Of a DNA stretch of 64,000 bases, positions 1 through 64,000 are shown one piece after another; the first letter of the stretch is position 1; the number at the start of each line of letters is the position of its first letter. Origin of the DNA: an uncultured Verrucomicrobiales bacterium (GTDB lineage Bacteria > Verrucomicrobiota > Verrucomicrobiia > Verrucomicrobiales > Akkermansiaceae); contig CAMQZC010000015.1 in NCBI GenBank assembly GCA_947039485.1, forward strand, positions 1 to 64,000, written 5' to 3'. The notes beneath the pieces are model-generated. The model did no database searches and was not told the origin of the DNA. It was given only the letters and a program-made list of their open reading frames with translations. Position numbers and translations under genes: made by a program.

Positions 1-38
1 GTATAGTAAAGGCTCCTGATAGAGCAATGCTAAGTATA

Positions 39-55
39 GCGGATTAGGAATCCGC
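39..55. repeat. 17-bp palindrome, copy 1 of an inverted pair
   Basis: The sequence GCGGATTAGGAATCCGC has 7-bp arms around a 3-nt centre. The same 17 bp occurs in inverted orientation at 219-235, enclosing 163 bp upstream of the recombinase gene. It is followed by TTGTCTTTT, so this copy alone could also be a terminator for a gene left of the window. Confidence 0.85.
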
Positions 56-218
56 TTGTCTTTTATACTCTGTCTTAATTTACTATTTATCATATTGTTG
101 GTACCTATTCCTTCGCTTCAAATATGCGCTCTTATTAATTAGACGTCTCAAGGGGCTACTTTTGTTTAATCTATCTCTATCTGTATTTTACTGCATTCTG
201 TTGCTCTTTTTATTGACT

Positions 219-235
219 GCGGATTCCTAATCCGC
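219..235. repeat. 17-bp palindrome, copy 2 of an inverted pair
   Basis: GCGGATTCCTAATCCGC is the exact reverse complement of the element at 39-55 and ends 5 bp before the recombinase start codon. No T-run follows it on either strand, so it does not look like a terminator. Candidate roles are a recombinase binding or crossover site, an operator, or a REP-like element. Confidence 0.85.
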
Positions 236-240
236 AACTG

Positions 241-1152
241 ATGATTCATACATCTGATATACAAAGGGAGATTGCCATGCTTTATGCACGGTTTTGCGGT
301 GGAGCGGAGGGTGTAGCGCAAGAAATGCGATTTGGGGCGGCTGTCGAGGAGCTTTTGCGGCTCAAGGCTCATCGCCGACCACGCACGCTCTCTGAGCTGC
401 GCTCGGTTTTTAATCGGATGATGCGCGCGCTGCCTTCCTTGCGGGATAGAGCGCTACATCTCATTGATCCTCGGGAGGCTGAGGATATTTTGATGCAGGT
501 CTTTGCCACGCCTAGGCAGAGAACTAAGGGGCGTATGCTGCTCCATGGCTTATTTGCCCTTGGCTGCCGTCGCTCTTGGTGCTGGAGCAATCCGATTAGC
601 TCTCTAGATGCTCCGCATGTTGAGGAGTCGGAGCTTCATCCCTTGAGTTGGGATGAGTTGCGGCGCTTGCTGCGTGTGGCTCGTCGTCCGCAGCATCGTC
701 CCTGCATGGCTGCTCTGGGTCTGATGCTTTGGGCTGGGGTGCGGCCAGCGGAGTTGGAGCGCTTGGGCTGGGAGTCCTTGCTCTGGGATGAGTCTGTGCT
801 ACTGCTCGAGGCGCGGCAGACCAAGACGGGTGGAGCGAGACATGTGAGCATCTACCCTGCGCTGGCCTCATGGCTGAGCGAGGCTGGTATCGCACAGCAG
901 GGTCCCATCTGCCCACCTAATTGGTCGCGCCGCTGGCGGCAGCTGCGCGATGAGGCGGGACTGATACCATGGCGGCAGGATGTGCTGCGCCACAGCTTTG
1001 CGAGCTATCACGCCAAGATGTGGCATGACTTCCCCCGCCTGCAGGCGGAAATGGGTCATCGCAGCGCACATCTGCTGCGCACGCGCTACCTGAGCATGCG
1101 CGGACTCAAGCGCGAGCAGGTAGCTCGGTTTTGGAGTGCTGGGGGTATCTAG
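241..1152 (+). CDS. Tyrosine recombinase / phage-integrase family protein
   Basis: 303 residues, the usual size of Xer-like or simple-integron-type recombinases. These enzymes cut and rejoin DNA through a covalent phosphotyrosine. Visible catalytic parts are an Arg in GVRPAEL (about residue 167), a Lys in TKTGGARHV (about 199), LRHSFASYHA (about 250), MGHRSAH (about 272) and the nucleophile Tyr in TRYLSMRG (about 283). The His that usually opens the HxxR box is Asp here (DVLR); the paralogue near 29-30 kb shares this, so it is a lineage trait and not damage. The N-terminal SAM-like core-binding domain covers roughly residues 10-130. The ATG at 241 lies 5 bp after an inverted palindrome. The gene converges on the MidA gene with 2 bp between them. 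Target is unknown; site-specific inversion of the upstream segment is inference. Confidence 0.9.
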   Translation: MIHTSDIQREIAMLYARFCGGAEGVAQEMRFGAAVEELLRLKAHRRPRTLSELRSVFNRMMRALPSLRDRALHLIDPREAEDILMQVFATPRQRTKGRMLLHGLFALGCRRSWCWSNPISSLDAPHVEESELHPLSWDELRRLLRVARRPQHRPCMAALGLMLWAGVRPAELERLGWESLLWDESVLLLEARQTKTGGARHVSIYPALASWLSEAGIAQQGPICPPNWSRRWRQLRDEAGLIPWRQDVLRHSFASYHAKMWHDFPRLQAEMGHRSAHLLRTRYLSMRGLKREQVARFWSAGGI

Positions 1153-1154
1153 GC

Positions 1155-2156
1155 TTAGACGTCAAATCTATCTTGCTGCAGTACTTGGAAGTGGTCGCCA
1201 GCCCCAGGGATGGCAATGAGGTGTGCGTCAGCCGCACTATCATCATACGCGTAGGGCGCGAGAAGCTCGTGTTGGGAGCACAGCTTGATGATGTCATCTG
1301 GCGCGTTATGGCGTGCCAGATTGACAAGGTCAGTGAAATTAACGTCGCAGGTGATGTCGCAGTTGCCTGCAAGGGCAGGGAGTTGCTCGACCTCAAGCAG
1401 CTGATGCGCCTTGTAGCCTCTCATGCCGCCCTTGGGACGACGGTAGTAGATGCGCTCGTTGATGTCGCCGTAGTCGATGGTGATGTGGCTGCCTTCCTTC
1501 CAGAGGTGCTGCCAGCTGCTGTACCATCTGTGGTAGCTCTCATGCACCTCGATGATCTGTCCGTCCTGTGCCCATTGGGCAAAGGCGCAGGACTCGGGCA
1601 GGGGGTTTTCCCAAGCCTGCCTGATGACTTGTCCGTCAACGAGGGCAAGTCCGAGCTCATACCAGCGCTCCTCTTGATAGACGAATTGGCGCGCGGGAAA
1701 GGCGTCGGGCAGCTCATTGCTAAAGATGAAGGCTCGTCCGTTGACGGCTTTGAGCGCCTTGTGCATGGTCTCATGCGCACGCACAAATCCACCGCCAATT
1801 TGCCTTTGCAAATCGCGCAGGTGCTCGGAGCGCTCAACCATGTAGTAGCGTGTGCGCAGACGCTCGATGAAGCTGAGTTGCTTCTGGATGCAGAGCATGA
1901 GGTCGGCTGATCCACCACCAATCTCAAGTAAGGGGAGGTGGCGGTTAATCGTCTTGCAGCACTGGCGCCACTTGTCGACAATGGCGCGAGCTAGTAGCGT
2001 GCTCTGCGTCGCTGATGTTGAGAAGTCTCCTCGCCAGCCAATGCCTGGGATATGCTGGCTATAATAACCTTGCTCAGGCTCAAAGAGCGCAATATCCATG
2101 AAGTCAGCCATGGAGAGCCAGTTGCTCTTGGCTAGGATGAAGGAGGCGATTTTCAT
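1155..2156 (-). CDS. MidA-family SAM-dependent methyltransferase (DUF185)
   Basis: 333 residues. It matches the MidA/NDUFAF7 family, S-adenosylmethionine-dependent methyltransferases whose mitochondrial member methylates an arginine of complex I; the bacterial substrate is not established. Family hallmarks are MADFMDIALFEPEQGYYS near the N-terminus, the SAM-binding LLEIGGGSADLM, FIFSNELPDAFPARQF, and a late IDYGDIN. I chose the ATG at 2156 (MKIASFI) over the longer ORF because it follows the nadA stop by 4 bp and fits the family N-terminus. It is probably cotranscribed with nadA. The last 9 bp of the gene (1155-1163) also occur at 139-147, on the other side of the recombinase gene. Confidence 0.88.
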   Translation of the reverse strand: MKIASFILAKSNWLSMADFMDIALFEPEQGYYSQHIPGIGWRGDFSTSATQSTLLARAIVDKWRQCCKTINRHLPLLEIGGGSADLMLCIQKQLSFIERLRTRYYMVERSEHLRDLQRQIGGGFVRAHETMHKALKAVNGRAFIFSNELPDAFPARQFVYQEERWYELGLALVDGQVIRQAWENPLPESCAFAQWAQDGQIIEVHESYHRWYSSWQHLWKEGSHITIDYGDINERIYYRRPKGGMRGYKAHQLLEVEQLPALAGNCDITCDVNFTDLVNLARHNAPDDIIKLCSQHELLAPYAYDDSAADAHLIAIPGAGDHFQVLQQDRFDV

Positions 2157-2160
2157 AGGC

Positions 2161-3090
2161 TTAGCTCTGCTCAAGCATGCGAAGCAGGGGTGCTTCTGCA
2201 CGCAGCCTCAGGGACTCATCGACCTTGACCTCAGGGCTCATGTCGCGAAGGCAGTTGCGAAGCTTCTCCAAGGTGTTCAACTTCATGTAGTCACATTGCG
2301 CGCATGAGCAGGAGAGTGCGTCGATGGGGATGAACTCTTTCTCCGGCACCAGCTTGCGCAGACGGTGGAGGATGCCTATCTCGGTGACGATGATGAATTG
2401 CTGCGCTTCGCTGTGGCGGCAGTAGGGGATCATCTGCTCGGTGGAGCAGATGTGGTCGGCGAGCAGGCGCGTGATCTCACGACACTCTGGGTGGCAGACA
2501 ACCTTCGCATGGGGGTATTTCTCGCGGAGATTGAGGATTTGCTCTTGGGAGAATTGCTGATGCACGTGGCAGTGACCCTTCCACAGAGTCATCTCACGCT
2601 CGCATTGCTTGGCTGTCCATGAGCCGAGGTTCTCATCGGGCACAAAGAGGATGGGGCGATCGCTGGGTGCTGCTGCTACAATCTTGCGCGCATTGCCACT
2701 GGTGACAATCACATCAGAGAGTGCTTTCACCCCGATGGAGCAGTTGACGTAGGCGATGACGTAGTAGTTGAGCTTAGCGTTGTCCTTGAGGAATTGCTCA
2801 AGCTCTGCTGCGGGGCAGGATTGCTCCAGTGAGCAGGCGGCATCAGCATCGGGCAGGATGACACGCTTACTTGGATTGAGAATGACAGCAGTCTCTGCCA
2901 TAAAGTGTACACCGCAAAAGACGATGCAGTCACACTCTGCCTGCTGCGCTTGGCGCGCAAGACCGAGTGAATCTCCGACGAAGTCAGCGATGTCCTGAAT
3001 CTCAGGGAGCTGATAACTATGGGCAAGGATGACGGCCTTGCGCTGGGCTTTAAGTTGCAGAATTTCCTCGCGTAGAGTCTGGCTGGGCAT
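2161..3090 (-). CDS. nadA: Quinolinate synthase A
   Basis: 309 residues, normal for the family. NadA condenses iminoaspartate (from NadB) with dihydroxyacetone phosphate to quinolinate in cytoplasmic NAD synthesis, using an oxygen-labile 4Fe-4S cluster bound by three Cys. Candidate ligands are in YVNCSIG (about residue 117), VCHPEC (about 201-204) and the Cys-rich DALSCSCAQC (about 285-291) before MKLNTLEKL. The substrate-binding AHSYQLPEIQDIADFVGDS and the PDENLG motif are intact. It precedes the MidA gene by 4 bp. No nadB or nadC lies in the window. Confidence 0.97.
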   Translation of the reverse strand: MPSQTLREEILQLKAQRKAVILAHSYQLPEIQDIADFVGDSLGLARQAQQAECDCIVFCGVHFMAETAVILNPSKRVILPDADAACSLEQSCPAAELEQFLKDNAKLNYYVIAYVNCSIGVKALSDVIVTSGNARKIVAAAPSDRPILFVPDENLGSWTAKQCEREMTLWKGHCHVHQQFSQEQILNLREKYPHAKVVCHPECREITRLLADHICSTEQMIPYCRHSEAQQFIIVTEIGILHRLRKLVPEKEFIPIDALSCSCAQCDYMKLNTLEKLRNCLRDMSPEVKVDESLRLRAEAPLLRMLEQS

Positions 3091-3133
3091 GCAGCTAGAC
3101 TAGCACGGTGGAGAGCGTTCGTCAAGGATATCC

Positions 3134-4072
3134 TTAGAAGGGTAGCGCCTCGATAGGAGCTTGCCAGAAACCTGACTGATTGAGCCCGTCATCACTCGTG
3201 CTGGAGCTGGGCTGAGCACTCTTGGTATCCACGACTGGATCGGCGGACTCAGGCTCATAGTCCTGACCATCCAAGATAATGCGGCCGCGCTGAGGCTTTG
3301 GCTTCGTTTTCTTTTTGGCTGAGGCTGCTGAGACGGCCTGCTTCTTATCCTTGCTGTCGATGAAGTCGGAGCAGTCTACGAGGTCTTCGAAATTGAAGGC
3401 GTAGCGCGCCAGCTGCCCAAGATGCTCACTTGAGACATCGTCAAGGTTGATATTAGTTTGACCCTCGCTGTGGCGTAGGGTGATTGTATTGCCGCGGATG
3501 CGGCGTATAGCTGCATCGCTGTAGATTTTGCCTGACTTCGTGCGCAGTGAGCCAATATTGCGACCTGGGAGTAACTGCTGGCGTGCAATACTGCGATTTT
3601 GCTTATCGAGACTCAGGATGTGGTTCTGCTTCTTGATGATATCACCATCAAGCTTTTGGATGGCTTGCTCTTGCGTCTCGATAGCAATGTTTTGCTTGAT
3701 GATTTGGTCTTTCAGTGACTCAAGCTTTTTCTTGAGTTGGATATTCTCATCAGCGGCAAAGCCTTTTTTGACGATGGCTTCGAGCTGGTTGACTAGCTGG
3801 TTGTTCTCCTGCTTAGCATTGTCCATAGGGTTGGGTATGGAGTAGACCGCCATCGTCTGCTGGAACTTCCAGATGCTACCACCCATGATACCGATGATGA
3901 GCAGGATGAGTGCGCCGTCGAGAAGGAGGTTGAGTATGCGCTTTTTGCGGCTAGGTTTCAGGCTTGGCTCAGTTGCGGTGATGCTTGGCGTCGCTTGATT
4001 CTCACTGCTTGGCAGCTGAGCTGCTGTCTTGTCAGAGGATTCTTCCTTCTTCATTTCGTTATTCTGACTCAT
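3134..4072 (-). CDS. Membrane-anchored coiled-coil protein, function unknown
   Basis: 312 residues. A charged cytoplasmic N-terminus (about 45 residues) precedes one transmembrane helix (LLLDGALILLIIGIMGGSIW, about 49-68). A Gln/Lys/Glu-rich coiled coil follows at about 85-160, then a small beta-type module beginning GRNIGSLRTKSGKIYSDAAI and ending SSEHLGQLARYAF (about 168-225), and a low-complexity basic/acidic tail. The beta module resembles the short 'dGk.Y.....v.......i.h..G' segment frequent in verrucomicrobial exported proteins; another copy is in the protein at 54814. The gene overlaps the preceding lipoprotein gene by 4 bp (ATGA), so the two are translationally coupled. Not a recognised family. 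Confidence 0.8.
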   Translation of the reverse strand: MSQNNEMKKEESSDKTAAQLPSSENQATPSITATEPSLKPSRKKRILNLLLDGALILLIIGIMGGSIWKFQQTMAVYSIPNPMDNAKQENNQLVNQLEAIVKKGFAADENIQLKKKLESLKDQIIKQNIAIETQEQAIQKLDGDIIKKQNHILSLDKQNRSIARQQLLPGRNIGSLRTKSGKIYSDAAIRRIRGNTITLRHSEGQTNINLDDVSSEHLGQLARYAFNFEDLVDCSDFIDSKDKKQAVSAASAKKKTKPKPQRGRIILDGQDYEPESADPVVDTKSAQPSSSTSDDGLNQSGFWQAPIEALPF

Positions 4073-4497
4073 GGTTGGCTAGGGAGGATAGAGGATGAAT
4101 CGCTGCTTCCGACGGCTGCTTTGGCTGGCGTAGTCGCCTCATGCTGCAACTTGCTGAATTGCTCGCTGAGGCTTTTGTGACGGTCTTCCAAATCGATGAG
4201 TTGGATTTCGCGATCGGTTTTTTTACCATCAAGTTGACTCGACTTATGGATTGCCGTGGCGAGCTCTGACTCTACTTGGGCAATGCGTTCGGGGATATTG
4301 CTGTCAATATCGCCTGAGCGGCTGATGATGCGCTGTAGGGAGCTGATTTTCTCGCGGAGGTGGAGATTTTGATTTAAAATGGCCGTCAGCTTTTCTGGGG
4401 CGACGCTCTCAGGCTCACAAGAACACAGGGCTAAGGAGAGAGAGAGGATGCAGCAGCTGTTAGTGATGATGTGCTTCACCGTTTTATCATCCCTCAT
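4069..4497 (-). CDS. Putative coiled-coil lipoprotein
   Basis: 142 residues. The N-terminus is basic, then hydrophobic (CCILSLSLALCSC), with a plausible lipobox ending at the Cys of LCSC, so a secreted lipid-anchored protein is likely. The rest is mostly a predicted coiled coil (KISSLQRIISR, ERIAQVESELATAI, DLEDRHKSLSEQFSKLQHE). The stop codon overlaps the start of the membrane coiled-coil gene at 4072 by 4 bp, and the two proteins may pair through their coiled coils (inference). No known family was recognised. Confidence 0.72.
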   Translation of the reverse strand: MRDDKTVKHIITNSCCILSLSLALCSCEPESVAPEKLTAILNQNLHLREKISSLQRIISRSGDIDSNIPERIAQVESELATAIHKSSQLDGKKTDREIQLIDLEDRHKSLSEQFSKLQHEATTPAKAAVGSSDSSSILPSQP

Positions 4498-4598
4498 AGA
4501 GCTCCATCAGTCAAGTCAGTTCTGCGTCTGTCCGGATGAAAGTTTATGGTTGGCAGACTCTGAGGCATATGCTAAAATGCATGAAGTCCCATAGATTA

Positions 4599-4751
4599 AT
4601 GAAAGATTCTCCTCCTCTCATCCCCCTCTCCCTGCGCCTCGTAGCGTTGCTCATGATAACAAGTTGCTTGAGCTCATGCTCATCCATCGTGGGATTAGTT
4701 GAGACCATTCTTACATTGCCCTTTGATATTATCGACGCGGTCCTGCCATAA
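4599..4751 (+). CDS. Small lipoprotein, YceK/YidQ-like
   Basis: 50 residues from the ATG at 4599 (MKDSPPLIPL). A hydrophobic signal segment ends in ITSCLSSC, giving two possible lipobox cysteines, followed by SSIVGLVETILTLPFDIIDAVLP. The short length, Cys-Ser start and 'P(F/L)D...D..LP' ending resemble the YceK/YidQ lipoproteins. Function is unknown. The open frame runs further upstream, but that part lacks signal-peptide character, so the shorter start was preferred. Confidence 0.6.
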   Translation: MKDSPPLIPLSLRLVALLMITSCLSSCSSIVGLVETILTLPFDIIDAVLP

Positions 4752-4789
4752 ACTCACACAAAGGCGAGCTGCTTCAACCCTAACAAATC

Positions 4790-6070
4790 ATGATGATGAA
4801 CACAGCTGAGCCTTCACCCGTCCCCAGTCCCAACCCCCAGACGGAGACTAGCTCCGATAACAGTCTCAGCCCCTCGCTGCTCATTTGGTCGATGGCGGCT
4901 ATGTCGCTGATGCTCTGCTTTCTTGGCGTGGGGTTAATTATCTTTAGCTACTGGACTGAGTTCTCTCTGCTCTGGCGTCTGGGGTGCCTCGCGGGACTCG
5001 GTAGCGCCATCTGGGGCGTCTATGCGCTCTGCTGGCGTTGGTCGATACCGCATCGAGAGCTGAGAGTCGCCTTTGTCTGTGTGACTTGGTTGTTGCTCAT
5101 TGTTGCTGGCAATGAGTTCTTGCGCAGCCACGCGTTTCCCCTGACGAGCGTGGGGCTTGTTTTCTTGCTCGGGCTGCTCGCTGTTGCTCTCCTGATGCCT
5201 AGCCGCTCGGCTATGGCGCTGCTCGCGCTAGGTTGCCTCTTTGAGGTGGCTCTACTGGCGCTAGCGTCCTATAATAGTGGCAACTGGCTGCTGCTCATCG
5301 CAAGTCTCATCTCTCTGCTGATGCTTTGGTCTGAGGGTGGAGCCTACGGGGTACTCAAGAGGCGCGAGGACTTTGCCTCCATCTCTCTACTCGGGCAGCT
5401 TTGCCTAGGCCTGACCCTCATCATCTACCAGCTGCTATTGCTCTATCCCTCACTCCTGCCCCTGCATGAGATTAGCATGCGCGCGAGTTGGATGGATAGT
5501 CTCTCTGTGGCTGGTATCTGGGCGCTTCCCATGCTGCTCTCCCTGCGCGTCCATCAGCTGCGAGCCAAGCGAGAGCACTGCTCGATGGCGCATCCCTCCG
5601 CGTTGCTCTATTTGCTCTGCAAGCTCATCGCTATGCCTCTGAGTCTGTTGCTGCTGAGCTGGCAGTTGCCACTTATCGGGGTCCTCTTCCTCTTCCTCTT
5701 CGCTATGGCAATGGTCTATTATGGGGCGGAGTATCATGAGTATAACCTTGTCTTTCTGGGCGCAGCCATGCTCTTTGTCACGGCTCTCTCCATCCCACTC
5801 TCCCTGCATGCTGGTAGCCTGCTCTCTGGCATGTTCATCCTCCTGCTAGGAGCAGCTCTCCTCTATGCCGCCATCAGGCTGCATCGCCATTATCGCCGAT
5901 TGGAGGCGCAGCTGAAGCTGGCTAAGCAGAGGCAGCTCATCAGTCAGCGACGCCGCGAGGGTATGTCTGATCTGCATGTCAGCCTCGATGATGCGCCGTC
6001 CCCCGAGTTGTCAGCCGAGGAGCAAGACCCCCTCCCTCAGCAGGGTTACCAAGAGCTACTCAAGGATTAA
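4790..6070 (+). CDS. Polytopic membrane protein, DUF2157-like
   Basis: 426 residues with a Pro/Ser-rich N-terminus, about ten or eleven hydrophobic helices (from about residue 30 to 375) and a charged tail with a LKLAKQRQLISQRRREG stretch. The first two helices (LGVGLIIFSYWTEFSLLWRLGCLAGLGSAI, broken by one W) resemble the opening of the DUF2157/DUF4401-like proteins encoded at 51.6-58.6 kb, so it is probably a distant, lone paralogue. Tandem ATGs at 4790-4798 leave the exact start ambiguous. The end overlaps the convergent PfkB gene by 11 bp. Function unknown. Confidence 0.8.
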   Translation: MMMNTAEPSPVPSPNPQTETSSDNSLSPSLLIWSMAAMSLMLCFLGVGLIIFSYWTEFSLLWRLGCLAGLGSAIWGVYALCWRWSIPHRELRVAFVCVTWLLLIVAGNEFLRSHAFPLTSVGLVFLLGLLAVALLMPSRSAMALLALGCLFEVALLALASYNSGNWLLLIASLISLLMLWSEGGAYGVLKRREDFASISLLGQLCLGLTLIIYQLLLLYPSLLPLHEISMRASWMDSLSVAGIWALPMLLSLRVHQLRAKREHCSMAHPSALLYLLCKLIAMPLSLLLLSWQLPLIGVLFLFLFAMAMVYYGAEYHEYNLVFLGAAMLFVTALSIPLSLHAGSLLSGMFILLLGAALLYAAIRLHRHYRRLEAQLKLAKQRQLISQRRREGMSDLHVSLDDAPSPELSAEEQDPLPQQGYQELLKD

Positions 6071-6980
6071 ATCGTACAAGGCGCTCCGCGAGCTCCTGCC
6101 TGCTCAAGCGCAGCAGACCATCCGTACCAAAGCTCTCGCAGGTGGCCGCCGCGACAGTCGCTGCAATCTGCATCCCTCTCTGGAGGGTATCCCATCGCCA
6201 TGGAGAGCCATCATAGCTCTCGACGAGATAAGCGGCCAAGGCCCCCATAAAGGAATCACCTGCTCCCGTGGGGTCGAGCGCATGCTCAAGCGGCCATGCA
6301 GGGCAGTCATATTGCAGGATATCACCTGACTCACTGCGCTGGAAGAGGCTTGCCCCCTCGCTACCGTGCTTCACAATTGCATAGCGAGGACCTGCCGCGA
6401 GAATGGCATGAGCGGCGGCGATCAAATCATCGCCGCCAGCAAAGCAGAGAGCCTCCTCATCATTCATCAGAGCCATATCCACGCGAGAGAGCAGCAGGTC
6501 GACATAATCGCGCTCGCGCTCAATCCACGACTTCATAAAGTCTACCATCAGTAGCTGCGCTCCCTCACTCTGCTCAAGTAGCTGGTACTGCAGGCGAGGC
6601 GTCACATTGCAAAGAGCGATAATCTGAGCCCCACGTAGTTCATCGGCTAGGATAGGCTGCCATGACTCCTGCACACCCTCCACCGTGCGCACTGTCTCGC
6701 GGATATTCATATCATCCTCATACTTGCCCGTCCATGCAAAGGTCTCCCCCTCCATCATCGAGACATGCTGCATGTTCACTCCCTGACCCTCCATCGCCTG
6801 CCAGTAGGCAGGAGGGAAGTCGCTACCTACCACCCCAAAGAGATGGGCGTGATTGGTGATGAGTCGTGCCGCAAGGGCCGCAAAGCTGCCAGAGCCCCCG
6901 AGTACAGAGTTTGCTACACCGAGGGGCGTGATGAGGGTGTCAATGGCGATGGTGCCGTAGATGAGGGCGCGTGTGGTCAT
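6060..6980 (-). CDS. PfkB-family sugar kinase
   Basis: 306 residues. A ribokinase-fold kinase that phosphorylates a sugar or nucleoside hydroxyl with ATP. The N-terminal LGGSGSFAALAARL corresponds to PfkB signature 1, and DPTGAGDSFMGALAAYL (about residue 245) to signature 2, with the catalytic Asp in GAGDS. Substrate cannot be assigned. It is the last gene of a coupled minus-strand operon PHP - ligA - pfkB; its ATG overlaps the ligA stop by 4 bp. The 3' end overlaps the membrane protein gene on the other strand. Confidence 0.9.
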   Translation of the reverse strand: MTTRALIYGTIAIDTLITPLGVANSVLGGSGSFAALAARLITNHAHLFGVVGSDFPPAYWQAMEGQGVNMQHVSMMEGETFAWTGKYEDDMNIRETVRTVEGVQESWQPILADELRGAQIIALCNVTPRLQYQLLEQSEGAQLLMVDFMKSWIERERDYVDLLLSRVDMALMNDEEALCFAGGDDLIAAAHAILAAGPRYAIVKHGSEGASLFQRSESGDILQYDCPAWPLEHALDPTGAGDSFMGALAAYLVESYDGSPWRWDTLQRGMQIAATVAAATCESFGTDGLLRLSRQELAERLVRFNP

Positions 6981-9271
6981 GAGAGGATGAAGGGTTCTTC
7001 TTGCTCTGAACTGTTGCTGGGGCTGAGCATGGCGAGGAGTTCCTCTTCACCGATGATGGAGATATTGAGCTTGGCCGCCTTGTCTCGCTTGCTGCCGCCG
7101 CCTTCTCCCGCGACGAGGTAGTTTGTTTTGGCGTTGATACTGCTCTGCAGCTTGCCGCCTGCGGCCACGATGAGCTTGCCAAAGTGGGGGCGCGGCTGGC
7201 TCATGCTGCCGGTGAGGACAAAGTTTTGGCCGCTCAGGATACCCTCTGTTGAGTCCTGCATGAAGCTCTCAGACTTGGGGTTGATGCTCAGCTGCTCAAA
7301 TGTCTCCAGCAGCTGCTGACCAGCTGGCGAGTCAAAGTAGTTGACAATCGCTGCTGTGGCGACCTTCCCAATGGGGTTGATGAGACTGATGCTCGCCTTG
7401 CGGCTTTTGCCTGTCCTCAAGCCTATCTGGCAGGGAGGCTGAGAGGCAGCCTCAGCGGCTTCAATCTCATCATAGATAGCGGCCCCATCCTCAGCACGCT
7501 GATTCTGAGGGATGTTGTTGTAGTCCTCACAGAGCGCATCGAGGCGCAGCATGCTGCGCAGGTAGGCGGAGTTTGCAAGGCTGCGCAAATCCTCGTGGCT
7601 GCTCGCCAGCTCCCTTGCGGTCACAACGCCAATGTTGGAGATGCCCAGCGCACTAATCCAGCGATCAAGCGGCAGATGGCGCGCGGCGTCAAGAGCCGCG
7701 AGAGCCTTGGCTGCATTCTTTTCACCCATGCGGCGGGGCTCATCATCCGTGCCAAGGTTTAAGCTGCCAAGCTGCTCAAGTGTCAGCTTAAAGAGGTCGA
7801 GTGGGTTGCTAATCAAGCCTCGCTCGACTAGAGATTCAGCCACCGAGCCTCCGAGGCTCTCAATGTTGAGATTCTCGCGGCGGCAGAAGTGAATGCTGCG
7901 CATCGCCGCCTGCGCGGGGCAGGTCAGGTTGCTGCATCGCCATGCGACTTGTCCCAGCTCTTGCGCGATAGGCGCTTTGCAGCAGGGGCATTGACCCGAT
8001 ACCGCTTCATAGAGATTGTAGGGCTGGCTATCCGCTGGGCGTTTATCCTTGTTCACCCTCACGACGGAGGGGATAATCTCGCCAGCCTTCTCCACCAGCA
8101 CCGTATCACCGATGCGAATATCCTTGCGCTCAATCTCATCCTGATTATGCAGGGTCGCGCGGCTTACCACCGAGCCAGAGAGAGGCACAGGCTGGAGCTC
8201 TGCCACGGGCGTGAGGACACCTGTGCGCCCCAGCTGGATGCTAATATTGAGCAGGGTTGTCTCCTTCTGCTCAGGTAAGAACTTATAGGCCGCCGCCCAG
8301 CGAGGCGCACGTGCTGTGCTACCCATCTGCTCGCGCGTGGCAAAGTCCTCAATCTTGATGACCGCACCATCGGTGCCATAGGGCAGTTGGTGGCGCAGTA
8401 GATTGATTTGAGCTACACCCACACGCATTTCCGCAAGGCTCTCTGCGTGGAACTGTGGCTCATTTGTAGGGATTGTCATGCGGTGGAGCAGGGCGATAAA
8501 GTCATTATTGCAGCTGATGCTCTCCCCCTCATACTGCCCAATACCATGGCAGATGAAGCTCAGCTTGCGCTTCTCAACCTCATCCGCATCTAGCAGCTTC
8601 ATGCTGCCTGCCGCCGCATTGCGCGGATTTGCAAAGGCAGGCATGCCATCTGCATCTCGCTGGGCATTGAGTTGCTCAAAGTCGGCAAAGCGCATGAAAA
8701 TCTCACCGCGCAGCTCCAGCAGAGCAGGCGCGCCCTTGGGCAGCTGCTTGGGGATATCGCGCAGGCGGAGCATGTTTTTGGTTACATCATCACCGATGCG
8801 GCCATCGCCACGTGTTGCCGCGTAGTCGAGTTTGCCGTTTTTATAAAGCAGGCTCACCGCGCAGCCATCAATCTTGGGCTCGATACTCATGCGCGGCATG
8901 GATGAGGCAAAGCTCTTGGCTATCTTTTTGTGAAAATCCAGCAACTCTTGGTCAGAGGGGATATCTAACTCAGGCTTGCGCTCAAAGATGTCATCAATGC
9001 TCTGCATGGGCAGCGCATGCGTAATCTTGCGAAAGCCCTCGCTGAGGTCATTGCCTACCTGCTGCGTGGGTGATTCTGGGCGCAGCCAGTCTGGCTGCTT
9101 TGCCTCAATCTCCTCTAGCTCGCGGTAGAGCGCGTCATAGTCAGCATCGCTAATCTCGGGCTGTGCTTGCGCGTAGTAGAGCTCATTGTTATGCCTAATG
9201 ATGTCGATGAGCTCGCTGTAGCGAGCCTTCTGCGCGTTGAGCTGCTGGGTAAAGTCAAATAGATCGTTCAT
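6977..9271 (-). CDS. ligA: NAD-dependent DNA ligase
   Basis: 764 residues from the ATG at 9271 (MNDLFDFT). It seals nicks using NAD+ in replication and repair. In order: domain Ia with YY...PEISDADYDALYREL; the adenylation domain with nucleophile Lys133 in EPKIDG; the OB fold; a four-Cys zinc finger (CPCC...CSNLTC); helix-hairpin-helix repeats; and a C-terminal BRCT domain (LSGQNFVLTGSM to EELLAML). It is about 90 residues longer than E. coli LigA, mostly from a charged insertion before the last HhH element (about residues 590-645). The start codon overlaps the PHP gene stop by 4 bp, which is why the longer N-terminal reading was not used. Confidence 0.97.
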   Translation of the reverse strand: MNDLFDFTQQLNAQKARYSELIDIIRHNNELYYAQAQPEISDADYDALYRELEEIEAKQPDWLRPESPTQQVGNDLSEGFRKITHALPMQSIDDIFERKPELDIPSDQELLDFHKKIAKSFASSMPRMSIEPKIDGCAVSLLYKNGKLDYAATRGDGRIGDDVTKNMLRLRDIPKQLPKGAPALLELRGEIFMRFADFEQLNAQRDADGMPAFANPRNAAAGSMKLLDADEVEKRKLSFICHGIGQYEGESISCNNDFIALLHRMTIPTNEPQFHAESLAEMRVGVAQINLLRHQLPYGTDGAVIKIEDFATREQMGSTARAPRWAAAYKFLPEQKETTLLNISIQLGRTGVLTPVAELQPVPLSGSVVSRATLHNQDEIERKDIRIGDTVLVEKAGEIIPSVVRVNKDKRPADSQPYNLYEAVSGQCPCCKAPIAQELGQVAWRCSNLTCPAQAAMRSIHFCRRENLNIESLGGSVAESLVERGLISNPLDLFKLTLEQLGSLNLGTDDEPRRMGEKNAAKALAALDAARHLPLDRWISALGISNIGVVTARELASSHEDLRSLANSAYLRSMLRLDALCEDYNNIPQNQRAEDGAAIYDEIEAAEAASQPPCQIGLRTGKSRKASISLINPIGKVATAAIVNYFDSPAGQQLLETFEQLSINPKSESFMQDSTEGILSGQNFVLTGSMSQPRPHFGKLIVAAGGKLQSSINAKTNYLVAGEGGGSKRDKAAKLNISIIGEEELLAMLSPSNSSEQEEPFILS

Positions 9272-10092
9272 GAGCCTTGGAATGTGATGATGTTGGAGCC
9301 ATTGCGCGTGGGCATAGGGCTGCATAGGAGGGGCTTGTTGCCATTGAGTCGCTGGAGTAGGGCTATGCCATCCTCCCAGAGGCGAGAAACCTGCTCGGGG
9401 GCATGTGCGTCTGAGTTGACACAGATGGGGATCTTGCGTGCCAGCAGCTCGGCTAGGAAAGCCTCGCTGGGGTACTGCTCGGCGCAGGGTTTGAGCCAGC
9501 CTGCTACATTGAGCTCCACCGCGCCATCATCCGCCTGTAGTGCATCGAGCACAGGCGCGTAGTATGGCATCAAATCACCCTCGGGGTAATGCCCCCAGAT
9601 TTTGATGATGTCGAGATGCCCATAAAAATCAAAAAGCCCAGACTTCACCATGTCGCCTGCGCGCTGCCAGTAGTTATGCCAGTCCTCTGCGTTGTTCTTG
9701 CCGATGCTGGCACGCTGGCTGTAAATGGGGTTGTCAAAGGAATCATCCGTGCTGATGTAGTGGATGGATCCAATTAGGTAATCCCAGTTGTAGAGCCCCG
9801 AGAGCTCCTCAATCCACGACTCACAGCCGGGAAGCCAGTCACACTCAAGCCCCACGCGAATGCGCAAATCACTGCCTGCGGCGGCGGCCTTGGCGCGCTC
9901 CACCCAGCTGATGTAGGCTGGTAGCTCCTCGCGCAGCATGCGCCAATCATCGTAATAATGAGGCGTAGGAGCATGATCGGCAATGCCGTACTCGCACAAT
10001 CCTAGCTCGAGGGCTCGTTGGACAAAGGCCTCAGGCTCACCCTCCGCATGGTGGCAGAGGGGCGTGTGGGTGTGGTAATCGCAGCGGTGCAT
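9268..10092 (-). CDS. PHP-domain histidinol-phosphatase-like protein
   Basis: 274 residues from MHRCDYHTHTPLCHHAEG. It matches the HisK/HisJ-type PHP phosphatases, which dephosphorylate histidinol phosphate with a trinuclear metal site. Metal-binding motifs: DYHTHTPLCHH, GIADHAP, GLECDW, GSIHYI, YGHLDIIK and a C-terminal NSDAH. No other his genes are near, so the substrate is a family-based assumption. It is the first gene of the operon with ligA and pfkB. Its 5' end supplied one breakpoint of the tandem duplication to its right. Confidence 0.87.
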   Translation of the reverse strand: MHRCDYHTHTPLCHHAEGEPEAFVQRALELGLCEYGIADHAPTPHYYDDWRMLREELPAYISWVERAKAAAAGSDLRIRVGLECDWLPGCESWIEELSGLYNWDYLIGSIHYISTDDSFDNPIYSQRASIGKNNAEDWHNYWQRAGDMVKSGLFDFYGHLDIIKIWGHYPEGDLMPYYAPVLDALQADDGAVELNVAGWLKPCAEQYPSEAFLAELLARKIPICVNSDAHAPEQVSRLWEDGIALLQRLNGNKPLLCSPMPTRNGSNIITFQGS

Positions 10093-10163
10093 GGCAGGGG
10101 GGATTTTAGCAGATATAGCCAGATTGAGCAATCCCAAAGGCTGGCTGTTATCATGGCAACAAA

Positions 10164-10192
10164 AAGCCCAGTGAGTTATCCTCACTGGGCTT
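10164..10192 (-). terminator. Rho-independent terminator of paralogue A
   Basis: A perfect 12-bp stem (AAGCCCAGTGAG) with loop TTATC. On the minus strand it ends in CTTTTTG, 27 bp after the stop codon of the gene at 10219. The stem is duplicated with each tandem unit. Confidence 0.85.
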
Positions 10193-10218
10193 TGAAATGT
10201 GCTGTTAAGCAGCTGAAC

Positions 10219-12186
10219 TTAGTTCATGATGATAGATGCGCGTAGCTTGATGCGCTCGCCAACTTGCTCGGCGCTCATCTTGATGCTATTGATGTGCTTG
10301 AGTGTATTGCTGGTATCTTCATCATCAGCAAGGCCTGAACCCTTCATGCTGCTGTAGAGCGGCGCGATGTTGAGCTGGAAGGTCTCGCCTTGGAACTCAA
10401 CGCCAGCGCTGCTGCTATAAGCTTGGTGAATCTTATCACCAGTTAACTCATCGCTGCTCAGTGTGAAGAAACTATCGCTAACCTGCACTGTGGCAATTGG
10501 CATGCCTGAGGGACCCATGGCCATCTGTAACTGGTGCGTGGCTGCGTCTCCGCGCTGCGCGCTCACGATGGGGTAGCCTTGGAGTATTTGCTCTGGATTC
10601 TGATCGAGCAGGACCATTGTGGACTTGATGGAGTCAAAAAGACTATCCCATCCCTTAGCCAGCATCTGGCGGTCCTGCACCGCGCTAAAGAAGGTAGCTG
10701 TGATGGGAACTGGGGGAGCGCTAGCCTGAGTGATGATGAGTCCTTTGGGTGAGTCTAACCCATTTGTCGTATTATTGTAGGCATCAATGGCCAGCAGGGC
10801 GCTCTTCTCAAATTTCTTTTGTTGTGCGCTCCATTCATTGAGTTGCTCACTCCAGTCCTCGCCCATGATATGACCTGCTGCATTGGCTACATCGAGTCCA
10901 CTGTAGAAGAGCTCAAAGACATCTATATTAACGCTGGGCATGTGGATCCCTGTCGTCTCATAGTAGGCGATGGTATCAGGGTTCGTAGCTGCGGATTGCA
11001 TCTTTATTTTACCTGGCTTATAGCTGAAGTTGGCTATGCCGATATCGGACTCCATATGGAGGTTGCTGTCATGCCAGATGAGCGCCGATGCGTCGCCCTT
11101 GAGCTCGAGGCAAAGTGGCGCAATTGTCTCTGTGATTTTGAGGAGACTTGTCGCTCCTTTCTCATAAATCTCTTTATTCTCGGGCTGAGCTGCGATGAAG
11201 TCGCCTAAAAGATTGGTGAAGAACGTGGCACTCTGCTTCAGATCCTTCTGAGTGCTGAAGAGTGAGTTTACCTTTTCATCGATAAAGGCGCAGAATGCGA
11301 GATTGTTAGCCAACTTGCTGTCCATAAAGGCTGCTTTAGGGCTGGCGAGTATGGATTGTTTAGGGCTGCTAGCAAAGGTCATCTTCTCCGTGTCCTCGCA
11401 GAGTACGATATTGACCTTGAGACCATCGCGCTTGTAGAGGAGGTAGAGGTCGTGCTTCTCCATGAGGGGGAGAAGTTGCTGAAGCTTGGCCATTTGATCC
11501 TCGTCTAAGTCCGCATATTGCTTGCTCACGAGCTCGGCAAGTAACTTGCCCTTGGCGAGGATACCCTTGTAGCCGTTAATCTCAGCGAGCTCGGTGCCTT
11601 CACTTGTACTATCGTTGCAGAACTTTTGGAAGACTTTCTCAAACTCATCAAGCTGAGCTTCGCTGCCAGGGTGGTTGGCTATGGCAATGTATAAGCTGGG
11701 AATCTTGGGGATTTGCAGGTTGGCTAGTAGAGCTGTTACGACCTTGCTCTTATATGCATCAATAATCTGCTTGCTTGCAGCAGGGGTATTGTCGGATAAC
11801 TCAGTGAGGTAAGCTGCATTTCCGTCGATGCTCATGAGGTTGTCAATGGCTGAGAGGAACTCGGCGCTACCTGCACCACCACCGATGGCGATGCTGCTGA
11901 TGGGCAGCAGCTTGGAGCTAAAAGCTGCGTCTGAAAGAATCTGCATGCCTAGAGGTGTTTTCTCAAACTTGGCCATCAAGCTGCGTAGATCGCCGGCTGC
12001 GTGGAAATACTCTACGTCAGCAGGAATCTGAGCTAGCGTGGGGAATACCGCTGCGCGTGCTGCGATCTGCTGATCTGTTTGGCTGCAGGTGATGTTGCAT
12101 AATTCCTCTTGATTGGAAGAGGCGAGGGCGCTGGTCGTAGCGAGAGCTAGACAGCCTGTAAGTGCAAGAAGCTGTGATTTTTTCAT
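10219..12186 (-). CDS. Exported protein, tandem paralogue A (no lipobox Cys)
   Basis: 655 residues with a clear Sec signal (MKKSQLLALTGCLALATTSA). Where paralogues B and C have a lipobox Cys (LASC, LVSC) this copy has LASS, so it is probably released by signal peptidase I instead of lipid-anchored. Shared mature features are an N-terminal Cys pair in CNITCSQTD, a conserved PTLAQIPADVEYF followed by DLRSLM, and a Gly-rich SSIAIGGGAGSAEF. The protein is otherwise rich in short helices. I do not recognise a characterised family; the 'P-A-D' plus Leu-rich start weakly recalls large periplasmic proteins of unknown function in Planctomycetes and Verrucomicrobia. Promoter and terminator are its own, so it is monocistronic. 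Confidence 0.88.
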   Translation of the reverse strand: MKKSQLLALTGCLALATTSALASSNQEELCNITCSQTDQQIAARAAVFPTLAQIPADVEYFHAAGDLRSLMAKFEKTPLGMQILSDAAFSSKLLPISSIAIGGGAGSAEFLSAIDNLMSIDGNAAYLTELSDNTPAASKQIIDAYKSKVVTALLANLQIPKIPSLYIAIANHPGSEAQLDEFEKVFQKFCNDSTSEGTELAEINGYKGILAKGKLLAELVSKQYADLDEDQMAKLQQLLPLMEKHDLYLLYKRDGLKVNIVLCEDTEKMTFASSPKQSILASPKAAFMDSKLANNLAFCAFIDEKVNSLFSTQKDLKQSATFFTNLLGDFIAAQPENKEIYEKGATSLLKITETIAPLCLELKGDASALIWHDSNLHMESDIGIANFSYKPGKIKMQSAATNPDTIAYYETTGIHMPSVNIDVFELFYSGLDVANAAGHIMGEDWSEQLNEWSAQQKKFEKSALLAIDAYNNTTNGLDSPKGLIITQASAPPVPITATFFSAVQDRQMLAKGWDSLFDSIKSTMVLLDQNPEQILQGYPIVSAQRGDAATHQLQMAMGPSGMPIATVQVSDSFFTLSSDELTGDKIHQAYSSSAGVEFQGETFQLNIAPLYSSMKGSGLADDEDTSNTLKHINSIKMSAEQVGERIKLRASIIMN

Positions 12187-12198
12187 AAACTATACTGC

Positions 12199-12227
12199 TT
12201 TATATGATGTTATGCCTCTGAGGTAAA
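12199..12227 (-). promoter_or_regulatory. Sigma70-like promoter of paralogue A, conserved in all three units
   Basis: On the minus strand TTTACC (12227-12222), a 17-bp spacer and TATAAA (12204-12199) precede the ATG at 12186 by only 12 nt, implying a leader of about 5-6 nt. The same elements, unchanged, lie upstream of the genes starting at 14449 and 16704. No Shine-Dalgarno sequence fits in the leader. Predicted by eye. Confidence 0.55.
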
Positions 12228-12263
12228 GTAAATAATGAGTAATCGCGTAATTATCTTAAAAAA

Positions 12264-12299
12264 GAAGCAGCTCAGCAGTATAGACTGCGGAGCTGCTTT
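12264..12299 (-). terminator. Copy of the adk terminator hairpin (unit 1/2 boundary)
   Basis: A duplicate of the hairpin at 16782-16817: 16-nt arms around loop ATAG, with A-rich sequence on the left (U-run on the minus strand). One internal pair is mismatched here because only the right arm carries the T-to-G change seen on both sides in the next copy. Confidence 0.75.
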
Positions 12300-12429
12300 A
12301 GAAAATTGAGATGCTTATGCTTTTACTTCTCGGCGTAGGAGCGGGTAGCCGCAACGGTGCATGGCAGGGGGGCCGCAGATATAGCCAGATTGAGCAATCC
12401 CAAAGGCTGGCTGTTATCATGGCAACAAA

Positions 12430-12458
12430 AAGCCCAGTGAGGATAGCTCACTGGGCTT
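12430..12458 (-). terminator. Rho-independent terminator of paralogue B
   Basis: The 12-bp stem AAGCCCAGTGAG/CTCACTGGGCTT with loop GATAG, duplicated from the unit-1 terminator. It lies 27 bp after the stop codon of the gene at 12485 and ends in a U-run on the minus strand. Confidence 0.85.
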
Positions 12459-12484
12459 TGAAAAGCGTTGTTAAGCAGCTGAAC

Positions 12485-14449
12485 TTAGTTCATGATGAGA
12501 GATGCGCGCAGCTTGATGCGCTCTCCAACTTTCTCGGAGCTCATCTTGATGCTCTTGATATGCTTAAGGGTGTTGCTGATATCTTCATTATCAACAAGGT
12601 ATGAGTCAAGCAGAGGCGCGATGTTGAGATGCAAGGCCTCGCCTTGGAACTCAACGCCAGCGCTGCTGCTATAAGCTTGGTGAATCTTATCACCAGTCAA
12701 CTCGTCGCGGCTCAGGGTGAAGAAGCTATCGCTAACCTGTACCGTGGCAATTGGCATGCTTGCGAGACCCATGATCTGTACTGCGCGACCCATGGCCATC
12801 TGTAACTGGTGCGTGGCTGCGTCTCCTCGCTGCGCGCTCACGATGGGGAGGCCTTGGAGTATCTGCTCTGGCTTATGGTCAAACTTGACCATGGTGGACT
12901 TGATTGCGTCAAAAAGACCATTCCAGCCCTTAGCCAGCATCTGGCGGTCCTGCACCGCGCTAAAGAAGGTAGTGGTGACGGGGGCTGGGGGGGTGCTAGC
13001 CTGAGCGATGATGAGTCCTTTGGGTGAGCCTAAACCATTTGTCGTGTTCTTGTAGGCCTCGATGGCCAGCAGATCTTCCTTCTCAAATTTCTTTTGCAGG
13101 GCGCCCAATTTGTTGAGTTGCTCACTCCAGTCCTCGCCCATGATATGACCTGCTGCATTGGCTACATCGAGTCCGCAGTAGAAGAGCTCAAAAGCATCTA
13201 GATCAACGCTGGGCATGTTGATCCCTGTCGTCTCATAGTAGGCGATGGTATCAGGGGTCTGGGCTGCGGATTGCAGCTTCATTTTGCCTGGCTTATAGCT
13301 GTAGTTGCCTACGCCGATATCGGCCTCAATATGGAGGTTGCTGTCATGCCAGATGAGCGCCGATGCGTCGCCCTTGCTCTCGGGGAGAAGTGGCGCAATT
13401 GTCTCTGTGATTTTGAGGAGGCTTGTAGCTCCTTTCTCATAAATCTCTTTATTCTCAGGCTGAGCTGCGATAAATTCTCCGAAAAGATTAGTGAAGAACG
13501 TGGCCCTCTTCTTTAGCTCCTGCTGACTGCTGAAGAGTGAGTTTACCTTTTCATCGATAAAGGCGCAGAATGCGAGATTGTTATCCAACTTGCTGTCCAT
13601 AAAGGCTGCCTTAGGGCTGGCGAGTATAGATTGTTTAGGACTGCTTGCAAAGGATATTTTATCAAGATCAATGCCGAGTACAATGTTGACCTTGAGACCA
13701 TCGCGCTTATAGAGGATGTAGAGGTAAGGCCTATCGATGAGGGAGGGGAGTTGCTGAAGCTTGGCCATCTGATCATCGTCTAAGTCCGCATATTGCTTGC
13801 TCGCGAGCTTGGCAATTAACTGGCTATTGACGAGGATACCCTTGTAGCCGTTAGTCACAGCGAGGGTTGAACTATTGTTGCAGAACTTTTGGAAGACTTT
13901 CTCAAACTCGTCAAGCTGAGCTTCGCTGCCAGGGTGGTTTTCAATGGCAATGTATAAGCAGGGAATCTTGTCGGTTTGCAAGTTGGCGAGTATGGCTGTT
14001 GCGACCTTGGTCTTATATTCCTCAATAATCTGCTGATTTGCAGCAGGGGCTTTGCCGTATAATAAAGTGAGAGCATCTGTATTTTGGCTGATACTCAGGA
14101 GGCTGTTCATCGCTGTGAGGAACTCGGCGCTACCAGCACCACCACCGATGGCGATGCTGCTGATGGGCAGCAGCTGGGCGCTAATGCCTGCATCTGAAAG
14201 AATCTGCATGCCTAGAGGTGTTTTCTCTAACTTGGCCATCAAGCTGCGTAGGTCGCCGGCTGCGAGGAAATACTCTACATCCGCAGGAATCTGAGCGAGC
14301 GTGGGGAATACCGCTGCGCGTGCTGCAATCTGCTCATCTGTTTGGCTGCAGGTGACGTTGCTTGAGTTCTCTTGCTTGCAAGAGGCGAGGGTGCTTGCCG
14401 TAGCGAGAGCTAGACAGCCTGTAAGTGCAAGAAGCTGTGATTTTTTCAT
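12485..14449 (-). CDS. Lipoprotein, tandem paralogue B
   Basis: 654 residues. The signal peptide ends in STLASCKQE, a good lipobox, so the protein should be diacylated at Cys24 and membrane-anchored. It is collinear with paralogues A and C throughout, with most divergence in the segments around residues 95-145 and 200-240. It carries two local length differences: a missing short loop after FCNNSS and an insertion AVQIMGL near the C-terminus. The promoter and near-leaderless start are the same as the neighbours. Function unknown. Confidence 0.88.
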   Translation of the reverse strand: MKKSQLLALTGCLALATASTLASCKQENSSNVTCSQTDEQIAARAAVFPTLAQIPADVEYFLAAGDLRSLMAKLEKTPLGMQILSDAGISAQLLPISSIAIGGGAGSAEFLTAMNSLLSISQNTDALTLLYGKAPAANQQIIEEYKTKVATAILANLQTDKIPCLYIAIENHPGSEAQLDEFEKVFQKFCNNSSTLAVTNGYKGILVNSQLIAKLASKQYADLDDDQMAKLQQLPSLIDRPYLYILYKRDGLKVNIVLGIDLDKISFASSPKQSILASPKAAFMDSKLDNNLAFCAFIDEKVNSLFSSQQELKKRATFFTNLFGEFIAAQPENKEIYEKGATSLLKITETIAPLLPESKGDASALIWHDSNLHIEADIGVGNYSYKPGKMKLQSAAQTPDTIAYYETTGINMPSVDLDAFELFYCGLDVANAAGHIMGEDWSEQLNKLGALQKKFEKEDLLAIEAYKNTTNGLGSPKGLIIAQASTPPAPVTTTFFSAVQDRQMLAKGWNGLFDAIKSTMVKFDHKPEQILQGLPIVSAQRGDAATHQLQMAMGRAVQIMGLASMPIATVQVSDSFFTLSRDELTGDKIHQAYSSSAGVEFQGEALHLNIAPLLDSYLVDNEDISNTLKHIKSIKMSSEKVGERIKLRASLIMN

Positions 14450-14526
14450 AAACTATACTGCTTTATATGATGTTATGCCTCTGAGGTAAAGTAAATAACG
14501 CGTAATGGCGTAATTATCTAAAAAAA

Positions 14527-14562
14527 GAAGCAGCTCCGCAGTATAGACTGCGGAGCTGCTTC
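14527..14562 (-). terminator. Copy of the adk terminator hairpin (unit 2/3 boundary)
   Basis: Perfect 16-bp arms GAAGCAGCTCCGCAGT / ACTGCGGAGCTGCTTC with loop ATAG. Compared with the original at 16782-16817 an A-T pair has become C-G on both arms, a compensatory change. It is followed by a U-run on the minus strand. Confidence 0.85.
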
Positions 14563-14693
14563 AGGAAAATCGAGAGACTTATGCTTTTACTTCTCGGAGT
14601 AGGCGCGGGTAGCCGCAACGGTGCATGGCAGGGGGGCAGCAGATATAGCCAGATTGAGCAATCCCAAAGGCTGGCTGTTATCATGGCGACAAA

Positions 14694-14722
14694 AAGCCCA
14701 GTGAGCTATCCTCACTGGGCTT
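14694..14722 (-). terminator. Rho-independent terminator of paralogue C
   Basis: The same 12-bp stem as the other two units, with loop CTATC, placed 27 bp downstream of the stop codon of the gene at 14749. Confidence 0.85.
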
Positions 14723-14748
14723 TGAAAAGCGTTGTTAAGCCGCAGAAC

Positions 14749-16704
14749 TTAGTTCATGATGAGAGATGCGCGCACCTTAATGCGCTCGCCGACTTGCTCG
14801 GAGCTCATCTTGATGCTCTTGATGTGCTTGAGTGTATTGCTGATATCTTCATCATCAACAAGGCCTAAGTCCAGCAGAGGCGCGATGTTGAGCTGGAAGG
14901 CCTCGCCTTGGAACTCAACACCGGCGCTGCTGCTATAAGTTTGGTGAATCTTATCACCAGTCAACTCATCGCTGCTCAGTGTGAAGAAGCTATTGCTAAC
15001 CTGCACCGTGGCAATTGGCATGATTGCGGGACCCATGGCCATCTGTAACTGGTGCGTGGCTGCGTCTCCGCGCTGTGCGCTCGTGATTGGGAAGGCCTGG
15101 AGCATCTGCTCGGGATTCTGGTCAAACTTGACCATCGTGGACTTGATTGCGTCAAAAAGACCATCCCATCCCTTAGCCAGCATCTTGCGATCCTGCACTG
15201 CGCTAAAGAAGGTAGCGGTGACGGGAACTGGGGGCATGCTAGCCTTAGCGATGATGAGTCCTTTGGGTAAGCCTAGACCATTTGTCGTGTTCTTGTATGC
15301 CTCGATGGCCAGCAGATCTTCCTTCTCAAACTTCTTTTGCAGGTCGCTCAATTCGTTGAGTTGCTCACTCCAGTCATTGTCTGTGATATGGGCTACTGCA
15401 TTGGCCACATCGAGTGCGCTGTAGAAGAGCTCAAAAGCATCTAGATTAACGCTGGGCGTGTTGACCCCTGTCGTCTCATAGTAGGCGATGGTATTAGGGC
15501 TCTGGGCTGCGGATTGCAGCTTTACCTTGCCCGGCTTATAGCTGTAGTTGGCTATGCCGATATCGGCCTCCATATGGAGGTTGCTGTCATGCCAGATGAG
15601 TGTCGATGCGTCGCCCTTGCTCTCGGGGAGAACCGTCACAATAGTCTCTGTAATCTTGAGGAGGCTTGTAGCAGCTTTCTCATAAATCTCTTTATTCTCA
15701 GGCTGAGCTGCGATAAATTCTCCGAAAAGATTGGCGAAGAATACGGCACTATTCTTTAACTCCTTCGGACTGTGGAAGAGTAAGTTTACCTTTTCATCGA
15801 CAAAGGAGCAGAATGCGAGATTGTTAGCCAACTTGCTGTCCATAAAGGCGGCCTTAGAGCTGGCGAGTATGGATTGTTTAGGACTGCTTGCAAAGGCCAT
15901 CTTCTCAGTGTCTTCGCAAAGTACAATGTTGAGCTTGAGGCCATCGCGCTTATAGAGGAGGTAGAGGTTGTGCTTCTCCATGAGGGGGAGAAGTTGCTGA
16001 AGCTTGGCCATCTGATCATCGTCTAAGTCTGCATATTGCTTGGTCACGAGCTCGGAAAGTAACTTGCCTTTGGCGAGGATGCCCTTGTAGCCGTTAATCT
16101 CAGCAATCTCGATGCCTTCACTCGTAAAATCGTTGAAGTGCTTTTGGATGGCTTTCTCAAACTCATCAAGTTGAGCTTCGCTGCCAGGGTGGTTTTCTAT
16201 GGCAATGTATAAGCTGGGGATCTTGGGGATTTGCAGGTTGGCGAGTAGAGCTGTTGCGACCTTGCTCTGATATTCATCAATAATCTGCTGACTTATAGCA
16301 GGGGAATTGTCGAGTAACATGGTGAGATAGTCTGCATTTTGGATGATACTCAGGAGGCTGTTTATCGCTGTGAGGAAATCGGCGCTACCTGCACCACCAC
16401 CGATGGCGATGCTGCTGATGGGCAGCTGGGCGCTAATGCCCATGGCTGATAGACCCAGCTCCGTGCTCATAGGTGTTTTCTCAAATTTGGACATCAAGCT
16501 GCGTAGATCGCTGGCTGCGTGGAAATACTCTACGTCCGCAGGAATTTGAGCTAGCGCGGGGAATACCGCTGCGCGTGCTGCAATCTGCTGATCTGTTTGG
16601 CTGCAGGTGATGTTGCATGATTCCTCCTGCTTGCAAGAGACGAGGGTGCTTGCCGTAGCGAGTGCTAGGCAGCCTGAAAGTGCGAGAAGCTGTGATTTTT
16701 TCAT
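14749..16704 (-). CDS. Lipoprotein, tandem paralogue C
   Basis: 651 residues. The signal peptide ends in STLVSCKQE; Val at the -2 position is tolerated in lipoboxes, so lipidation at Cys24 is likely. It is the copy next to adk, and its upstream terminator is continuous with the real adk 3' end, so it sits at the ancestral right-hand border. Segments such as MSTELGLSAMGISAQLPISS differ from A and B by a short deletion. Like its paralogues it has its own promoter and terminator. Function unknown; three retained full-length copies argue that each is under selection. Confidence 0.88.
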   Translation of the reverse strand: MKKSQLLALSGCLALATASTLVSCKQEESCNITCSQTDQQIAARAAVFPALAQIPADVEYFHAASDLRSLMSKFEKTPMSTELGLSAMGISAQLPISSIAIGGGAGSADFLTAINSLLSIIQNADYLTMLLDNSPAISQQIIDEYQSKVATALLANLQIPKIPSLYIAIENHPGSEAQLDEFEKAIQKHFNDFTSEGIEIAEINGYKGILAKGKLLSELVTKQYADLDDDQMAKLQQLLPLMEKHNLYLLYKRDGLKLNIVLCEDTEKMAFASSPKQSILASSKAAFMDSKLANNLAFCSFVDEKVNLLFHSPKELKNSAVFFANLFGEFIAAQPENKEIYEKAATSLLKITETIVTVLPESKGDASTLIWHDSNLHMEADIGIANYSYKPGKVKLQSAAQSPNTIAYYETTGVNTPSVNLDAFELFYSALDVANAVAHITDNDWSEQLNELSDLQKKFEKEDLLAIEAYKNTTNGLGLPKGLIIAKASMPPVPVTATFFSAVQDRKMLAKGWDGLFDAIKSTMVKFDQNPEQMLQAFPITSAQRGDAATHQLQMAMGPAIMPIATVQVSNSFFTLSSDELTGDKIHQTYSSSAGVEFQGEAFQLNIAPLLDLGLVDDEDISNTLKHIKSIKMSSEQVGERIKVRASLIMN

Positions 16705-16781
16705 AAACTATACTGCTTTATATGATGTTAGGCCTCTGAGGTAAAGTAAATAATGCGTTATGGCGTAATTATCTTAAAAAA

Positions 16782-16817
16782 GAAGCAGCTCAGCAGTATA
16801 GACTGCTGAGCTGCTTC
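16782..16817 (-). terminator. Rho-independent terminator of adk
   Basis: A perfect 16-bp stem GAAGCAGCTCAGCAGT / ACTGCTGAGCTGCTTC with loop ATAG, followed by TTTTTT on the minus strand, 23 bp after the adk stop codon. This is the original of the copies at 12264 and 14527. Confidence 0.92.
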
Positions 16818-16840
16818 AGGGAATTGAGATGCTTATGCTT

Positions 16841-17494
16841 TTACTTCTCGGAGTAGGCGCGGATAGCCGCAGCGATGCGTGCGGATACATCCTGAGGCTC
16901 GACCTCTTCGTTCACGTTAACTTGTACGACTTTACCGTGCTTGCTATAATGCTCAATGATGGGGACGGTGAGGGTCTCATAGTCCTTCCAGCGCTTTGCA
17001 AAGGCTTCGGGATTGTCATCAGAGCGTACAACCATCGGTTCTCCGCATTTGGGGCAGATGGTCTCACCATTGCGAGTTGTCTCACCGCAGGCGTTGCAGG
17101 CCTTGCGCTTGAGCATGCGAGCTTGGATGAGCTCGAGCGCAACATTGAGATAAACAACGATGTCTACCTCAAGATCCATCGCATTGAGATTCACATCAAG
17201 CGTCTCCGCCTGTGCCAATGTGCGTGGGTAACCGTCGAGGAGGCAGCCGCTGTCTTTGTTCTCCACGAGCCACTTAGCAACGATTCCGTTGACTACTTCG
17301 TCGGGGACAAACATTGCTGCGTCCATGTATTTTTTTGCTTCGAGTCCGAGAGCTGATTCCTCTGCAATCTCTGCGCGTAGCAGGGCTCCAGTACTCAGGG
17401 GCTTGAGACTGTAGGTTTCTGAGAGGAAGGATGATTGAGTGCCCTTACCAGAGGCAGGGGCACCGACGAGGACAAATCGCTTGAGCGTTTTCAT
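16841..17494 (-). CDS. adk: Adenylate kinase
   Basis: 217 residues from the ATG at 17494. It interconverts AMP + ATP and 2 ADP in the cytoplasm. The P-loop reads GAPASGKGT (Ala in place of the usual second Gly). LLDGYPRTLAQAE is the NMP-binding signature, and the LID has a four-Cys zinc site (CNACG...CPKCG). The C-terminal RIAAAIRAYSEK is normal. The frame stays open 60 codons upstream, but that stretch is Arg/His-rich and unlike adenylate kinases, so it was not included. The last 35 bp and terminator have been copied twice into the tandem array to the left. Confidence 0.97.
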   Translation of the reverse strand: MKTLKRFVLVGAPASGKGTQSSFLSETYSLKPLSTGALLRAEIAEESALGLEAKKYMDAAMFVPDEVVNGIVAKWLVENKDSGCLLDGYPRTLAQAETLDVNLNAMDLEVDIVVYLNVALELIQARMLKRKACNACGETTRNGETICPKCGEPMVVRSDDNPEAFAKRWKDYETLTVPIIEHYSKHGKVVQVNVNEEVEPQDVSARIAAAIRAYSEK

Positions 17495-17600
17495 GATTTC
17501 AAAGAGGAATCTTGGTTGTGTGACAGAGGCGTCACATGTTCGTCTGGCATTATACGAAAGAGAAAGGGTACTGGCAAGAAAAAAGTGGTGGTGGGGGGGG

Positions 17601-20276
17601 TTAGCCCTCATCCTTCGGCGCGACGAGTACCTCCCGTGCTTGGCTCGTGTTGCCTGGCGGTGAGATGATTCCATGGGATTCCATGTGGTCCATCATCTTG
17701 GCGGCTCGTCCATAGCCGATGCTAAAGTGTCGCTGTAGCATCGAGGTGCTGGCCTTGCGCTGGCTAATCACAAGACTCACGCAGCGCGTGTAGAGCTCAG
17801 AATCTTCATCACTCATGGATTTGCCTCCGATGCGTCCGCCTCCATCGCCCTCGCCCGTCGCTTCATTCATCTCCTTGGCGATGCCTTGGACAAAGTGCTG
17901 CTTGGCGTGGCTGGCGCAGTGTTTGACGATGGCGGTGACCTCCTCATCAGAGACAAAGGCGCCCTGTGCACGTGTCATGCTGGTCTGCCCACTGGGGGGG
18001 AGGAAGAGGAAGTCGCCCTTGCCCAGTAGGTTGTCAGCTCCATCTGTGTCGAGGATGATGCGGCTGTCCAAGGGGCTGCTCACCTTGAAGGCGATGCGGC
18101 TGGGGATATTGGCCTTGATGACGCCTGTGATGACATTGGAGCGTGGTGTCTGGGTTGCAACCACGAGGTGGATGCCTGCGGCACGTGCCTTTTGTGTGAG
18201 TCGTGCGATGTAGGCTTCTAGATCATCCTTAACGACCATCATGAGGTCGGCGAGCTCATCGATGATGATGACGATATAGGGCAGTTTGTCGGGGATGTCC
18301 TCCTCGTCGTGGTCGTCAAGCTCGTCTTGCTCCTCCATACCCAGATCAAGCTCATCCTCGGCTTGGCGCTCAATCTCGCTGGCAAAGGCCTCAATGGCGG
18401 CGTAGTCCACGGGCGCATTCGCATTCATGTCCTCATCCTCATCGGGCTCGGGGCTGTAGCCTTGGGGCAATTTGTTGTAGTCGCTAAAGTTGCGAACACC
18501 CATCTTGCTGAAAAGTTTGTAGCGATGCTCCATCTCGTTGACCGCCCAGCGCAGTGCGCCAATGACACGTCCCGGGTCGGTGACGACAGGGCAGGCGAGG
18601 TGGGGCAGACGGCGGTAGGGCTGCATCTCGACAACCTTGGGGTCAACCAGTACGAGCTTGAGCTCCTCGGGGCTGAACTTGTAGAGCATGGAGATGATCA
18701 TGCTGTTGATGCAGACAGATTTACCAGAGCCTGTTGTGCCCGCGACGAGGGTGTGGGGCATGGCTGCAAGGTCTCCGATGACGGTGCGTCCATAGACATC
18801 CTTGCCTAGTGCGACTGGTATGCGGTATTCGGGGCTCAGGAAGTCCTCATCCTCCAGCAGCTCGCGTAGGTAGACGGGGGTCTTGTGCTGGTTGGCTATC
18901 TCGATGCCTACGGTGTTCTTGCCTGGGATGGGCGCGAGGATGTTGATCGACTCAGAGCTGGTGGCAAGCATCAGATCGTTGCGCAGATTGGCGATGCGGT
19001 TGACTCGCATGCCTCGGGGTGGGTAGACCTCGTAGCGTGTGATGGTGGGGCCTCGTGTGATGGCGCCAGACTCTGCATCGATGCCAAAGGCCTGCAGGGT
19101 CTCAATAATGATGCTCTGCGTGCTGATGAGCTCCTCGCGGATGGCGTCATTGAGCTCTTGGGGCTCAGGCTTGAACTCCAGCAAATCATAGGGGGGCATG
19201 GAGTAGTTGCTATCAACCTGCAGGGGGGGGCGCTTGGATGTATTGCTGCTCAGTGGGCGCGTTGATGCTGCTGTGCGAGGCGCAGGGCTAGCAGCAGGCG
19301 CAGGTCGTTTAGACGCAGGTCGAGGCGCTGGCGCTGGCGCTGGTGCTGGTGCTGGTGCTGGTGCTGGTGTGGGGGCTTGCTCTACTTGGGTGAAGCTGCT
19401 GCTCTCGCTGCGGATGCCACGGCTGCGTGATGTTGGCGGCTGTTGGCGGCTTTCGCTTGCTGGGACGGGGGCTGGAGCACTGGGGCGCAAGATGGGCTTA
19501 TCCTCGTAGAGGCTAGCGCTGACATCAGCGATGGTCTCTCCTTGGGTTTCGCTGGCCTTCCAGACGCGCCGCTTGATGCGAACTGCGCGGATGCGCGCAA
19601 GGAGCATCGCGGTGATGCTTTTGATGTCGCTGTAGAGCTGGTGTGCCGATTCTCTCAGTTTGAGTTGGGTAAAGGGGATGAGGCAGGCTGCGTGGGCGAG
19701 CAGCGAGATGCAGAGCCCCATGGTGAGCCCCATGTGCTGCTCGATGACGCGGGTGCCGATGAAGTAGCCTAGCAGGCCACCAGCTCCGCGCAGTTGCTGC
19801 TCTGCTATCCAGCTCTGCATGAGCCATGGTTGGATGGCGAGGCTGTTGGCGGTAAAGAGGATGAGCAGGGGGAGGCAGATCCATGAGAGTTGCCAGTCCC
19901 AGAGCGGCTTGGTGATGCGAGAGACTGCGATGTAGGCGATGAGTAGGAAGAGCCAGTAGCTTGTTGCGCCGATGAGGTGTAGGATACAGCCAGCGGTGTA
20001 GAGCCCGACGACACCCAAGATGTTGCTCGTGGGGATGTCGGCGGCTGCCTCGGACTGGCTGTTGAGCAGGCTCCAGCCTATCTCAGCGTTGTTATAGCTG
20101 ATGAGGCTCAGCATCATGGCTAGGCTGAGTAAGAAGAGGAGGATGGCGATGAGGCGTCGCAGCCAGAGTCGGGGCTTGCGAGGAGCTGAGGGCATACCAT
20201 GGATCATGGGGTTGTAGTCATCCTCATACTCATCCTCGAAGAAATCGTCTTGATAGCTGTCCTTAAAGTCCTTCAT
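17601..20276 (-). CDS. ftsK: DNA translocase FtsK/SpoIIIE
   Basis: 891 residues. A septal ATPase that pumps DNA during chromosome segregation and activates Xer recombination. An acidic N-terminus (DDFFEDEYEDDYNP) precedes four transmembrane helices (about residues 40-205), then a Pro/Ala/Ser linker including an Ala-Pro repeat (about 305-320). The RecA-like motor has Walker A GTTGSGKS (about 509-516), VLVDPKVVEM, and Walker B YIVIIIDELADLMM, with a 60-residue acidic insertion just before Walker B. The C-terminal winged-helix gamma domain, which in E. coli reads KOPS sites, ends with SQRKASTSMLQRHFSIGYGRAA. All key motifs are intact. Confidence 0.97.
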   Translation of the reverse strand: MKDFKDSYQDDFFEDEYEDDYNPMIHGMPSAPRKPRLWLRRLIAILLFLLSLAMMLSLISYNNAEIGWSLLNSQSEAAADIPTSNILGVVGLYTAGCILHLIGATSYWLFLLIAYIAVSRITKPLWDWQLSWICLPLLILFTANSLAIQPWLMQSWIAEQQLRGAGGLLGYFIGTRVIEQHMGLTMGLCISLLAHAACLIPFTQLKLRESAHQLYSDIKSITAMLLARIRAVRIKRRVWKASETQGETIADVSASLYEDKPILRPSAPAPVPASESRQQPPTSRSRGIRSESSSFTQVEQAPTPAPAPAPAPAPAPAPRPASKRPAPAASPAPRTAASTRPLSSNTSKRPPLQVDSNYSMPPYDLLEFKPEPQELNDAIREELISTQSIIIETLQAFGIDAESGAITRGPTITRYEVYPPRGMRVNRIANLRNDLMLATSSESINILAPIPGKNTVGIEIANQHKTPVYLRELLEDEDFLSPEYRIPVALGKDVYGRTVIGDLAAMPHTLVAGTTGSGKSVCINSMIISMLYKFSPEELKLVLVDPKVVEMQPYRRLPHLACPVVTDPGRVIGALRWAVNEMEHRYKLFSKMGVRNFSDYNKLPQGYSPEPDEDEDMNANAPVDYAAIEAFASEIERQAEDELDLGMEEQDELDDHDEEDIPDKLPYIVIIIDELADLMMVVKDDLEAYIARLTQKARAAGIHLVVATQTPRSNVITGVIKANIPSRIAFKVSSPLDSRIILDTDGADNLLGKGDFLFLPPSGQTSMTRAQGAFVSDEEVTAIVKHCASHAKQHFVQGIAKEMNEATGEGDGGGRIGGKSMSDEDSELYTRCVSLVISQRKASTSMLQRHFSIGYGRAAKMMDHMESHGIISPPGNTSQAREVLVAPKDEG
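19324..19365. repeat. Hexanucleotide tandem repeat inside ftsK
   Basis: Seven consecutive 6-bp units on the plus strand, three GGCGCT then four GGTGCT, encode an Ala-Pro ladder in the FtsK linker. In-frame unit gain or loss would change only linker length. Confidence 0.9.
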
Positions 20277-20365
20277 GCAATTGTGTCACTCTAGTTTACC
20301 TCTCAAGCCCCATCACTGCAAGTGTAAAGTATGCCCTACCATGCTCTGCTAGTCAAGGGTAGCAA

Positions 20366-20397
20366 AAAGCTCCTATCAAGATGATGATAGGAGCTTT
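20366..20397 (-). terminator. Terminator of the glucan phosphorylase-like gene
   Basis: A 13-bp stem AAAGCTCCTATCA/TGATAGGAGCTTT with a 6-nt loop, 20 bp past the stop codon. The minus strand continues CTTTTTGC. Confidence 0.88.
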
Positions 20398-20417
20398 GAG
20401 ATTGATTTGAACTAAAA

Positions 20418-22091
20418 TTAGTTGTTGTACATTTTGCTGTAGTACTCCTCTGCCATGCGGTCAGAGTTGAAGGCTGGGCTGACGTCCTCCATGGATTGGA
20501 AGACGAGATCAGACCAAGATTCAGGATGATCGTAGTAGAGTGGCAGTACCTTGTTCTCGATGATATCGTAGAAGTTGTCACGGTCGGAGCGATTGCGTGC
20601 TTCCGGGGCGAGGCCCTCCTTAGCTGTTGGGATGATGAAGCTGTTGACCCCATCTTCCTTGAATTCGCAGACCCAGCCGTCATCGGTGGAGATATTCACC
20701 GAGCCGTTCATGGCGGCAGACATACCAGATGTGCCGGATGCTTCGCGAGTGACGACTGGGTTGTTGAGCCAGAGGTCAGAGCCGTTCTTGAGTGCGCGAG
20801 AGAGTGAGAGCTCGTAGCCAGTGAGGACGGCGCATCGTGCGTGAGACTTACTCATGCTGTTGAGCTTGTTGAAGATTTCAACAGCTGCAAAGTCTGTTGG
20901 GTATGGCTTGCCAGCCCAAATCATTTGCACAGGGCGGTTGGTGCGCTTGAGCATGCGCTCAAACATGACAGGGTTTTGGGTGATGAGGTCAGGACGCTTG
21001 TACGCGGCAAAACGACGGGCCCAAACGATGGTGAGAACTTCTGGGTCAAAGAGCTGACCTGTCTGCTCACCAACGATGCGGAAGAGTTCCTTCTTGAGCG
21101 CAAGCTTGCGACGGCGGAAGGCCTTCTTGTCACGTGCGGCAAAGGCTTCTGCGAGCTCAGGATCTTGCCAGTAATCGAGGTTTTGCGCGTTGGTGACGTG
21201 GGTGATGGGGCAGATGTCGCTGTAGCCAGACCACATTTGACGGGATACTTCGCCGTGCAGCTTGGAGACACCGTTTGAGATGTGGCTGAGGCGGAGGGCT
21301 GCCAGGGAGTAGTTGAATGTCTGCTCATGGGGGTCGAGCTTGAGCATTTCACGGACGGATTCAAGGCTGAGGCCGTCAAAGAAGGAGAAGTTGGCCATCT
21401 GGTTGATGTCCATCTTTTCATTACCTGCTTCTTCGGGTGTGTGGGTGGTGAAGACGAAGCGCTTCTTGACTTCTTCTACATTGCCTCCGTTGCGAGCGAG
21501 CATGTTGAAGGCCGCGCCGACAGCGTGGGCTTCGTTCATGTGGTAGATATCAGGCTCAACACCGAGTTCTTCAAAGAGGCGAGCACCACCTTGACCCAGT
21601 ACGATGTACTGAGAGAGGCGAGTCATGGCATTTGAGTCGTAGAGGCGGCGTGTGATGGAGCGGCTTATCTCGTCATTCTCTGGAATGTCCGTAGTCAGGA
21701 AGAACATGGGAGCTGTACCAAAGGTTGATGCATTGAGGTAGAGGGCTTTGACCCAAACTGGTGCCCCGCAGATACGGATGAGGAACTTAATGTTATGATC
21801 CTCAAGGAAGCTGTAGTCTTTGCGGATGAACTGAGAGGCCATATCACCGTCCTCAGCACGGATTTGGTTGTAGTAGCCGTAGGACCAGAGGATGCCGACA
21901 CCAACGAGGTTTTGGCGCAGGGCACCTGCGGAGCGCATGTGTGATCCTGCAAGGTAACCGAGGCCGCCTGAGTAGATTTTGAAAAGGTTGTCAATGGCAT
22001 ATTCCATGCAGAAGTATGCAGTAGATTTGCCGTATTTAGGATCAATTTCGTAGGGGTGCGCGTACTGAGCCGGAAGGAAAGATTCGGACAT
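20418..22091 (-). CDS. GT35 alpha-glucan phosphorylase-like protein lacking the PLP lysine
   Basis: 557 residues, of the short type. Glycogen/maltodextrin phosphorylases (GT35) release glucose-1-phosphate from alpha-1,4-glucans with pyridoxal phosphate bound to a conserved Lys. Clear family motifs: YFCMEYAID, IYSGGLGYLAGSHMRSA, NGVSKLHGEVSRQMW, WARRFAAYKRPDL, IWAGKPYPTD and REASGTSGM. After the last motif the sequence is SAAMNG, so Ser458 stands where the Schiff-base Lys (GTGNMK or GTSGMK) should be. Either this subfamily does not use PLP catalysis or the assignment as phosphorylase is wrong. I recall similar short sequences in Bacteroidota, unverified. Monocistronic, with its own terminator. 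Confidence 0.85.
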   Translation of the reverse strand: MSESFLPAQYAHPYEIDPKYGKSTAYFCMEYAIDNLFKIYSGGLGYLAGSHMRSAGALRQNLVGVGILWSYGYYNQIRAEDGDMASQFIRKDYSFLEDHNIKFLIRICGAPVWVKALYLNASTFGTAPMFFLTTDIPENDEISRSITRRLYDSNAMTRLSQYIVLGQGGARLFEELGVEPDIYHMNEAHAVGAAFNMLARNGGNVEEVKKRFVFTTHTPEEAGNEKMDINQMANFSFFDGLSLESVREMLKLDPHEQTFNYSLAALRLSHISNGVSKLHGEVSRQMWSGYSDICPITHVTNAQNLDYWQDPELAEAFAARDKKAFRRRKLALKKELFRIVGEQTGQLFDPEVLTIVWARRFAAYKRPDLITQNPVMFERMLKRTNRPVQMIWAGKPYPTDFAAVEIFNKLNSMSKSHARCAVLTGYELSLSRALKNGSDLWLNNPVVTREASGTSGMSAAMNGSVNISTDDGWVCEFKEDGVNSFIIPTAKEGLAPEARNRSDRDNFYDIIENKVLPLYYDHPESWSDLVFQSMEDVSPAFNSDRMAEEYYSKMYNN

Positions 22092-22222
22092 GGTAGTGGT
22101 ATATTTAAGTATAGTAGAATACGAGTTTAACGTAATGACTGCTTTTCTTATACACGTATTGCGGGTGTAAATAAAGCCAAAAATGCCTATCTGTTAAAAT
22201 AAACGCTGCAGTTGATACAAGT

Positions 22223-22254
22223 ATGGCGCCTTGCTCATAGGAGCAGGGCGCCAT
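22223..22254 (-). terminator. Hairpin downstream of the glycosidase gene
   Basis: Arms ATGGCGCCTTGCTC and GAGCAGGGCGCCAT with loop ATAG and one G-T pair, 20 bp beyond the stop codon. There is no strong U-run, so it may be a weak terminator or an mRNA 3'-end stabiliser. Confidence 0.6.
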
Positions 22255-22274
22255 AGATAGAGAGGTTGGGAAAC

Positions 22275-24209
22275 TTAGTTGATAGGGGTTGCGTCGATGA
22301 CGAGTACCTCAAATGGCTTGAGTTTGAGGCTAAGGACCTTGCCTACGCTGATTTGCTCGACGGGGAGTTGGTCTCCTTTAGGCGAGCTAATTGTGTAGTT
22401 GAGGGGGGCGCCTAGGGGGAGCTCAAAGACCGCGGCTGGGTCGAAGCTGAAGTCCTGTTGGCTGGCGGACGGGTTGCGCAGGGTAAGCACAGCCTTGTCT
22501 GCTGACCAGCTAGCCCAGCCGTAGACGACTAGGTCGATGGGGTTGCCGCCCACCCAGTGGGTGTCAGCCATGATGTCACCATGCTTGCGCGACCACTTGG
22601 CCGCAGCTGCGAGATCATCCCAGTCCTTGGAGTCCATCATGGATGGGGTGATGTAGAGCTCTTGCATCTGGGTACCCAGACCAAGGCCGCTCCATATCTC
22701 ATTGCAGAGGTCATCGCCCTCTTTGGTCATGAGGCCGCGTGCTCCTTTGTTGTAGATGACACCGTGGGTCATGAGTGAGTTGATGGGGAAGAGTGGGGAG
22801 AGCTTTACGTTTTTCTCGTAAATCATGCCATCGCGGAAGGTCATCCACTGATTGCGCTCGCTGCCCTCACCGCAGAAGTCGTGGTCCCAGTTGCCGCGCC
22901 AGATGGAGTCTGCGATGCCAAACCAGAAGGGTGAAGCCCAAGTGCCGGTGGTGAGGTTAATAAAGAGCTCAGGCTGCGCTTCGCGCAGCTCGTCAATGAG
23001 TGAGATAATCGCCTCAAAGTCGGAGCCAAATTGTGAGCCAGGGGCAGGGGGCGTCTCTGCTGAGGTGCCGTCAAACTTGAAGTGCTTGATGCCGTGATTA
23101 TTGACCATCTCCAAGCACATCTCGCGGAAGCGCTCGTAGTACACAGGACCCGAGAGGGCAAAGCCGCGCTCATTGGTCTCATAGGCGCCCGAGCAGGCTG
23201 CGATGCGCTGGAGCTTGGGCTCGCCGTAGCCACCCCATGGGGAGAACCAGCAGCCAGCGGTGGACTTGTAGGATATACAAAGGTCACTCAGGCTCTTAAA
23301 GCCGTTGGGCATCCCCTCGTGGAACTCCCACATAGTCTCCAGATTGTCCCATCCGTCATCAAAGAGGAAGTTGTCGATGATGGCGCCGCGCTTGTTGACG
23401 AGTTCTTCACCAAAGATTTTGACCGTATCGGCGGCTTCTTGTTCGCTGTAGCGGGTGAAGTAGCCGATGTCATACCAGCTGTTGTAGTTGAGATAGGGGG
23501 CGTAGGGGCGTGCGCGCTCCTCATTGAGGTAGCCGAGCTGGAAGCTGCGGCGCAGCTGGCTAGCATGGCAGAAGCCGAGGATGGCGCTAAAGCTTGTGCG
23601 CACTCGGTTGGGTAGGTTGGTGCTGCGGACCAGCGAGCAGAGGAAGCGATCCTCCACGACCTCACTTAGGGAGAGGGGGCTCTCAAAGCCTGCAAAGAGA
23701 CGGTTGCCAGCGGCGACGATGGGGGAGCCCTTGACACTACCCTCAACACGAGCCTCAGGGGCGGCGATATTGAGTAGCGTAATCTTGCGCAGGGGCATCA
23801 CGCCCTGCTGGGGGAGTAAATTAATGCCCACGCGGCAGTAGCTTGCGCCCTCGCGCAGTTCAATCCACCAGCTAATTGAGTTGCCGTTGGATGGGATTGC
23901 AAAAACTGCATTGATGCGCTGTGTGTTACGACGCGCTGCGAGGCACATCGCGTTGGGGTCGCCCTCGATGCGCTCGCTGCTCAGTGACATGCACTGCATG
24001 TCACGCGCGCAGAGCTGATGCGTGCTCTGCTTGAACTCCTTTTTGGAGCAGGCCTCGTCCGTATCCTCATCCTGCAGGGTGAGGGCAAAGATATCATCGC
24101 TGAGCGCGTAGCTGCGTCCGTTAATTTTATCTTGGATGGTGACAGAGGCAAGGCGGCGGCCTGCCTTCTGGACGTCAATGGCGATGAATTCGTTCTCAAT
24201 CATGGGCAT
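22275..24209 (-). CDS. Alpha-galactosidase-like glycosidase (clan GH-D / GH36-like)
   Basis: 644 residues. An N-terminal beta-sandwich (about 1-215) is followed by a TIM barrel and a C-terminal beta domain. The barrel shows YNSWYDIGYFTRYSE, FLFDDGWD, GCWFSPWGGYG, HFKFDG (candidate nucleophile Asp, about residue 383), and IWRGNWDHDF (candidate acid/base Asp, about 444). The arrangement fits GH36/GH27-type retaining enzymes acting on alpha-galactosides or alpha-N-acetylgalactosaminides. No signal peptide is visible (MPMIENEFIAID), so it is probably cytoplasmic. The start could equally be the ATG at 24203. Substrate is not assignable from sequence alone. Confidence 0.8.
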   Translation of the reverse strand: MPMIENEFIAIDVQKAGRRLASVTIQDKINGRSYALSDDIFALTLQDEDTDEACSKKEFKQSTHQLCARDMQCMSLSSERIEGDPNAMCLAARRNTQRINAVFAIPSNGNSISWWIELREGASYCRVGINLLPQQGVMPLRKITLLNIAAPEARVEGSVKGSPIVAAGNRLFAGFESPLSLSEVVEDRFLCSLVRSTNLPNRVRTSFSAILGFCHASQLRRSFQLGYLNEERARPYAPYLNYNSWYDIGYFTRYSEQEAADTVKIFGEELVNKRGAIIDNFLFDDGWDNLETMWEFHEGMPNGFKSLSDLCISYKSTAGCWFSPWGGYGEPKLQRIAACSGAYETNERGFALSGPVYYERFREMCLEMVNNHGIKHFKFDGTSAETPPAPGSQFGSDFEAIISLIDELREAQPELFINLTTGTWASPFWFGIADSIWRGNWDHDFCGEGSERNQWMTFRDGMIYEKNVKLSPLFPINSLMTHGVIYNKGARGLMTKEGDDLCNEIWSGLGLGTQMQELYITPSMMDSKDWDDLAAAAKWSRKHGDIMADTHWVGGNPIDLVVYGWASWSADKAVLTLRNPSASQQDFSFDPAAVFELPLGAPLNYTISSPKGDQLPVEQISVGKVLSLKLKPFEVLVIDATPIN

Positions 24210-24317
24210 ATTATGTGAATTGAGATTAGCAGAGTGTGTGGGCTATTTCAAGAATTTTCTCTCCTGTCAAGCTCTTGCCTTGCAGTGCCTCTCTATTTGG
24301 TGTAAGCTGCCCATCTT

Positions 24318-25682
24318 ATGTGGAAAGGCAGATTTTCTCAAGCTACAGCAGATTTAGTGCTTCAATACGGTGAGTCCGTATCCTACGATTGGAAGCTTTA
24401 TCGCCACGATGTGGCAGGCTCCATCGCTCACGCACGTGCACAAGTGCGTGCAGGCATCCTCACTCAGGAGGAGTTTGATGCCATCGAGGGCGGACTCAAG
24501 AGCATTCTTACCGACATTGAGGCGGGTAATTTTAAGTGGAGCATCGAGCTCGAGGATGTTCATATGAATATCGAGAGCGAGCTCACGCGCCGCATCGGGG
24601 CCCCCGGGGCCAAGTTGCACACCGCGCGCTCGCGCAACGACCAAGTTGCCACCGATACTCGACTCTATTGCCGAGAGACTCTGGATGAGACGCTTATGCT
24701 GCTGCGCGACATGCAGCGCGCCCTACTTGTCAAAATTGTTGAGTACGCAGAGCTGCGCATCCCCGGCTACACCCATCTTCAGCGTGCCCAGCCCGTCACC
24801 ATAGGTCATCACCTGCTCGCCTATGTCGAGATGTTTGCGCGTGACTTGGATCGTCTACACGACTGCCGCCGCCGTATCAATATATCCCCACTCGGCTCAG
24901 GTGCCATCGCTGGCTCTACCATCAATCTTGACCGCGTCGGCATTGCCGAGGAGCTCGGATTTGATGGCGTGAGTGAGAATAGCATGGACGCCATCGCTGA
25001 TCGCGACTATATCATGGAGACGCTCTTCTGCCTCTCCCTCATCGGTACCCATCTCTCTCGCATGAGTGAGGATCTGGTGCTCTGGAGTACTGCTGAGTTT
25101 GGCTTTTGCACGCTCTCTGACGCGCATACAACAGGCTCTAGCCTCATGCCTCAGAAGAAGAATCCCGATGTCTCAGAAATAACGCGCGGCAAGAGCGGAC
25201 GCCTCTATGGCAACCTGCTCGCCGTCATGGTAGCCGTCAAGGGCTTGCCCCTGACCTACAACCGCGACTTACAAGAGGACAAAGAGCCTCTCTTTGACTC
25301 CTTTGAGACCATCAGCCTCGCCCTGCGTGTGAATGCTGAGATGGTCGCCGCCATGCGCATCAATGAGGATGCCTGCGCAGCTGCTGTCTCTGACCCCCTC
25401 CTGCTTGCTACCGATCTCGCGGACTACCTCGTGCGCAAGGGTGTGCCCTTCCGCTCGGCTCATGATCTTGTTGGACAGGCAGTAGCCCTCGCCGTGACCA
25501 GCAAGACGCCTCTGAGCGAGTTGAGTCTTGAGCAGTATGTTGCCATCTCTGATGAGTACGGCGCTGACGTGCATGAGGTCTTTAATCTCGATCGCGCCTT
25601 TGAGCTGCGCACAAACCCAGGGGCACCTAACCCTGATAACACCGCGCGTCGCATCGCCTTCTGGCAAGATAAATTATCTTAA
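24318..25682 (+). CDS. argH: Argininosuccinate lyase
   Basis: 454 residues. It cleaves argininosuccinate to arginine and fumarate, the last step of arginine synthesis, as a homotetramer. Diagnostic features: MWKGRFSQATADLV at the N-terminus, HTARSRNDQVATD, YTHLQRAQPVTIGHH, and the fumarase/aspartase-superfamily loop TTGSSLMPQKKNPD with the catalytic Ser. The ATG at 24318 gives the canonical family start; no Shine-Dalgarno sequence precedes it. No other arg genes are in the window. Confidence 0.98.
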   Translation: MWKGRFSQATADLVLQYGESVSYDWKLYRHDVAGSIAHARAQVRAGILTQEEFDAIEGGLKSILTDIEAGNFKWSIELEDVHMNIESELTRRIGAPGAKLHTARSRNDQVATDTRLYCRETLDETLMLLRDMQRALLVKIVEYAELRIPGYTHLQRAQPVTIGHHLLAYVEMFARDLDRLHDCRRRINISPLGSGAIAGSTINLDRVGIAEELGFDGVSENSMDAIADRDYIMETLFCLSLIGTHLSRMSEDLVLWSTAEFGFCTLSDAHTTGSSLMPQKKNPDVSEITRGKSGRLYGNLLAVMVAVKGLPLTYNRDLQEDKEPLFDSFETISLALRVNAEMVAAMRINEDACAAAVSDPLLLATDLADYLVRKGVPFRSAHDLVGQAVALAVTSKTPLSELSLEQYVAISDEYGADVHEVFNLDRAFELRTNPGAPNPDNTARRIAFWQDKLS

Positions 25683-25722
25683 AATCAATTATTTGATTCT
25701 TGCGGCGCCAAGCAATATCCTG

Positions 25723-27555
25723 ATGAAAACCACAGTCACCACACTCCTCCTTCTTAGCTCAAGCTACCTCATGGCCTCTCCCCTAATGGATGCCCTGAGA
25801 GCTGGAGATGAGAAAGGGGCCGTTGCTCAGATTGCTGCTACCGCACAACTTGTAGAGCCATCACCAAGCTATCAAGCAATCCACCTTGCGACCCTCAAGG
25901 CGCTGCCTACCGCACTTAAATCTCTGATTGATGCAGGTGTGGACATTGACGCAGCTACGCCTACAGGGCAAACTGCTCTCTACCTTGCTGCTCGCGATGG
26001 ACAAGAGTCCATCGTAAAGCAGCTCATTGATGCCGGTGCTGACCTCAATCACGATGCCCCCGGCTACGAGACGCCACTGGAGCTGATGCGCAAGCAGGGC
26101 TGGAGCCTAGGCTCCCCTATCGCTGAGCTCAATGCTAAGAATGTGGCGGAGCTCAAGGCTCAGCTCACCGCAGGACTTGATCCCAACAGTTGCAATGAGA
26201 AGGGCGAGTCTCTACTCTACCAAGCCTGCGCGCTCAAGGATGAAGATATCGCTCTTGCTCTGATGGAAGCAGGTGCACTGCAGGGCATCACAACAAAGAA
26301 ATTAGGGCAAATCGCCCTGCACAAGGCCTCTGCAAATGGGATGCTGCCGCTCGTTGAGCAAATGCTCAAGATGGGGGCTGACTCCAATAAAGCCGACAAG
26401 AGCGGCCTCACCCCCATCCTGCTCTGCCGCCCAGCCTCGAGCGGTGAGGAGTCGTGCAAACAAATGGTTCGGGCCCTGTGTGCAGCTGGGGCCAATCTAG
26501 ATCACCGTAGCGTGGCAGATGCCAATCTACTTATATTCCTCGCCCGAGATACCCCTAGGGGCTCTGAGATGGCGGAGATCAACAGCCGCTTTGCCTCATG
26601 GTTGATTGATGAGGGTATCAAACCCAATGAGACCACCCAGGCGGGATTAAGCGCGCTGAGTCTTGCGGTCATGCTCGCTGAGCCCCATATGCTTGAGATG
26701 CTCATTAAGAAAGGCGCAAAGCTCGATATGCCCAGCAAGGATGGATTTAGGCCCATCCACTACGCTGCCGATGGCAAGCATGCCGATATCGTCAAGCAGC
26801 TGCTAGATGCAGGCGTGGATCCAAACCAAATGGCCGCCGAGCCTCCCTTTAAGGTAGCCACAAATGTGCTCAATCTCCCAGAAAAGACGCCTCGCGACTT
26901 TGCCGATGATGCTCAAATCATCAGCCTGCTCCAATCGAGCGGTGGACTCAAAACGATTGAGTACTACCAAGCTCGACTCAAGCAACTCCAGCCTGAGATT
27001 GACGCAGAAGATGGCGATGCCCTCTATGAGTCCATGCTCATCACCCGCAAATATGACGAGCTTGAGAAATCAATCAAATACCTCCAGCGAGCCCTCGCGC
27101 AAAAAGAGCCCAAGGCCTCAGCACTCCATGCCAATATTCTCATTGAGCAAAAGAACTTTAAAGAGGCATACATCTACGCCAAGCAATCCGCGGATGGTGG
27201 CTCTGAACTCGGTAAGCTGATCCTCTCCAACCTCCTCTTTGAGGGGCAGGGCTGCCAGCGCGACCCCAAGATGGCCTTGCGCCTGCTTGAGGAGTTGGCG
27301 CTGAGTGGAGATGCGGAGGCGATGTTTACCCTTGGCGCCTACATGAGCTCGATTGGCGAGCTGGATGAAGCCTTTACTTGGTATGAGCGGAGTTCGGTGG
27401 CTAATTATCCAGAGGGGATGTATGAGCTAGCACGCTGCTACCTCCAAGGTGAAGGCTGCCACCGCAATGGTGAGCTTGCCCTGCGCTTGATGCAGCGCGC
27501 GAGTCACTACGGCTCACAGCGTGCCAAAAAAGCACTCTCGCCCAAAAGCAAGTAA
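25723..27555 (+). CDS. Exported ankyrin-repeat and Sel1-repeat protein
   Basis: 610 residues. Starting at ATG 25723 gives a typical signal peptide (MKTTVTTLLLLSSSYLMASP); the open frame extends upstream into argH sequence and is not part of the gene. Ankyrin repeats occupy about residues 45-125 (TGQTALYLAARDGQESIVKQ) and 165-370 (DGFRPIHYAADGKHADIVKQ). A TPR/Sel1-like part follows at about 420-605, with repeats containing GQGCQRDPKMALRLLEELA and GEGCHRNGELALRLM. Both repeat types bind proteins; the likely location is the periplasm or outside. The gene may share the argH transcript, 40 bp apart. Confidence 0.88.
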   Translation: MKTTVTTLLLLSSSYLMASPLMDALRAGDEKGAVAQIAATAQLVEPSPSYQAIHLATLKALPTALKSLIDAGVDIDAATPTGQTALYLAARDGQESIVKQLIDAGADLNHDAPGYETPLELMRKQGWSLGSPIAELNAKNVAELKAQLTAGLDPNSCNEKGESLLYQACALKDEDIALALMEAGALQGITTKKLGQIALHKASANGMLPLVEQMLKMGADSNKADKSGLTPILLCRPASSGEESCKQMVRALCAAGANLDHRSVADANLLIFLARDTPRGSEMAEINSRFASWLIDEGIKPNETTQAGLSALSLAVMLAEPHMLEMLIKKGAKLDMPSKDGFRPIHYAADGKHADIVKQLLDAGVDPNQMAAEPPFKVATNVLNLPEKTPRDFADDAQIISLLQSSGGLKTIEYYQARLKQLQPEIDAEDGDALYESMLITRKYDELEKSIKYLQRALAQKEPKASALHANILIEQKNFKEAYIYAKQSADGGSELGKLILSNLLFEGQGCQRDPKMALRLLEELALSGDAEAMFTLGAYMSSIGELDEAFTWYERSSVANYPEGMYELARCYLQGEGCHRNGELALRLMQRASHYGSQRAKKALSPKSK

Positions 27556-27923
27556 AAGAGGATTCGTCCTAGAAGGAATTCCCGAGGAGCCTCCCCATAA
27601 GCTTGTATGCCAAGGCGATCCCTTGACGCGTTCATTTGCCGTGCCTTAGCTACGGCCTATGAGCGGAAATTTGTTGTGCTGACTTATAGAGAGCTAGTCA
27701 ATAGAGACGCCCAATCCAAGAGTAATGGGGAAGAGAGCGCGGCTTAATTCAAAAATAGATATGGCAGCGAATATTCATTGAGCTGGCTTGTCCGTTTTCT
27801 CAGTAAAACGCTGGCGCCGCGGTTTGACACGGCTAAGGAATTCTTTATCGTGTTGATCAAGGTTGAAGATTATTCTCTCTTTTCCTATCTCCTCTTTTTG
27901 TCGGTATTGTCTCAAGCAATATG
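27556..27923. other. 368-bp intergenic stretch, no gene recognised
   Basis: No open frame with protein-like character on either strand and no tRNA-like fold was seen. AGGATTCGTCCT (27559-27570) can form a small UUCG-capped hairpin just past the ankyrin gene. Several broken short frames suggest decayed sequence, but I could not link them to a family. Confidence 0.5.
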
Positions 27924-28826
27924 TTACTGTAGCTGATAAATCAGGTAGCTGTGTCCCAATATGCTCAGTAGAACATAGATGATGAGATGGCCGATGAGTT
28001 TTCTTTTGACGACTTGCTTTTCTTGATGGTGCCTCATGTCGGAAATGATGCGAATGAGCTCATGCTTGGGGAGATGAATGCAGCTGAAGACGCTGCATAT
28101 GCTGATGAAGAGGGAGAGTCGAGTAATGATTTGGCTGATGTAGCCAAGCAGATTTGTTTTGTAGCTCCCGAGGCTATTACTCCAATTTACTAGCTCGTGG
28201 AAGAGTGGCGCGTTGGTCTCAGAGAAGGGGTTGGTTTTGTTGTTTCTGACCGCTTCAATGCTGCTAATGCTGTAGCTTTCTGGGTTGAAAGACTGCTCAA
28301 GTGCAGAGTAGATGAGCAGCATGAGGATGCTGGTGATGAAGATGCTCCAGTTACCTATTTTCTTTTCGAGGCTCCTGTCTGTGAACCTTTTTTTGAAAAA
28401 AATTGTGAGGAGATGGCGGCAGAGAACGTAGAGAGGAATGATGCCGCATAGATAGAGCCATTGCTTCTCGCTGAGATAGGATAATTGGATGAGTGAGATA
28501 AAGGCTAAAACGCAGCCTGCGATGATGCCGATGAGGTAGTTGAAAAATCTTCCGTTTATTAATATTTTCAGTTCGGAGATTGCTGTGAATTGGGTGTGCC
28601 CCGTTATGAAAATTTTTTGTTTAAATCTTCTTTTGGATTGGGGTATCTGGAGTTCGTTGCTAATAATGAGGCTGTAGATCCACCATATGGAGATGAGCAG
28701 TGCGAGTGTAATGCTGGTTGCGGTGGTGACAAAAAGTGGCTGCTGGGGGAGGGTTTTGGTGATGAAAAATAGCAGTGCAAAGAAAAAGGTGCTGCGGGTG
28801 GTTCTTGATCGAAGTATTGATTGCAT
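27924..28826 (-). CDS. AT-rich polytopic membrane protein, unknown
   Basis: 300 residues with about six hydrophobic helices: FFFALLFFITKTL, LFVTTATSITLALLISIWWIY, YLIGIIAGCVLAFISLIQL, LYLCGIIPLYVLC, SIFITSILMLLIYSAL, and a C-terminal LIGHLIIYVLLSILGHSYL. A central hydrophilic loop is rich in Asn/Ser. The codon choice is clearly more AT-rich than the flanking argH and gatB genes, consistent with recent acquisition. It sits between the ankyrin/Sel1 gene and a broken recombinase. No family recognised. Confidence 0.7.
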   Translation of the reverse strand: MQSILRSRTTRSTFFFALLFFITKTLPQQPLFVTTATSITLALLISIWWIYSLIISNELQIPQSKRRFKQKIFITGHTQFTAISELKILINGRFFNYLIGIIAGCVLAFISLIQLSYLSEKQWLYLCGIIPLYVLCRHLLTIFFKKRFTDRSLEKKIGNWSIFITSILMLLIYSALEQSFNPESYSISSIEAVRNNKTNPFSETNAPLFHELVNWSNSLGSYKTNLLGYISQIITRLSLFISICSVFSCIHLPKHELIRIISDMRHHQEKQVVKRKLIGHLIIYVLLSILGHSYLIYQLQ

Positions 28827-29041
28827 GGTAGAAGGGTGAGGTGAGAGCTGTTGTTTTGAGAAGCTTGTAGTTAGTTCGCTTGGCTAGGGGGATGCTTTAC
28901 GTCGGTATTATTGGGGGTTTGGTATTCATCCACTCTTAACGTTTTGCTAGCCGTAAGAATTTAGGGTTAACTTGAAGATTAAGACAGTAATATAATGAAA
29001 GCCAACAAAAAACAATTTTTATTCTTGCCTGCCGATTTACA

Positions 29042-30107
29042 ATGCGTAGAAGATGTCGACAGAACAGAAGCAGCCAAGTTGATTCTCCGTGGCAGTGGCT
29101 TGAGCTCCAAGAGACCACGGGAGGTGGCCGTGATTTAGGGCGTATGCGCGCAGCTATTGTTGCTGGTGCGGCGCAGCTGAGGCTCGCTGTGTGTAGCGTG
29201 AGCTTTGCGGAGGCGCTAGAGTCCTGCCTAGAGACAAAGGCTCATCGCTCGCTTCGCACTTTGCAGGACATACGACAGAATATGAAGGCTCTAATGCGGC
29301 AGTATCCTGAGTTGGCTGTGCGCTTGATGCGTAGTCTTGATAGGCAGGAGTGTGAGAAGATGCTAAAACACTGGTTCTCTCACTCGGCTGCGCGGTTTAT
29401 CAAGGCACGCGCAAATCTCTTGGGACTTTTTAATCACGCGCTGCGTCTCGGCTGGTGCTCGGAGAATGCTGTCACCCACATTCCGATTCCAGTGCTGCGT
29501 GAGCGTGAGATTTGTGCTCTCTCTAGCTGAGGTGCGCAGGCTGATGGGCATGGCAATGCACTCTGCTCATCGTGATTGCTTGCCTGCTGTGGGCTTGATG
29601 CTTTATGCGGGTGTGCGCCCTGATGAGATGCTGCGTTTGATTTGGCAGGATATTGACTGGGAGGAGGCGCAGCTTTGTATCTCGCCTCGTCATAGCAAGA
29701 CTGGGGGCGCGCGGCATGTACCGCTAGGGTTGCCTCTGCTGCGTTTGCTCAAGCAGCAGGCTGCGGAGGGTGGGCAGGGTCATATTTGCCCCGCTCGTTG
29801 GCGCGAGCGGTAGTATGATTTGCGGCAGGCTGCTGGTTTTAGCTTTTGGGTGCCTGATGTGTTGCGCCACAGCTATACGAGTTATCATGCCAAGTTTTAT
29901 AGAGATTTACCAGCTTTGCAGCTGGCGATGGGGCATCGAGCTTATCGCTTACTCTTGACTAGTTATGTGAGCTTACGTGGGGGGTCTCGTGCAGATGCGA
30001 GGCTCTTTTGGGCGGGCGGATACTTGTGGTTCTTGTCCCACAAGGGCTTGTGCATTAGTGGGCTTCGGGGAGGCTTTCCCAGTCGCTGGTGTAGCAGGGG
30101 CTGCTAA
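29042..30107 (+). pseudogene. Broken tyrosine recombinase, paralogue of the one at 241
   Basis: It is collinear with the intact recombinase at 241-1152. The N-terminal part runs in one frame to about 29518, then shifts. Restoring one CT unit to the CTCTCTCT tract near 29516-29524 rejoins ICALS to LAEVRRLMG in frame, so a 2-bp slippage deletion is the likely lesion. A second lesion is TAG at 29811-29813, at the position of Trp in the intact copy (RRWRQLRDEAG versus R-stop-YDLRQAAG), a single G-to-A change from TGG. Catalytic motifs GVRPDEM, SKTGGARHV, VLRHSYTSYHA, MGHRAY and TSYVSLRG survive. The ancestral stop is lost, so the frame runs into the convergent umuC-like gene. Confidence 0.88.
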
Positions 30108-31293
30108 AGGCGCGGTGCCAGGTCTCTCCTTGGCCTTGGTTGGCAAAGTGGATGTTGTGCCCTGCGCGTTGGAGGGTGTCAAGGGTGCTCATCAGGGGGC
30201 TTGTCTCGATGCGGGGGCGCTCAAAGCTGGGGTGCAGGTTGGCGATGGGCTGGAGCTCGGAGAGGAGGATGCCTACTTTTTTGTAGTTGTAGCCGCTGCG
30301 GTAGGCTTGCTTGAGCAGGGTGATGGCGGCGGCTGTGATTTCTCGTGTGTCGTCGCTGTGGTGGCTGAGGTTGATGGAGAGGCTGCTGGCGTGGCTTTGC
30401 TCCTCGCTTTCAAAGGCGGAGGTGCGCAGGATGACGAGGATGCTGCGTGCCATCATTTTCTCGTCGCGCAGGTTGCGTGTGGCTTTTTCGACGAAGCGGC
30501 AGAGGGTGGCGCGGAGTTGCTCCCAGTCTTTGACGCCTTCTTTGAGGCTGCGGCTGACCATGATTTGCCCTCGGGGGTTGGGGCAGTTGTCCTCGATGCA
30601 GCTGCTGCCGCGGAGCTCGAGGGCGATGCGCTCTCCGCTTACGCCAAAGTTGCGCCGCAGTAGTTCTAGGCTGCTATCGGCGAGTTGCGCGGCTGTGCGG
30701 ATGCCTAGTCCTTGCATGCGTGGGGCGAGGCGGCGCCCGATTCCCCAGATGTTGCTGATGGGTGTGCGCTCGAGGATGGGGCGCCAGTCGCTCTCGCTGC
30801 GCAGGGAGATCATGCCGCGGGCTTCGGGGGATTTTTTGGCGAGTTCGTTGGCGAGTTTGGCGAGGGTTTTGCTGGGGGCGAGTCCGACGCTGACGCTGAT
30901 GCCTGTCCAGCGTTTGATGCGGCGGCGCAGGGCGCGGCCTTCGGCTTCCCAGTCGTTGAGGTTCTCATCGCCTAGTTTGGCAAAGGCTTCGTCGATGCTG
31001 TATTGCTCGACGCTGGGGAGGCTTTGCTCTAGGATGCTGATGACGCGCTCGGAGAAGTCGCTGTAGAGGGCAAAGTTGGCTGAGCAGACGATGCCGCCGA
31101 TGTGCTCGAGTCGCTCGCGGCATTTGAAGTAGGGCTCGGCCATGGCGATGCCTGCGGCTTTGGCTTCGGCGGAGCGCGCGATGACGCAGCCGTCGTTGTT
31201 GGAGAGGACGACGAGGGGGCGCCCACGCCAGTCTGGGCGAAAGATTTGCTCGCAGCTGGCAAAGAAGTTGTTGCAGTCAAAGAGCAGGTACAT
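30055..31293 (-). CDS. Y-family DNA polymerase, UmuC-like
   Basis: 412 residues, the size of UmuC (DNA polymerase V catalytic subunit), which copies past damaged bases. Motifs: FDCNNFFASCEQIFRPDW, SNNDGCVIARSAEAKAAGI, the catalytic pair in YSIDEAF (about residues 99-105), and the helix-hairpin-helix WGIGRRLAPRMQGLGIRTAAQL (in two parts around residue 190), then a little-finger domain. SNNDGCVIARS is characteristic of UmuC, not DinB. No umuD-like protease gene is adjacent. The 3' end overlaps the broken recombinase frame. Confidence 0.92.
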   Translation of the reverse strand: MYLLFDCNNFFASCEQIFRPDWRGRPLVVLSNNDGCVIARSAEAKAAGIAMAEPYFKCRERLEHIGGIVCSANFALYSDFSERVISILEQSLPSVEQYSIDEAFAKLGDENLNDWEAEGRALRRRIKRWTGISVSVGLAPSKTLAKLANELAKKSPEARGMISLRSESDWRPILERTPISNIWGIGRRLAPRMQGLGIRTAAQLADSSLELLRRNFGVSGERIALELRGSSCIEDNCPNPRGQIMVSRSLKEGVKDWEQLRATLCRFVEKATRNLRDEKMMARSILVILRTSAFESEEQSHASSLSINLSHHSDDTREITAAAITLLKQAYRSGYNYKKVGILLSELQPIANLHPSFERPRIETSPLMSTLDTLQRAGHNIHFANQGQGETWHRAFSSPCYTSDWESLPEAH

Positions 31294-31398
31294 GGCTTTG
31301 GTTTTGGTGGGCTGAGTGGTTTTGGCTGGTGGCGGAACTCTTTGACGCTGGCGCGACTACGGGCGAGGGTTAGAGCGAGCTTCACTCGGTCTGGGGGG

Positions 31399-31590
31399 CT
31401 CAGTGTAGCTGGGCTGGGTGGACGCGGTTGTTCCTGACACGCTTTTTTGCGTGCTTCTTTTTGGGGCTACACTGAGGGCAGCCGCTACGCGGCTGCTGGG
31501 GGGGTGTGGACTCTGTCCACTCCTGCAAGGGCGTGGCCCTTGACTCAGTCAGGCCTTGCCCGACACCTACCAAGGGCATGATGCCCTTGG
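31399..31590. repeat. Cluster of hairpins between the umuC-like gene and gatB
   Basis: In 190 bp: an outer inverted repeat CTCAGTGTAGC (31399-31409) / GCTACACTGAG (31466-31476) enclosing CACGC-T6-GCGTG. Then come four perfect hairpins each with a 3-nt loop: GCAGCCGC-TAC-GCGGCTGC (31478-31496), GTGGAC-TCT-GTCCAC (31506-31520), CAAGGGC-GTG-GCCCTTG (31526-31542) and CCAAGGGCA-TGA-TGCCCTTGG (31570-31590). No open frame fits. Role unknown; a REP-like element or a structured RNA are possible. Confidence 0.85.
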
Positions 31591-31651
31591 ATCCTCTTGT
31601 GGGTGTGGTGGTGTTGGGTTTGCTCTGGTGCTGCGTTGGTGTTGCGCTGCT

Positions 31652-33118
31652 TTAGAGTCCAAGCTTGGCGGTGATGATCTCGGTGACGATCTTCGGGTTG
31701 GGCTTGGGGTTGCCCGCTTTCATGACTTGTCCTGTGAGGGCATTGATGAGTTTGGTGTTTCCGTTTTTGATGAGTTCTACTTTATCGGGGTTCTCCGCGA
31801 GTACTTTCTCTACGAGGCTTTCAAGGGCTCCTGTGTCGGTTTTCTTATAGCCGAGGCTAGCTGCGGCTGCTGTGGCGGTGAGCTCGGGCTGCTCCCAGAG
31901 GAGGGCTAGCACTTCCATGGCTTGGTTGACGGAGACGATGTCTTCCTCTACGATGTTGACGAGGCCGGCGAGTGCGGTAGGGCTCAGGGGGCATTGAGCG
32001 ATGCTGATGTCTTTCTCACTGAGCATGGCGCTGAGGTTGTTGATGGTCCAGTTGGCGACTTTGCGGGGGGATGTGCTTTGCTCTGCTGCTGCTTCAAAGT
32101 AGGCGCAGGTGGCGCTGTCTGCTACGAGGGTGTTGGCGTCTGCCTCAGCGAGTGCGTATTGCTGGATGAGGCGTGCTTGCAGGGCGTCGGGGAGCTCTGG
32201 GACGAGGTCGATGACGCGTGCGAGCAGGGGGGCGGTGTGCACGGGGATGAGGTCGGGGCAGGTGTGGTAGCGGTAGTCATGCGCGTTTTCCTTGCTGCGC
32301 ATGACGATGCTTTCTCCTCGGTCATCGTCCCAGCGACGTGTTGATTGGACTTGGGGGATGCCGCGGTCGAGCTCACCGGCTTGGCGCGCAATCTCATAGA
32401 CGAGGCTGCGGCGAGCGGCGGACATGGAGTTGACGTTTTTCATCTCGGTGCGCTCACCGAGTTTGTCTTGGCCGTGGGGGCGCAGGGAGACGTTGACGTC
32501 ACAGCGCATTTGCCCTTTCTCCATGTCGGCATCAGAGATGCCTCCGCAGATGAGGATTTGTTGCAGGCTTTTGAGGTAGGCGTAGCATTCCTCTGGGCTG
32601 GTGATGTCGGGGGCTGAGACAATCTCCATGAGGGGGGTGCCGCCTCGGTTGTAGTCGACGAGGGAGTAGTTGTTGTAGTGGGTGAGTTTGCCTGCGTCTT
32701 CTTCTAGATGGATGTGCTCGAGCTCGACCATGCGGACGATGGCGCTTTCACTTTTGACTTTGGCGTCGGTTGGGAAGGCCCAGCTATAGAGGGGTACTTT
32801 ACCACCAAGGCAGAGGGGGAAGTCCATCTGTGTGGTTTGGTAGTTCTTGGGCATGTCTGCGTAGAAGTAGTTTTTGCGGTCCCATTGGGAGATTTCAGGG
32901 TTGCCGCAGCCGAGCATGAGTCCGGTGAGTAGTGTGCGCTCGATTGCAAATTCATTGAGTACGGGCAGGGCTCCAGGCATGCCGAGGCAGGTGGGGCAGA
33001 CGTTGGTGTTGGGGTCGTAGCCAAATCCTGCTTGGCAGCTGCAGAACATCTTGGTGTTGGTCTTGATTTGGCAGTGTACCTCAAGGCCGATGGTAACGAG
33101 ATAGTCAGAAATGGGCAT
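31652..33118 (-). CDS. gatB: Asp-tRNA(Asn)/Glu-tRNA(Gln) amidotransferase subunit B
   Basis: 488 residues, full length. GatB is the kinase/tRNA-binding subunit of the GatCAB complex, which converts misacylated Glu-tRNA(Gln) and Asp-tRNA(Asn) to the correct amides. It shows VTIGLEVHCQIKTNTKMFC, CPTCLGMPGALPVLN, MDFPLCLGG, LEHIHLEEDAGKL, YNRGGTPLMEIVSAPD, DVNVSLRP, and a C-terminal YqeY-like helical tail (NPDKVELIKNG, LTGQVMKA). GatA and GatC are not in the window. The start is well supported by alignment to the family N-terminus. Confidence 0.97.
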   Translation of the reverse strand: MPISDYLVTIGLEVHCQIKTNTKMFCSCQAGFGYDPNTNVCPTCLGMPGALPVLNEFAIERTLLTGLMLGCGNPEISQWDRKNYFYADMPKNYQTTQMDFPLCLGGKVPLYSWAFPTDAKVKSESAIVRMVELEHIHLEEDAGKLTHYNNYSLVDYNRGGTPLMEIVSAPDITSPEECYAYLKSLQQILICGGISDADMEKGQMRCDVNVSLRPHGQDKLGERTEMKNVNSMSAARRSLVYEIARQAGELDRGIPQVQSTRRWDDDRGESIVMRSKENAHDYRYHTCPDLIPVHTAPLLARVIDLVPELPDALQARLIQQYALAEADANTLVADSATCAYFEAAAEQSTSPRKVANWTINNLSAMLSEKDISIAQCPLSPTALAGLVNIVEEDIVSVNQAMEVLALLWEQPELTATAAAASLGYKKTDTGALESLVEKVLAENPDKVELIKNGNTKLINALTGQVMKAGNPKPNPKIVTEIITAKLGL

Positions 33119-33201
33119 GGGTGGATTATAGCTGAGTTTTGGGGTTTTTGCAAGTGTGGATTGTTGCTAGGGCATGGCTATGCTCGGGCTCTCCTTGGAG
33201 T

Positions 33202-34170
33202 TTATTGCGGAGCCTTTTCTCTGGCTGCGGCATGGCCTTCTTCAAAGGCGTTGTCCATGTCGCTGAGAAAGGAGTCGTCAAAGATGATGCTAAACCAAAG
33301 TTGGTGTGTCTCCTCGAGGCTGAGATAGAGTTCATCAAGGCTGTTGGAGAGGTCGCGGAAGTTCTCTGTCTCGTGGTGGGGCAGTGCGGCGATGCGGACG
33401 TACTCGCTGCGGATGTCCCAGAGGATGCGCTCGATGCTTAGGTAGATGCTGCGGTATTGCTCATCCTCGGTGTCTTTGAAGCGTCGTTTGAGCATGTTGC
33501 CTTTAGGGCTCAGCTTGTGGAGTGCTTGGATGTTGGGTTTGAGGCGTTGCTTGGCTGGTAGGGCTGTCTCGGGGCCGTTGACGCAGGAAAGGTCGCGTAG
33601 GATGTGGCTGTCGGGCTCCAGTAGATTGCGCATGCGGTTTAGCTCGACTTTCGCTTCTTGGTCGTTGAGCTGGATGTGCTCACTCTCGGGGCTGGGTAGG
33701 CGCGATGCGTCAAAGAATCCTGCTCTCAGGGCGTCTGTGACGGCTATTTGCATGGCTTTGGAGTCGAGGCAGTTGGCCTGATAGAGACTGCTAAATTCGG
33801 CGTCGAGGTTGCTGTAGGCTTGCAGGATGCGTAGGCTGAGTTCGGGGTCGAGGATTCCGGTGCCTTCTTCGCTGAGTTCTATTTCCGAGAGCTCGATGTC
33901 GAGTTGGGCGAGCTCAGCGCTGATTTCACGAAAGATGGCGACGTTTTTATCGGCGTCTTCACGGCTGCGGATGCCTGCGATGAGTGTCCAGAGTGTGGTG
34001 CTTTGCTTGTGGATGCGCTCGCAGAGTTCGTTGCAGTGTTGCTGGAGTTTTTGGCTTTGAGGGCTAGTCTCTTGTGGGTTTTGCGGCGGGATTGTAGCTG
34101 CGTTGCTAGCCTCTATTACGGCAGTCATGCCGAGTAGATAAAGGGTGGCGAAGCTGCTGCTAATTCTCAT
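33202..34170 (-). CDS. Exported protein of unknown function
   Basis: 322 residues with a signal peptide (MRISSSFATLYLLGMTAVIEASNA, in two runs; cleavage expected near SNA-AT). The mature protein is acidic and largely alpha-helical with coiled-coil potential (LAQLDIELSEIELSEEG; NSLDELYLSLEETHQLW). A Cys pair occurs in HCNELCERI and another near YQANC. No family recognised. It is bracketed by gatB and a shared bidirectional terminator with pilT. Confidence 0.75.
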   Translation of the reverse strand: MRISSSFATLYLLGMTAVIEASNAATIPPQNPQETSPQSQKLQQHCNELCERIHKQSTTLWTLIAGIRSREDADKNVAIFREISAELAQLDIELSEIELSEEGTGILDPELSLRILQAYSNLDAEFSSLYQANCLDSKAMQIAVTDALRAGFFDASRLPSPESEHIQLNDQEAKVELNRMRNLLEPDSHILRDLSCVNGPETALPAKQRLKPNIQALHKLSPKGNMLKRRFKDTEDEQYRSIYLSIERILWDIRSEYVRIAALPHHETENFRDLSNSLDELYLSLEETHQLWFSIIFDDSFLSDMDNAFEEGHAAAREKAPQ

Positions 34171-34230
34171 GCGTGCAGTTATTATACCTTGTGCCGCGGT
34201 TCTTTCAAGGCATGATTATGTGTGTTGAAA

Positions 34231-34266
34231 AAAAAGCCGCCCTATTGTTCAGGGCGGCTTTTTTTG
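34231..34266. terminator. Terminator downstream of pilT, active-looking on both strands
   Basis: Stem AAAAAAGCCGCCCT/AGGGCGGCTTTTTT with loop ATTGTTC. It lies just past the pilT stop codon (34272, minus strand), and the A- and T-flanks give U-runs in both directions. Confidence 0.95.
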
Positions 34267-34271
34267 TGTGG

Positions 34272-35366
34272 TTAGGCTCCTCCAGCGTTGGCCATGGCTG
34301 CGGCCTCGGGGGGGAGGAAGTTCTTGAATCGACCCTTGTCGATGGCTTTCATGTAGGCTTCTTGTGGTGAGACGAGTCCTGCTTGGAGTTTTTGCCAGAT
34401 GGCGTCATCCATGAATTGCATGCCCAGTGCTTTGCCGCCTGTGATGACGTCAGAGAGCTTTTGGGTGGCGCCTTCGCGGATGATGGCGCTTACGGCTGGG
34501 GTGGCAAAGAGGATTTCATTGACGGCAACGCGGCCTGGTTTGTCATGACGTTTCATGAGCAGCTGGGCGACGACGCCGCGCAGGGAGCCTGCGAGCATTG
34601 TGCGAGCTTGGGGCTGCTGGTCGGCGGGGAAGACGTCGATGATACGGTCAATGGTTTTGCGTGCGTTGTTGGTGTGCAGGGTGCCAAAGACGAGGAGTCC
34701 TGTTTCTGCGGCGGTGAGTGCGAGTGATATGGTCTCAAGGTCGCGCATTTCCCCCACGAGGACGATGTCGGAGTCTTCGCGCAGCGAGGCGCGTAGGCCA
34801 TCGGCAAAGGAGGGGGTGTTTTCTGGGACTTCGCGCTGCGTGAGGATGCTGCGTTTGGAGGGGTGGACGAACTCGATTGGCTCTTCAATGGTGATGATGT
34901 GGCGCGAGCTGTTCTCGTTGATGTGGTTGATGAGGGCGGCGAGGGTGGTTGATTTACCAGAGCCTGTGGGGCCTGTCACCAGCACGAGTCCTGCACGCAT
35001 CTCTGCAAAGCGTTTGATTTGCTCAGGGACGTTGAGCTGCTCAAGGGTGAGGATTTTGGTGGGGATGAGGCGGAAGATGCAGCAGTAGCCTCGTTGTTGC
35101 TTGAGGAAGTTGCAGCGGAAGCGAGATTGGGCGTTCATCTCGTAGGCAAAGTCGGCGTCGCCGCCTTCGACATAGCTTTCCCAAAGTGCGGGGGGGCAGA
35201 TGGGCTCCATGAGCTCAAGCATGTCTTCGTGTGTGAGGATGTCGTCGCCGATGGGGGCGATTTCACCGTGTACGCGGATCTTGGGCAGTTCTCCTTCGGA
35301 GAGATGCAGGTCAGAGCCGCCACTCTCGATGAGTACTTCGAAGTATTGGTCAATTGTATGATTCAT
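34272..35366 (-). CDS. pilT: Twitching-motility retraction ATPase PilT
   Basis: 364 residues, typical of PilT, the hexameric ATPase that depolymerises type IV pili at the inner membrane. The N-terminal PAS-like domain has GGSDLHLSEGELPKIRVHG. The motor has Walker A TGPTGSGKSTT (about 134-142), the Asp box TIEEPIEF, Walker B LVGEMRDLETI, and a His box GLLVFGTLHTNNA. A PilT-type C-terminal region FLPPEAAAMANAGG follows. No pilin or pilus assembly genes are present in the window. The second ATPase gene lies 38 bp upstream on the same strand, so the two are probably cotranscribed. Confidence 0.95.
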   Translation of the reverse strand: MNHTIDQYFEVLIESGGSDLHLSEGELPKIRVHGEIAPIGDDILTHEDMLELMEPICPPALWESYVEGGDADFAYEMNAQSRFRCNFLKQQRGYCCIFRLIPTKILTLEQLNVPEQIKRFAEMRAGLVLVTGPTGSGKSTTLAALINHINENSSRHIITIEEPIEFVHPSKRSILTQREVPENTPSFADGLRASLREDSDIVLVGEMRDLETISLALTAAETGLLVFGTLHTNNARKTIDRIIDVFPADQQPQARTMLAGSLRGVVAQLLMKRHDKPGRVAVNEILFATPAVSAIIREGATQKLSDVITGGKALGMQFMDDAIWQKLQAGLVSPQEAYMKAIDKGRFKNFLPPEAAAMANAGGA

Positions 35367-35404
35367 ATCTAATGTATGGGGGAAAGGGGTGGGTGCGCGC
35401 TCTA

Positions 35405-36841
35405 TTAGGCGTGGATTTTAAGGGCTGATGGGTTAGCTGGCTCAGCTGGGGCTTTGGGCTCTGGGTGCTCATCGAGGAATTTCCTCATGAGGGTGGTGTC
35501 GGTGGCTCGGTTGATGCATTCTTCGCCTGCGATGGTTCCTTCGAGGTAGAGGGATTGCAGTGCATCGTCCATGAGGCGCATGCCCTGCGCCTTGCCTGTT
35601 TGGATGAGGCCGGGGATCATGAAGGTTTTGCCCTCACGGATGCAGTTGGCAATAGCGGCTGTGTTGACGAGCATTTCCATCGCCATGACGCGGCCGCTGC
35701 CATCTTTCTTGGGGATGAGCTGTTGGGAGAGGATGCCACGCAGGGATTCAGAGACCATGACTCGGATGTGCTCTTGCTCTTTGATGGGGAATGAGTCCAA
35801 GATACGGTCGATGGTACGAGAGGCGGAGCCTGTCTGGAGGGTGCCTAGTACCAAGTGACCTGTCTCAGCGGCGGTGAGGGCGAGGGACATGGTCTCAAGG
35901 TCGCGCATTTCACCGACCATGATGACGTCTGGATCTTCGCGGAGTGCGGCGCGTAGCGCACGTGCAAAGGATTGGGTGTGCTTGTGTACTTCTCGCTGGT
36001 TGATTTGGCAGCTTTCACTGGTGAAGATGGTCTCGATGGGGTCCTCTAGTGTGATGATGTGGTCGCGTCGATCTTTGTTGATGAAGTCGATGATGGAGGC
36101 GAGGGTGGTTGATTTGCCTGTGCCGATAGCTCCTGTTACGAGGATGATGCCGTTGGTGAAGCGGGTGAGGGGGACGATGTGTTCTTTGGAGAGGTTGATC
36201 TCCTCCATGGTCATGACGCGGCTGTTGATGATGCGGAAGCAGAGGTCAAAGCCGAGGCGTTGGTTGACCACGGAGCTGCGGTAGCGACCATGCTCATTTT
36301 GGTAGGCGAAGTCGATGTCACCGCGCTCTTTGAGTCGCTGGAGGTCGGCCTCTTCAAGGAAGCTGTCCTTGAGAATGTTGGTGTCTTCTGCGGTGAGTTT
36401 TGGCGCACCTGCCCAGATGGCTTCGAGGCTGCCGTTGTGTCGCCAGGAGGGGGGGCTTTGCACCGCAAGGTGGATGTCGGATGCGCGGCAGTCGAGACCC
36501 TGTTGGAGGTAGGCGTCAACATGCAGGCTCAGCGCGATGACGAGCGGGCCGCTCTCCTGCGCGTAGGCGTAGATGTGCTGCTTGCCTGTGGGGCTATTGA
36601 TGATGAAGTCGCAGCTGCCGTTGGTCTCGAGCATTGCGAGTTGTTCGGCTGGGGCACAGTCTTTGAGGATGTTCTTGGTGTGCTCCTCTGTGAGGCAGCC
36701 TGCCTCAGCTGTGACGGGGCTGAGGGTGGCGTGCGCCATCCAGTGAGCTTGATAGCCTGGGTTGAGGTAGATTTGGGGGCTGTTGATGCTCTTGCCAAGC
36801 TCCAGGTAGGGATGAATGGTATTATAAAGGTAGTCGCTCAT
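35405..36841 (-). CDS. PilT/PilU-like ATPase with a duplicated N-terminal domain
   Basis: 478 residues, about 115 longer than PilT. The C-terminal two-thirds is a PilT-type motor: Walker A TGAIGTGKSTT (about 239-247, Ile-Gly in place of Thr-Gly), TLEDPIE, MVGEMRDLETMS and GHLVLGTLQT (the His of PilT's THTN box is Gln). The N-domain RASDIHLAVQSPP to LCFRI is preceded by a weaker copy: LTEEHTKNILKDC...CDFIINSPTG aligns with LTAEDTNILKDSF...DIDFAYQNEHG. It probably acts as the second retraction ATPase (PilU role) or a regulator of PilT. The tail is Pro/Ala-rich. Confidence 0.88.
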   Translation of the reverse strand: MSDYLYNTIHPYLELGKSINSPQIYLNPGYQAHWMAHATLSPVTAEAGCLTEEHTKNILKDCAPAEQLAMLETNGSCDFIINSPTGKQHIYAYAQESGPLVIALSLHVDAYLQQGLDCRASDIHLAVQSPPSWRHNGSLEAIWAGAPKLTAEDTNILKDSFLEEADLQRLKERGDIDFAYQNEHGRYRSSVVNQRLGFDLCFRIINSRVMTMEEINLSKEHIVPLTRFTNGIILVTGAIGTGKSTTLASIIDFINKDRRDHIITLEDPIETIFTSESCQINQREVHKHTQSFARALRAALREDPDVIMVGEMRDLETMSLALTAAETGHLVLGTLQTGSASRTIDRILDSFPIKEQEHIRVMVSESLRGILSQQLIPKKDGSGRVMAMEMLVNTAAIANCIREGKTFMIPGLIQTGKAQGMRLMDDALQSLYLEGTIAGEECINRATDTTLMRKFLDEHPEPKAPAEPANPSALKIHA

Positions 36842-37079
36842 GTCTATGTTAATTGCTCAGTAGCCTATCATAATTGACTTGCTACTGGCGAGCTTAAAAT
36901 GCGCCGATCAACTGAAAAATTGAGCCTTTTGAATCGTGCTGGGCTCTGAGCTATTCGTGGCACTCTCCATTGCCTGATAGGACAATGAGCGTGGGAATCC
37001 TCGGGGCCTGATTTTGCAAAAAGCTTCCTCCTGTGTCAAGCCTCTTGACCTTGGCTTTAACTTGGTGTAGGATAGCGCG

Positions 37080-37364
37080 ATGAGATCCTGCCTGTCAATT
37101 GTTATCATGATTTTTGCCGCCATGATTTTAGCGACGACTATTTCCTATAATCTCGTGATTAATAGCTCCTTGGGTTTTGAGCCCAAGGATCAGCAGTCGG
37201 AGTATATCAATACGCGCCGCTCCTATCGCCCTCAGGTTAGCGAGAAGAGGAAGCCTAGCAAGGTGCCGACGGTCAGGGCGTTGCCTAGTAATAATGAACC
37301 GCTCGCCGAGGAGCTTACTCCTGAGCAGCTTGAGCAGATTATGAAGCTTGAGCAGCCGTCTTAA
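37080..37364 (+). CDS. Small single-pass membrane protein, unknown
   Basis: 94 residues. A hydrophobic N-terminal helix (SIVIMIFAAMILATTISYNLV) acts as anchor or uncleaved signal; the rest is basic then acidic (RRSYRPQVSEKRKPSK; EELTPEQLEQIMKLEQ). It ends 12 bp before pdxA and is likely cotranscribed with it. No family recognised. Confidence 0.65.
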   Translation: MRSCLSIVIMIFAAMILATTISYNLVINSSLGFEPKDQQSEYINTRRSYRPQVSEKRKPSKVPTVRALPSNNEPLAEELTPEQLEQIMKLEQPS

Positions 37365-37376
37365 TATTTTTTAATT

Positions 37377-38243
37377 ATGTCCCGACGTCCAATTATTGGC
37401 TATACACTTGGTGATCAAGCTGGGGTTGGCCCCGAGGTGGTTGAAGCAGCTCTTTGCGGGCTTTGTCCTCAGAGTGCTCATTATGTGCTGCTTGGTGAGC
37501 GTATCAATTGCACGCTCGGTGTGCCGAGTGCGGCTACGGCGCGTGCTGCTTGGGATCATCTAGAGCTCGCCGCGTCCTGCCTTAAGGAGGGCAGTATTGA
37601 TGCTGTGGTGACGGCTCCTATCTGCAAGGAGGGGCTCCATGACTTGGGCTTTGATTATCCTGGGCAGACCGAGTTTTTTGCTGATCGTCTCGGTGTGCGT
37701 GATTTTGCGATGTGCCTGACGGGGAAGCATCTGACGGTGGCGCTGGCGACGACTCATGTCGCGCTGCGCGATGTGCCTGCGTTGCTCAGTGCTGAGGAGC
37801 TGGCGCGCGTGGCTCGTTTACTAGCTGATTTTTTGCTGCGTGGCAAGTCTGATTTACATCTGGCTCTCGCTGGACTCAATCCTCATAATGGGGAGCATGG
37901 CGCATTTGGTGATGAGGAGTCTCGCATCATCCTTCCTGCGCTTAGGTTGTTGCAGGCCTCAGCGCCGGCCTCGCTGCGCTACTCTGGGCCTGTGGTTCCT
38001 GATGTTGTGTATCGAGATATGATGATGGGGCACTACGATGGGATTGTGGCACCTTACCATGATCAGGCTCTCATCCCGCTCAAGTTGCTCGACTTTGATA
38101 ATGCGGTGAATGTCACTCTGGGGCTGCCGCGTCTGCGCATGAGCCCCGACCACGGCACGGCATTTAGTATCGCGGGCAAGGGTATTGCTAGCTCCGCGAG
38201 CACGCGCCATGCCTTTGAGCTGGCGCTGCGCACGGTGCGTTAA
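37377..38243 (+). CDS. pdxA: 4-hydroxythreonine-4-phosphate dehydrogenase
   Basis: 288 residues, shorter than E. coli PdxA (329). It oxidises 4-phosphohydroxy-L-threonine with NAD in the DXP-dependent pyridoxal phosphate pathway. Seen: GYTLGDQAGVGPEVV, VVTAPICKEGLHDLGFDYPGQTEFFA, the metal-binding His in TTHVALRDVP, LAGLNPHNGEHGAFGDEE, PYHDQALIPLKLL, and LPRLRMSPDHGTAFSIAGKG. All three metal-ligand histidines appear present; the missing length is mainly in the N-terminal half. The last 4 bp overlap the symporter gene on the opposite strand. Confidence 0.95.
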   Translation: MSRRPIIGYTLGDQAGVGPEVVEAALCGLCPQSAHYVLLGERINCTLGVPSAATARAAWDHLELAASCLKEGSIDAVVTAPICKEGLHDLGFDYPGQTEFFADRLGVRDFAMCLTGKHLTVALATTHVALRDVPALLSAEELARVARLLADFLLRGKSDLHLALAGLNPHNGEHGAFGDEESRIILPALRLLQASAPASLRYSGPVVPDVVYRDMMMGHYDGIVAPYHDQALIPLKLLDFDNAVNVTLGLPRLRMSPDHGTAFSIAGKGIASSASTRHAFELALRTVR

Positions 38244-39868
38244 TCATCGTTGCTAAACTTCAGCGCGTCCTGCGCTGATTGCTTTTGCTTGCTTGATGGT
38301 GTGCGGAAGCATGCACCGACCATGAGGGTCACAAGGGTGCCGATTGTCACGCGCCATGGGAAGGCTATCGGTGGGATAATTTCGTAGCTCTTGGCTATCT
38401 CAAGGCCAATGATGCTCACAAATCCCGCAATCATCGCGATGACATTGCCCCTGTCGCTGCCGCGACTTTTGCAGATCATACCCAGTAGGAATACACCGAG
38501 CAGAGAGCCGTAGGTGTAGCCAAAGATGCCAAGCGCAATGGGGAGGATACGCACATCGGGGCGCAGCACGGCATAGTAGGCGGTGATGGCCCCAACAGCA
38601 ATGAGCAGGCTAGCAAAGAGGACGGTCATCCAGCGCACGGCGCGCAGGATCTCCTCATCACTGGCCTTGGGGCGGAAGATGTCGCGGTACCAGTCCTTGG
38701 TGGCGGTGGTGGCCAGCGCGTTGAGGGCGGTGGAGAGGGAGCCCATGGCGGTGGCGAGCAGCGCAGCTACGAGTAGACCACGGATGCCTGTTGGCAGGTA
38801 GTGGATGATGAAGTGGGGGAAAATCTCAATCTGCTTCTCTGGGACTTGGTAGCCCGTGGTGTCAAAGAAGACAAAGAGCAGCATGCCGCAGAAGAGGAAG
38901 ATGAGCACGACTGGCAAATCAATGATGCCAGAGAGGATGACGGCGCGTGAGCCTGTCTTGCTGTCCTTGGCGGCGAGCATGCGCTGTACCATGTCTTGGT
39001 CGGTGCCATGCGTTGCCATGGTGAGGAAGGTAGCACCCAGCAGGGCTGACCAGATGGTGTATTCGCTGGCGAGGATGTTTTTCACATCTGCGATGAATCC
39101 CTCACCTGTGATGCCGAAGTCAAAGAAGGCCCATGGCTTGAGATTGGCAATGTCTCGTGGGTTGTTTGCTGTGTTGCTTAGGCTGCTATCGATGGTTGCC
39201 CATGCCTCGCTAGGGGAGCCATCTCCCATGATGGTGAAGAAGAGTACCCCGATGGTGCTGGTGATGGCAATGGCGAGGATGCTTGCCTGTAGGACGTCTG
39301 TCCAGACGACGGCCTTGAGCCCACCCAGTGTGGTGTAGATGGCGGTGGCGGTGGTGATAAAGCTCAGCGCGATGATGTAGATAATCACCGTCTGCTTGGG
39401 GTCGGTGATGGTCTCACCTGTGACAAACATGTAGGCGATGACGAGCAGGATGCCTGCAAAGAAGAGTCGCGTGCCACTAGCTAGTACACGGCTGATGAGA
39501 AAGGTAGCACTCGCCCAGCGTCGTGTGGCGATGCCAAAGCGCTTCTCCAGATACTCATAGATGGAGATGACGTTGTAGTCGTAGTAGGGACGTAGGAAGA
39601 GCTTGCCGACGATGATGCGCCCAAGGATGGTACCTATGGCAAGTTGGGCGTAGGTGAAATTGCGCAGCGCGTAGCCCTCGCCGGGTGCCCCGAGAAAGGT
39701 AGCGGCACTGATTTCTGCCGCGATGATGGAGGCGACAATCGCCCACCAAGGCAGGTTGCGATCCCCCAAGGCGTAGCTTTCAAGGCTCTTTTGCTTGCGA
39801 CCCACGTAGAGCCCTATGCCAAAGATTGCGCAGAAATAGAGGAGGATGACGATGCAGTCGGCGGTCAT
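38240..39868 (-). CDS. Sodium/solute symporter (SSS family)
   Basis: 542 residues from MTADCIVILLYFCAIFG. About 13 transmembrane helices with the LeuT-like SSS core: GRKQKSLESYALGDRNLPWW, SAATFLGAPGEGYA, YTTLGGLKAVVWTDVLQ, the MATHGTDQDMVQRMLAAKD loop, and LLVALLATAMGSLSTALNALATTATKDWY (in two parts). Members import sugars, sialic acid, proline, pantothenate or inositol with Na+. The 'GTDQDMVQR' motif is shared by sugar and sialic-acid transporters, but the substrate cannot be fixed. A longer in-frame start exists (39949) but lies inside the pyrG terminator. Confidence 0.92.
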   Translation of the reverse strand: MTADCIVILLYFCAIFGIGLYVGRKQKSLESYALGDRNLPWWAIVASIIAAEISAATFLGAPGEGYALRNFTYAQLAIGTILGRIIVGKLFLRPYYDYNVISIYEYLEKRFGIATRRWASATFLISRVLASGTRLFFAGILLVIAYMFVTGETITDPKQTVIIYIIALSFITTATAIYTTLGGLKAVVWTDVLQASILAIAITSTIGVLFFTIMGDGSPSEAWATIDSSLSNTANNPRDIANLKPWAFFDFGITGEGFIADVKNILASEYTIWSALLGATFLTMATHGTDQDMVQRMLAAKDSKTGSRAVILSGIIDLPVVLIFLFCGMLLFVFFDTTGYQVPEKQIEIFPHFIIHYLPTGIRGLLVAALLATAMGSLSTALNALATTATKDWYRDIFRPKASDEEILRAVRWMTVLFASLLIAVGAITAYYAVLRPDVRILPIALGIFGYTYGSLLGVFLLGMICKSRGSDRGNVIAMIAGFVSIIGLEIAKSYEIIPPIAFPWRVTIGTLVTLMVGACFRTPSSKQKQSAQDALKFSNDD

Positions 39869-39912
39869 GGCGATGTGTGGGCAGAGAGATGGGGCTGGGC
39901 AAAAATGGGTGA

Positions 39913-39943
39913 GGGGCGGAGGATGGTAATTATCCTCCGCCCC
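39913..39943 (-). terminator. Terminator of pyrG
   Basis: A 12-bp GC-rich stem GGGGCGGAGGAT/ATCCTCCGCCCC with a 7-nt loop, 15 bp past the pyrG stop codon. A short delayed U-run (CATTTTTG) follows on the minus strand. Confidence 0.85.
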
Positions 39944-39958
39944 GTCCATAAGCGTGTG

Positions 39959-41575
39959 TTAGTTGTTTTGCTTGCCCTCAAGGGCGGCCGCTACGAGACC
40001 TGAGAAGAGCGGATGGGCATCATTGGGGCGGCTTTGGAACTCAGGATGGTATTGGCAGGCGATGTAGAAGTTGAGTCCTGGCAGCTCAACTACCTCCACA
40101 AGACCGTGCTGGTCGTTGGTGGCGGAGATGACAAGGCCAGCCTTCTCACATGCCTCGCGGTAGTCAGCGTTGAACTCATAGCGGTGGCGGTGACGCTCCA
40201 AGATGCTCGTTTTCTCGTTATAGAGCTTGGAGCAGAGTGTGCCGGGCTTGATGGTTGCAGGGTAGGCGCCAAGGCGCATGGTTGCACCCATGGTGTCAAT
40301 TTTCTTCTGCTCTTCCTGCAGGCAGATGACTGGGTCAGCTGACTTTGTGTTGAACTCGGTGGAGTTCGCATCTGTGAGGCCCAGCACATTGCGTGCAAAC
40401 TCAATGACAGCTACCTGCATACCGAGGCAGATGCCCATGAAGGGGATGTTGTTTTCGCGCACATACTGCACAGCGGCAATCTTGCCCTCAATACCACGGT
40501 CGCCAAAGCCACCGGGCACGAGCAGACCGTCGATGCCTGCGAGTTGCTCCGCAGCATTTGCTGCTGTGATCACCTCTGCATCGACGCGTACAATCTCGAC
40601 GCGGCAGTCGTTGGCAGCACCCGCGTGGGTGAAGCTCTCGTAAATGGACTTGTAGGCATCCTGCAAGGAGATGTACTTACCAACCACCGCAATCTTGACA
40701 CTGTGGGCTGGGTGGATGACGCGACCGACAAACTTTTGCCATGCGTCCATCTTGGGCTTGGGTACGGTGATACCAAGTACTTGCGTTACAATGCGGTCGA
40801 TGCCATCGCGACCCAGATCAAGGGGGCACTCATAAATGCTGTGCTTCACATCGCGGAAGGCCACGACATTGCGAGGTGCCACGTTGCAGAACATGCCAAT
40901 TTTTTGCTTTTCCTCATCGGCGAGGTTGTCGCGCTCGGTGCGGCAGACGATGATATCGGGTTGGATGCCAATCTCACGCAGCTTCGCAACACTTTGCTGT
41001 GTAGGCTTAGTCTTGGTCTCGCCAGCAGCTGCGATGTAGGGAAGGAGGGTGACGTGGATGAAGCAGCAATTGTTGCGACCTACCTCAAAGGCAAACTGAC
41101 GCAAAGCTTCAAGGAAGAGATAGCCCTCAATATCGCCTACCGTACCACCAATCTCAGTGATGATGACATCGCATTCTTTGTTGGCCTCGGTGAGGTCGTA
41201 GAGGCGCTGCTTGATTTCATCGGTGACATGGGGGATGTACTGTACAGTCTTGCCCAGATAGTCGCCGCGGCGTTCTTTGCCCAGCACCTGTTCAAAGACC
41301 TTGCCGCTGGTGAGGTTGTTGAGGCGAGAGAGCTGGCAGTGGATGAAGCGCTCATAGTGACCTAAATCGAGATCGGTCTCAGCACCATCATTGAGGACAT
41401 AAACCTCGCCATGCTGGTAGGGGCTCATTGTGCCCGGGTCAATGTTGAGATAGGGGTCAAACTTCTGCATGGTCACGTCAAGACCGCAGTTCTCAAGAAG
41501 GGTGCCAATGGAGGCAGCTGCAAGGCCTTTACCGAGGGAGGAGACGACGCCGCCTGTTACAAAGATGTATTTCAT
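39959..41575 (-). CDS. pyrG: CTP synthase
   Basis: 538 residues. It aminates UTP to CTP using glutamine and ATP. The N-terminal synthase domain starts MKYIFVTGGVVSSLGKGLAA (P-loop) and contains KFDPYLNIDPGTMSPYQHGE and EIGGTVGDIEG. The class I glutamine amidotransferase domain has the nucleophile Cys in MGICLGMQ and the later His-Glu pair in YHPEFQSRP. The start and length match the family exactly. Monocistronic with a strong terminator. Confidence 0.98.
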   Translation of the reverse strand: MKYIFVTGGVVSSLGKGLAAASIGTLLENCGLDVTMQKFDPYLNIDPGTMSPYQHGEVYVLNDGAETDLDLGHYERFIHCQLSRLNNLTSGKVFEQVLGKERRGDYLGKTVQYIPHVTDEIKQRLYDLTEANKECDVIITEIGGTVGDIEGYLFLEALRQFAFEVGRNNCCFIHVTLLPYIAAAGETKTKPTQQSVAKLREIGIQPDIIVCRTERDNLADEEKQKIGMFCNVAPRNVVAFRDVKHSIYECPLDLGRDGIDRIVTQVLGITVPKPKMDAWQKFVGRVIHPAHSVKIAVVGKYISLQDAYKSIYESFTHAGAANDCRVEIVRVDAEVITAANAAEQLAGIDGLLVPGGFGDRGIEGKIAAVQYVRENNIPFMGICLGMQVAVIEFARNVLGLTDANSTEFNTKSADPVICLQEEQKKIDTMGATMRLGAYPATIKPGTLCSKLYNEKTSILERHRHRYEFNADYREACEKAGLVISATNDQHGLVEVVELPGLNFYIACQYHPEFQSRPNDAHPLFSGLVAAALEGKQNN

Positions 41576-41761
41576 AAATTGTTCAATGGGATATTCTGTT
41601 GAGTTAAGACTATCAAAGCATAGGCTGCGCGTCCAGTTAAAGTAATTATTTGATGCCTGAGAATAACATTATTGAGATGTTTTACGCGATTTTATAGATT
41701 GCTAGGTAAGAGCTTAGCGATAGTTCTTGTCATAGCGAAAAATATCGCTATACTTAGTTAA

Positions 41762-42634
41762 GTGACTTTACAAAGTGCAGAGCAGCGCCTACGCCTCATC
41801 ATCCGACAAGAAGGCAGCGCAACGAGACCCAAATTAGCCATGCTCACGGGGCTGAGCAAGGTGAGTGTTAATCAAATTGTTGCGCGTTTGCTTGCCGCTG
41901 GTGAGCTGAGCGAGGGCGAGCTGATCGCCTCTGGTGGCGGTCGCCCAGCGCGTCTCTATAGCTATCGAGCGCAGTACGCCTCGGTGGTGATGCTGAGCTT
42001 GCGTTTGCATGGGGCTTTAATTTTGCTTCGGCTTGAGCTGCTCAATCTTGAGGGTGAGATTATCACGGTGCGCGAGGGCCGATTTGCTCACCTTGAGGCT
42101 GGTAGTTTTGATTCGATGCTCGATGCGCTTGCGCTGCGCAGCTTGTCGCGCATTGTTGTGGTGAGGGGGAGCCGCATTGCTGCAGTACCTGGGCTCAGGG
42201 AGCAGCTTCGGCAGCGATATGGCTGTGATTTTCTCGATCTGCAGCTCGTGGCGGCTTTGGCCGAGAGTCGTGAGGGTTCCTTGAGTATCTGCATCCAGCG
42301 CGGTGAGATGGCCGAGGCTATTCTCTATAGCGCTGGGCGCTTCATGCCAGCTGCAGATCTCTCCCAGCTGCCGCTGCCCAGTAGCTGGTTGGGGCTCGAC
42401 TATAGTGACCATACCCTTGTTGAGGAGATGGTCGCGCGCCTGTTGCAAATGCTTGTCTGCATCCTCGCCCCGCAGCAAATTATACTCTATGGTGACTGCT
42501 GGACGGAGCGACTCAAGGCTCGCATCCAATTTAATCTCACAAGTAAGTTGCAGCGTAGGATTACCCTTGACTTTCGCCCGATGGGCGCGCAGCTAGCTGA
42601 GCTCCGTTTGCGGCGAGCTGCCGTTGGGCTCTGA
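41762..42634 (+). CDS. Truncated ROK-type transcriptional regulator
   Basis: 290 residues from a GTG start. The N-terminal winged helix (RLRLIIRQEGSATRPKLAMLTGLSKVSVNQIVARLLAAGEL, broken by residue runs) and the following SGGGRPARLYSYRAQYASVVML match ROK/NagC-type repressors. The body keeps a ROK-like beta fold but lacks the expected ATP/sugar-binding GxGxG and zinc-binding CxCGxxGC motifs, and is about 100 residues shorter than usual. It may bind DNA without sugar sensing, or be degenerate. It stands alone between pyrG and rpsD. Confidence 0.75.
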   Translation: MTLQSAEQRLRLIIRQEGSATRPKLAMLTGLSKVSVNQIVARLLAAGELSEGELIASGGGRPARLYSYRAQYASVVMLSLRLHGALILLRLELLNLEGEIITVREGRFAHLEAGSFDSMLDALALRSLSRIVVVRGSRIAAVPGLREQLRQRYGCDFLDLQLVAALAESREGSLSICIQRGEMAEAILYSAGRFMPAADLSQLPLPSSWLGLDYSDHTLVEEMVARLLQMLVCILAPQQIILYGDCWTERLKARIQFNLTSKLQRRITLDFRPMGAQLAELRLRRAAVGL

Positions 42635-42682
42635 GACAAGCACGGCTGCTGCTCTGCCGCGCTCATTCTTGGCATGCAAAAA

Positions 42683-42709
42683 AACCCCAAGGCCTGAGGC
42701 CTTGAGGTT
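42683..42709. terminator. Bidirectional terminator between the regulator and rpsD
   Basis: Arms AACCCCAAGGCC and GGCCTTGAGGTT with loop TGA and one mismatch, flanked by A8 and T6. It sits between the convergent ends of the regulator and the ribosomal operon. Confidence 0.92.
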
Positions 42710-42738
42710 TTTTGTGTTGTTGGATTTTAGTCTCGCTA

Positions 42739-43350
42739 TTAGCGGGAGTAAAGTTCAACGATGAGCTGTACATTCACGATAGGAGCAATTTCTTCTGTCG
42801 TGGGGATGCGGCTGATCTTGCCTGTGAGCTTTGCTGCGTCAGCTTCGATCCATGCAGGAACGACGCCTTCTGTACCGATTTCGAGGAAGCGGTTAGCGAG
42901 AGCTTGGGAGCGAGCCTTGCTAGCTACGACGACTGTGTCGCCGGGCTTGCAGCAGTAGGATGCGATGTCTACCTTCGTGCCGTTCACTGTGACGTGACCG
43001 TGGTTCACCATTTGACGTGCACCGGCACGTGTGTTGGCGAAGTTGAGACGATAGATAACGTTGTCGAGGCGAGTTTCGAGAAGTTGGAGAAGAATATCAC
43101 CAGCCACACCACGGCGACGGCTTGCTTCTTCATAGTACTTGCGGAACTGACTTTCGAGGACACCGTACATGAAACGGAGTTTTTGCTTTTCAGCAAGCAT
43201 CACACCGTAGTCGGACTTCTTTTTGCGACCTGCGCGGATACCGTGCTGACCGGGGGGGAAGGGACGGCGTGCGAATGCCTTGCTTGCGCCGAAGAGCTCA
43301 ACGCCAAAACGGCGGCTGATCTTAGCGGTAGGACCTGTATAACGAGCCAT
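42739..43350 (-). CDS. rpsD: 30S ribosomal protein S4
   Basis: 203 residues. A primary 16S rRNA-binding protein and, in many bacteria, a translational repressor of its operon. It shows MARYTGPTAKISRRFGVELF, PPGQHG, the S4-fold LLQLLETRLDNVIYRLNFA, and the S4 RNA-binding domain ARQMVNHGHVTVNG. Last gene of the S13-S11-S4 operon. No Shine-Dalgarno motif precedes the ATG (ATTAGAACAAT). Confidence 0.98.
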   Translation of the reverse strand: MARYTGPTAKISRRFGVELFGASKAFARRPFPPGQHGIRAGRKKKSDYGVMLAEKQKLRFMYGVLESQFRKYYEEASRRRGVAGDILLQLLETRLDNVIYRLNFANTRAGARQMVNHGHVTVNGTKVDIASYCCKPGDTVVVASKARSQALANRFLEIGTEGVVPAWIEADAAKLTGKISRIPTTEEIAPIVNVQLIVELYSR

Positions 43351-43379
43351 ATTGTTCTAATTTCTAATTGAGTTAATGA

Positions 43380-43988
43380 TTAGGCACGACGAGCCTTAGG
43401 GGCGCGGCAACCGTTGTGAGGAATAGGAGTCACGTCCTTGATGGATGTGATTTCGAGACCGATTGTTTGGACGGCACGGACTGCTGATTCACGACCGGAG
43501 CCTGGGCCCTTTACGCGAACTTCGACGTCCTTGAGGCCATGACCCATTGCCTGACGGCAAGCGTCTTGGCATACGACCTGACCAGCATAAGCGGTGCTCT
43601 TACGGCTGCCCTTGAAATTGAGCTTACCAGCTGAGGACCAGCCTATGACGTTGCCCTTCTTATCAGTCACGCTTACCACAGTGTTATTGAATGTGGAGGA
43701 GATGTGAACGATACCGGAGGAGATGTTCTTGCTGCCCTTGGCTTTGAGAATCTTGACCTTGTCGTCGTCCTCTGAGAGGCCGAGTTCGGCGAAGATGTCG
43801 CGGCGTGCTTCTGGCTTCTTAGCTTCGGCGGGGGCTGCGGGTGTTTCTGTAGTTGCTGGAGCTTCAACGGCTTCTACTACTACTACTTCAACTGCTTCAA
43901 CGGCTACGGGAGCAGCTGTTTCAACTGTTTCAACTGCTACTGGAGCAACTGTTTCGACGACTTCGTCTTGGATGATTTCTTCAGACAT
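43380..43988 (-). CDS. rpsK: 30S ribosomal protein S11 with a long N-terminal extension
   Basis: 202 residues against about 129 in E. coli. The canonical S11 core begins near residue 80 ([17 protein letters not shown]) and ends [13 protein letters not shown]. It is preceded by about 75 residues: a Val/Glu/Ala/Pro-rich low-complexity tract ([16 protein letters not shown] and similar) and [18 protein letters not shown]. The ATG at 43988 was chosen over an in-frame TTG nine codons earlier. S11 lies on the platform near the mRNA exit, so an acidic tail could reach mRNA or initiation factors (inference). I believe other Verrucomicrobiota S11 proteins are also extended, from memory. Confidence 0.95.
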
Positions 43989-44019
43989 TTTGTATGTTTC
44001 TATGTGTTTATCCAATTAC

Positions 44020-44388
44020 TTACTTCTTGCCACCGACCGTCTTACGCTTGCCCTTACGGGTACGAGCGTTGGTACGAGTGCGCTGACCGCGGACAGGGAG
44101 ACCCTTGCGGTGACGGATGCCACGGAGGCAACCGATGCTTGAGAGACGCTTGAGAGTGATTTGCTTCTCACGACGCAGGTCACCTTCAATGATGATGTTG
44201 TTGCTCGTGATTGCTTGTACAAGCTTGGTGAGCTGATCATCGGAAAGCGTGCCCGCGCGCAGGTCTGGAGAAACTCCGGACTGCTCGAGCACTTTCTTAG
44301 CGATGTTGGGTCCAATGCCGTAAATATAGCAAAGTGAAGCCTCGATGCGCTTTTCGTTTGGTATTTCGATACCTAAAAGACGTGCCAT
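44020..44388 (-). CDS. rpsM: 30S ribosomal protein S13
   Basis: 122 residues. It sits on the head of the small subunit at the bridge to 50S. It begins MARLLGIEIPNEKRIEASLCYIYGIG, has the helix-two-turn-helix region and ends in the basic RTNARTRKGKRKTVGGKK. It is the first gene of the operon, 31 bp before rpsK. The usual rpmJ upstream is not seen, and rpoA/rplQ do not follow rpsD. Confidence 0.98.
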   Translation of the reverse strand: MARLLGIEIPNEKRIEASLCYIYGIGPNIAKKVLEQSGVSPDLRAGTLSDDQLTKLVQAITSNNIIIEGDLRREKQITLKRLSSIGCLRGIRHRKGLPVRGQRTRTNARTRKGKRKTVGGKK

Positions 44389-44544
44389 AATGCTTTTTAT
44401 GTTCTTGATTTATGTGTGTCCTACTCGTAATGAGAGAACGCTGTGCGAGAAGTATACTCGCTTTTGAATATTGCGCAAGTAAAATAGGTCGAAAATTACT
44501 TCTTTGGGTAATTTTGGGTTTCTCGGCTAAGTGGGGCTTAGCTT

Positions 44545-44988
44545 TTAGAGCCCGTCAGGCATCTCGCGCAGCCCTGGAGCAGAACGGTGAGCTGAATGTG
44601 GCGCTGCATGCGGAGGGGCAAAGCGGGGGAGGGGCTTGGGGATGTAGTTCTTTAGAGCAGGGATAGGGACGAGGTCGAGCTCGACTACATCTTGATCGAG
44701 GTACTGAGCTCGGGGGTCACGCTGCGTCCAGATGAGACCCCACCAGAAACTAGTGCTGGTCTCTAATGTTGCGTTAGCGGCCTCATAGCCCGGCTTGGTT
44801 GCGATGATGGAGATATCCGTGTGCTGATCCACCTCGGTGGTAAGAGGTGTGCGTCCTTCAATTTCTTTCCCATTGATTTGGATCTTAGCATCGGGGACCG
44901 AGGTAAAGATAGAGAGCTCCTTGGTGCTGCTGGTGCAGGAGAGCAGAGTGCAACTGAGGATGAGGGTTGCGATGGCTGGATATTTCAT
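44545..44988 (-). CDS. PEGA-domain lipoprotein
   Basis: 147 residues from the ATG at 44988. The signal peptide ends with SCTLLSCTSS, a good lipobox (LLSC). The PEGA domain follows (about 25-80): SIFTSVPDAKIQINGKEIEGRTPLTTEVDQ, with the usual Pro-x-Ala, Gly and TPL landmarks, then ISIIATKPGYE. PEGA domains are beta-rich surface modules that often bind envelope components. The tail is Pro/His/Ala-rich. An aromatic segment SFWWGLIWTQRDPRAQY resembles that of other short envelope lipoproteins. Function unknown. Confidence 0.82.
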   Translation of the reverse strand: MKYPAIATLILSCTLLSCTSSTKELSIFTSVPDAKIQINGKEIEGRTPLTTEVDQHTDISIIATKPGYEAANATLETSTSFWWGLIWTQRDPRAQYLDQDVVELDLVPIPALKNYIPKPLPRFAPPHAAPHSAHRSAPGLREMPDGL

Positions 44989-45075
44989 GTTGAATAGTAT
45001 AGTGTGAGAATGGCTCTGAAGCAAGGAAAAAGGGGGGCTCAAGCCTGCGGTAATCTTGGTGCTAAGCAGGATAGC

Positions 45076-45486
45076 TTAGCTACCCTCCTCGGCCTCTTCG
45101 TCTTCCTCATCGTAGTTGTCGGAGAGGAATCGAGAGACCTTCTCAAGCAGAGCTTTGAGGCCATCAGCGGAGTAGAGGCAGAGACTGTCCTGCTCGCTAC
45201 CCTCCTCAGCCTCAATAGCCGCGTCACTGTCCAGCCATGCGACCAATTCCTCTGTGCTTGAGATGATGGAGCTACCGAGGCACATGCCCACACGCAGGTC
45301 ATAGAGCTGACTCATGGCGTTGAGTAAATCGGGCGTACCGCAGATGTAGTCGATGAGATCAGCATCATGCAGGTTGAAAATCCAGCCACCAGCCTCGCTC
45401 GGCATGAGTTGTAGCGCTGTCCCGGAGGACTTGGCAAAATCATCAATGGCGGCAATCTGGTCATCTAAGCAGGGTACTTCTGTCAT
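45076..45486 (-). CDS. Acidic small protein of unknown function
   Basis: 136 residues, no signal peptide, strongly acidic with a DNYDEEDEEAEEGS tail. Central segments (GGWIFNLHDADLIDYICGTPD; SSTEELVAWLDSD, in two parts) look like a compact alpha/beta fold. It is divergently arranged with the ATPase-nuclease operon, with 85 bp between the start codons. No family recognised. Confidence 0.7.
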   Translation of the reverse strand: MTEVPCLDDQIAAIDDFAKSSGTALQLMPSEAGGWIFNLHDADLIDYICGTPDLLNAMSQLYDLRVGMCLGSSIISSTEELVAWLDSDAAIEAEEGSEQDSLCLYSADGLKALLEKVSRFLSDNYDEEDEEAEEGS

Positions 45487-45546
45487 GCCACTATTGTATC
45501 AAGGCAAAACATTGTGTCAAGGAAGCAATGTAAGCTTGCCCTAGCC

Positions 45547-45562
45547 ATAACAATTATGTTAT
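45547..45562. promoter_or_regulatory. Palindromic operator-like site before the ATPase-nuclease operon
   Basis: ATAACAATTATGTTAT has 6-bp arms with a 4-bp centre and ends 9 bp before the ATPase start codon. TTGCCC at 45535-45540 could be a -35 element with this site overlapping the -10 region. A repressor site is plausible; no regulator is assigned. Confidence 0.4.
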
Positions 45563-45571
45563 CACTGATGC

Positions 45572-46651
45572 ATGTTAAGAGAGCTCGAGATAGAGGGTGT
45601 CACGGTGTTTCCAAACAAGGAGCTATTCTCCTTTGTCCCGGGGATGAATATCATTGTGGGTGGCAACGGTAGCGGCAAGAGTCACCTCATGAAACTCTGC
45701 TACGCCATCACTCGCTGGATGAGTGAGGGGGGTGAGCGCGAGCTCCCAGAGCTCAGGGGGGAGGAGCAGCGCCTGCTCCAGCAGCTGCAGCGCGTCTTTG
45801 GCATCCACGATATTGAGGAGCTCATCTCGCAAAACAGCAGCAACAGCAGCGCGCACATCCGCGCAAGCATGATGGGCGAGGGTGTGCCCGAGGGCTGTGC
45901 CAAACTCAATTTTAGCTTCCGTGCTGGTGAGTCTGCTTCTCAGTTGGGTATCCAGCAGATGCCCCAGCGCTTTGTTCGTGAGAATAGCATCTTCATCGTC
46001 CCCCGCGAGCAGCTCTCCATCTACCCTTACTACGTCCAAGCTGGCAAAAATTACCCTGCCTTGCTCGATGGTGCCAGCTGGGGGCTCTGCCGCGCCCTCG
46101 CCCAGCCTAGCCTAGACCCTCATGAGCTCAGCCCCGAGCTGGGTTGCACTCTGAGCCTCATTGAGGAGTTGCTCGGCGGTCGCATCTATCGTCAGCAGGG
46201 GAAGTTCTACCTCCAGAGCAAAGGGCAAAGCCCCATCCAATTCAACCTCATCGCCGAGGGCTTCAAACGCCTAGGCACCCTAGGACTCCTCCTCGCCAAT
46301 GGCAGCGTACGTCGCGGTACCGTCCTCTTTTGGGATGAGCCTGAGATGAATATCAACGCCGCCCACCTCCCAGACCTCGTATCCATCATGCTCAGCCTCT
46401 GCCGCGCAGATGTGCAAGTTGTGCTCAGCACGCATAGCCTCTTCCTGCTGCGCGAGCTAGTCATCCAGCTCAATGAGCCGCAAAACGCTAAGCTGAGCCG
46501 ATACTACCTCGGGCTTGAACCCACGCAAGGTGATGGCGTGCGCGTCTCCTGCGGTCAAGAGCTCGTGGAGCTTGAGCAACTCGACAGCCTTCAAGCTGAG
46601 ATTGAGCAAGCTGATCGCTACATGATGATGAACCACCAGCCCATGGATTAA
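45572..46651 (+). CDS. AAA ATPase of the OLD/RecF-like (AAA_15/AAA_21) type
   Basis: 359 residues. An ABC/SMC-like ATPase with Walker A GGNGSGKS (residues 30-37), a signature-like LIAEGFKRLGTLGLLLANG, Walker B VLFWDEPEMNINAAHLPDL (about 248) and a switch region VVLSTHSLFLLREL (about 286). The middle third is variable and helical, with a YPYYVQAGKNYPAL segment. ATPases of this class partner with nucleases in DNA repair (RecF) and in phage defence (OLD, Gabija, PARIS, Septu). The stop codon lies 3 bp before the nuclease-like gene, so the pair should be coexpressed. It lacks the C-terminal Toprim domain of OLD proteins, so cleavage would be the partner's job. Confidence 0.88.
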   Translation: MLRELEIEGVTVFPNKELFSFVPGMNIIVGGNGSGKSHLMKLCYAITRWMSEGGERELPELRGEEQRLLQQLQRVFGIHDIEELISQNSSNSSAHIRASMMGEGVPEGCAKLNFSFRAGESASQLGIQQMPQRFVRENSIFIVPREQLSIYPYYVQAGKNYPALLDGASWGLCRALAQPSLDPHELSPELGCTLSLIEELLGGRIYRQQGKFYLQSKGQSPIQFNLIAEGFKRLGTLGLLLANGSVRRGTVLFWDEPEMNINAAHLPDLVSIMLSLCRADVQVVLSTHSLFLLRELVIQLNEPQNAKLSRYYLGLEPTQGDGVRVSCGQELVELEQLDSLQAEIEQADRYMMMNHQPMD

Positions 46652-46654
46652 GCA

Positions 46655-47437
46655 GTGGAGCAGCCAGAGGGAATCAGTTGTGTCGAGGGTGAGTACTGCT
46701 TCAACTTTGAAGCCGGTTACTACGTCTGTCGCTTTGAGTGTTCAAGTTTCTACTCGCATCAGGCTCAGAATTTCTGCAACAGTTGCAAGGAAATGGACTT
46801 TGTCCTCTACAACCCTGCGCGGCAAGAACTCTGGCTCATCGAGGTCAAGGACTATCGATTCAACACTCGCCCCAAGGTGGGTGAGCTCGTGGGTAAACTC
46901 TGCCGCAAGGTGCGGGACTGCCTCTTTTTGCTTCGCACCGCTGCCCTCTGCGCTCCTGAGGAATACCCAGAGGAGGGTATCTCTCTGCGTGACATGGCTC
47001 GCATGAGTCTAGAGGCGCGCAGTATACGCCTCGCCTTCACCATTGAGCTTGGGCGCACAGGTCTTTTCCCGCCGTGCAGCATGCTCTCCACCATCCGCGA
47101 TCTGCTCTATCGGCAGATGCGCTTCATTGATCCCTATATGATCTGCCTGCCCATCACGCAGTCTGGCAGCTACGCTCCTTGGAGTATCGAGCTATCTAGA
47201 GGGGTGAAAAGCTCTAAAATTCGCCAGCGTGAGGATAGGTTGATACAACAGCGCCTTGATGGGGAGCGCGCGCAGCAGCGCCGACATCCTGTGGCGCCAA
47301 AGGAGACAAAGGTGGAGAAAATCCCGTGGTGGAAGAAACGCGCACAAGCTAGAGCCTGCGGATACAAGGGCATTAGAGATGAGCGGCTCATTGATCGCCC
47401 CCTCAAAAAAAAGAAGCAACGTCGCGATGAGTATTGA
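46655..47437 (+). CDS. PD-(D/E)XK nuclease-like protein paired with the ATPase
   Basis: 260 residues from a GTG start 3 bp after the ATPase gene. MDFVLYN (Asp48) followed by LWLIEVKDYRF (Glu63-x-Lys65) has the spacing and strand pattern of a PD-(D/E)XK active site. Six Cys in the first 44 residues (9, 15, 25, 29, 41, 44) could bind zinc or an iron-sulfur cluster, as in some RecB/AddB/Cas4-type nucleases. The central part is helical with several Cys and Arg; the tail is strongly basic (RPLKKKKQRRDEY), suited to nucleic acid binding. No named family was recognised. Function as the effector of an ATPase-nuclease system is inference. Confidence 0.8.
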   Translation: MEQPEGISCVEGEYCFNFEAGYYVCRFECSSFYSHQAQNFCNSCKEMDFVLYNPARQELWLIEVKDYRFNTRPKVGELVGKLCRKVRDCLFLLRTAALCAPEEYPEEGISLRDMARMSLEARSIRLAFTIELGRTGLFPPCSMLSTIRDLLYRQMRFIDPYMICLPITQSGSYAPWSIELSRGVKSSKIRQREDRLIQQRLDGERAQQRRHPVAPKETKVEKIPWWKKRAQARACGYKGIRDERLIDRPLKKKKQRRDEY

Positions 47438-47473
47438 AACCCTCGCGCCTGCTGTTCTATAGCTGTTGCGCTG

Positions 47474-47671
47474 CTAGTTTTCGAGTTTGCTGAGCCGTAG
47501 GTCGACGGAGCGTAGGAGCTCGACGGTTTGAGCGGCAGTACTGGCTTGGTCTTGCGCGATTTGGCGGAAGTCGGAGTAGACGAAGCACATGAGGCAGAAT
47601 CCGCCAAAGGTGATGACCTCTCGTGTGTATTCTCGCAGGAGGCTTAGGTAGTCATTGAATGGTTTGCACAT
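47474..47671 (-). CDS. Small single-pass membrane protein
   Basis: 65 residues. One hydrophobic helix (VITFGGFCLMCFVYSDF) follows a short N-terminus, then an amphipathic helix (AAQTVELLRSVDLRLSKLEN) that could form a coiled coil. Low-to-moderate certainty as a real gene; it lies alone between the nuclease-like gene and a terminator and runs convergently with the operon. Confidence 0.5.
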   Translation of the reverse strand: MCKPFNDYLSLLREYTREVITFGGFCLMCFVYSDFRQIAQDQASTAAQTVELLRSVDLRLSKLEN

Positions 47672-47724
47672 GATTGATATTTAATCTATGATGCGATTTT
47701 TGTCAATAATGCTAGATCGAGAAA

Positions 47725-47753
47725 AGCAGCCAGCCCATGACGGGCTGGCTGCT
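47725..47753 (-). terminator. Terminator of the lipoprotein gene at 47777
   Basis: A perfect 12-bp stem AGCAGCCAGCCC/GGGCTGGCTGCT with loop ATGAC, about 23 bp past the stop codon and followed by TTTTC on the minus strand. Confidence 0.88.
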
Positions 47754-47776
47754 CAGAAGATGGTAGCTCTCTGGTA

Positions 47777-48550
47777 TTAGAGTACGGGATTTTTTTGGTG
47801 GTAGACCTGATCGTCAATGGCTGCTTGGTAGCTGCCGCCGGGTATGAGCTTGATGTTGATGATGCGATTGTTGTAGGACTGCATGGGGCTGGGGATGCGG
47901 TAGCGACGCAGCTCGGGGGCTCCTGGTTGGTCGGGGTCGCGCAGCACGACGAGGATGGGTCCTGCGATGGGCTTGCCGTTCTTGATGGGTGTGCTAAAAC
48001 TCTGGCCCTTTTGCATGAATCCGCAGGGATAGATGGTCTCATTGGCATCTTGCGCCTCGACAAAGATGCGACTGGGGGTCGCATTGGTGATTTTGATCTG
48101 ATAGCTCATGTTGCCGACATTCTCATCGGGCATGTTCTGATAGCTTTCTACTACAGGGGACGGGCTGGGGGCAATCTGATGCTGCGGCTGTGAGGGGGCA
48201 GGGCTGTGGATGCCAAGTTGCTCGGGCTGCTGGGTCATCTGGTTGTGCAGCGCGGAGATGGGAATCTGTGTGATGTAGTCGTCCTGTGTCGCGGGGATAG
48301 GGTTGGCGATGTAGAGAGGGCTGGGGTTGATGATGGAGCGGCCACTAAGCTGCTGGGCTCCGTAGGCTGTGGCCTGATGGTCAAAGGCAGCATCGGGGTT
48401 GTGTAAAAAGCTGCTGCCCCCGCCTGTTCCACCTGTGCCGGGGATGTTTTGCCTATTTGCATTGGTCTCAACGACGGTGTCGGACAGAGGCTGGCTGCAG
48501 GAGGCTATGAGGAGGCTCATGAGGATACTAGCTGAGTGGATGGCTTTCAT
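47777..48550 (-). CDS. Putative lipoprotein with a low-complexity linker
   Basis: 257 residues. The signal peptide ends in SLLIASCSQ, an acceptable lipobox (IASC). A Gly/Ser/Pro/Gln-rich linker (about 35-145) leads to a compact beta-type C-terminal domain (about 146-257): MSYQIKITNATPSRIFVEAQD, YPCGFMQKGQSFSTPI and IINIKLIPGGSYQAAI. The latter domain resembles small envelope beta-sandwiches, but no named family was recognised. Confidence 0.75.
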   Translation of the reverse strand: MKAIHSASILMSLLIASCSQPLSDTVVETNANRQNIPGTGGTGGGSSFLHNPDAAFDHQATAYGAQQLSGRSIINPSPLYIANPIPATQDDYITQIPISALHNQMTQQPEQLGIHSPAPSQPQHQIAPSPSPVVESYQNMPDENVGNMSYQIKITNATPSRIFVEAQDANETIYPCGFMQKGQSFSTPIKNGKPIAGPILVVLRDPDQPGAPELRRYRIPSPMQSYNNRIINIKLIPGGSYQAAIDDQVYHQKNPVL

Positions 48551-48627
48551 GCTGGTGCTATTCTATCAAGTGTTGGTGCTGATGGCAAGTGTTGATGCAA
48601 TGGGCTGATAACGCTGTGGCTAACTGC

Positions 48628-49092
48628 TTATTTTGTCTGAGATTGCAGCTCGGTGTGGAGCTTGTTGACGATGGCGGCGAATTGTTCTTTTTCTTCCATG
48701 GTGAGGACGGAGGCAATCTCGTTGAATCGGCTGCAATGATTGTTGACAAAGGTGTCGCAAATTGAACTTCCCTTGGCTGCGAGTCGGATGAGGACGGCGC
48801 GGCGGTCTGAGGGGTTGGGGCGACGCTCAAAGAAGCCGCGCGTGCTCATGGACTCCACGAGTAGGGAGGTGGCCGGCACGGTCATTTGGAGATGTGTAGC
48901 GAGCTTCTTGAGAGAGACGCCCTCAGGCTCAATGCTCGTGATGTCTCGGAGACGGCGGATGGCCGCAGCTTGGCGTACGGTGAGACCCGTGAGCTTGCGC
49001 TGATGGCTCTCATCGCTCTCGCAAAATGTTCTGTGACGTAGTTCTTCGATGAGAGTGTTGAGATGGTAATAGGAGGTGTTCGCATTTATCAT
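48628..49092 (-). CDS. MarR-family transcriptional regulator
   Basis: 154 residues with the MarR layout: an N-terminal dimer helix, a winged helix-turn-helix (GVSLKKLATHLQMTVPATSLL), the wing EAFFERRPNPSDRRAV-like segment (here STRGFFERRPNPSDRRAVLI) with the typical Asp-Arg-Arg, and C-terminal dimer helices. MarR proteins usually repress their own promoter and a neighbour and respond to small phenolic ligands or oxidation. Candidate binding repeats overlap its own -35 element. Divergent to alr, with 110 bp between start codons. Confidence 0.93.
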   Translation of the reverse strand: MINANTSYYHLNTLIEELRHRTFCESDESHQRKLTGLTVRQAAAIRRLRDITSIEPEGVSLKKLATHLQMTVPATSLLVESMSTRGFFERRPNPSDRRAVLIRLAAKGSSICDTFVNNHCSRFNEIASVLTMEEKEQFAAIVNKLHTELQSQTK

Positions 49093-49098
49093 GGATAT

Positions 49099-49138
49099 GT
49101 TATGCGATAAGATTAAATAATTGTCAAGTAATAATTGT
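49099..49138 (-). promoter_or_regulatory. Leaderless-type MarR-gene promoter with two repeat sites
   Basis: On the minus strand TTGACA (49127-49122), a 17-bp spacer and CATAAC (49104-49099) end 6 bp before the ATG at 49092, so transcription should begin at or next to the start codon. Two direct repeats AATAATTGT (49116-49124 and 49130-49138) overlap the -35 and are candidate autorepressor sites. Confidence 0.6.
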
Positions 49139-49202
49139 TATTGCTGTTGTTGTTGCTGCATTTACGCTTGATAGCATGGCTCTTTATTGCTAGACTGTCT
49201 CC

Positions 49203-50339
49203 ATGCCTGCACAAAGCCCCCCACGCGCCTGGGTCGAGGTGGATCTCGAAGCGATAGCTCACAATTTAGACATTGCTCATCAGGCGGTGGGAGGAGCTCA
49301 TCTCATGCCTGTCATCAAGGCTGGCGCCTATGGTCATGGGCTAGAGCCTGTGGCTCGGCGCTTGAATCATGATGGTATCAGCTTCCTCGGTGTTGCCAAT
49401 GTGGGCGAGGCGCGCCGCATCAAGCGCATGGGCGGCAATAGTCGTCCTTTTATTCTCGGGCCCTCCTTTCCCGAGGAGCACGAGGAGCTTGTGCTCAATA
49501 ATTGGACCTGCAGCCTCTCTTCGATGGAGGAGGCGGAGCAGCTCAATCACTGGGCGGGGCTCTATGAGCGCAAGTTTCAGCTGCATCTAGCTGTTGATAT
49601 AGGGATGGGGCGCGAGGGTTTTTTGCCTAGTGATCTGGGCGCTCTCAAGGAGAAGCTCAAGCAGCTGCCGCATCTGGAGGTCGATGGGCTGATGTCTCAC
49701 TTCCCCTCTGCTGATGAGGATGTATCGAGTACGCAGTCTCAGATTGCGCTTTTTAGCGACTGTGTCAATGAGCTCTCATCATCATTTAACTTGCGCTACC
49801 GCCATGTGGCTGCGAGTGCTGGGCTGCTGGGCTATGATATTCCAGCGGCTAATCTCATCCGACCAGGTCTGCTACTCTATGGGGTGGCTCCGATGGCTTC
49901 AATTTACGATACTCTGCTGCGCCAGCCGCTCAAGCTTGCGGCGCGTGTGACACTGGTGCGCGATCTGCCCACAGGGCAGGGCGTATCCTATGGCAGCAGT
50001 TACCGCGCGAGTAAACCCATGCGCGTGGCAACGGTGGGCATCGGCTATGCGGATGGCTGGAGTCGCAAGCTCTCAGACTCAGGAGTGCAGCTCTGCATCA
50101 ATGGCAGACTCTGTCCCATGATTGGGCGCGTGACGATGGATCAAATTATGGCTGACGTCAGTGAGCTCTCAGAGGTTAAGTCAGGCGATATAGCCTATCT
50201 CATCTGCCCCGAGCAGTCGGTGGTAGATGTGGCGCGTCTCGCGGGAACCATCCCGTGGGAGGTGCTCACGGGGTTAGGCTCGCGCTTGCCTCGCTTTTAT
50301 TCCAACGAATCAAGCCCGATAGACTCAGCCCTTGACTAA
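49203..50339 (+). CDS. alr: Alanine racemase
   Basis: 378 residues. A PLP enzyme making D-alanine for peptidoglycan. It shows PRAWVEVDLEAIAHNL, the PLP-Lys motif MPVIKAGAYGHG (Lys about residue 40; usual VKANAYGHG), DIGMGREGF, RPGLLLYG, the second catalytic Tyr region GYADGWSRKLS, and MIGRVTMDQIMADV. The Ala-to-Gly and Asn-to-Gly changes in the AYGHG loop are mild. The C-terminus overlaps the deaminase gene on the other strand by 15 bp. Confidence 0.95.
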   Translation: MPAQSPPRAWVEVDLEAIAHNLDIAHQAVGGAHLMPVIKAGAYGHGLEPVARRLNHDGISFLGVANVGEARRIKRMGGNSRPFILGPSFPEEHEELVLNNWTCSLSSMEEAEQLNHWAGLYERKFQLHLAVDIGMGREGFLPSDLGALKEKLKQLPHLEVDGLMSHFPSADEDVSSTQSQIALFSDCVNELSSSFNLRYRHVAASAGLLGYDIPAANLIRPGLLLYGVAPMASIYDTLLRQPLKLAARVTLVRDLPTGQGVSYGSSYRASKPMRVATVGIGYADGWSRKLSDSGVQLCINGRLCPMIGRVTMDQIMADVSELSEVKSGDIAYLICPEQSVVDVARLAGTIPWEVLTGLGSRLPRFYSNESSPIDSALD

Positions 50340-50771
50340 GGGGAACTGCGCGCTGAGGGGGTACTCGCTCACCTCGATGAGCGCCACACCATACATCTGG
50401 GCAATTTGGGGGGCTTCGGACTTGGTATAAGCCTCGCCGTAGTAGATCGTCTTGACCCCATGCGCACAGAGTGCTTGCATGCAGGATGTGCAGGGCATGG
50501 TGGTGCAGGCGACAATCTTTGCCTGCCCCTTGGAGATGAGGCTACAGAGGTTAATCTCAGCATGCAGCATGAACTTCTGGCGACCGTCACGGTCATCCCA
50601 AAACCCCACAGGCGCACAAAAGCCGGGGTAGAGCCCATTGTAGGCGGTGCCAATCACGCGGTTATCTGCATCGAGAGCGGCTGCTCCAACCTTGCGGTAG
50701 GGATCTTCGGAGCGCAGGGCTGCCACATGCGCAAGCGCCATAGCGTATTGGGGGATAGCAATTCTTTCCAT
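50325..50771 (-). CDS. dCMP/cytidine deaminase-family zinc enzyme
   Basis: 148 residues from MERIAIPQYAMALA. It has the zinc-deaminase motifs HAEINL (ligand His, catalytic Glu) and PCTSCMQALCAHG (two Cys ligands). The RSEDPYRKVGAAALDADNRVIGTAYNG segment (in two parts) is typical of dCMP deaminase/ComEB proteins, which make dUMP for thymidylate synthesis. Free-cytidine or tRNA deaminases are less likely by motif spacing. Confidence 0.88.
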   Translation of the reverse strand: MERIAIPQYAMALAHVAALRSEDPYRKVGAAALDADNRVIGTAYNGLYPGFCAPVGFWDDRDGRQKFMLHAEINLCSLISKGQAKIVACTTMPCTSCMQALCAHGVKTIYYGEAYTKSEAPQIAQMYGVALIEVSEYPLSAQFPLVKG

Positions 50772-50859
50772 GCCTCTAATATACGCCATCAATGCTAGGA
50801 ATCAAGCTCTTTCTCAGCTCTTCTCTTGACAGCCCTTCTTCTTTTTGCTATAAAAAAGC

Positions 50860-51648
50860 GTGCTCTTGAGTCTGATTAATCTGGTTGTTTTATTTGTGTT
50901 TATTGCTCTGGCTATCTGGCAGAGTGTCAGCGGGCATACGATGTCTGATAGCTTGGCTGATATGCTGCTCTCTGTGCTGCTCACCCTTGGGTTTGTGGCT
51001 GTTGTTAGCAATGCTGCTCTCGGACTTGCGCGAGCGCTCTCTGCGCGCTCCTTTCTCCAGCCTGCCTGCTGGGCGATTCTATTTCTCTGCCTAGGCTCAA
51101 CAGCTACCGTGGTAACCACAACAGCGGGGAGTATGAAAAATATGCCCGTTGATGGGTCGAGCTGGGATGTTGATAGCCTCCCCGAGGGGAGTGAGGAGCT
51201 GCTCCTCAGTGTGGCACGAGGGGAGCAAGACATCTTGCGCTCAAATCTCCAGCCTGACTCAGAGCTCGCCGCGGCCGCGGCGGTCATTGCTATTGATTAT
51301 GCTCAGCTCTCATTATTGAGCGAGCTGCTCGACTCCGGCGTCTCAGCGAATAGCGTCTGGCAGGGGACTAGTCTGCTAGCTGCCGCGATCAACAAGAATG
51401 ATATCCCCGTGGTGGGAAAACTCCTCCAAGCAGGGGCAAATGTCAACCAGCAGGACGAGACAGGCAATAGCCCCCTCATCCTCGCCGTCATCGCCTCAAA
51501 TGAGAACCTCATCAAGCTGCTCATGCAGCATGGAGCTAATCCAAGCCTCTGCAACAAGGATGGCTACGATGCCCGCAGCTTTAGCTCCCTAGATCGCATC
51601 CTCAAACTCCTCAAGCCCCCCCCAAGCCATGACCGAAAAACAACTTAA
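50860..51648 (+). CDS. Membrane protein with periplasmic or cytoplasmic ankyrin repeats
   Basis: 262 residues from a GTG. Three hydrophobic helices (LINLVVLFVFIALAIW; LADMLLSVLLTLGFVAVVSN; PACWAILFLCLGSTATVVTT) precede a linker and three to four ankyrin repeats (about 140-255: LLSELLDSGVSANSVWQG, VVGKLLQAGANVNQQDETG, NLIKLLMQHGANPSLCNKDG). The 3' end overlaps the first DUF2157-like gene by 20 bp, placing it at the head of the membrane-protein operon. The N-terminal start is uncertain; a later ATG at 50940 would drop the first helix. Confidence 0.75.
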   Translation: MLLSLINLVVLFVFIALAIWQSVSGHTMSDSLADMLLSVLLTLGFVAVVSNAALGLARALSARSFLQPACWAILFLCLGSTATVVTTTAGSMKNMPVDGSSWDVDSLPEGSEELLLSVARGEQDILRSNLQPDSELAAAAAVIAIDYAQLSLLSELLDSGVSANSVWQGTSLLAAAINKNDIPVVGKLLQAGANVNQQDETGNSPLILAVIASNENLIKLLMQHGANPSLCNKDGYDARSFSSLDRILKLLKPPPSHDRKTT

Positions 51649-52792
51649 GCTCTGGCAAACGCAGGGCATCATCTGCTCTGCTGGAGCGGAGGACATCCGC
51701 AATGCCTGCGGAGTGGAGCCCATGCAGCGCGGCCGCATCCTGCGCCCTCTCATGAGCCTGATTGCTTGCCTGCTCCTCCTCGCCGCCGCCAGTATCTTCA
51801 TCAATGAGAACTGGGGGCAGATCGCTGATATCTGCAAGCAGATTGGCGCGGCTCTCCTGCTGCTGCTCTGCTGGCTCGGATTTGCCATCGCGCGCTGGCG
51901 CAAGGCTGTCTGGATCAGCGAACTCTTTGCCCTCGCTGGTTGCGGCATGTGGATACTCAATCTCATGCTCCAAACGTATCTATTTAACATGACGCCGCCT
52001 GCGGTCGATGGCCTCCCCCTCGTCATAGCTGGTGTTTTGCTCCTCCCTCTGATCTTCCCCCTGCGCCTCTGCTTTGTGCTCCTTGTTTGCTTATCCACCT
52101 TTTGGGTGACATTGCTCTATACTACACCCAGCGACGAGAGTGTCTTGGGACTGCTCCCTGCGGAGTCAAACACCTCGGACATGAAGGCTTGGGGCTATTT
52201 AGTTGCGGGCTTGGCTTTGCTCTTTTGGGCGGCTGTCAGTCAGATTTTTGGGCAGAGTAAGGGTGAGTATCGCCATTATGGCTTGATCTCGCCTCTCTGC
52301 TGGGTACTCTCGCTGCTTTGTTTTTTCCTGCTGGCAGACTGCCGTTTTCGTGGATATGATACCTACCAATCAATGATAACGCCCATCTACTATCTGCCCT
52401 GCATTCTGCTAGGTCTCTTTGCATGGGCGAGCATGGGGCGTGGCATCAGCAAGACCGGCCAGTGCTGCCTCTTCTTACTCAGCTTTGCCCCCAGCCTGAG
52501 TCTCGCCTACTATCTTGAGGGTTACGATGATATCCGTATCCTTTATGCGGCTCTCGCCTGCTTCAGCCTCACTGCCATGGGCTATGCCCTCGCCACGCGC
52601 AGCGCGCTGTGGCTCTGTGGCTCCATCGTCCTCGTCTTTACTTCCTTTGTCTTCTTGATGAGCTTCAATCGAAGCATTGCCGACTTGGATAAAGCTCCCT
52701 TGCTCGGCTTCTTTGGGTTACTAACAGCTCTCATCGCCTATGCCTCCCTGCGCAGGGCAGGTAAGCTCCATGTAGAAGGGGCTGCCCAATGA
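51629..52792 (+). CDS. DUF2157-like membrane protein, cassette 1
   Basis: 387 residues. A short N-terminal helix (MTEKQLKLWQTQGIICSAGAEDI) typical of DUF2157 precedes ten or so transmembrane helices. The first pair reads LIACLLLLAAASIFINENWGQIADICKQIGAALLLLLC (broken), with the 'ENW' turn shared by all five relatives in this window. DUF2157 and DUF4401 proteins are often encoded together and have no known function. Overlaps: 20 bp with the ankyrin gene, 4 bp (ATGA) with the next gene. Confidence 0.85.
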   Translation: MTEKQLKLWQTQGIICSAGAEDIRNACGVEPMQRGRILRPLMSLIACLLLLAAASIFINENWGQIADICKQIGAALLLLLCWLGFAIARWRKAVWISELFALAGCGMWILNLMLQTYLFNMTPPAVDGLPLVIAGVLLLPLIFPLRLCFVLLVCLSTFWVTLLYTTPSDESVLGLLPAESNTSDMKAWGYLVAGLALLFWAAVSQIFGQSKGEYRHYGLISPLCWVLSLLCFFLLADCRFRGYDTYQSMITPIYYLPCILLGLFAWASMGRGISKTGQCCLFLLSFAPSLSLAYYLEGYDDIRILYAALACFSLTAMGYALATRSALWLCGSIVLVFTSFVFLMSFNRSIADLDKAPLLGFFGLLTALIAYASLRRAGKLHVEGAAQ

Positions 52793-53622
52793 TGCGCTCC
52801 CTAGCCCTTATCTGCGTCTTGCTCCTGCAGTTTGCCTGGATTGGCTACAGCTATCTCGATATTCCTCGCCGCCTCGCGGAGGCACCTAAGCTACTGCTGC
52901 CCTGCAAATATGAGCCGATAAATTCTCAATCAACATCGGGCAAGCTTTCTCTATTCTTTGTTGCCTCTCAATGGGACATGGGAGAGGGTATGCGCGTTGA
53001 GCCTTACTCTAATTTTTGGGATGCAGACGATCTCATGCTCGTTGAGTCAGATGAGCTTCTCGCTTATCAACGCGAGGCGCTTTTTGAGACGGGCTACAAG
53101 CAGCCGTGCTCCACGCGCCCCTATCAATTCTATAAGAAAGACGATGCGAAGCCTCTACCTAGCTTCTCCCAGCCTAGCAAGAAGCGCAAGGACGCCCATG
53201 TGTTTTCTCTGTATGGTGGTCGAGGAGAGTCCCACTGGTTCTTTACATACCATCAAAGGCTTGGTGTCTATGCCTATTTTAATCAGTCCGGGCGATTCAC
53301 CCGCCTCGATGAAAGTCGCCAAGCTGCCCCCTTGTCCGGTGAGTATGCTGTGATGCTTCACCAAGGTTACCAAGGTTCTCTATTGATCAAACCCTTTGTT
53401 CATCAAGATAAGATCAAGCTATCTATTGTCCCTCAGTCCGCTCGTGAATGGAACTATAGCCCAAGCAAGGAGGCGAGCTCCTTACCCGAGCTTGGGTATG
53501 ATGAGTCCTTTATGGTCGAGTTTGCTATCATGAATCGACAACTCACGCCTCTGCGTATTCTCCCCGAAATTCATACACTTAGTCCAGCCACGGAAACCAG
53601 TCTTCAAGAAAGCCATGAATAA
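52789..53622 (+). CDS. Membrane-anchored protein, GDYXXLXY-like partner, cassette 1
   Basis: 277 residues. One N-terminal helix (ALICVLLLQFAWIGYSY) then a hydrophilic domain with LFFVASQWDMGEGMRVE and APLSGEYAVMLHQGY. It aligns with the protein at 56639 at ASQWDMG/ANQWQLG and at SGEYAVML/AGEYIVAL. GDYXXLXY-domain proteins usually follow DUF4401 genes; here the motif reads GEY, so the relation is tentative. Coupled by ATGA overlaps with its upstream neighbour and an 8-bp overlap downstream. Confidence 0.75.
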   Translation: MMRSLALICVLLLQFAWIGYSYLDIPRRLAEAPKLLLPCKYEPINSQSTSGKLSLFFVASQWDMGEGMRVEPYSNFWDADDLMLVESDELLAYQREALFETGYKQPCSTRPYQFYKKDDAKPLPSFSQPSKKRKDAHVFSLYGGRGESHWFFTYHQRLGVYAYFNQSGRFTRLDESRQAAPLSGEYAVMLHQGYQGSLLIKPFVHQDKIKLSIVPQSAREWNYSPSKEASSLPELGYDESFMVEFAIMNRQLTPLRILPEIHTLSPATETSLQESHE

Positions 53623-54817
53623 AGCCGAAATCTCCAAACTCGTCGAGCAAGGACTCCTCAACCCCGATCAAGTAAGCCAAATCAAGCAGCTTGGGCCCCG
53701 CTTCTATGCCCTCTGGGCTGGCCGCGTCTTAGGCATGGTTGCCATCCTCCAGATTATCGTTGCCATCTGCCTTGTCATATCGAGCTACTGGGATCAGATG
53801 GGGGATATTATCCCGCAGTTAGGTGTTGCTGCTCTGCTGTTGCTAAGCTTGCTGGGTTGCATCATGTTCTATCGTAGGAAAGCCCCGCTGCTCGCCAACG
53901 GCTGCGCCATTGCGACCCTAGCCTTCCTCAACGCCAACCTTGTCTTGCAGGATGATTTGCGTGAGCTTGACCTGCATGTCCTCGATTACATGAGCCTCGT
54001 CTGGCTAGCCTCACTGCTCCTCGTGCTCTTCCTTCCCCTGCGAGTGCTCAGCTATGCTTTCTTCATCTGCTCAGTCGCTTTTCTCAAGGGGCTTACATCC
54101 TTAGAGTGTCATTGGATGGGGCTGAGCGAGACGCTACCTGATGGAATGGGCAATTTTATCATCTTGGCGACCATCATGCTCGTTGCCTCTATCGGTGATA
54201 TGGCCTCGCAGCTGCGTAGCCGCTACCAGAGCTGGCAGGGATTTGCCACGCTGGCTTGGTACTGCATCCCTCTCGTGAGTATTGGCCTCATTTTGTACAT
54301 TGATACCGAAGATTACACGCTGAGCAACTATCTCATTACCATAGCTCCAATCCCCTTGCTCTATATCGGTCTTTGTGTGCGCGAGGGCTGGGGATTCTCC
54401 ATCACGCGCCTGCTCATCTGCCTCTCGCCTCTCGCCTGTGTCCTGCTCTCACTGATATGTCTCCCAGAGGATTGGGTTGTCATTGTCATCGCTTTGTGTG
54501 CTATGAGCCTGCTCTATTACTGGCATAGCCTGCGCAACAACGGACGCCCCATCTGGATTGCGGTCTCAATCCTAATCCTCATGATATCAAACGGCTTTCT
54601 GATCATTAATTTCAATGGTAACGAGGCTTTTGCCAATGGTTGGCTCTACCGCTGCATGATCCTTGTCGCTGAGGCCCTCATCATCTTACTGCTCGGGCGC
54701 ATCTACCTGCAGGCTCGTCATCGAGCCCCCATCCCCACACCCCAACCCCAGCCTGAGGCTCAGCCCCAAGGCGTCCCCTCTCTACCACCAGTACCACCCA
54801 TTAATCCTCAATCATGA
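53615..54817 (+). CDS. DUF2157/DUF4401-like membrane protein, cassette 1
   Basis: 400 residues. The cytoplasmic N-terminus MNKAEISKLVEQGLLNPDQVSQI matches the DUF2157-type leader helix ('G.L..eq...i'). About ten transmembrane helices follow, starting IVAICLVISSYWDQMGDIIPQLG, and a Pro/Gln-rich tail (PIPTPQPQPEAQPQ). It is the third member of the first cassette and differs clearly from the one at 51629. Overlaps its neighbours by 8 and 4 bp. Function unknown. Confidence 0.82.
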   Translation: MNKAEISKLVEQGLLNPDQVSQIKQLGPRFYALWAGRVLGMVAILQIIVAICLVISSYWDQMGDIIPQLGVAALLLLSLLGCIMFYRRKAPLLANGCAIATLAFLNANLVLQDDLRELDLHVLDYMSLVWLASLLLVLFLPLRVLSYAFFICSVAFLKGLTSLECHWMGLSETLPDGMGNFIILATIMLVASIGDMASQLRSRYQSWQGFATLAWYCIPLVSIGLILYIDTEDYTLSNYLITIAPIPLLYIGLCVREGWGFSITRLLICLSPLACVLLSLICLPEDWVVIVIALCAMSLLYYWHSLRNNGRPIWIAVSILILMISNGFLIINFNGNEAFANGWLYRCMILVAEALIILLLGRIYLQARHRAPIPTPQPQPEAQPQGVPSLPPVPPINPQS

Positions 54818-55566
54818 AATTAGCCATCATCCTCGCCCTAGCCCTCACTCACGCCAGTTTACTGCACGCTGAGGACTTTACCCTCCTTGATAAGAGCATC
54901 CTCAAGGAGGCCTCTGTGAGTCGCTCAGGGAGTGACTTTGTCATTATTAGTCACGCAGGCGGTGTGCAGCGTGTTGCTGCAAAAGAACTCAGCCCGGAGT
55001 TGCAAACGCGATTCAAAATGACCCCGGAGCAGGTGGAGTCTCGCCTCGAAATAACGAAGGAAAAGAAGGCGGCCGCTCGCGCTCGCGCTAATACCGCCCA
55101 TGAGAAGCACCTCGCTATCATCAATGCCAGCAAGAGCAAGCCACGTCATCTCAATGCCAAAGAGTTGCAAAGCATAATTGAGCCATACATGGAGCTACCA
55201 CGCGCGGCGAGCGAATACCTTGTCGCCGACTGGAATCGCCGCGAGTTCCTGCGCCTCAACCTCAAGGATGAAGCTGCCGAGTACCGCGACCTGCGCCACG
55301 AGAAGGCCCCAGCCTTTGAGCGCCTGCGCGAGAGCCAAGAAGAGCCAGCCGAGCTTGAGGCGGAGAATAAGAAACTCACTGAGCAGAATGCCGCGCTGCG
55401 TGCGCAAATCGCCCAGCTGCAAGCTGAGGCTACGAGAGAAAAGGAGCCGCGTAAGGTCATCATCAACAACCCTGTGCGCTACGTCCCTGTGCGCCCATTC
55501 TACCGCCCCCACAGGCCGTATCCTCGCCCTGAGCCTCGCCCCATTATCAGCATCAAGCATAACTAA
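54814..55566 (+). CDS. Exported coiled-coil protein with a short beta module
   Basis: 250 residues with a signal peptide (MKLAIILALALTHASLLHAE). The module at about 22-75 (LLDKSILKEASVSRSGSDFVIISHAGGVQRVAAKEL, broken) is the same short beta segment seen in the protein at 3134. A charged helix and coiled coil follow (about 80-215: EPAELEAENKKLTEQNAALR), then a Pro/Arg/Tyr-rich C-terminus (RPFYRPHRPYPRPEPRP). It splits cassette 1 from cassette 2 and was probably inserted. Coupled to both neighbours (4-bp overlap; 2-bp gap). Confidence 0.75.
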   Translation: MKLAIILALALTHASLLHAEDFTLLDKSILKEASVSRSGSDFVIISHAGGVQRVAAKELSPELQTRFKMTPEQVESRLEITKEKKAAARARANTAHEKHLAIINASKSKPRHLNAKELQSIIEPYMELPRAASEYLVADWNRREFLRLNLKDEAAEYRDLRHEKAPAFERLRESQEEPAELEAENKKLTEQNAALRAQIAQLQAEATREKEPRKVIINNPVRYVPVRPFYRPHRPYPRPEPRPIISIKHN

Positions 55567-55568
55567 GA

Positions 55569-56642
55569 ATGAACACGAACGAAATCAAGGCCTCCCCCCC
55601 GCTCATCCCCTTGCTAATGCGGATTGCCGCTGCCGCCCTCCTGCTGTCCGCCGCCGCCTACAGTATCGACAAGAACTGGGGCGTCATACCTGATAGTATC
55701 AAGCAACTCTGCGGTATTCTCCTGCTCATTGGTAGCTTCTTGGGTCTTCTTCTTGCCCAGCGTCGTCAGATGCCTTGGACGAGCGAGCTGCTCGGCATTG
55801 CTGTCTGCGCCTGCTGGGCAGGCAATATTGCCCTACAGGGCTACTTGTTTAATTCTCAAAATCCCAGCATTGAGGGGCTCGTTCTCATCCTCTTGGGTAT
55901 CCTGCCACTTCCCTTTATCCTGCCCCTGCGTGGCGTGATGATCTTCGTGGTTGCTCTGAGCTTAGGTTCCTGTTTCGAATCTGTGAGCAGCGCTGGTTAC
56001 ATCAGCCCCTTGGCCGTGGCTGACTTCGTCTTATTGAGTCCTATTGATCCGGAGTTCTGTCACCTGCTCGCGCCATCCCTGCTCGGCATGCTTTGGGCGA
56101 TCATCCTCCAGCAGCTCAGCCGCAAAGCCATCTATCAAGGCTATGCGCTACTCGTGCCGCTCGCTTGGGTTGTATCGGGGATGCTCTGCCTTGGCAGCTG
56201 CTTTGAGCTCGATGGTCATGAGGCTACGCCTGCCATGGGCATTTGGCTTGTATGGCTGGGCGTTGCCGCAATCATCGGGGCCGCTGGCTACGCCAGCCTG
56301 CGCCAGCGTGATGGCATCGCGCTCTCCCTGCCGCGCCTCCTCATTGTCATTGCTCCCACGCTGTTGCTGCTGCTCACTCGCTATCAAGTCTGCCTGCTAC
56401 CCTGTCTTGGGGCTCTCATCTTTAGTTACAGTGTTGCGGTCTGCTTGTACGCATGGCAGATACGCCAATGGGTCTGGTTGATCGGGGGCGTGTGCTTCCT
56501 TTCCATGTGCCCTAGCTGGTTTAATAGTCATGCGGATATCCCTCAATGGCAAGAAGCTGCTATTGTAGCCGCGCTTGGGCTCTTTAGCCTCGCGATGAGC
56601 TACCTCTATCTTAAGCCTCAAAAAGAAAGCAAAAGCCTGTGA
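55569..56642 (+). CDS. DUF2157-like membrane protein, cassette 2
   Basis: 357 residues. Closest in the window to the protein at 51629: LLSAAAYSIDKNWGVIPDSIKQLCGILLLIGS and MPWTSELLGIAVCACWAGNIALQGYLFN parallel INENWGQIADI and VWISELFALAGCGMWILNLMLQTYLFN. It lacks the leader helix of cassette 1 (starts MNTNEIKASPP). About ten transmembrane helices. The stop overlaps the next GTG start by 4 bp. Part of its 3' end is present again in the decayed copy at 58598. Confidence 0.82.
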   Translation: MNTNEIKASPPLIPLLMRIAAAALLLSAAAYSIDKNWGVIPDSIKQLCGILLLIGSFLGLLLAQRRQMPWTSELLGIAVCACWAGNIALQGYLFNSQNPSIEGLVLILLGILPLPFILPLRGVMIFVVALSLGSCFESVSSAGYISPLAVADFVLLSPIDPEFCHLLAPSLLGMLWAIILQQLSRKAIYQGYALLVPLAWVVSGMLCLGSCFELDGHEATPAMGIWLVWLGVAAIIGAAGYASLRQRDGIALSLPRLLIVIAPTLLLLLTRYQVCLLPCLGALIFSYSVAVCLYAWQIRQWVWLIGGVCFLSMCPSWFNSHADIPQWQEAAIVAALGLFSLAMSYLYLKPQKESKSL

Positions 56643-57499
56643 AACGCCCGATTCTCCTTCTATTCCTCTTGTTAGCCCAGCTCGCCTTTTTCGCTTACAA
56701 TGCCAAAAGTACCCAATCGCGGCTTGCGTCAGCTGAGATAATCAGTCTGCCTGTTAGCCTGCCTGACGGCTATCCTGATACCGATGACACCAGAGTGCCA
56801 GTGCAAACCATGATTATGGCAAATCAGTGGCAGCTTGGTCGCAGTATCAAGATTGAGTTTGATGATGAGTTTGATGATGAGCTTAGACGTGGACCTGTTA
56901 TCCATCATGATGATAGAGCTGATGTTGTTTTTGATAAGCTTTTGAAGAATCGCTACTGGCGGTATGAAGAGAGTGATGAGGCCGCTAGCCATCCGCCATG
57001 CAGCAGCTTCGCTCAGCCTGATGATAAGGCCGCTGATGCAGTCATCATCGAGTATAGCCCGTCATCTTATCCGAGCATAAAGAGGCCGAAGAACTCCAGC
57101 TCTGAGGCGAATCTAAAGTGTTTCTTTGCCTATTATAAGAAAGGTCAGGGAGAGCTACTTGAGCTGAGTCGCATCGAATACAGTACCGCTCCCGAGGCTC
57201 TAGCTGGTGAGTATATCGTGGCTCTGGGCGATCACCTTGATATGCGTCACTACATCCTCCGCGATGCTGAGGGTAAAGAGAGCCTGCAATTGCGCATCAC
57301 CCTCGGCTATAACGCCCCCACTTGGCCGTTCTATGATAAGAATCCTTCAATCTCAGGGGAGAATAGCAGCAGTCTCCCTTACAATCTAGATCTCTATCAT
57401 CTCGGTGGCGGTCGCTATGTGCCCAAGGCGCTGAGCCGCCTGCCGCTTGAGCCTCTCCTCCCCGATATCGATAACCTCAAAAAGAACACCGCAAAATGA
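56639..57499 (+). CDS. Membrane-anchored protein, GDYXXLXY-like partner, cassette 2
   Basis: 286 residues from a GTG (overlap GTGA). One N-terminal helix (PILLLFLLLAQLAFFAY) then a hydrophilic domain with MIMANQWQLGRSIKIEFDDE, a repeated FDDEFDDELR stretch, CFFAYYKKGQGELLEL, ALAGEYIVALGDHLDM and a closing LYHLGGGRYVPKALSRLPLE. The counterpart at 52789 shares the same plan. A second, internally deleted copy lies at 58653-59174. Probable envelope protein acting with its DUF2157/DUF4401-like neighbours; role unknown. Confidence 0.75.
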   Translation: MKRPILLLFLLLAQLAFFAYNAKSTQSRLASAEIISLPVSLPDGYPDTDDTRVPVQTMIMANQWQLGRSIKIEFDDEFDDELRRGPVIHHDDRADVVFDKLLKNRYWRYEESDEAASHPPCSSFAQPDDKAADAVIIEYSPSSYPSIKRPKNSSSEANLKCFFAYYKKGQGELLELSRIEYSTAPEALAGEYIVALGDHLDMRHYILRDAEGKESLQLRITLGYNAPTWPFYDKNPSISGENSSSLPYNLDLYHLGGGRYVPKALSRLPLEPLLPDIDNLKKNTAK

Positions 57500-58578
57500 A
57501 CGCTAGCCCTCATACCAAAAAATCCAGCTTTGATCGCGCTGCAGGCATCCTCATGGGGATTTCTGCTGCTGCCTTTTTCGGCATCTCTCTCCTCATCTTG
57601 TCTGATGAGTATTGGGATAAATTAGGAAGCATCGCGCGCGAGCTCATGATTATTATTCCGCTGCTGCTCAGCTTTGCTGGGCTGCTCATAGCCTATTGTA
57701 AGCAAAAACCGCTGCTCGTGGAGATTTGCGGCATTCTTGTGGCTTTGCTCTTGATGATTAATATAAGTATTCGTTTTGATGATTGGGACATGCCTTTTGT
57801 GGAGACGATCGCGCTCTATAGCGTGCTCATGGTGTTGCTCACGCTCTGGCGTCCTCTGCTCAGCTTTGGCTTGGCTAGCGCGATATCTCTACTGAGTCTT
57901 CTCTTTAGCGTGATGAATACATACCCTGAGAGGAGCTTCTTGGGATTGGGAGATATGGTTGACTCGGATGCTGAGTGTAGCCTGTACTTATCCCTGCTTG
58001 TATTGCTGATTGCGCTCATTGATTATGCGGCTCATTCTCGCTGGCAGCGCTATCGCAAGTTGGGGCTTTTGTCGGGTATTGGTTGGTTTGGTCTTTGTGT
58101 TTTTTATCTGCCACTTGTACACACTATTGATTCTTTTGATTCTTTTGAATCTTTCTTTGCTTGGCTAGTCATTCCTCTTGCCTGTGCCAGTGTCGCGCTT
58201 TACCTCGCGAGATTGGCGCGTGAGCGCATGGAGGGACGTGAGTCTAGTTGGTACTGGCGTGCGCTGCTTTGTTTTTCACCTCTTTGGATGAGTGTGTATG
58301 CGGTTGTGGTGGGTGATAGCTTCAGCTCCTCTAGTGAGAATATGATGATGGCTTTTGCGCTTGGTGCTTTTAGTATGTTGCTCTTCTATTACGCAGTTTT
58401 GCAGGGTGGACACCGTTTTTGGGCAATTATGGCTCTCATCATGCTTGTTGCTGCAACGGGGCAACTGATGTTTTCCTTGTCATGGGTGGCTGTCGTATTG
58501 GTACTTGTAGCTGAGGCAATTCTGCTCTGCTTTGTGAGTCGTTATGCGCTGAGCGTTTTGGCAAAGGCGCGGGCGTAG
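57496..58578 (+). CDS. DUF4401-like membrane protein, cassette 2
   Basis: 360 residues, about eleven transmembrane helices beginning AAAFFGISLLILSDEYWDKLGSIARELMIIIPLLLS (broken). The 'DEYWDKLG' turn corresponds to 'SSYWDQMG' of the protein at 53615, its cassette-1 counterpart. The 3' half uses more AT-rich codons than cassette 1. The ATG overlaps the preceding gene by 4 bp. Last intact gene of the operon. Confidence 0.82.
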   Translation: MNASPHTKKSSFDRAAGILMGISAAAFFGISLLILSDEYWDKLGSIARELMIIIPLLLSFAGLLIAYCKQKPLLVEICGILVALLLMINISIRFDDWDMPFVETIALYSVLMVLLTLWRPLLSFGLASAISLLSLLFSVMNTYPERSFLGLGDMVDSDAECSLYLSLLVLLIALIDYAAHSRWQRYRKLGLLSGIGWFGLCVFYLPLVHTIDSFDSFESFFAWLVIPLACASVALYLARLARERMEGRESSWYWRALLCFSPLWMSVYAVVVGDSFSSSSENMMMAFALGAFSMLLFYYAVLQGGHRFWAIMALIMLVAATGQLMFSLSWVAVVLVLVAEAILLCFVSRYALSVLAKARA

Positions 58579-58597
58579 GCAGGGCTGCTCTGGGTCG

Positions 58598-59210
58598 TTA
58601 GCCTCGCGATGAGCTAGCTCTATCTTAAGAATAATCAAGAAAGAAAAATTCGATAAAGCGCACGATCCTCCTCCTCTCCCTCTTGTTAGCCCAGCTCGCC
58701 TGGCTCGCCTACTATCCCGTAAGTACCAAATCGCAGCTTGCATCAGCCGAGCTAATCAGTCTGCCTTTTCGCCACCCTCCTGATTACTCTGGCTCGAGTG
58801 AGCCAATAAAGCTCTTTATCATGGCCAATCAGTGGCAGCTTGGGCGTAGTATCAAGATTGAGTTGGATCATGATGATAAGCTTTGCTATGGACTAGTTGC
58901 CCAACATGTTTTTAGCCGTGAGGATGTTCTTGGTTTGCTTTGGCGGTCTGATTGTACATCCTCGTCTGCTGATGAATATTGCGACCTGCCAAAAAGTAGC
59001 TTCTCTCAGCCTGATGATAAGCGTGTTATCGATGCTGATTGTTGGCGTAGCCTCCGCAAGATGGCGTTCTATCATCTCGGTGGTACTCGCTATGTGCCCA
59101 AGTCGCGGAGCTCTTCACCCCTTGAGACCCTACCCTCCGATATCGATAATCTCAAAAAGAATGCCGCAAAATGACCGCTAGTTCCCATGGTGGAAAATTC
59201 GGCTTTGATT
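58598..59210 (+). pseudogene. Decayed third cassette (copy of the GDYXXLXY-like gene and flanks)
   Basis: The segment starts as a copy of the last approximately 45 bp of the gene at 55569 (SYLYLK, now with TAG after AMS). It then copies the gene at 56639 with its GTG start changed to ATA (58653-58655), and ends as a copy of the first approximately 45 bp of the gene at 57496 (now stopped by TGA). Within the middle gene about 120 residues are missing between SFSQPDDK and FYHLGGTRYVPK. A 163-codon frame from TTG at 58683 remains open, so a truncated product cannot be excluded. Confidence 0.88.
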
Positions 59211-59253
59211 GAGGCCTCTGCCCACAGAGGCTGGGCGGTGGGATGCACGTTGC

Positions 59254-60537
59254 TTAGAACATGAAGACGCTCTGGATACCCCAGACCATCTCCTCAGAGC
59301 GGCCGCTGTAGGCTGTGTCAAAGATGTACTGGAAGTGGGGCGTGATGCGGATGTAGTCGTTGACTTGGAAGATGTAGATGAGCTCAATGGGCTTCTCCCA
59401 GCTGTTGACGCGTGGGTTCTCCTCATTGTCCTGACCCTTGAAAACACCAAAGGCAGCACCTGCGTAATCGCGGGGACGGCTCTTGAAGAGCCTAAATTGC
59501 GTGCCAAAGCTCAGCTCAGATTTGAAGCCTAGCTCCTCGCGAGCACCCCAGCCTGCACGCGTGTAGAGGCTGATGTTGTCGGTTGGGTCATACTCCGCGC
59601 TGCCTGTGAGCCCCCAGTTACCTCGTGTGCAGGAGTGCCCGTCTTTTGATCCCTCGACGCCTCGGTAGAAGGGGTTGAGGCGTATGATGCTGCGCTCGTT
59701 GTTGAATCGTTGGCTCCACTCACCAACAATAGCCATGCCACGCCCCGAGCGGAAGGGGTTGCCTCCCTTGTAGTTGTGCGTGCGCGTGACGGCAATCATG
59801 CTATGCTGGTTGTCACTGATGGCGTATTGGTAGATGGCGCCAAAGTTGCTGTCGATGATGGGGAGCACACGTGAGTTACAGAAGCCGCCGTTGGTGAATC
59901 CACTGAAGCTGTTGTTGGCGATACCGACGATGTCGAAGTAGTTGCTCAGGTCAACGACGCCTGCGATGATGAGATGCTTTTTTCTATCAAAGTATTGCAT
60001 GATCGACACCTCGGGTAGCGCGAAATCATGGGGGCCAAAGTAGTCGCCATGGATGGATGAGGCGCTGCCTATGGACTGGATGAAGTTGGGCTCGCTGTGG
60101 CGGGTCTTTTTATCCAGCCCTACCGATCCTGTCATCTTGACGCGTAGGAATGTGCCACCATCTTTCTCATCCTCGATGAGTTGCTGGGTGAGTCGCGCGT
60201 GGATGAGAAAGATATTTGCCTCGTTGTGGGCGAGGTCATAGTTGTGTTTGGATCCCCAGTAGCCGTAGGCCATCTCAAGTTGCCACTCGGTACCGAGCTT
60301 CTCATGGGCTGAGATTTTGATGACGTTATCCCCATCCATCGGTGTGCAGCGGTTGATGTAGTCAGCGAGGCTGCGCCCGTACTCAGCGGCCATGTGCTGG
60401 TTGATGTGCTTGATGATGGCGGGGCGTTTGGGCTTGCTTGTGCTAATCTCATCGCGGCTCTCGCTTGCTTGATTTGCAAGCAGGGGGTGGATGCAGACTG
60501 CGGCAAGAATGAGGAGGGCTGCGGAGAATCTAATCAT
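59254..60537 (-). CDS. Outer-membrane porin, OprB-like, paralogue 1
   Basis: 427 residues from MIRFSAALLILAAVCIHPLL, a Sec signal; an in-frame ATG 8 codons earlier is possible. Alternating beta strands (GTEWQLEMAYGYWGSKHN, DYFGPHDFALPEVSIMQYFD, RGMAIVGEWSQRFN) and a C-terminal aromatic residue (QSVFMF) mark a beta-barrel assembled by BAM. It resembles carbohydrate-selective porins. An N-terminal helical stretch precedes the barrel. It is about half identical by eye to the neighbour at 60808. Confidence 0.87.
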   Translation of the reverse strand: MIRFSAALLILAAVCIHPLLANQASESRDEISTSKPKRPAIIKHINQHMAAEYGRSLADYINRCTPMDGDNVIKISAHEKLGTEWQLEMAYGYWGSKHNYDLAHNEANIFLIHARLTQQLIEDEKDGGTFLRVKMTGSVGLDKKTRHSEPNFIQSIGSASSIHGDYFGPHDFALPEVSIMQYFDRKKHLIIAGVVDLSNYFDIVGIANNSFSGFTNGGFCNSRVLPIIDSNFGAIYQYAISDNQHSMIAVTRTHNYKGGNPFRSGRGMAIVGEWSQRFNNERSIIRLNPFYRGVEGSKDGHSCTRGNWGLTGSAEYDPTDNISLYTRAGWGAREELGFKSELSFGTQFRLFKSRPRDYAGAAFGVFKGQDNEENPRVNSWEKPIELIYIFQVNDYIRITPHFQYIFDTAYSGRSEEMVWGIQSVFMF

Positions 60538-60679
60538 CCAACAGATTAGCAATGGTCTCATGGATTGTCAATGTTGAAATTAAAAGGAGCTGATACTTCT
60601 GTGTCTGTTATTCTCTCGACCTTATACGCTCTCTGTGCCGCCCATGGCTTGCGCGCTCCCTAGAATTTAACACACAAGA

Positions 60680-60709
60680 GAGGGTAGGAAGCACGACCTT
60701 CCTACCCTC
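60680..60709 (-). terminator. Terminator of porin paralogue 2
   Basis: A 12-bp stem GAGGGTAGGAAG/CTTCCTACCCTC with loop CACGAC about 100 bp past the porin stop codon. The U-run on the minus strand is weak (CTTGTGTG), so efficiency is uncertain. Confidence 0.7.
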
Positions 60710-60807
60710 AGAGTTATACACGTTATGTTATGATTGCAGGTACCGACGAAGATACATGACTTTGTCTTGTGATGCTTAAGGGGCAATTTAGCAGTGCCCT
60801 CTAAACA

Positions 60808-62040
60808 TTAGAAGGAGAATACCGTCTGAACACCAATGACTGTCTGGTCAGATGTAGCGGCGTATGATGGGTTGTGGATGTACTGGCAGTGAGGTACAAT
60901 TTTCACGTAATCGTTGATTTGGAAGCTGTAGATGACTTCGAGCACGCCTTGGCGGCTGTTTTCGGTAGCGTCGCTCTCAGAGTTAGCTGCTTTGAATACG
61001 CCGTATGCGATACCCAGGAAGTCGTCTTCGCGGCTGCTGAATGGACGGATGTTGGTGCCGACGCTGACGTCGAAGGATGCTCCGAGTTCTTGCTTGGCTC
61101 CGAATCCTGAGCGCAGGAAGAGATCAACCTTGTCGCATGCGGCGTATTCAATGCTACCAGCGAGGCCGTAGTTGATGCGGGAGCAGTCGCTGCCCTTGGC
61201 ATCACTACCAGCTACGCTGTCGATGAAGGGGTTGAGGCGCAGGACGGTCTTTTCATCAGCTGTGTAGTAAGCGTACTCACCAACAACTGCGTAGCCACGA
61301 CCGGAACCGAATGGGTTGTAACCGCTGGATGTGCATGTGCGCGAGATTGCAATCATACCGTGTTGGTTAGGTGCAAGCTCAGCTTGGAAGATAGCGCCGA
61401 GGTTGCTGTCAACGAGAGGCAGGACGGTGGAGTTCATGAAGCCAGTGTTGGCGAAGCTGCAGAAGGAGTCGTTTGCGATGCCTACTCCGTCAAAGTAGTT
61501 GGTGAGGTTGACAACACCAAAGATGAGGCTATATTTCTTGTTGTCAAAGTACTGCATGATGGCGATTTCGGGGAGAACGAAGTCGTTGGTACCAAAGTAG
61601 TCACCATGGATGTCTGTGCCTGTGCCCATTGCGGAGACGAAGTCTGGATCGCTATCCTTGCTGCGTGAGTCCAGTGCGACTGATCCGGAGAGTTCGAGGC
61701 GCAGCCATGTGCCACCGTTTTTGTCGTCTTGGAAGATTCGCTGGTTGAGCTGCGCGTGGAGGAGGTAGAGGTTAGCTACGTCGTTTGCTGCTGGGTCGCC
61801 GTTGTTGGTGGACCAGAAGCCATATGCCATGTCTACTGCCCACTCTGTACCGTAGTTCTTGGATGGGGTCAGCTTGTAAGCTGGGTCAATATGTTCACAT
61901 GGTGTGAACATGTTGATGCCTTCCAGAATGCTAGAGACGCTCTCTGTTGCAACTGTTGTTGTCGGTGTTTCCGTTTTCGCGTGGAGGCTCATGCTGTTTA
62001 GAGTACAGAGCGCTGCTGCTATGATGTGTGTTTTTTTCAT
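60808..62040 (-). CDS. Outer-membrane porin, OprB-like, paralogue 2
   Basis: 410 residues. Signal peptide MKKTHIIAAALCTLNSMSLHA, a 16-18-strand barrel pattern (GTEWAVDMAYGFWSTNN, DYFGTNDFVLPEIAIMQYF, GRGYAVVGEYAYYT) and the terminal QTVFSF with C-terminal Phe. Several Cys are paired in periplasmic or surface loops (CSFAN, RTCTSSG, DCSRINYG) and have counterparts in paralogue 1. Its codon usage looks stronger and the promoter region separate, suggesting it is the more highly expressed of the two. Confidence 0.88.
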   Translation of the reverse strand: MKKTHIIAAALCTLNSMSLHAKTETPTTTVATESVSSILEGINMFTPCEHIDPAYKLTPSKNYGTEWAVDMAYGFWSTNNGDPAANDVANLYLLHAQLNQRIFQDDKNGGTWLRLELSGSVALDSRSKDSDPDFVSAMGTGTDIHGDYFGTNDFVLPEIAIMQYFDNKKYSLIFGVVNLTNYFDGVGIANDSFCSFANTGFMNSTVLPLVDSNLGAIFQAELAPNQHGMIAISRTCTSSGYNPFGSGRGYAVVGEYAYYTADEKTVLRLNPFIDSVAGSDAKGSDCSRINYGLAGSIEYAACDKVDLFLRSGFGAKQELGASFDVSVGTNIRPFSSREDDFLGIAYGVFKAANSESDATENSRQGVLEVIYSFQINDYVKIVPHCQYIHNPSYAATSDQTVIGVQTVFSF

Positions 62041-62111
62041 GATATGGTTTCGGTAGGTCCCTAGCTTGGGTTTTTTATTGGATTAGTTTAGTCTAACTTG
62101 TGATTAATTTT

Positions 62112-62249
62112 TTAGGGCTTGGTTTTTTTCCCACATTTGCTGGCGCATCCAGCGCATCCGCCTCCGCAGGAGGAGGACTTGCGCAGGGCGCGCAGGATGA
62201 TAAATAAGATGAAGCCGACAAGGGGGATGAGTATGATGAGGTCGCTCAT
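62112..62249 (-). CDS. FeoB-associated Cys-rich membrane peptide
   Basis: 45 residues: one transmembrane helix (LIILIPLVGFILFIILRAL) then CGGGCAGCASKC with four Cys and a lysine tail. This matches the 'FeoB-associated Cys-rich membrane protein' family found beside feoB; the Cys cluster may bind ferrous iron. It follows feoB by 25 bp on the same strand. Confidence 0.85.
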   Translation of the reverse strand: MSDLIILIPLVGFILFIILRALRKSSSCGGGCAGCASKCGKKTKP

Positions 62250-62274
62250 GTGAGTATTTGTGTTTAAGTTGTGA

Positions 62275-64000
62275 TTAGTCTTTTTCGCTGCTTGGGCGCT
62301 TGAGTAGGCGGTAGATCAGGCCTAGTGCGATGACGCATGCGACGGCTTGACCTGTGGCAAATGTAGCGCCTGCAATCCAGCTGCCAAATTGGTAGAAGAG
62401 GAAGGCAATCATGTAAGCCCATGTGCACATAAAGCCGATGGCAAGTCCTGTCCAGCGTGCGCTGTTCATCTCACGTCGGATAGCACCGCAGGCGGCGAAG
62501 CAGGGAGCGCAGAGGAGGTTGAAGAGCATGAAGGAGAGTGCGGCGGCAAAGCTTGGGAAAGCGTTGGCTGCGAGGATGCCTGCAACGACGCCGATGGTCT
62601 CATCTTCTTCCTCCGCCTCTTCTGCTGCTGCAGGGATGGGGGCTTGGACTTCGCTGTCAAATTGCCAGAAGAGCATGCTAGGGGCGGTGAGGGCGTTGTA
62701 CTTGGGAAGGGATGCGGTGCGAGTGAGTCCGGATTCTTCCTCGTCGCTAGAGGCTTCTTCGCTGATTGTGTTTGGCTTGGCAGGGGCAGGGTAGAGCACA
62801 CCAAAAGTACCTAATACTTGCTCCTTGGCGACGAGGCCAGTGACGCTTGCTACAGCGGGCTTCCAGTCACCCCAGCCTAGAGGGCTAAAGATGGGGGCGA
62901 TGATGCCGCCGATGTCTGCGAGCATGCTCTGCTCAATTTTCTCGCCAGCGAGGTAGTCCATCTTCCAGCTATAGCTGCTGGTGAACCAGATGAGGGCGGA
63001 GGAGACAAAGATGACGCTGCCTGCTTTTTGAACGAAGGCTTTGCATCGCTCCATTGCGCGGAGGTTGATGTTGCCAGCCACAGGCATGTGGTAGGGTGGC
63101 AGCTCCATGACAAAGGGTGTGTAGCCACCTGCAAATAAGTGCGATTTGCGCAGGATGACACCACCGAGGATGACGGAACCAATGCTGGCAAAGTAGGCAA
63201 TTGTCGCGATGCTGGCATCACCCAGCAGCATGGCAAAGAGGGCGATGATGGGCAGCTTGGCGCCACAGGGCATGAAGGTGGTGAGCATGATGGTCATGCG
63301 GCGGTCGCGCTCATTCTCAATGGTACGGGTGGCCATGACCCCGGGGATACCACAGCCCATGGAGATGAGCAGGGGGATGAAGGATTTGCCTGAGAGACCA
63401 ATCGTGCGGAAGATGCGATCCATCATGAAGGCGACGCGAGCCATGTAGCCACAGTCCTCCAGAATGGAGAGGAGTAGGAAGAGAATCGCCATCTGTGGCA
63501 AGAAGCCGAGCACAGCACCAACACCGCCGACGATACCGTCAGCAAAGAGGCTTTGGAGCTGCTCACTACAATTAAGTCCGAGCCTCCCCAGCATGGCGAT
63601 GCCTGTTGCGAGTGCGGACATGATGATGAGGTTGAGGATGTATTCGCGGCGGTTGCTGCGGCGCATCAGTCGCATGGGGCTCAGGTAGATGCGTGTAGGT
63701 GACTGACCGTAGTCGTTTGTCTTCTTTTTGCCAGGGGCAAAGATGCAGAGTGCAAGGATAATAGCATTAGCAGCATAGAGTGCATACATCACGATGCTAT
63801 GGAGAGCTCCTGGGAGGGGGGGGCACATGTACTCCAGCAAGAAGGGGGCAAGGGCGAGGTAGAGCCATGAGCCATTCAAGTTAAGGTCATGTAGACGACG
63901 CAGGGTTGAGGGGAAGAGCAGGCACATGCTCAGCAATGCGCTAAGCATTGTCAGTGCCTCGATTGAGACGTGTCCTGTGCCGAGGAAGCCGCCGAGCCAC
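62275..64000 (-). CDS. feoB: FeoB membrane core fused to a DUF805-like region (5' end outside the window)
   Basis: At least 574 codons; the frame is open to the right edge, so the start is not seen. The C-terminal part is the FeoB Fe(II) permease core: GIVGGVGAVLGFLPQMAILF, LEDCGYMARVAFMMDR, GLSGKSFIPLLISMGCGIPG, MATRTIENERDRR, FMPCGAKLPI, and the second Gate motif with LLCAPCFAACGAIRREM. Directly before it lies a DUF805-like stretch: STLRRLHDLNLNGSW, a hydrophobic pair, FAPGKKKTNDYGQSP, then YLSPMRLMRRSNRREYILNL. The G-protein domain, normally just before the core, is not in the visible part. It may lie upstream or be encoded separately. Confidence 0.9.
   Translation of the reverse strand, partial: WLGGFLGTGHVSIEALTMLSALLSMCLLFPSTLRRLHDLNLNGSWLYLALAPFLLEYMCPPLPGALHSIVMYALYAANAIILALCIFAPGKKKTNDYGQSPTRIYLSPMRLMRRSNRREYILNLIIMSALATGIAMLGRLGLNCSEQLQSLFADGIVGGVGAVLGFLPQMAILFLLLSILEDCGYMARVAFMMDRIFRTIGLSGKSFIPLLISMGCGIPGVMATRTIENERDRRMTIMLTTFMPCGAKLPIIALFAMLLGDASIATIAYFASIGSVILGGVILRKSHLFAGGYTPFVMELPPYHMPVAGNINLRAMERCKAFVQKAGSVIFVSSALIWFTSSYSWKMDYLAGEKIEQSMLADIGGIIAPIFSPLGWGDWKPAVASVTGLVAKEQVLGTFGVLYPAPAKPNTISEEASSDEEESGLTRTASLPKYNALTAPSMLFWQFDSEVQAPIPAAAEEAEEEDETIGVVAGILAANAFPSFAAALSFMLFNLLCAPCFAACGAIRREMNSARWTGLAIGFMCTWAYMIAFLFYQFGSWIAGATFATGQAVACVIALGLIYRLLKRPSSEKD

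Follow-up and report, generated by a model that had tools for sequence, protein, structure and literature searches.

Eight open reading frames (ORFs) were confirmed at positions 50860-58578 of the window (the whole 64,000-nucleotide stretch of DNA analyzed), all on the + strand. A three-gene cassette of order A-B-C is present twice, as A1-B1-C1 and A2-B2-C2; cassette 1 sits between two further genes, ank and cc, and cassette 2 follows cc. Overlaps are 20 bp at ank/A1, 8 bp at B1/C1 and 4 bp each at A1/B1, C1/cc, A2/B2 and B2/C2, and the sole gap is 2 bp at cc/A2. Long ORFs with homologues that overlap in this manner within one operon are not due to chance. The first-pass annotation had described the same eight overlapping genes, and its ORFs, coordinates and strand hold; the extent that it gave for the array falls short, since a decayed third copy was missed. 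The features, with products as predicted, are:

50325..50792, - strand: deaminase-like gene; divergent neighbor and synteny anchor shared with relatives
50860..51648, + strand: ank; three N-terminal transmembrane (TM) segments and ankyrin repeats (Pfam Ank, E = 5.5e-11); resident gene
51629..52792, + strand: A1; DUF2157 membrane protein, ~11 TM (PF09925, 51.5 bits)
52789..53622, + strand: B1; single N-terminal TM anchor and a domain that is probably periplasmic; related to GDYXXLXY-type proteins but lacking the motif
53615..54817, + strand: C1; assigned as a second DUF2157 paralogue, ~11 TM (PF09925, 38.4 bits)
54814..55566, + strand: cc; exported coiled-coil protein with a Pro-rich tail; resident gene
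55569..56642, + strand: A2; DUF2157 membrane protein without the N-terminal cytoplasmic motif (PF09925, 46.4 bits over profile positions 37-144 alone)
56639..57499, + strand: B2; anchored protein with a GTG start, counterpart of B1
57496..58578, + strand: C2; assigned as a DUF2157 paralogue, ~12 TM (PF09925, 27.7 bits by hmmscan, 33.0 in the genome search)
58587..59209, + strand: remnant of a third cassette; duplicated A2 tail, B3 and the initial 13 codons of C

The deaminase-like gene is found at 76-82% identity in 54 other genomes of the genus, out of 59 searched. A simple consensus scan for an operon promoter was convincing nowhere, with fewer candidates than in shuffled sequences; the equivalent scan for a terminator also gave nothing convincing, its candidates being more numerous than in shuffles and scattered inside genes. 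Right after the third remnant, two tandem paralogous genes resembling those for outer membrane proteins occupy 59254-62040 (- strand). Elsewhere in the window, at 10219-16704 (- strand), are three tandem paralogues of ~650 amino acids each with near-identical N-termini.

Family assignment of the cassette proteins

Pfam cut-offs were 32.4 bits for DUF2157 (PF09925), 30.4 bits for DUF4401 (PF14351) and 27 bits for GDYXXLXY (PF14345). The DUF2157 cut-off is exceeded by A1, A2 and C1, and C2 falls just under it by hmmscan and just over it in the genome search. NCBIfam gave nothing above cut-off for A, B or C. A profile made from C1 and C2 matches genus DUF2157 with an E value of 2.6e-21 over 335 columns, and the same profile compared with DUF4401 by hhalign yields a probability of 1.5-3.5%. 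No Pfam match to DUF4401 was found in C1 or C2. The AlphaFold2 model of C1 is helical (pLDDT 73.3) and gave no significant match in a fold search of the PDB, and C1 alone, used as a query against the genome contigs, recovered no relative. Judged by their sequences, C1 and C2 are full-length DUF2157 paralogues and not DUF4401 proteins. Note that another product of the window, a 426-amino-acid multi-TM protein (4790-6070), may itself be distantly related to the DUF2157 proteins; a protein encoded at L042:6446-7681 starts like it, and it is the L042 protein that an iterated DUF2157 profile recovers.

The first-pass annotation had taken C to be DUF4401-like and the cassettes to be the widespread DUF2157/DUF4401/GDYXXLXY trio, here duplicated; the first assignment is contradicted by the Pfam and profile results, and the second loses its support along with it. 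The window does share with the trio a set of three genes encoding two polytopic proteins and one anchored protein, and although the tree puts C with genus DUF2157, an AU test of C grouping with DUF4401 gives no rejection (p = 0.29). Against this, DUF4401 is above cut-off in none of 76 Akkermansia genomes searched. In the wider order it occurs in 11 of 142 genomes, each time as the neighbor or fusion partner of a DUF2157 match. In the loci seen, DUF4401 comes directly after DUF2157, and where the GDYXXLXY gene was checked (L049 and L050) it is third, whereas in the window C comes after B, and B is missing the GDY motif. A duplicated canonical trio is thus largely refuted, and we regard it as quite unlikely.

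The B proteins were sought in the same way. No PF14345 match was found in B1, B2 or B3, and B1 gave no Pfam hit at all. Some Akkermansia B proteins are above the cut-off (that of L045 scores 32), and these relatives carry a DPRDxxRGDY motif near residue 50. B1 and B2 are without this stretch, as are B proteins of a clade with tandem units (L105, L112-L115), and the "GEY" of the window proteins aligns ~130 residues downstream of the site in relatives. Of the "GEY-motif anchored protein" described previously, the anchor and the GEY stand, but the motif is at a different site and the GDYXXLXY match is lacking. A B1+B2 profile nevertheless matches genus B proteins (hhalign, E = 8.9e-11), and the position after DUF2157 is also shared. 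The AlphaFold2 model of B2 has an N-terminal helix and a beta-rich domain (pLDDT 58.7), with no significant match in a PDB fold search. Because window-type B was found outside the genus in none of 387 genomes of the phylum, transfer from such a source is without support.

Duplication and decay of the cassettes

Identity between counterparts is low (A1/A2 ~30%, B1/B2 28%, C1/C2 26%). Each pair is nevertheless recovered as sisters, A1/A2 with support 100/99 and C1/C2 with 98/94 in a 55-row tree that has long branches, for which the tool warns of long-branch joins, and B1/B2 with 98/99 in the B tree. A grouping of A1 and C1 as sisters is rejected by the AU test (p = 0.027). Since the counterparts are sisters for all three genes, the three-gene unit predates its duplication. 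The first-pass annotation had claimed two cassettes whose members correspond one to one, and had named members not being counterparts in a tree as the contrary result; in none of the trees is a member of one cassette parted from its counterpart in the other. The N-terminal DUF2157 motif is kept in A1 and C1 and lost in both A2 and C2, which is a change across the whole cassette.

The remnant begins 8 bp past the C2 stop codon, and 58587-59209 repeats 56573-57534 at 76-80% DNA identity in three main blocks. It contains the A2 tail, a start-less B3 and a C that is cut off by a stop after its first 13 codons. In B3 the GTG start has become ATA, and ~120 residues from the middle, including the GEY region, are deleted. 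Its dN/dS relative to B2 is 0.76, as expected of a decaying copy; B3 is a pseudogene.

That the entire array has lost its function and is decaying, in a lineage that evolves fast, would fit this pseudogene, the loss of the GDY motif and the DNA ligase tree, in which the window genome is on a long, deep branch that also explains part of the cassette divergence. All six cassette ORFs, however, are full-length, open and tightly overlapping despite divergence of pN ~0.5 and pS ~0.7, and we consider general decay of the array unlikely.

The ank-cc pair and the history of the locus

The two genes that flank cassette 1 are immediate neighbors in 22 further Akkermansia loci, eight of which are beside the same deaminase. 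In three genomes (G002, G163 and G006) deaminase, ank and cc stand side by side in that order, and there is no DUF2157 match. The cc of the window is 36-40% identical to those of L126, L127 and L129, and cc is found in 40 of the 76 genus genomes. The relatives with matching contigs are Akkermansia, mostly from herbivore guts. Because ank and cc are kept together without cassettes in the 22 loci, they are the resident genes and the cassettes are the additions. This reverses the first-pass annotation, in which ank and the coiled-coil gene were local insertions into an original cassette operon. The dissimilarity of ank and cc to the cassette genes would agree with that order of events, but the synteny refutes it, and window-type cassettes are absent from all other genomes searched; we assign it next to no probability. 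The retained deaminase synteny also bears on the possibility that separate loci were joined during assembly. The genome is a draft in 38 contigs, but at both ank/A1 and C1/cc the reading frames overlap, by 4-20 bp, and this speaks against such an artefact, which we hold to be very improbable.

Over the 76 genomes, the presence of cc is negatively associated with that of DUF2157; both occur in 10 genomes where ~20.5 would be expected (Fisher p = 1e-6, kinship ignored), so that ank-cc and the cassette need not depend on each other. At least nine relatives have both, and among the cc loci read in relatives none has DUF2157 beside cc. No close relative was found that displays intermediate steps of cassette gain.

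The best explanation of these data, in which we place moderate confidence as a whole, is as follows. A resident Akkermansia ank-cc operon acquired a DUF2157-B-DUF2157' cassette, which probably arose when a second DUF2157 paralogue (C) joined the two-gene DUF2157-B unit native to the genus. Duplication of the cassette placed one copy inside the ank-cc pair and one past cc; a segment of the latter copy was subsequently duplicated once more and decayed. The genes, their homology, the duplication, the order of insertion and the decay are shown by the sequences; the two envelope complexes that the cassettes would now specify are inferred, as are their topology and function.

Related units and a proposed envelope complex

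The usual unit in Akkermansia is a DUF2157-B (A-B) pair. A tandem A-B-A'-B' arrangement is present in G176, G193 and G016 and apparently also in G014; G167 has two A-B pairs with a purN-like gene between them, and G010 (L186) has B-A-B at a contig end. The window resembles this DUF2157-GDYXXLXY pair (PF09925 and PF14345; L045, L112) in that a polytopic DUF2157 protein precedes an anchored B, usually with a short overlap or gap, in that the B proteins are related by profile and in that tandem doubling occurs in several lineages. It differs in having A-B-C with a second DUF2157, in its merger with ank-cc and in its B without the GDY motif. The trio of other families (L009, L049, L050) likewise combines two polytopic proteins and one anchored protein in one operon, whereas in the window a DUF2157 paralogue replaces DUF4401 and the order is A-B-C, not A-D-B. 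In another genus, a single reading frame of 716 amino acids (L245:1477-3627) matches both DUF2157 and DUF4401, and this fusion suggests that the two polytopic members work together. The co-evolution analysis proposed by the first-pass annotation was run for A and B across the genus, where their distances correlate (mirror-tree r = 0.90; 0 of 5000 permutations), with a partial r of 0.56 after control for DNA ligase (12 genomes only).

Hydrophobic segments number 11-12 in A and C; B has one N-terminal anchor, ank has three N-terminal segments and cc has a signal-peptide-like start. The positive-inside rule would place the ankyrin repeats of ank on the periplasmic side. Each cassette may encode an inner-membrane complex of two different DUF2157 proteins of 11-12 helices and one anchored B, the beta-rich domain of which would be placed in the periplasm. 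The two cassettes would have diverged into two versions of this complex, and ank and cc could supply periplasmic interaction surfaces from the same transcript. Of the matched complex envisaged in the first-pass annotation, what holds is that the cassettes are true duplicates whose members diverge together; the complex itself we infer.

Literature on these families was searched, and no report of their function was found. In Fusobacterium, a GDYXXLXY protein was recovered together with FtsX and EnvC on purification (PMC5915739), and the membrane part of LiaF, from the lia/PSP envelope-stress system, is formed by DUF2157 (PMC11237479). LiaF thus resembles A and C in the annotation of its membrane part, but its C-terminal DUF2154 toastrack domain was not found in A or C by Pfam. 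By analogy with these two reports, the cassettes may act in envelope maintenance or stress sensing, and the most likely reading is that A, C and B of each cassette form an inner-membrane complex for envelope maintenance, in two versions that have diverged. More tentatively, and with rather less than even probability, complexes of two unlike polytopic proteins and one anchored protein may have evolved repeatedly (DUF2157 with DUF4401 and GDYXXLXY; A-B-A'-B'; DUF2157 with DUF2157' and B), one of them here having become part of the periplasmic ank-cc operon and then separated into two specialized versions.

The arrangement is a variant of one already known for this uncharacterized family, and the array looks like lineage-specific remodeling of a little-studied envelope family, not a new kind of system. 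These families are common yet have no assigned function, and the locus names concrete partners for tests in cultivable Akkermansia. It indicates that a second DUF2157 can occupy the place held elsewhere by DUF4401, that the units duplicate whole and that ank-cc and a cassette can belong to one operon, and it corrects a naive view of the core genes and the added ones.

At L112:3846-7380, two Sel1-repeat-like genes precede the A-B-A'-B' tandem on its upstream side, so repeat proteins recur beside these cassettes. G053 has two occurrences of a block that combines a superoxide-dismutase-like gene with an A-B pair (L037:5137-7791 and L038:4945-7587).
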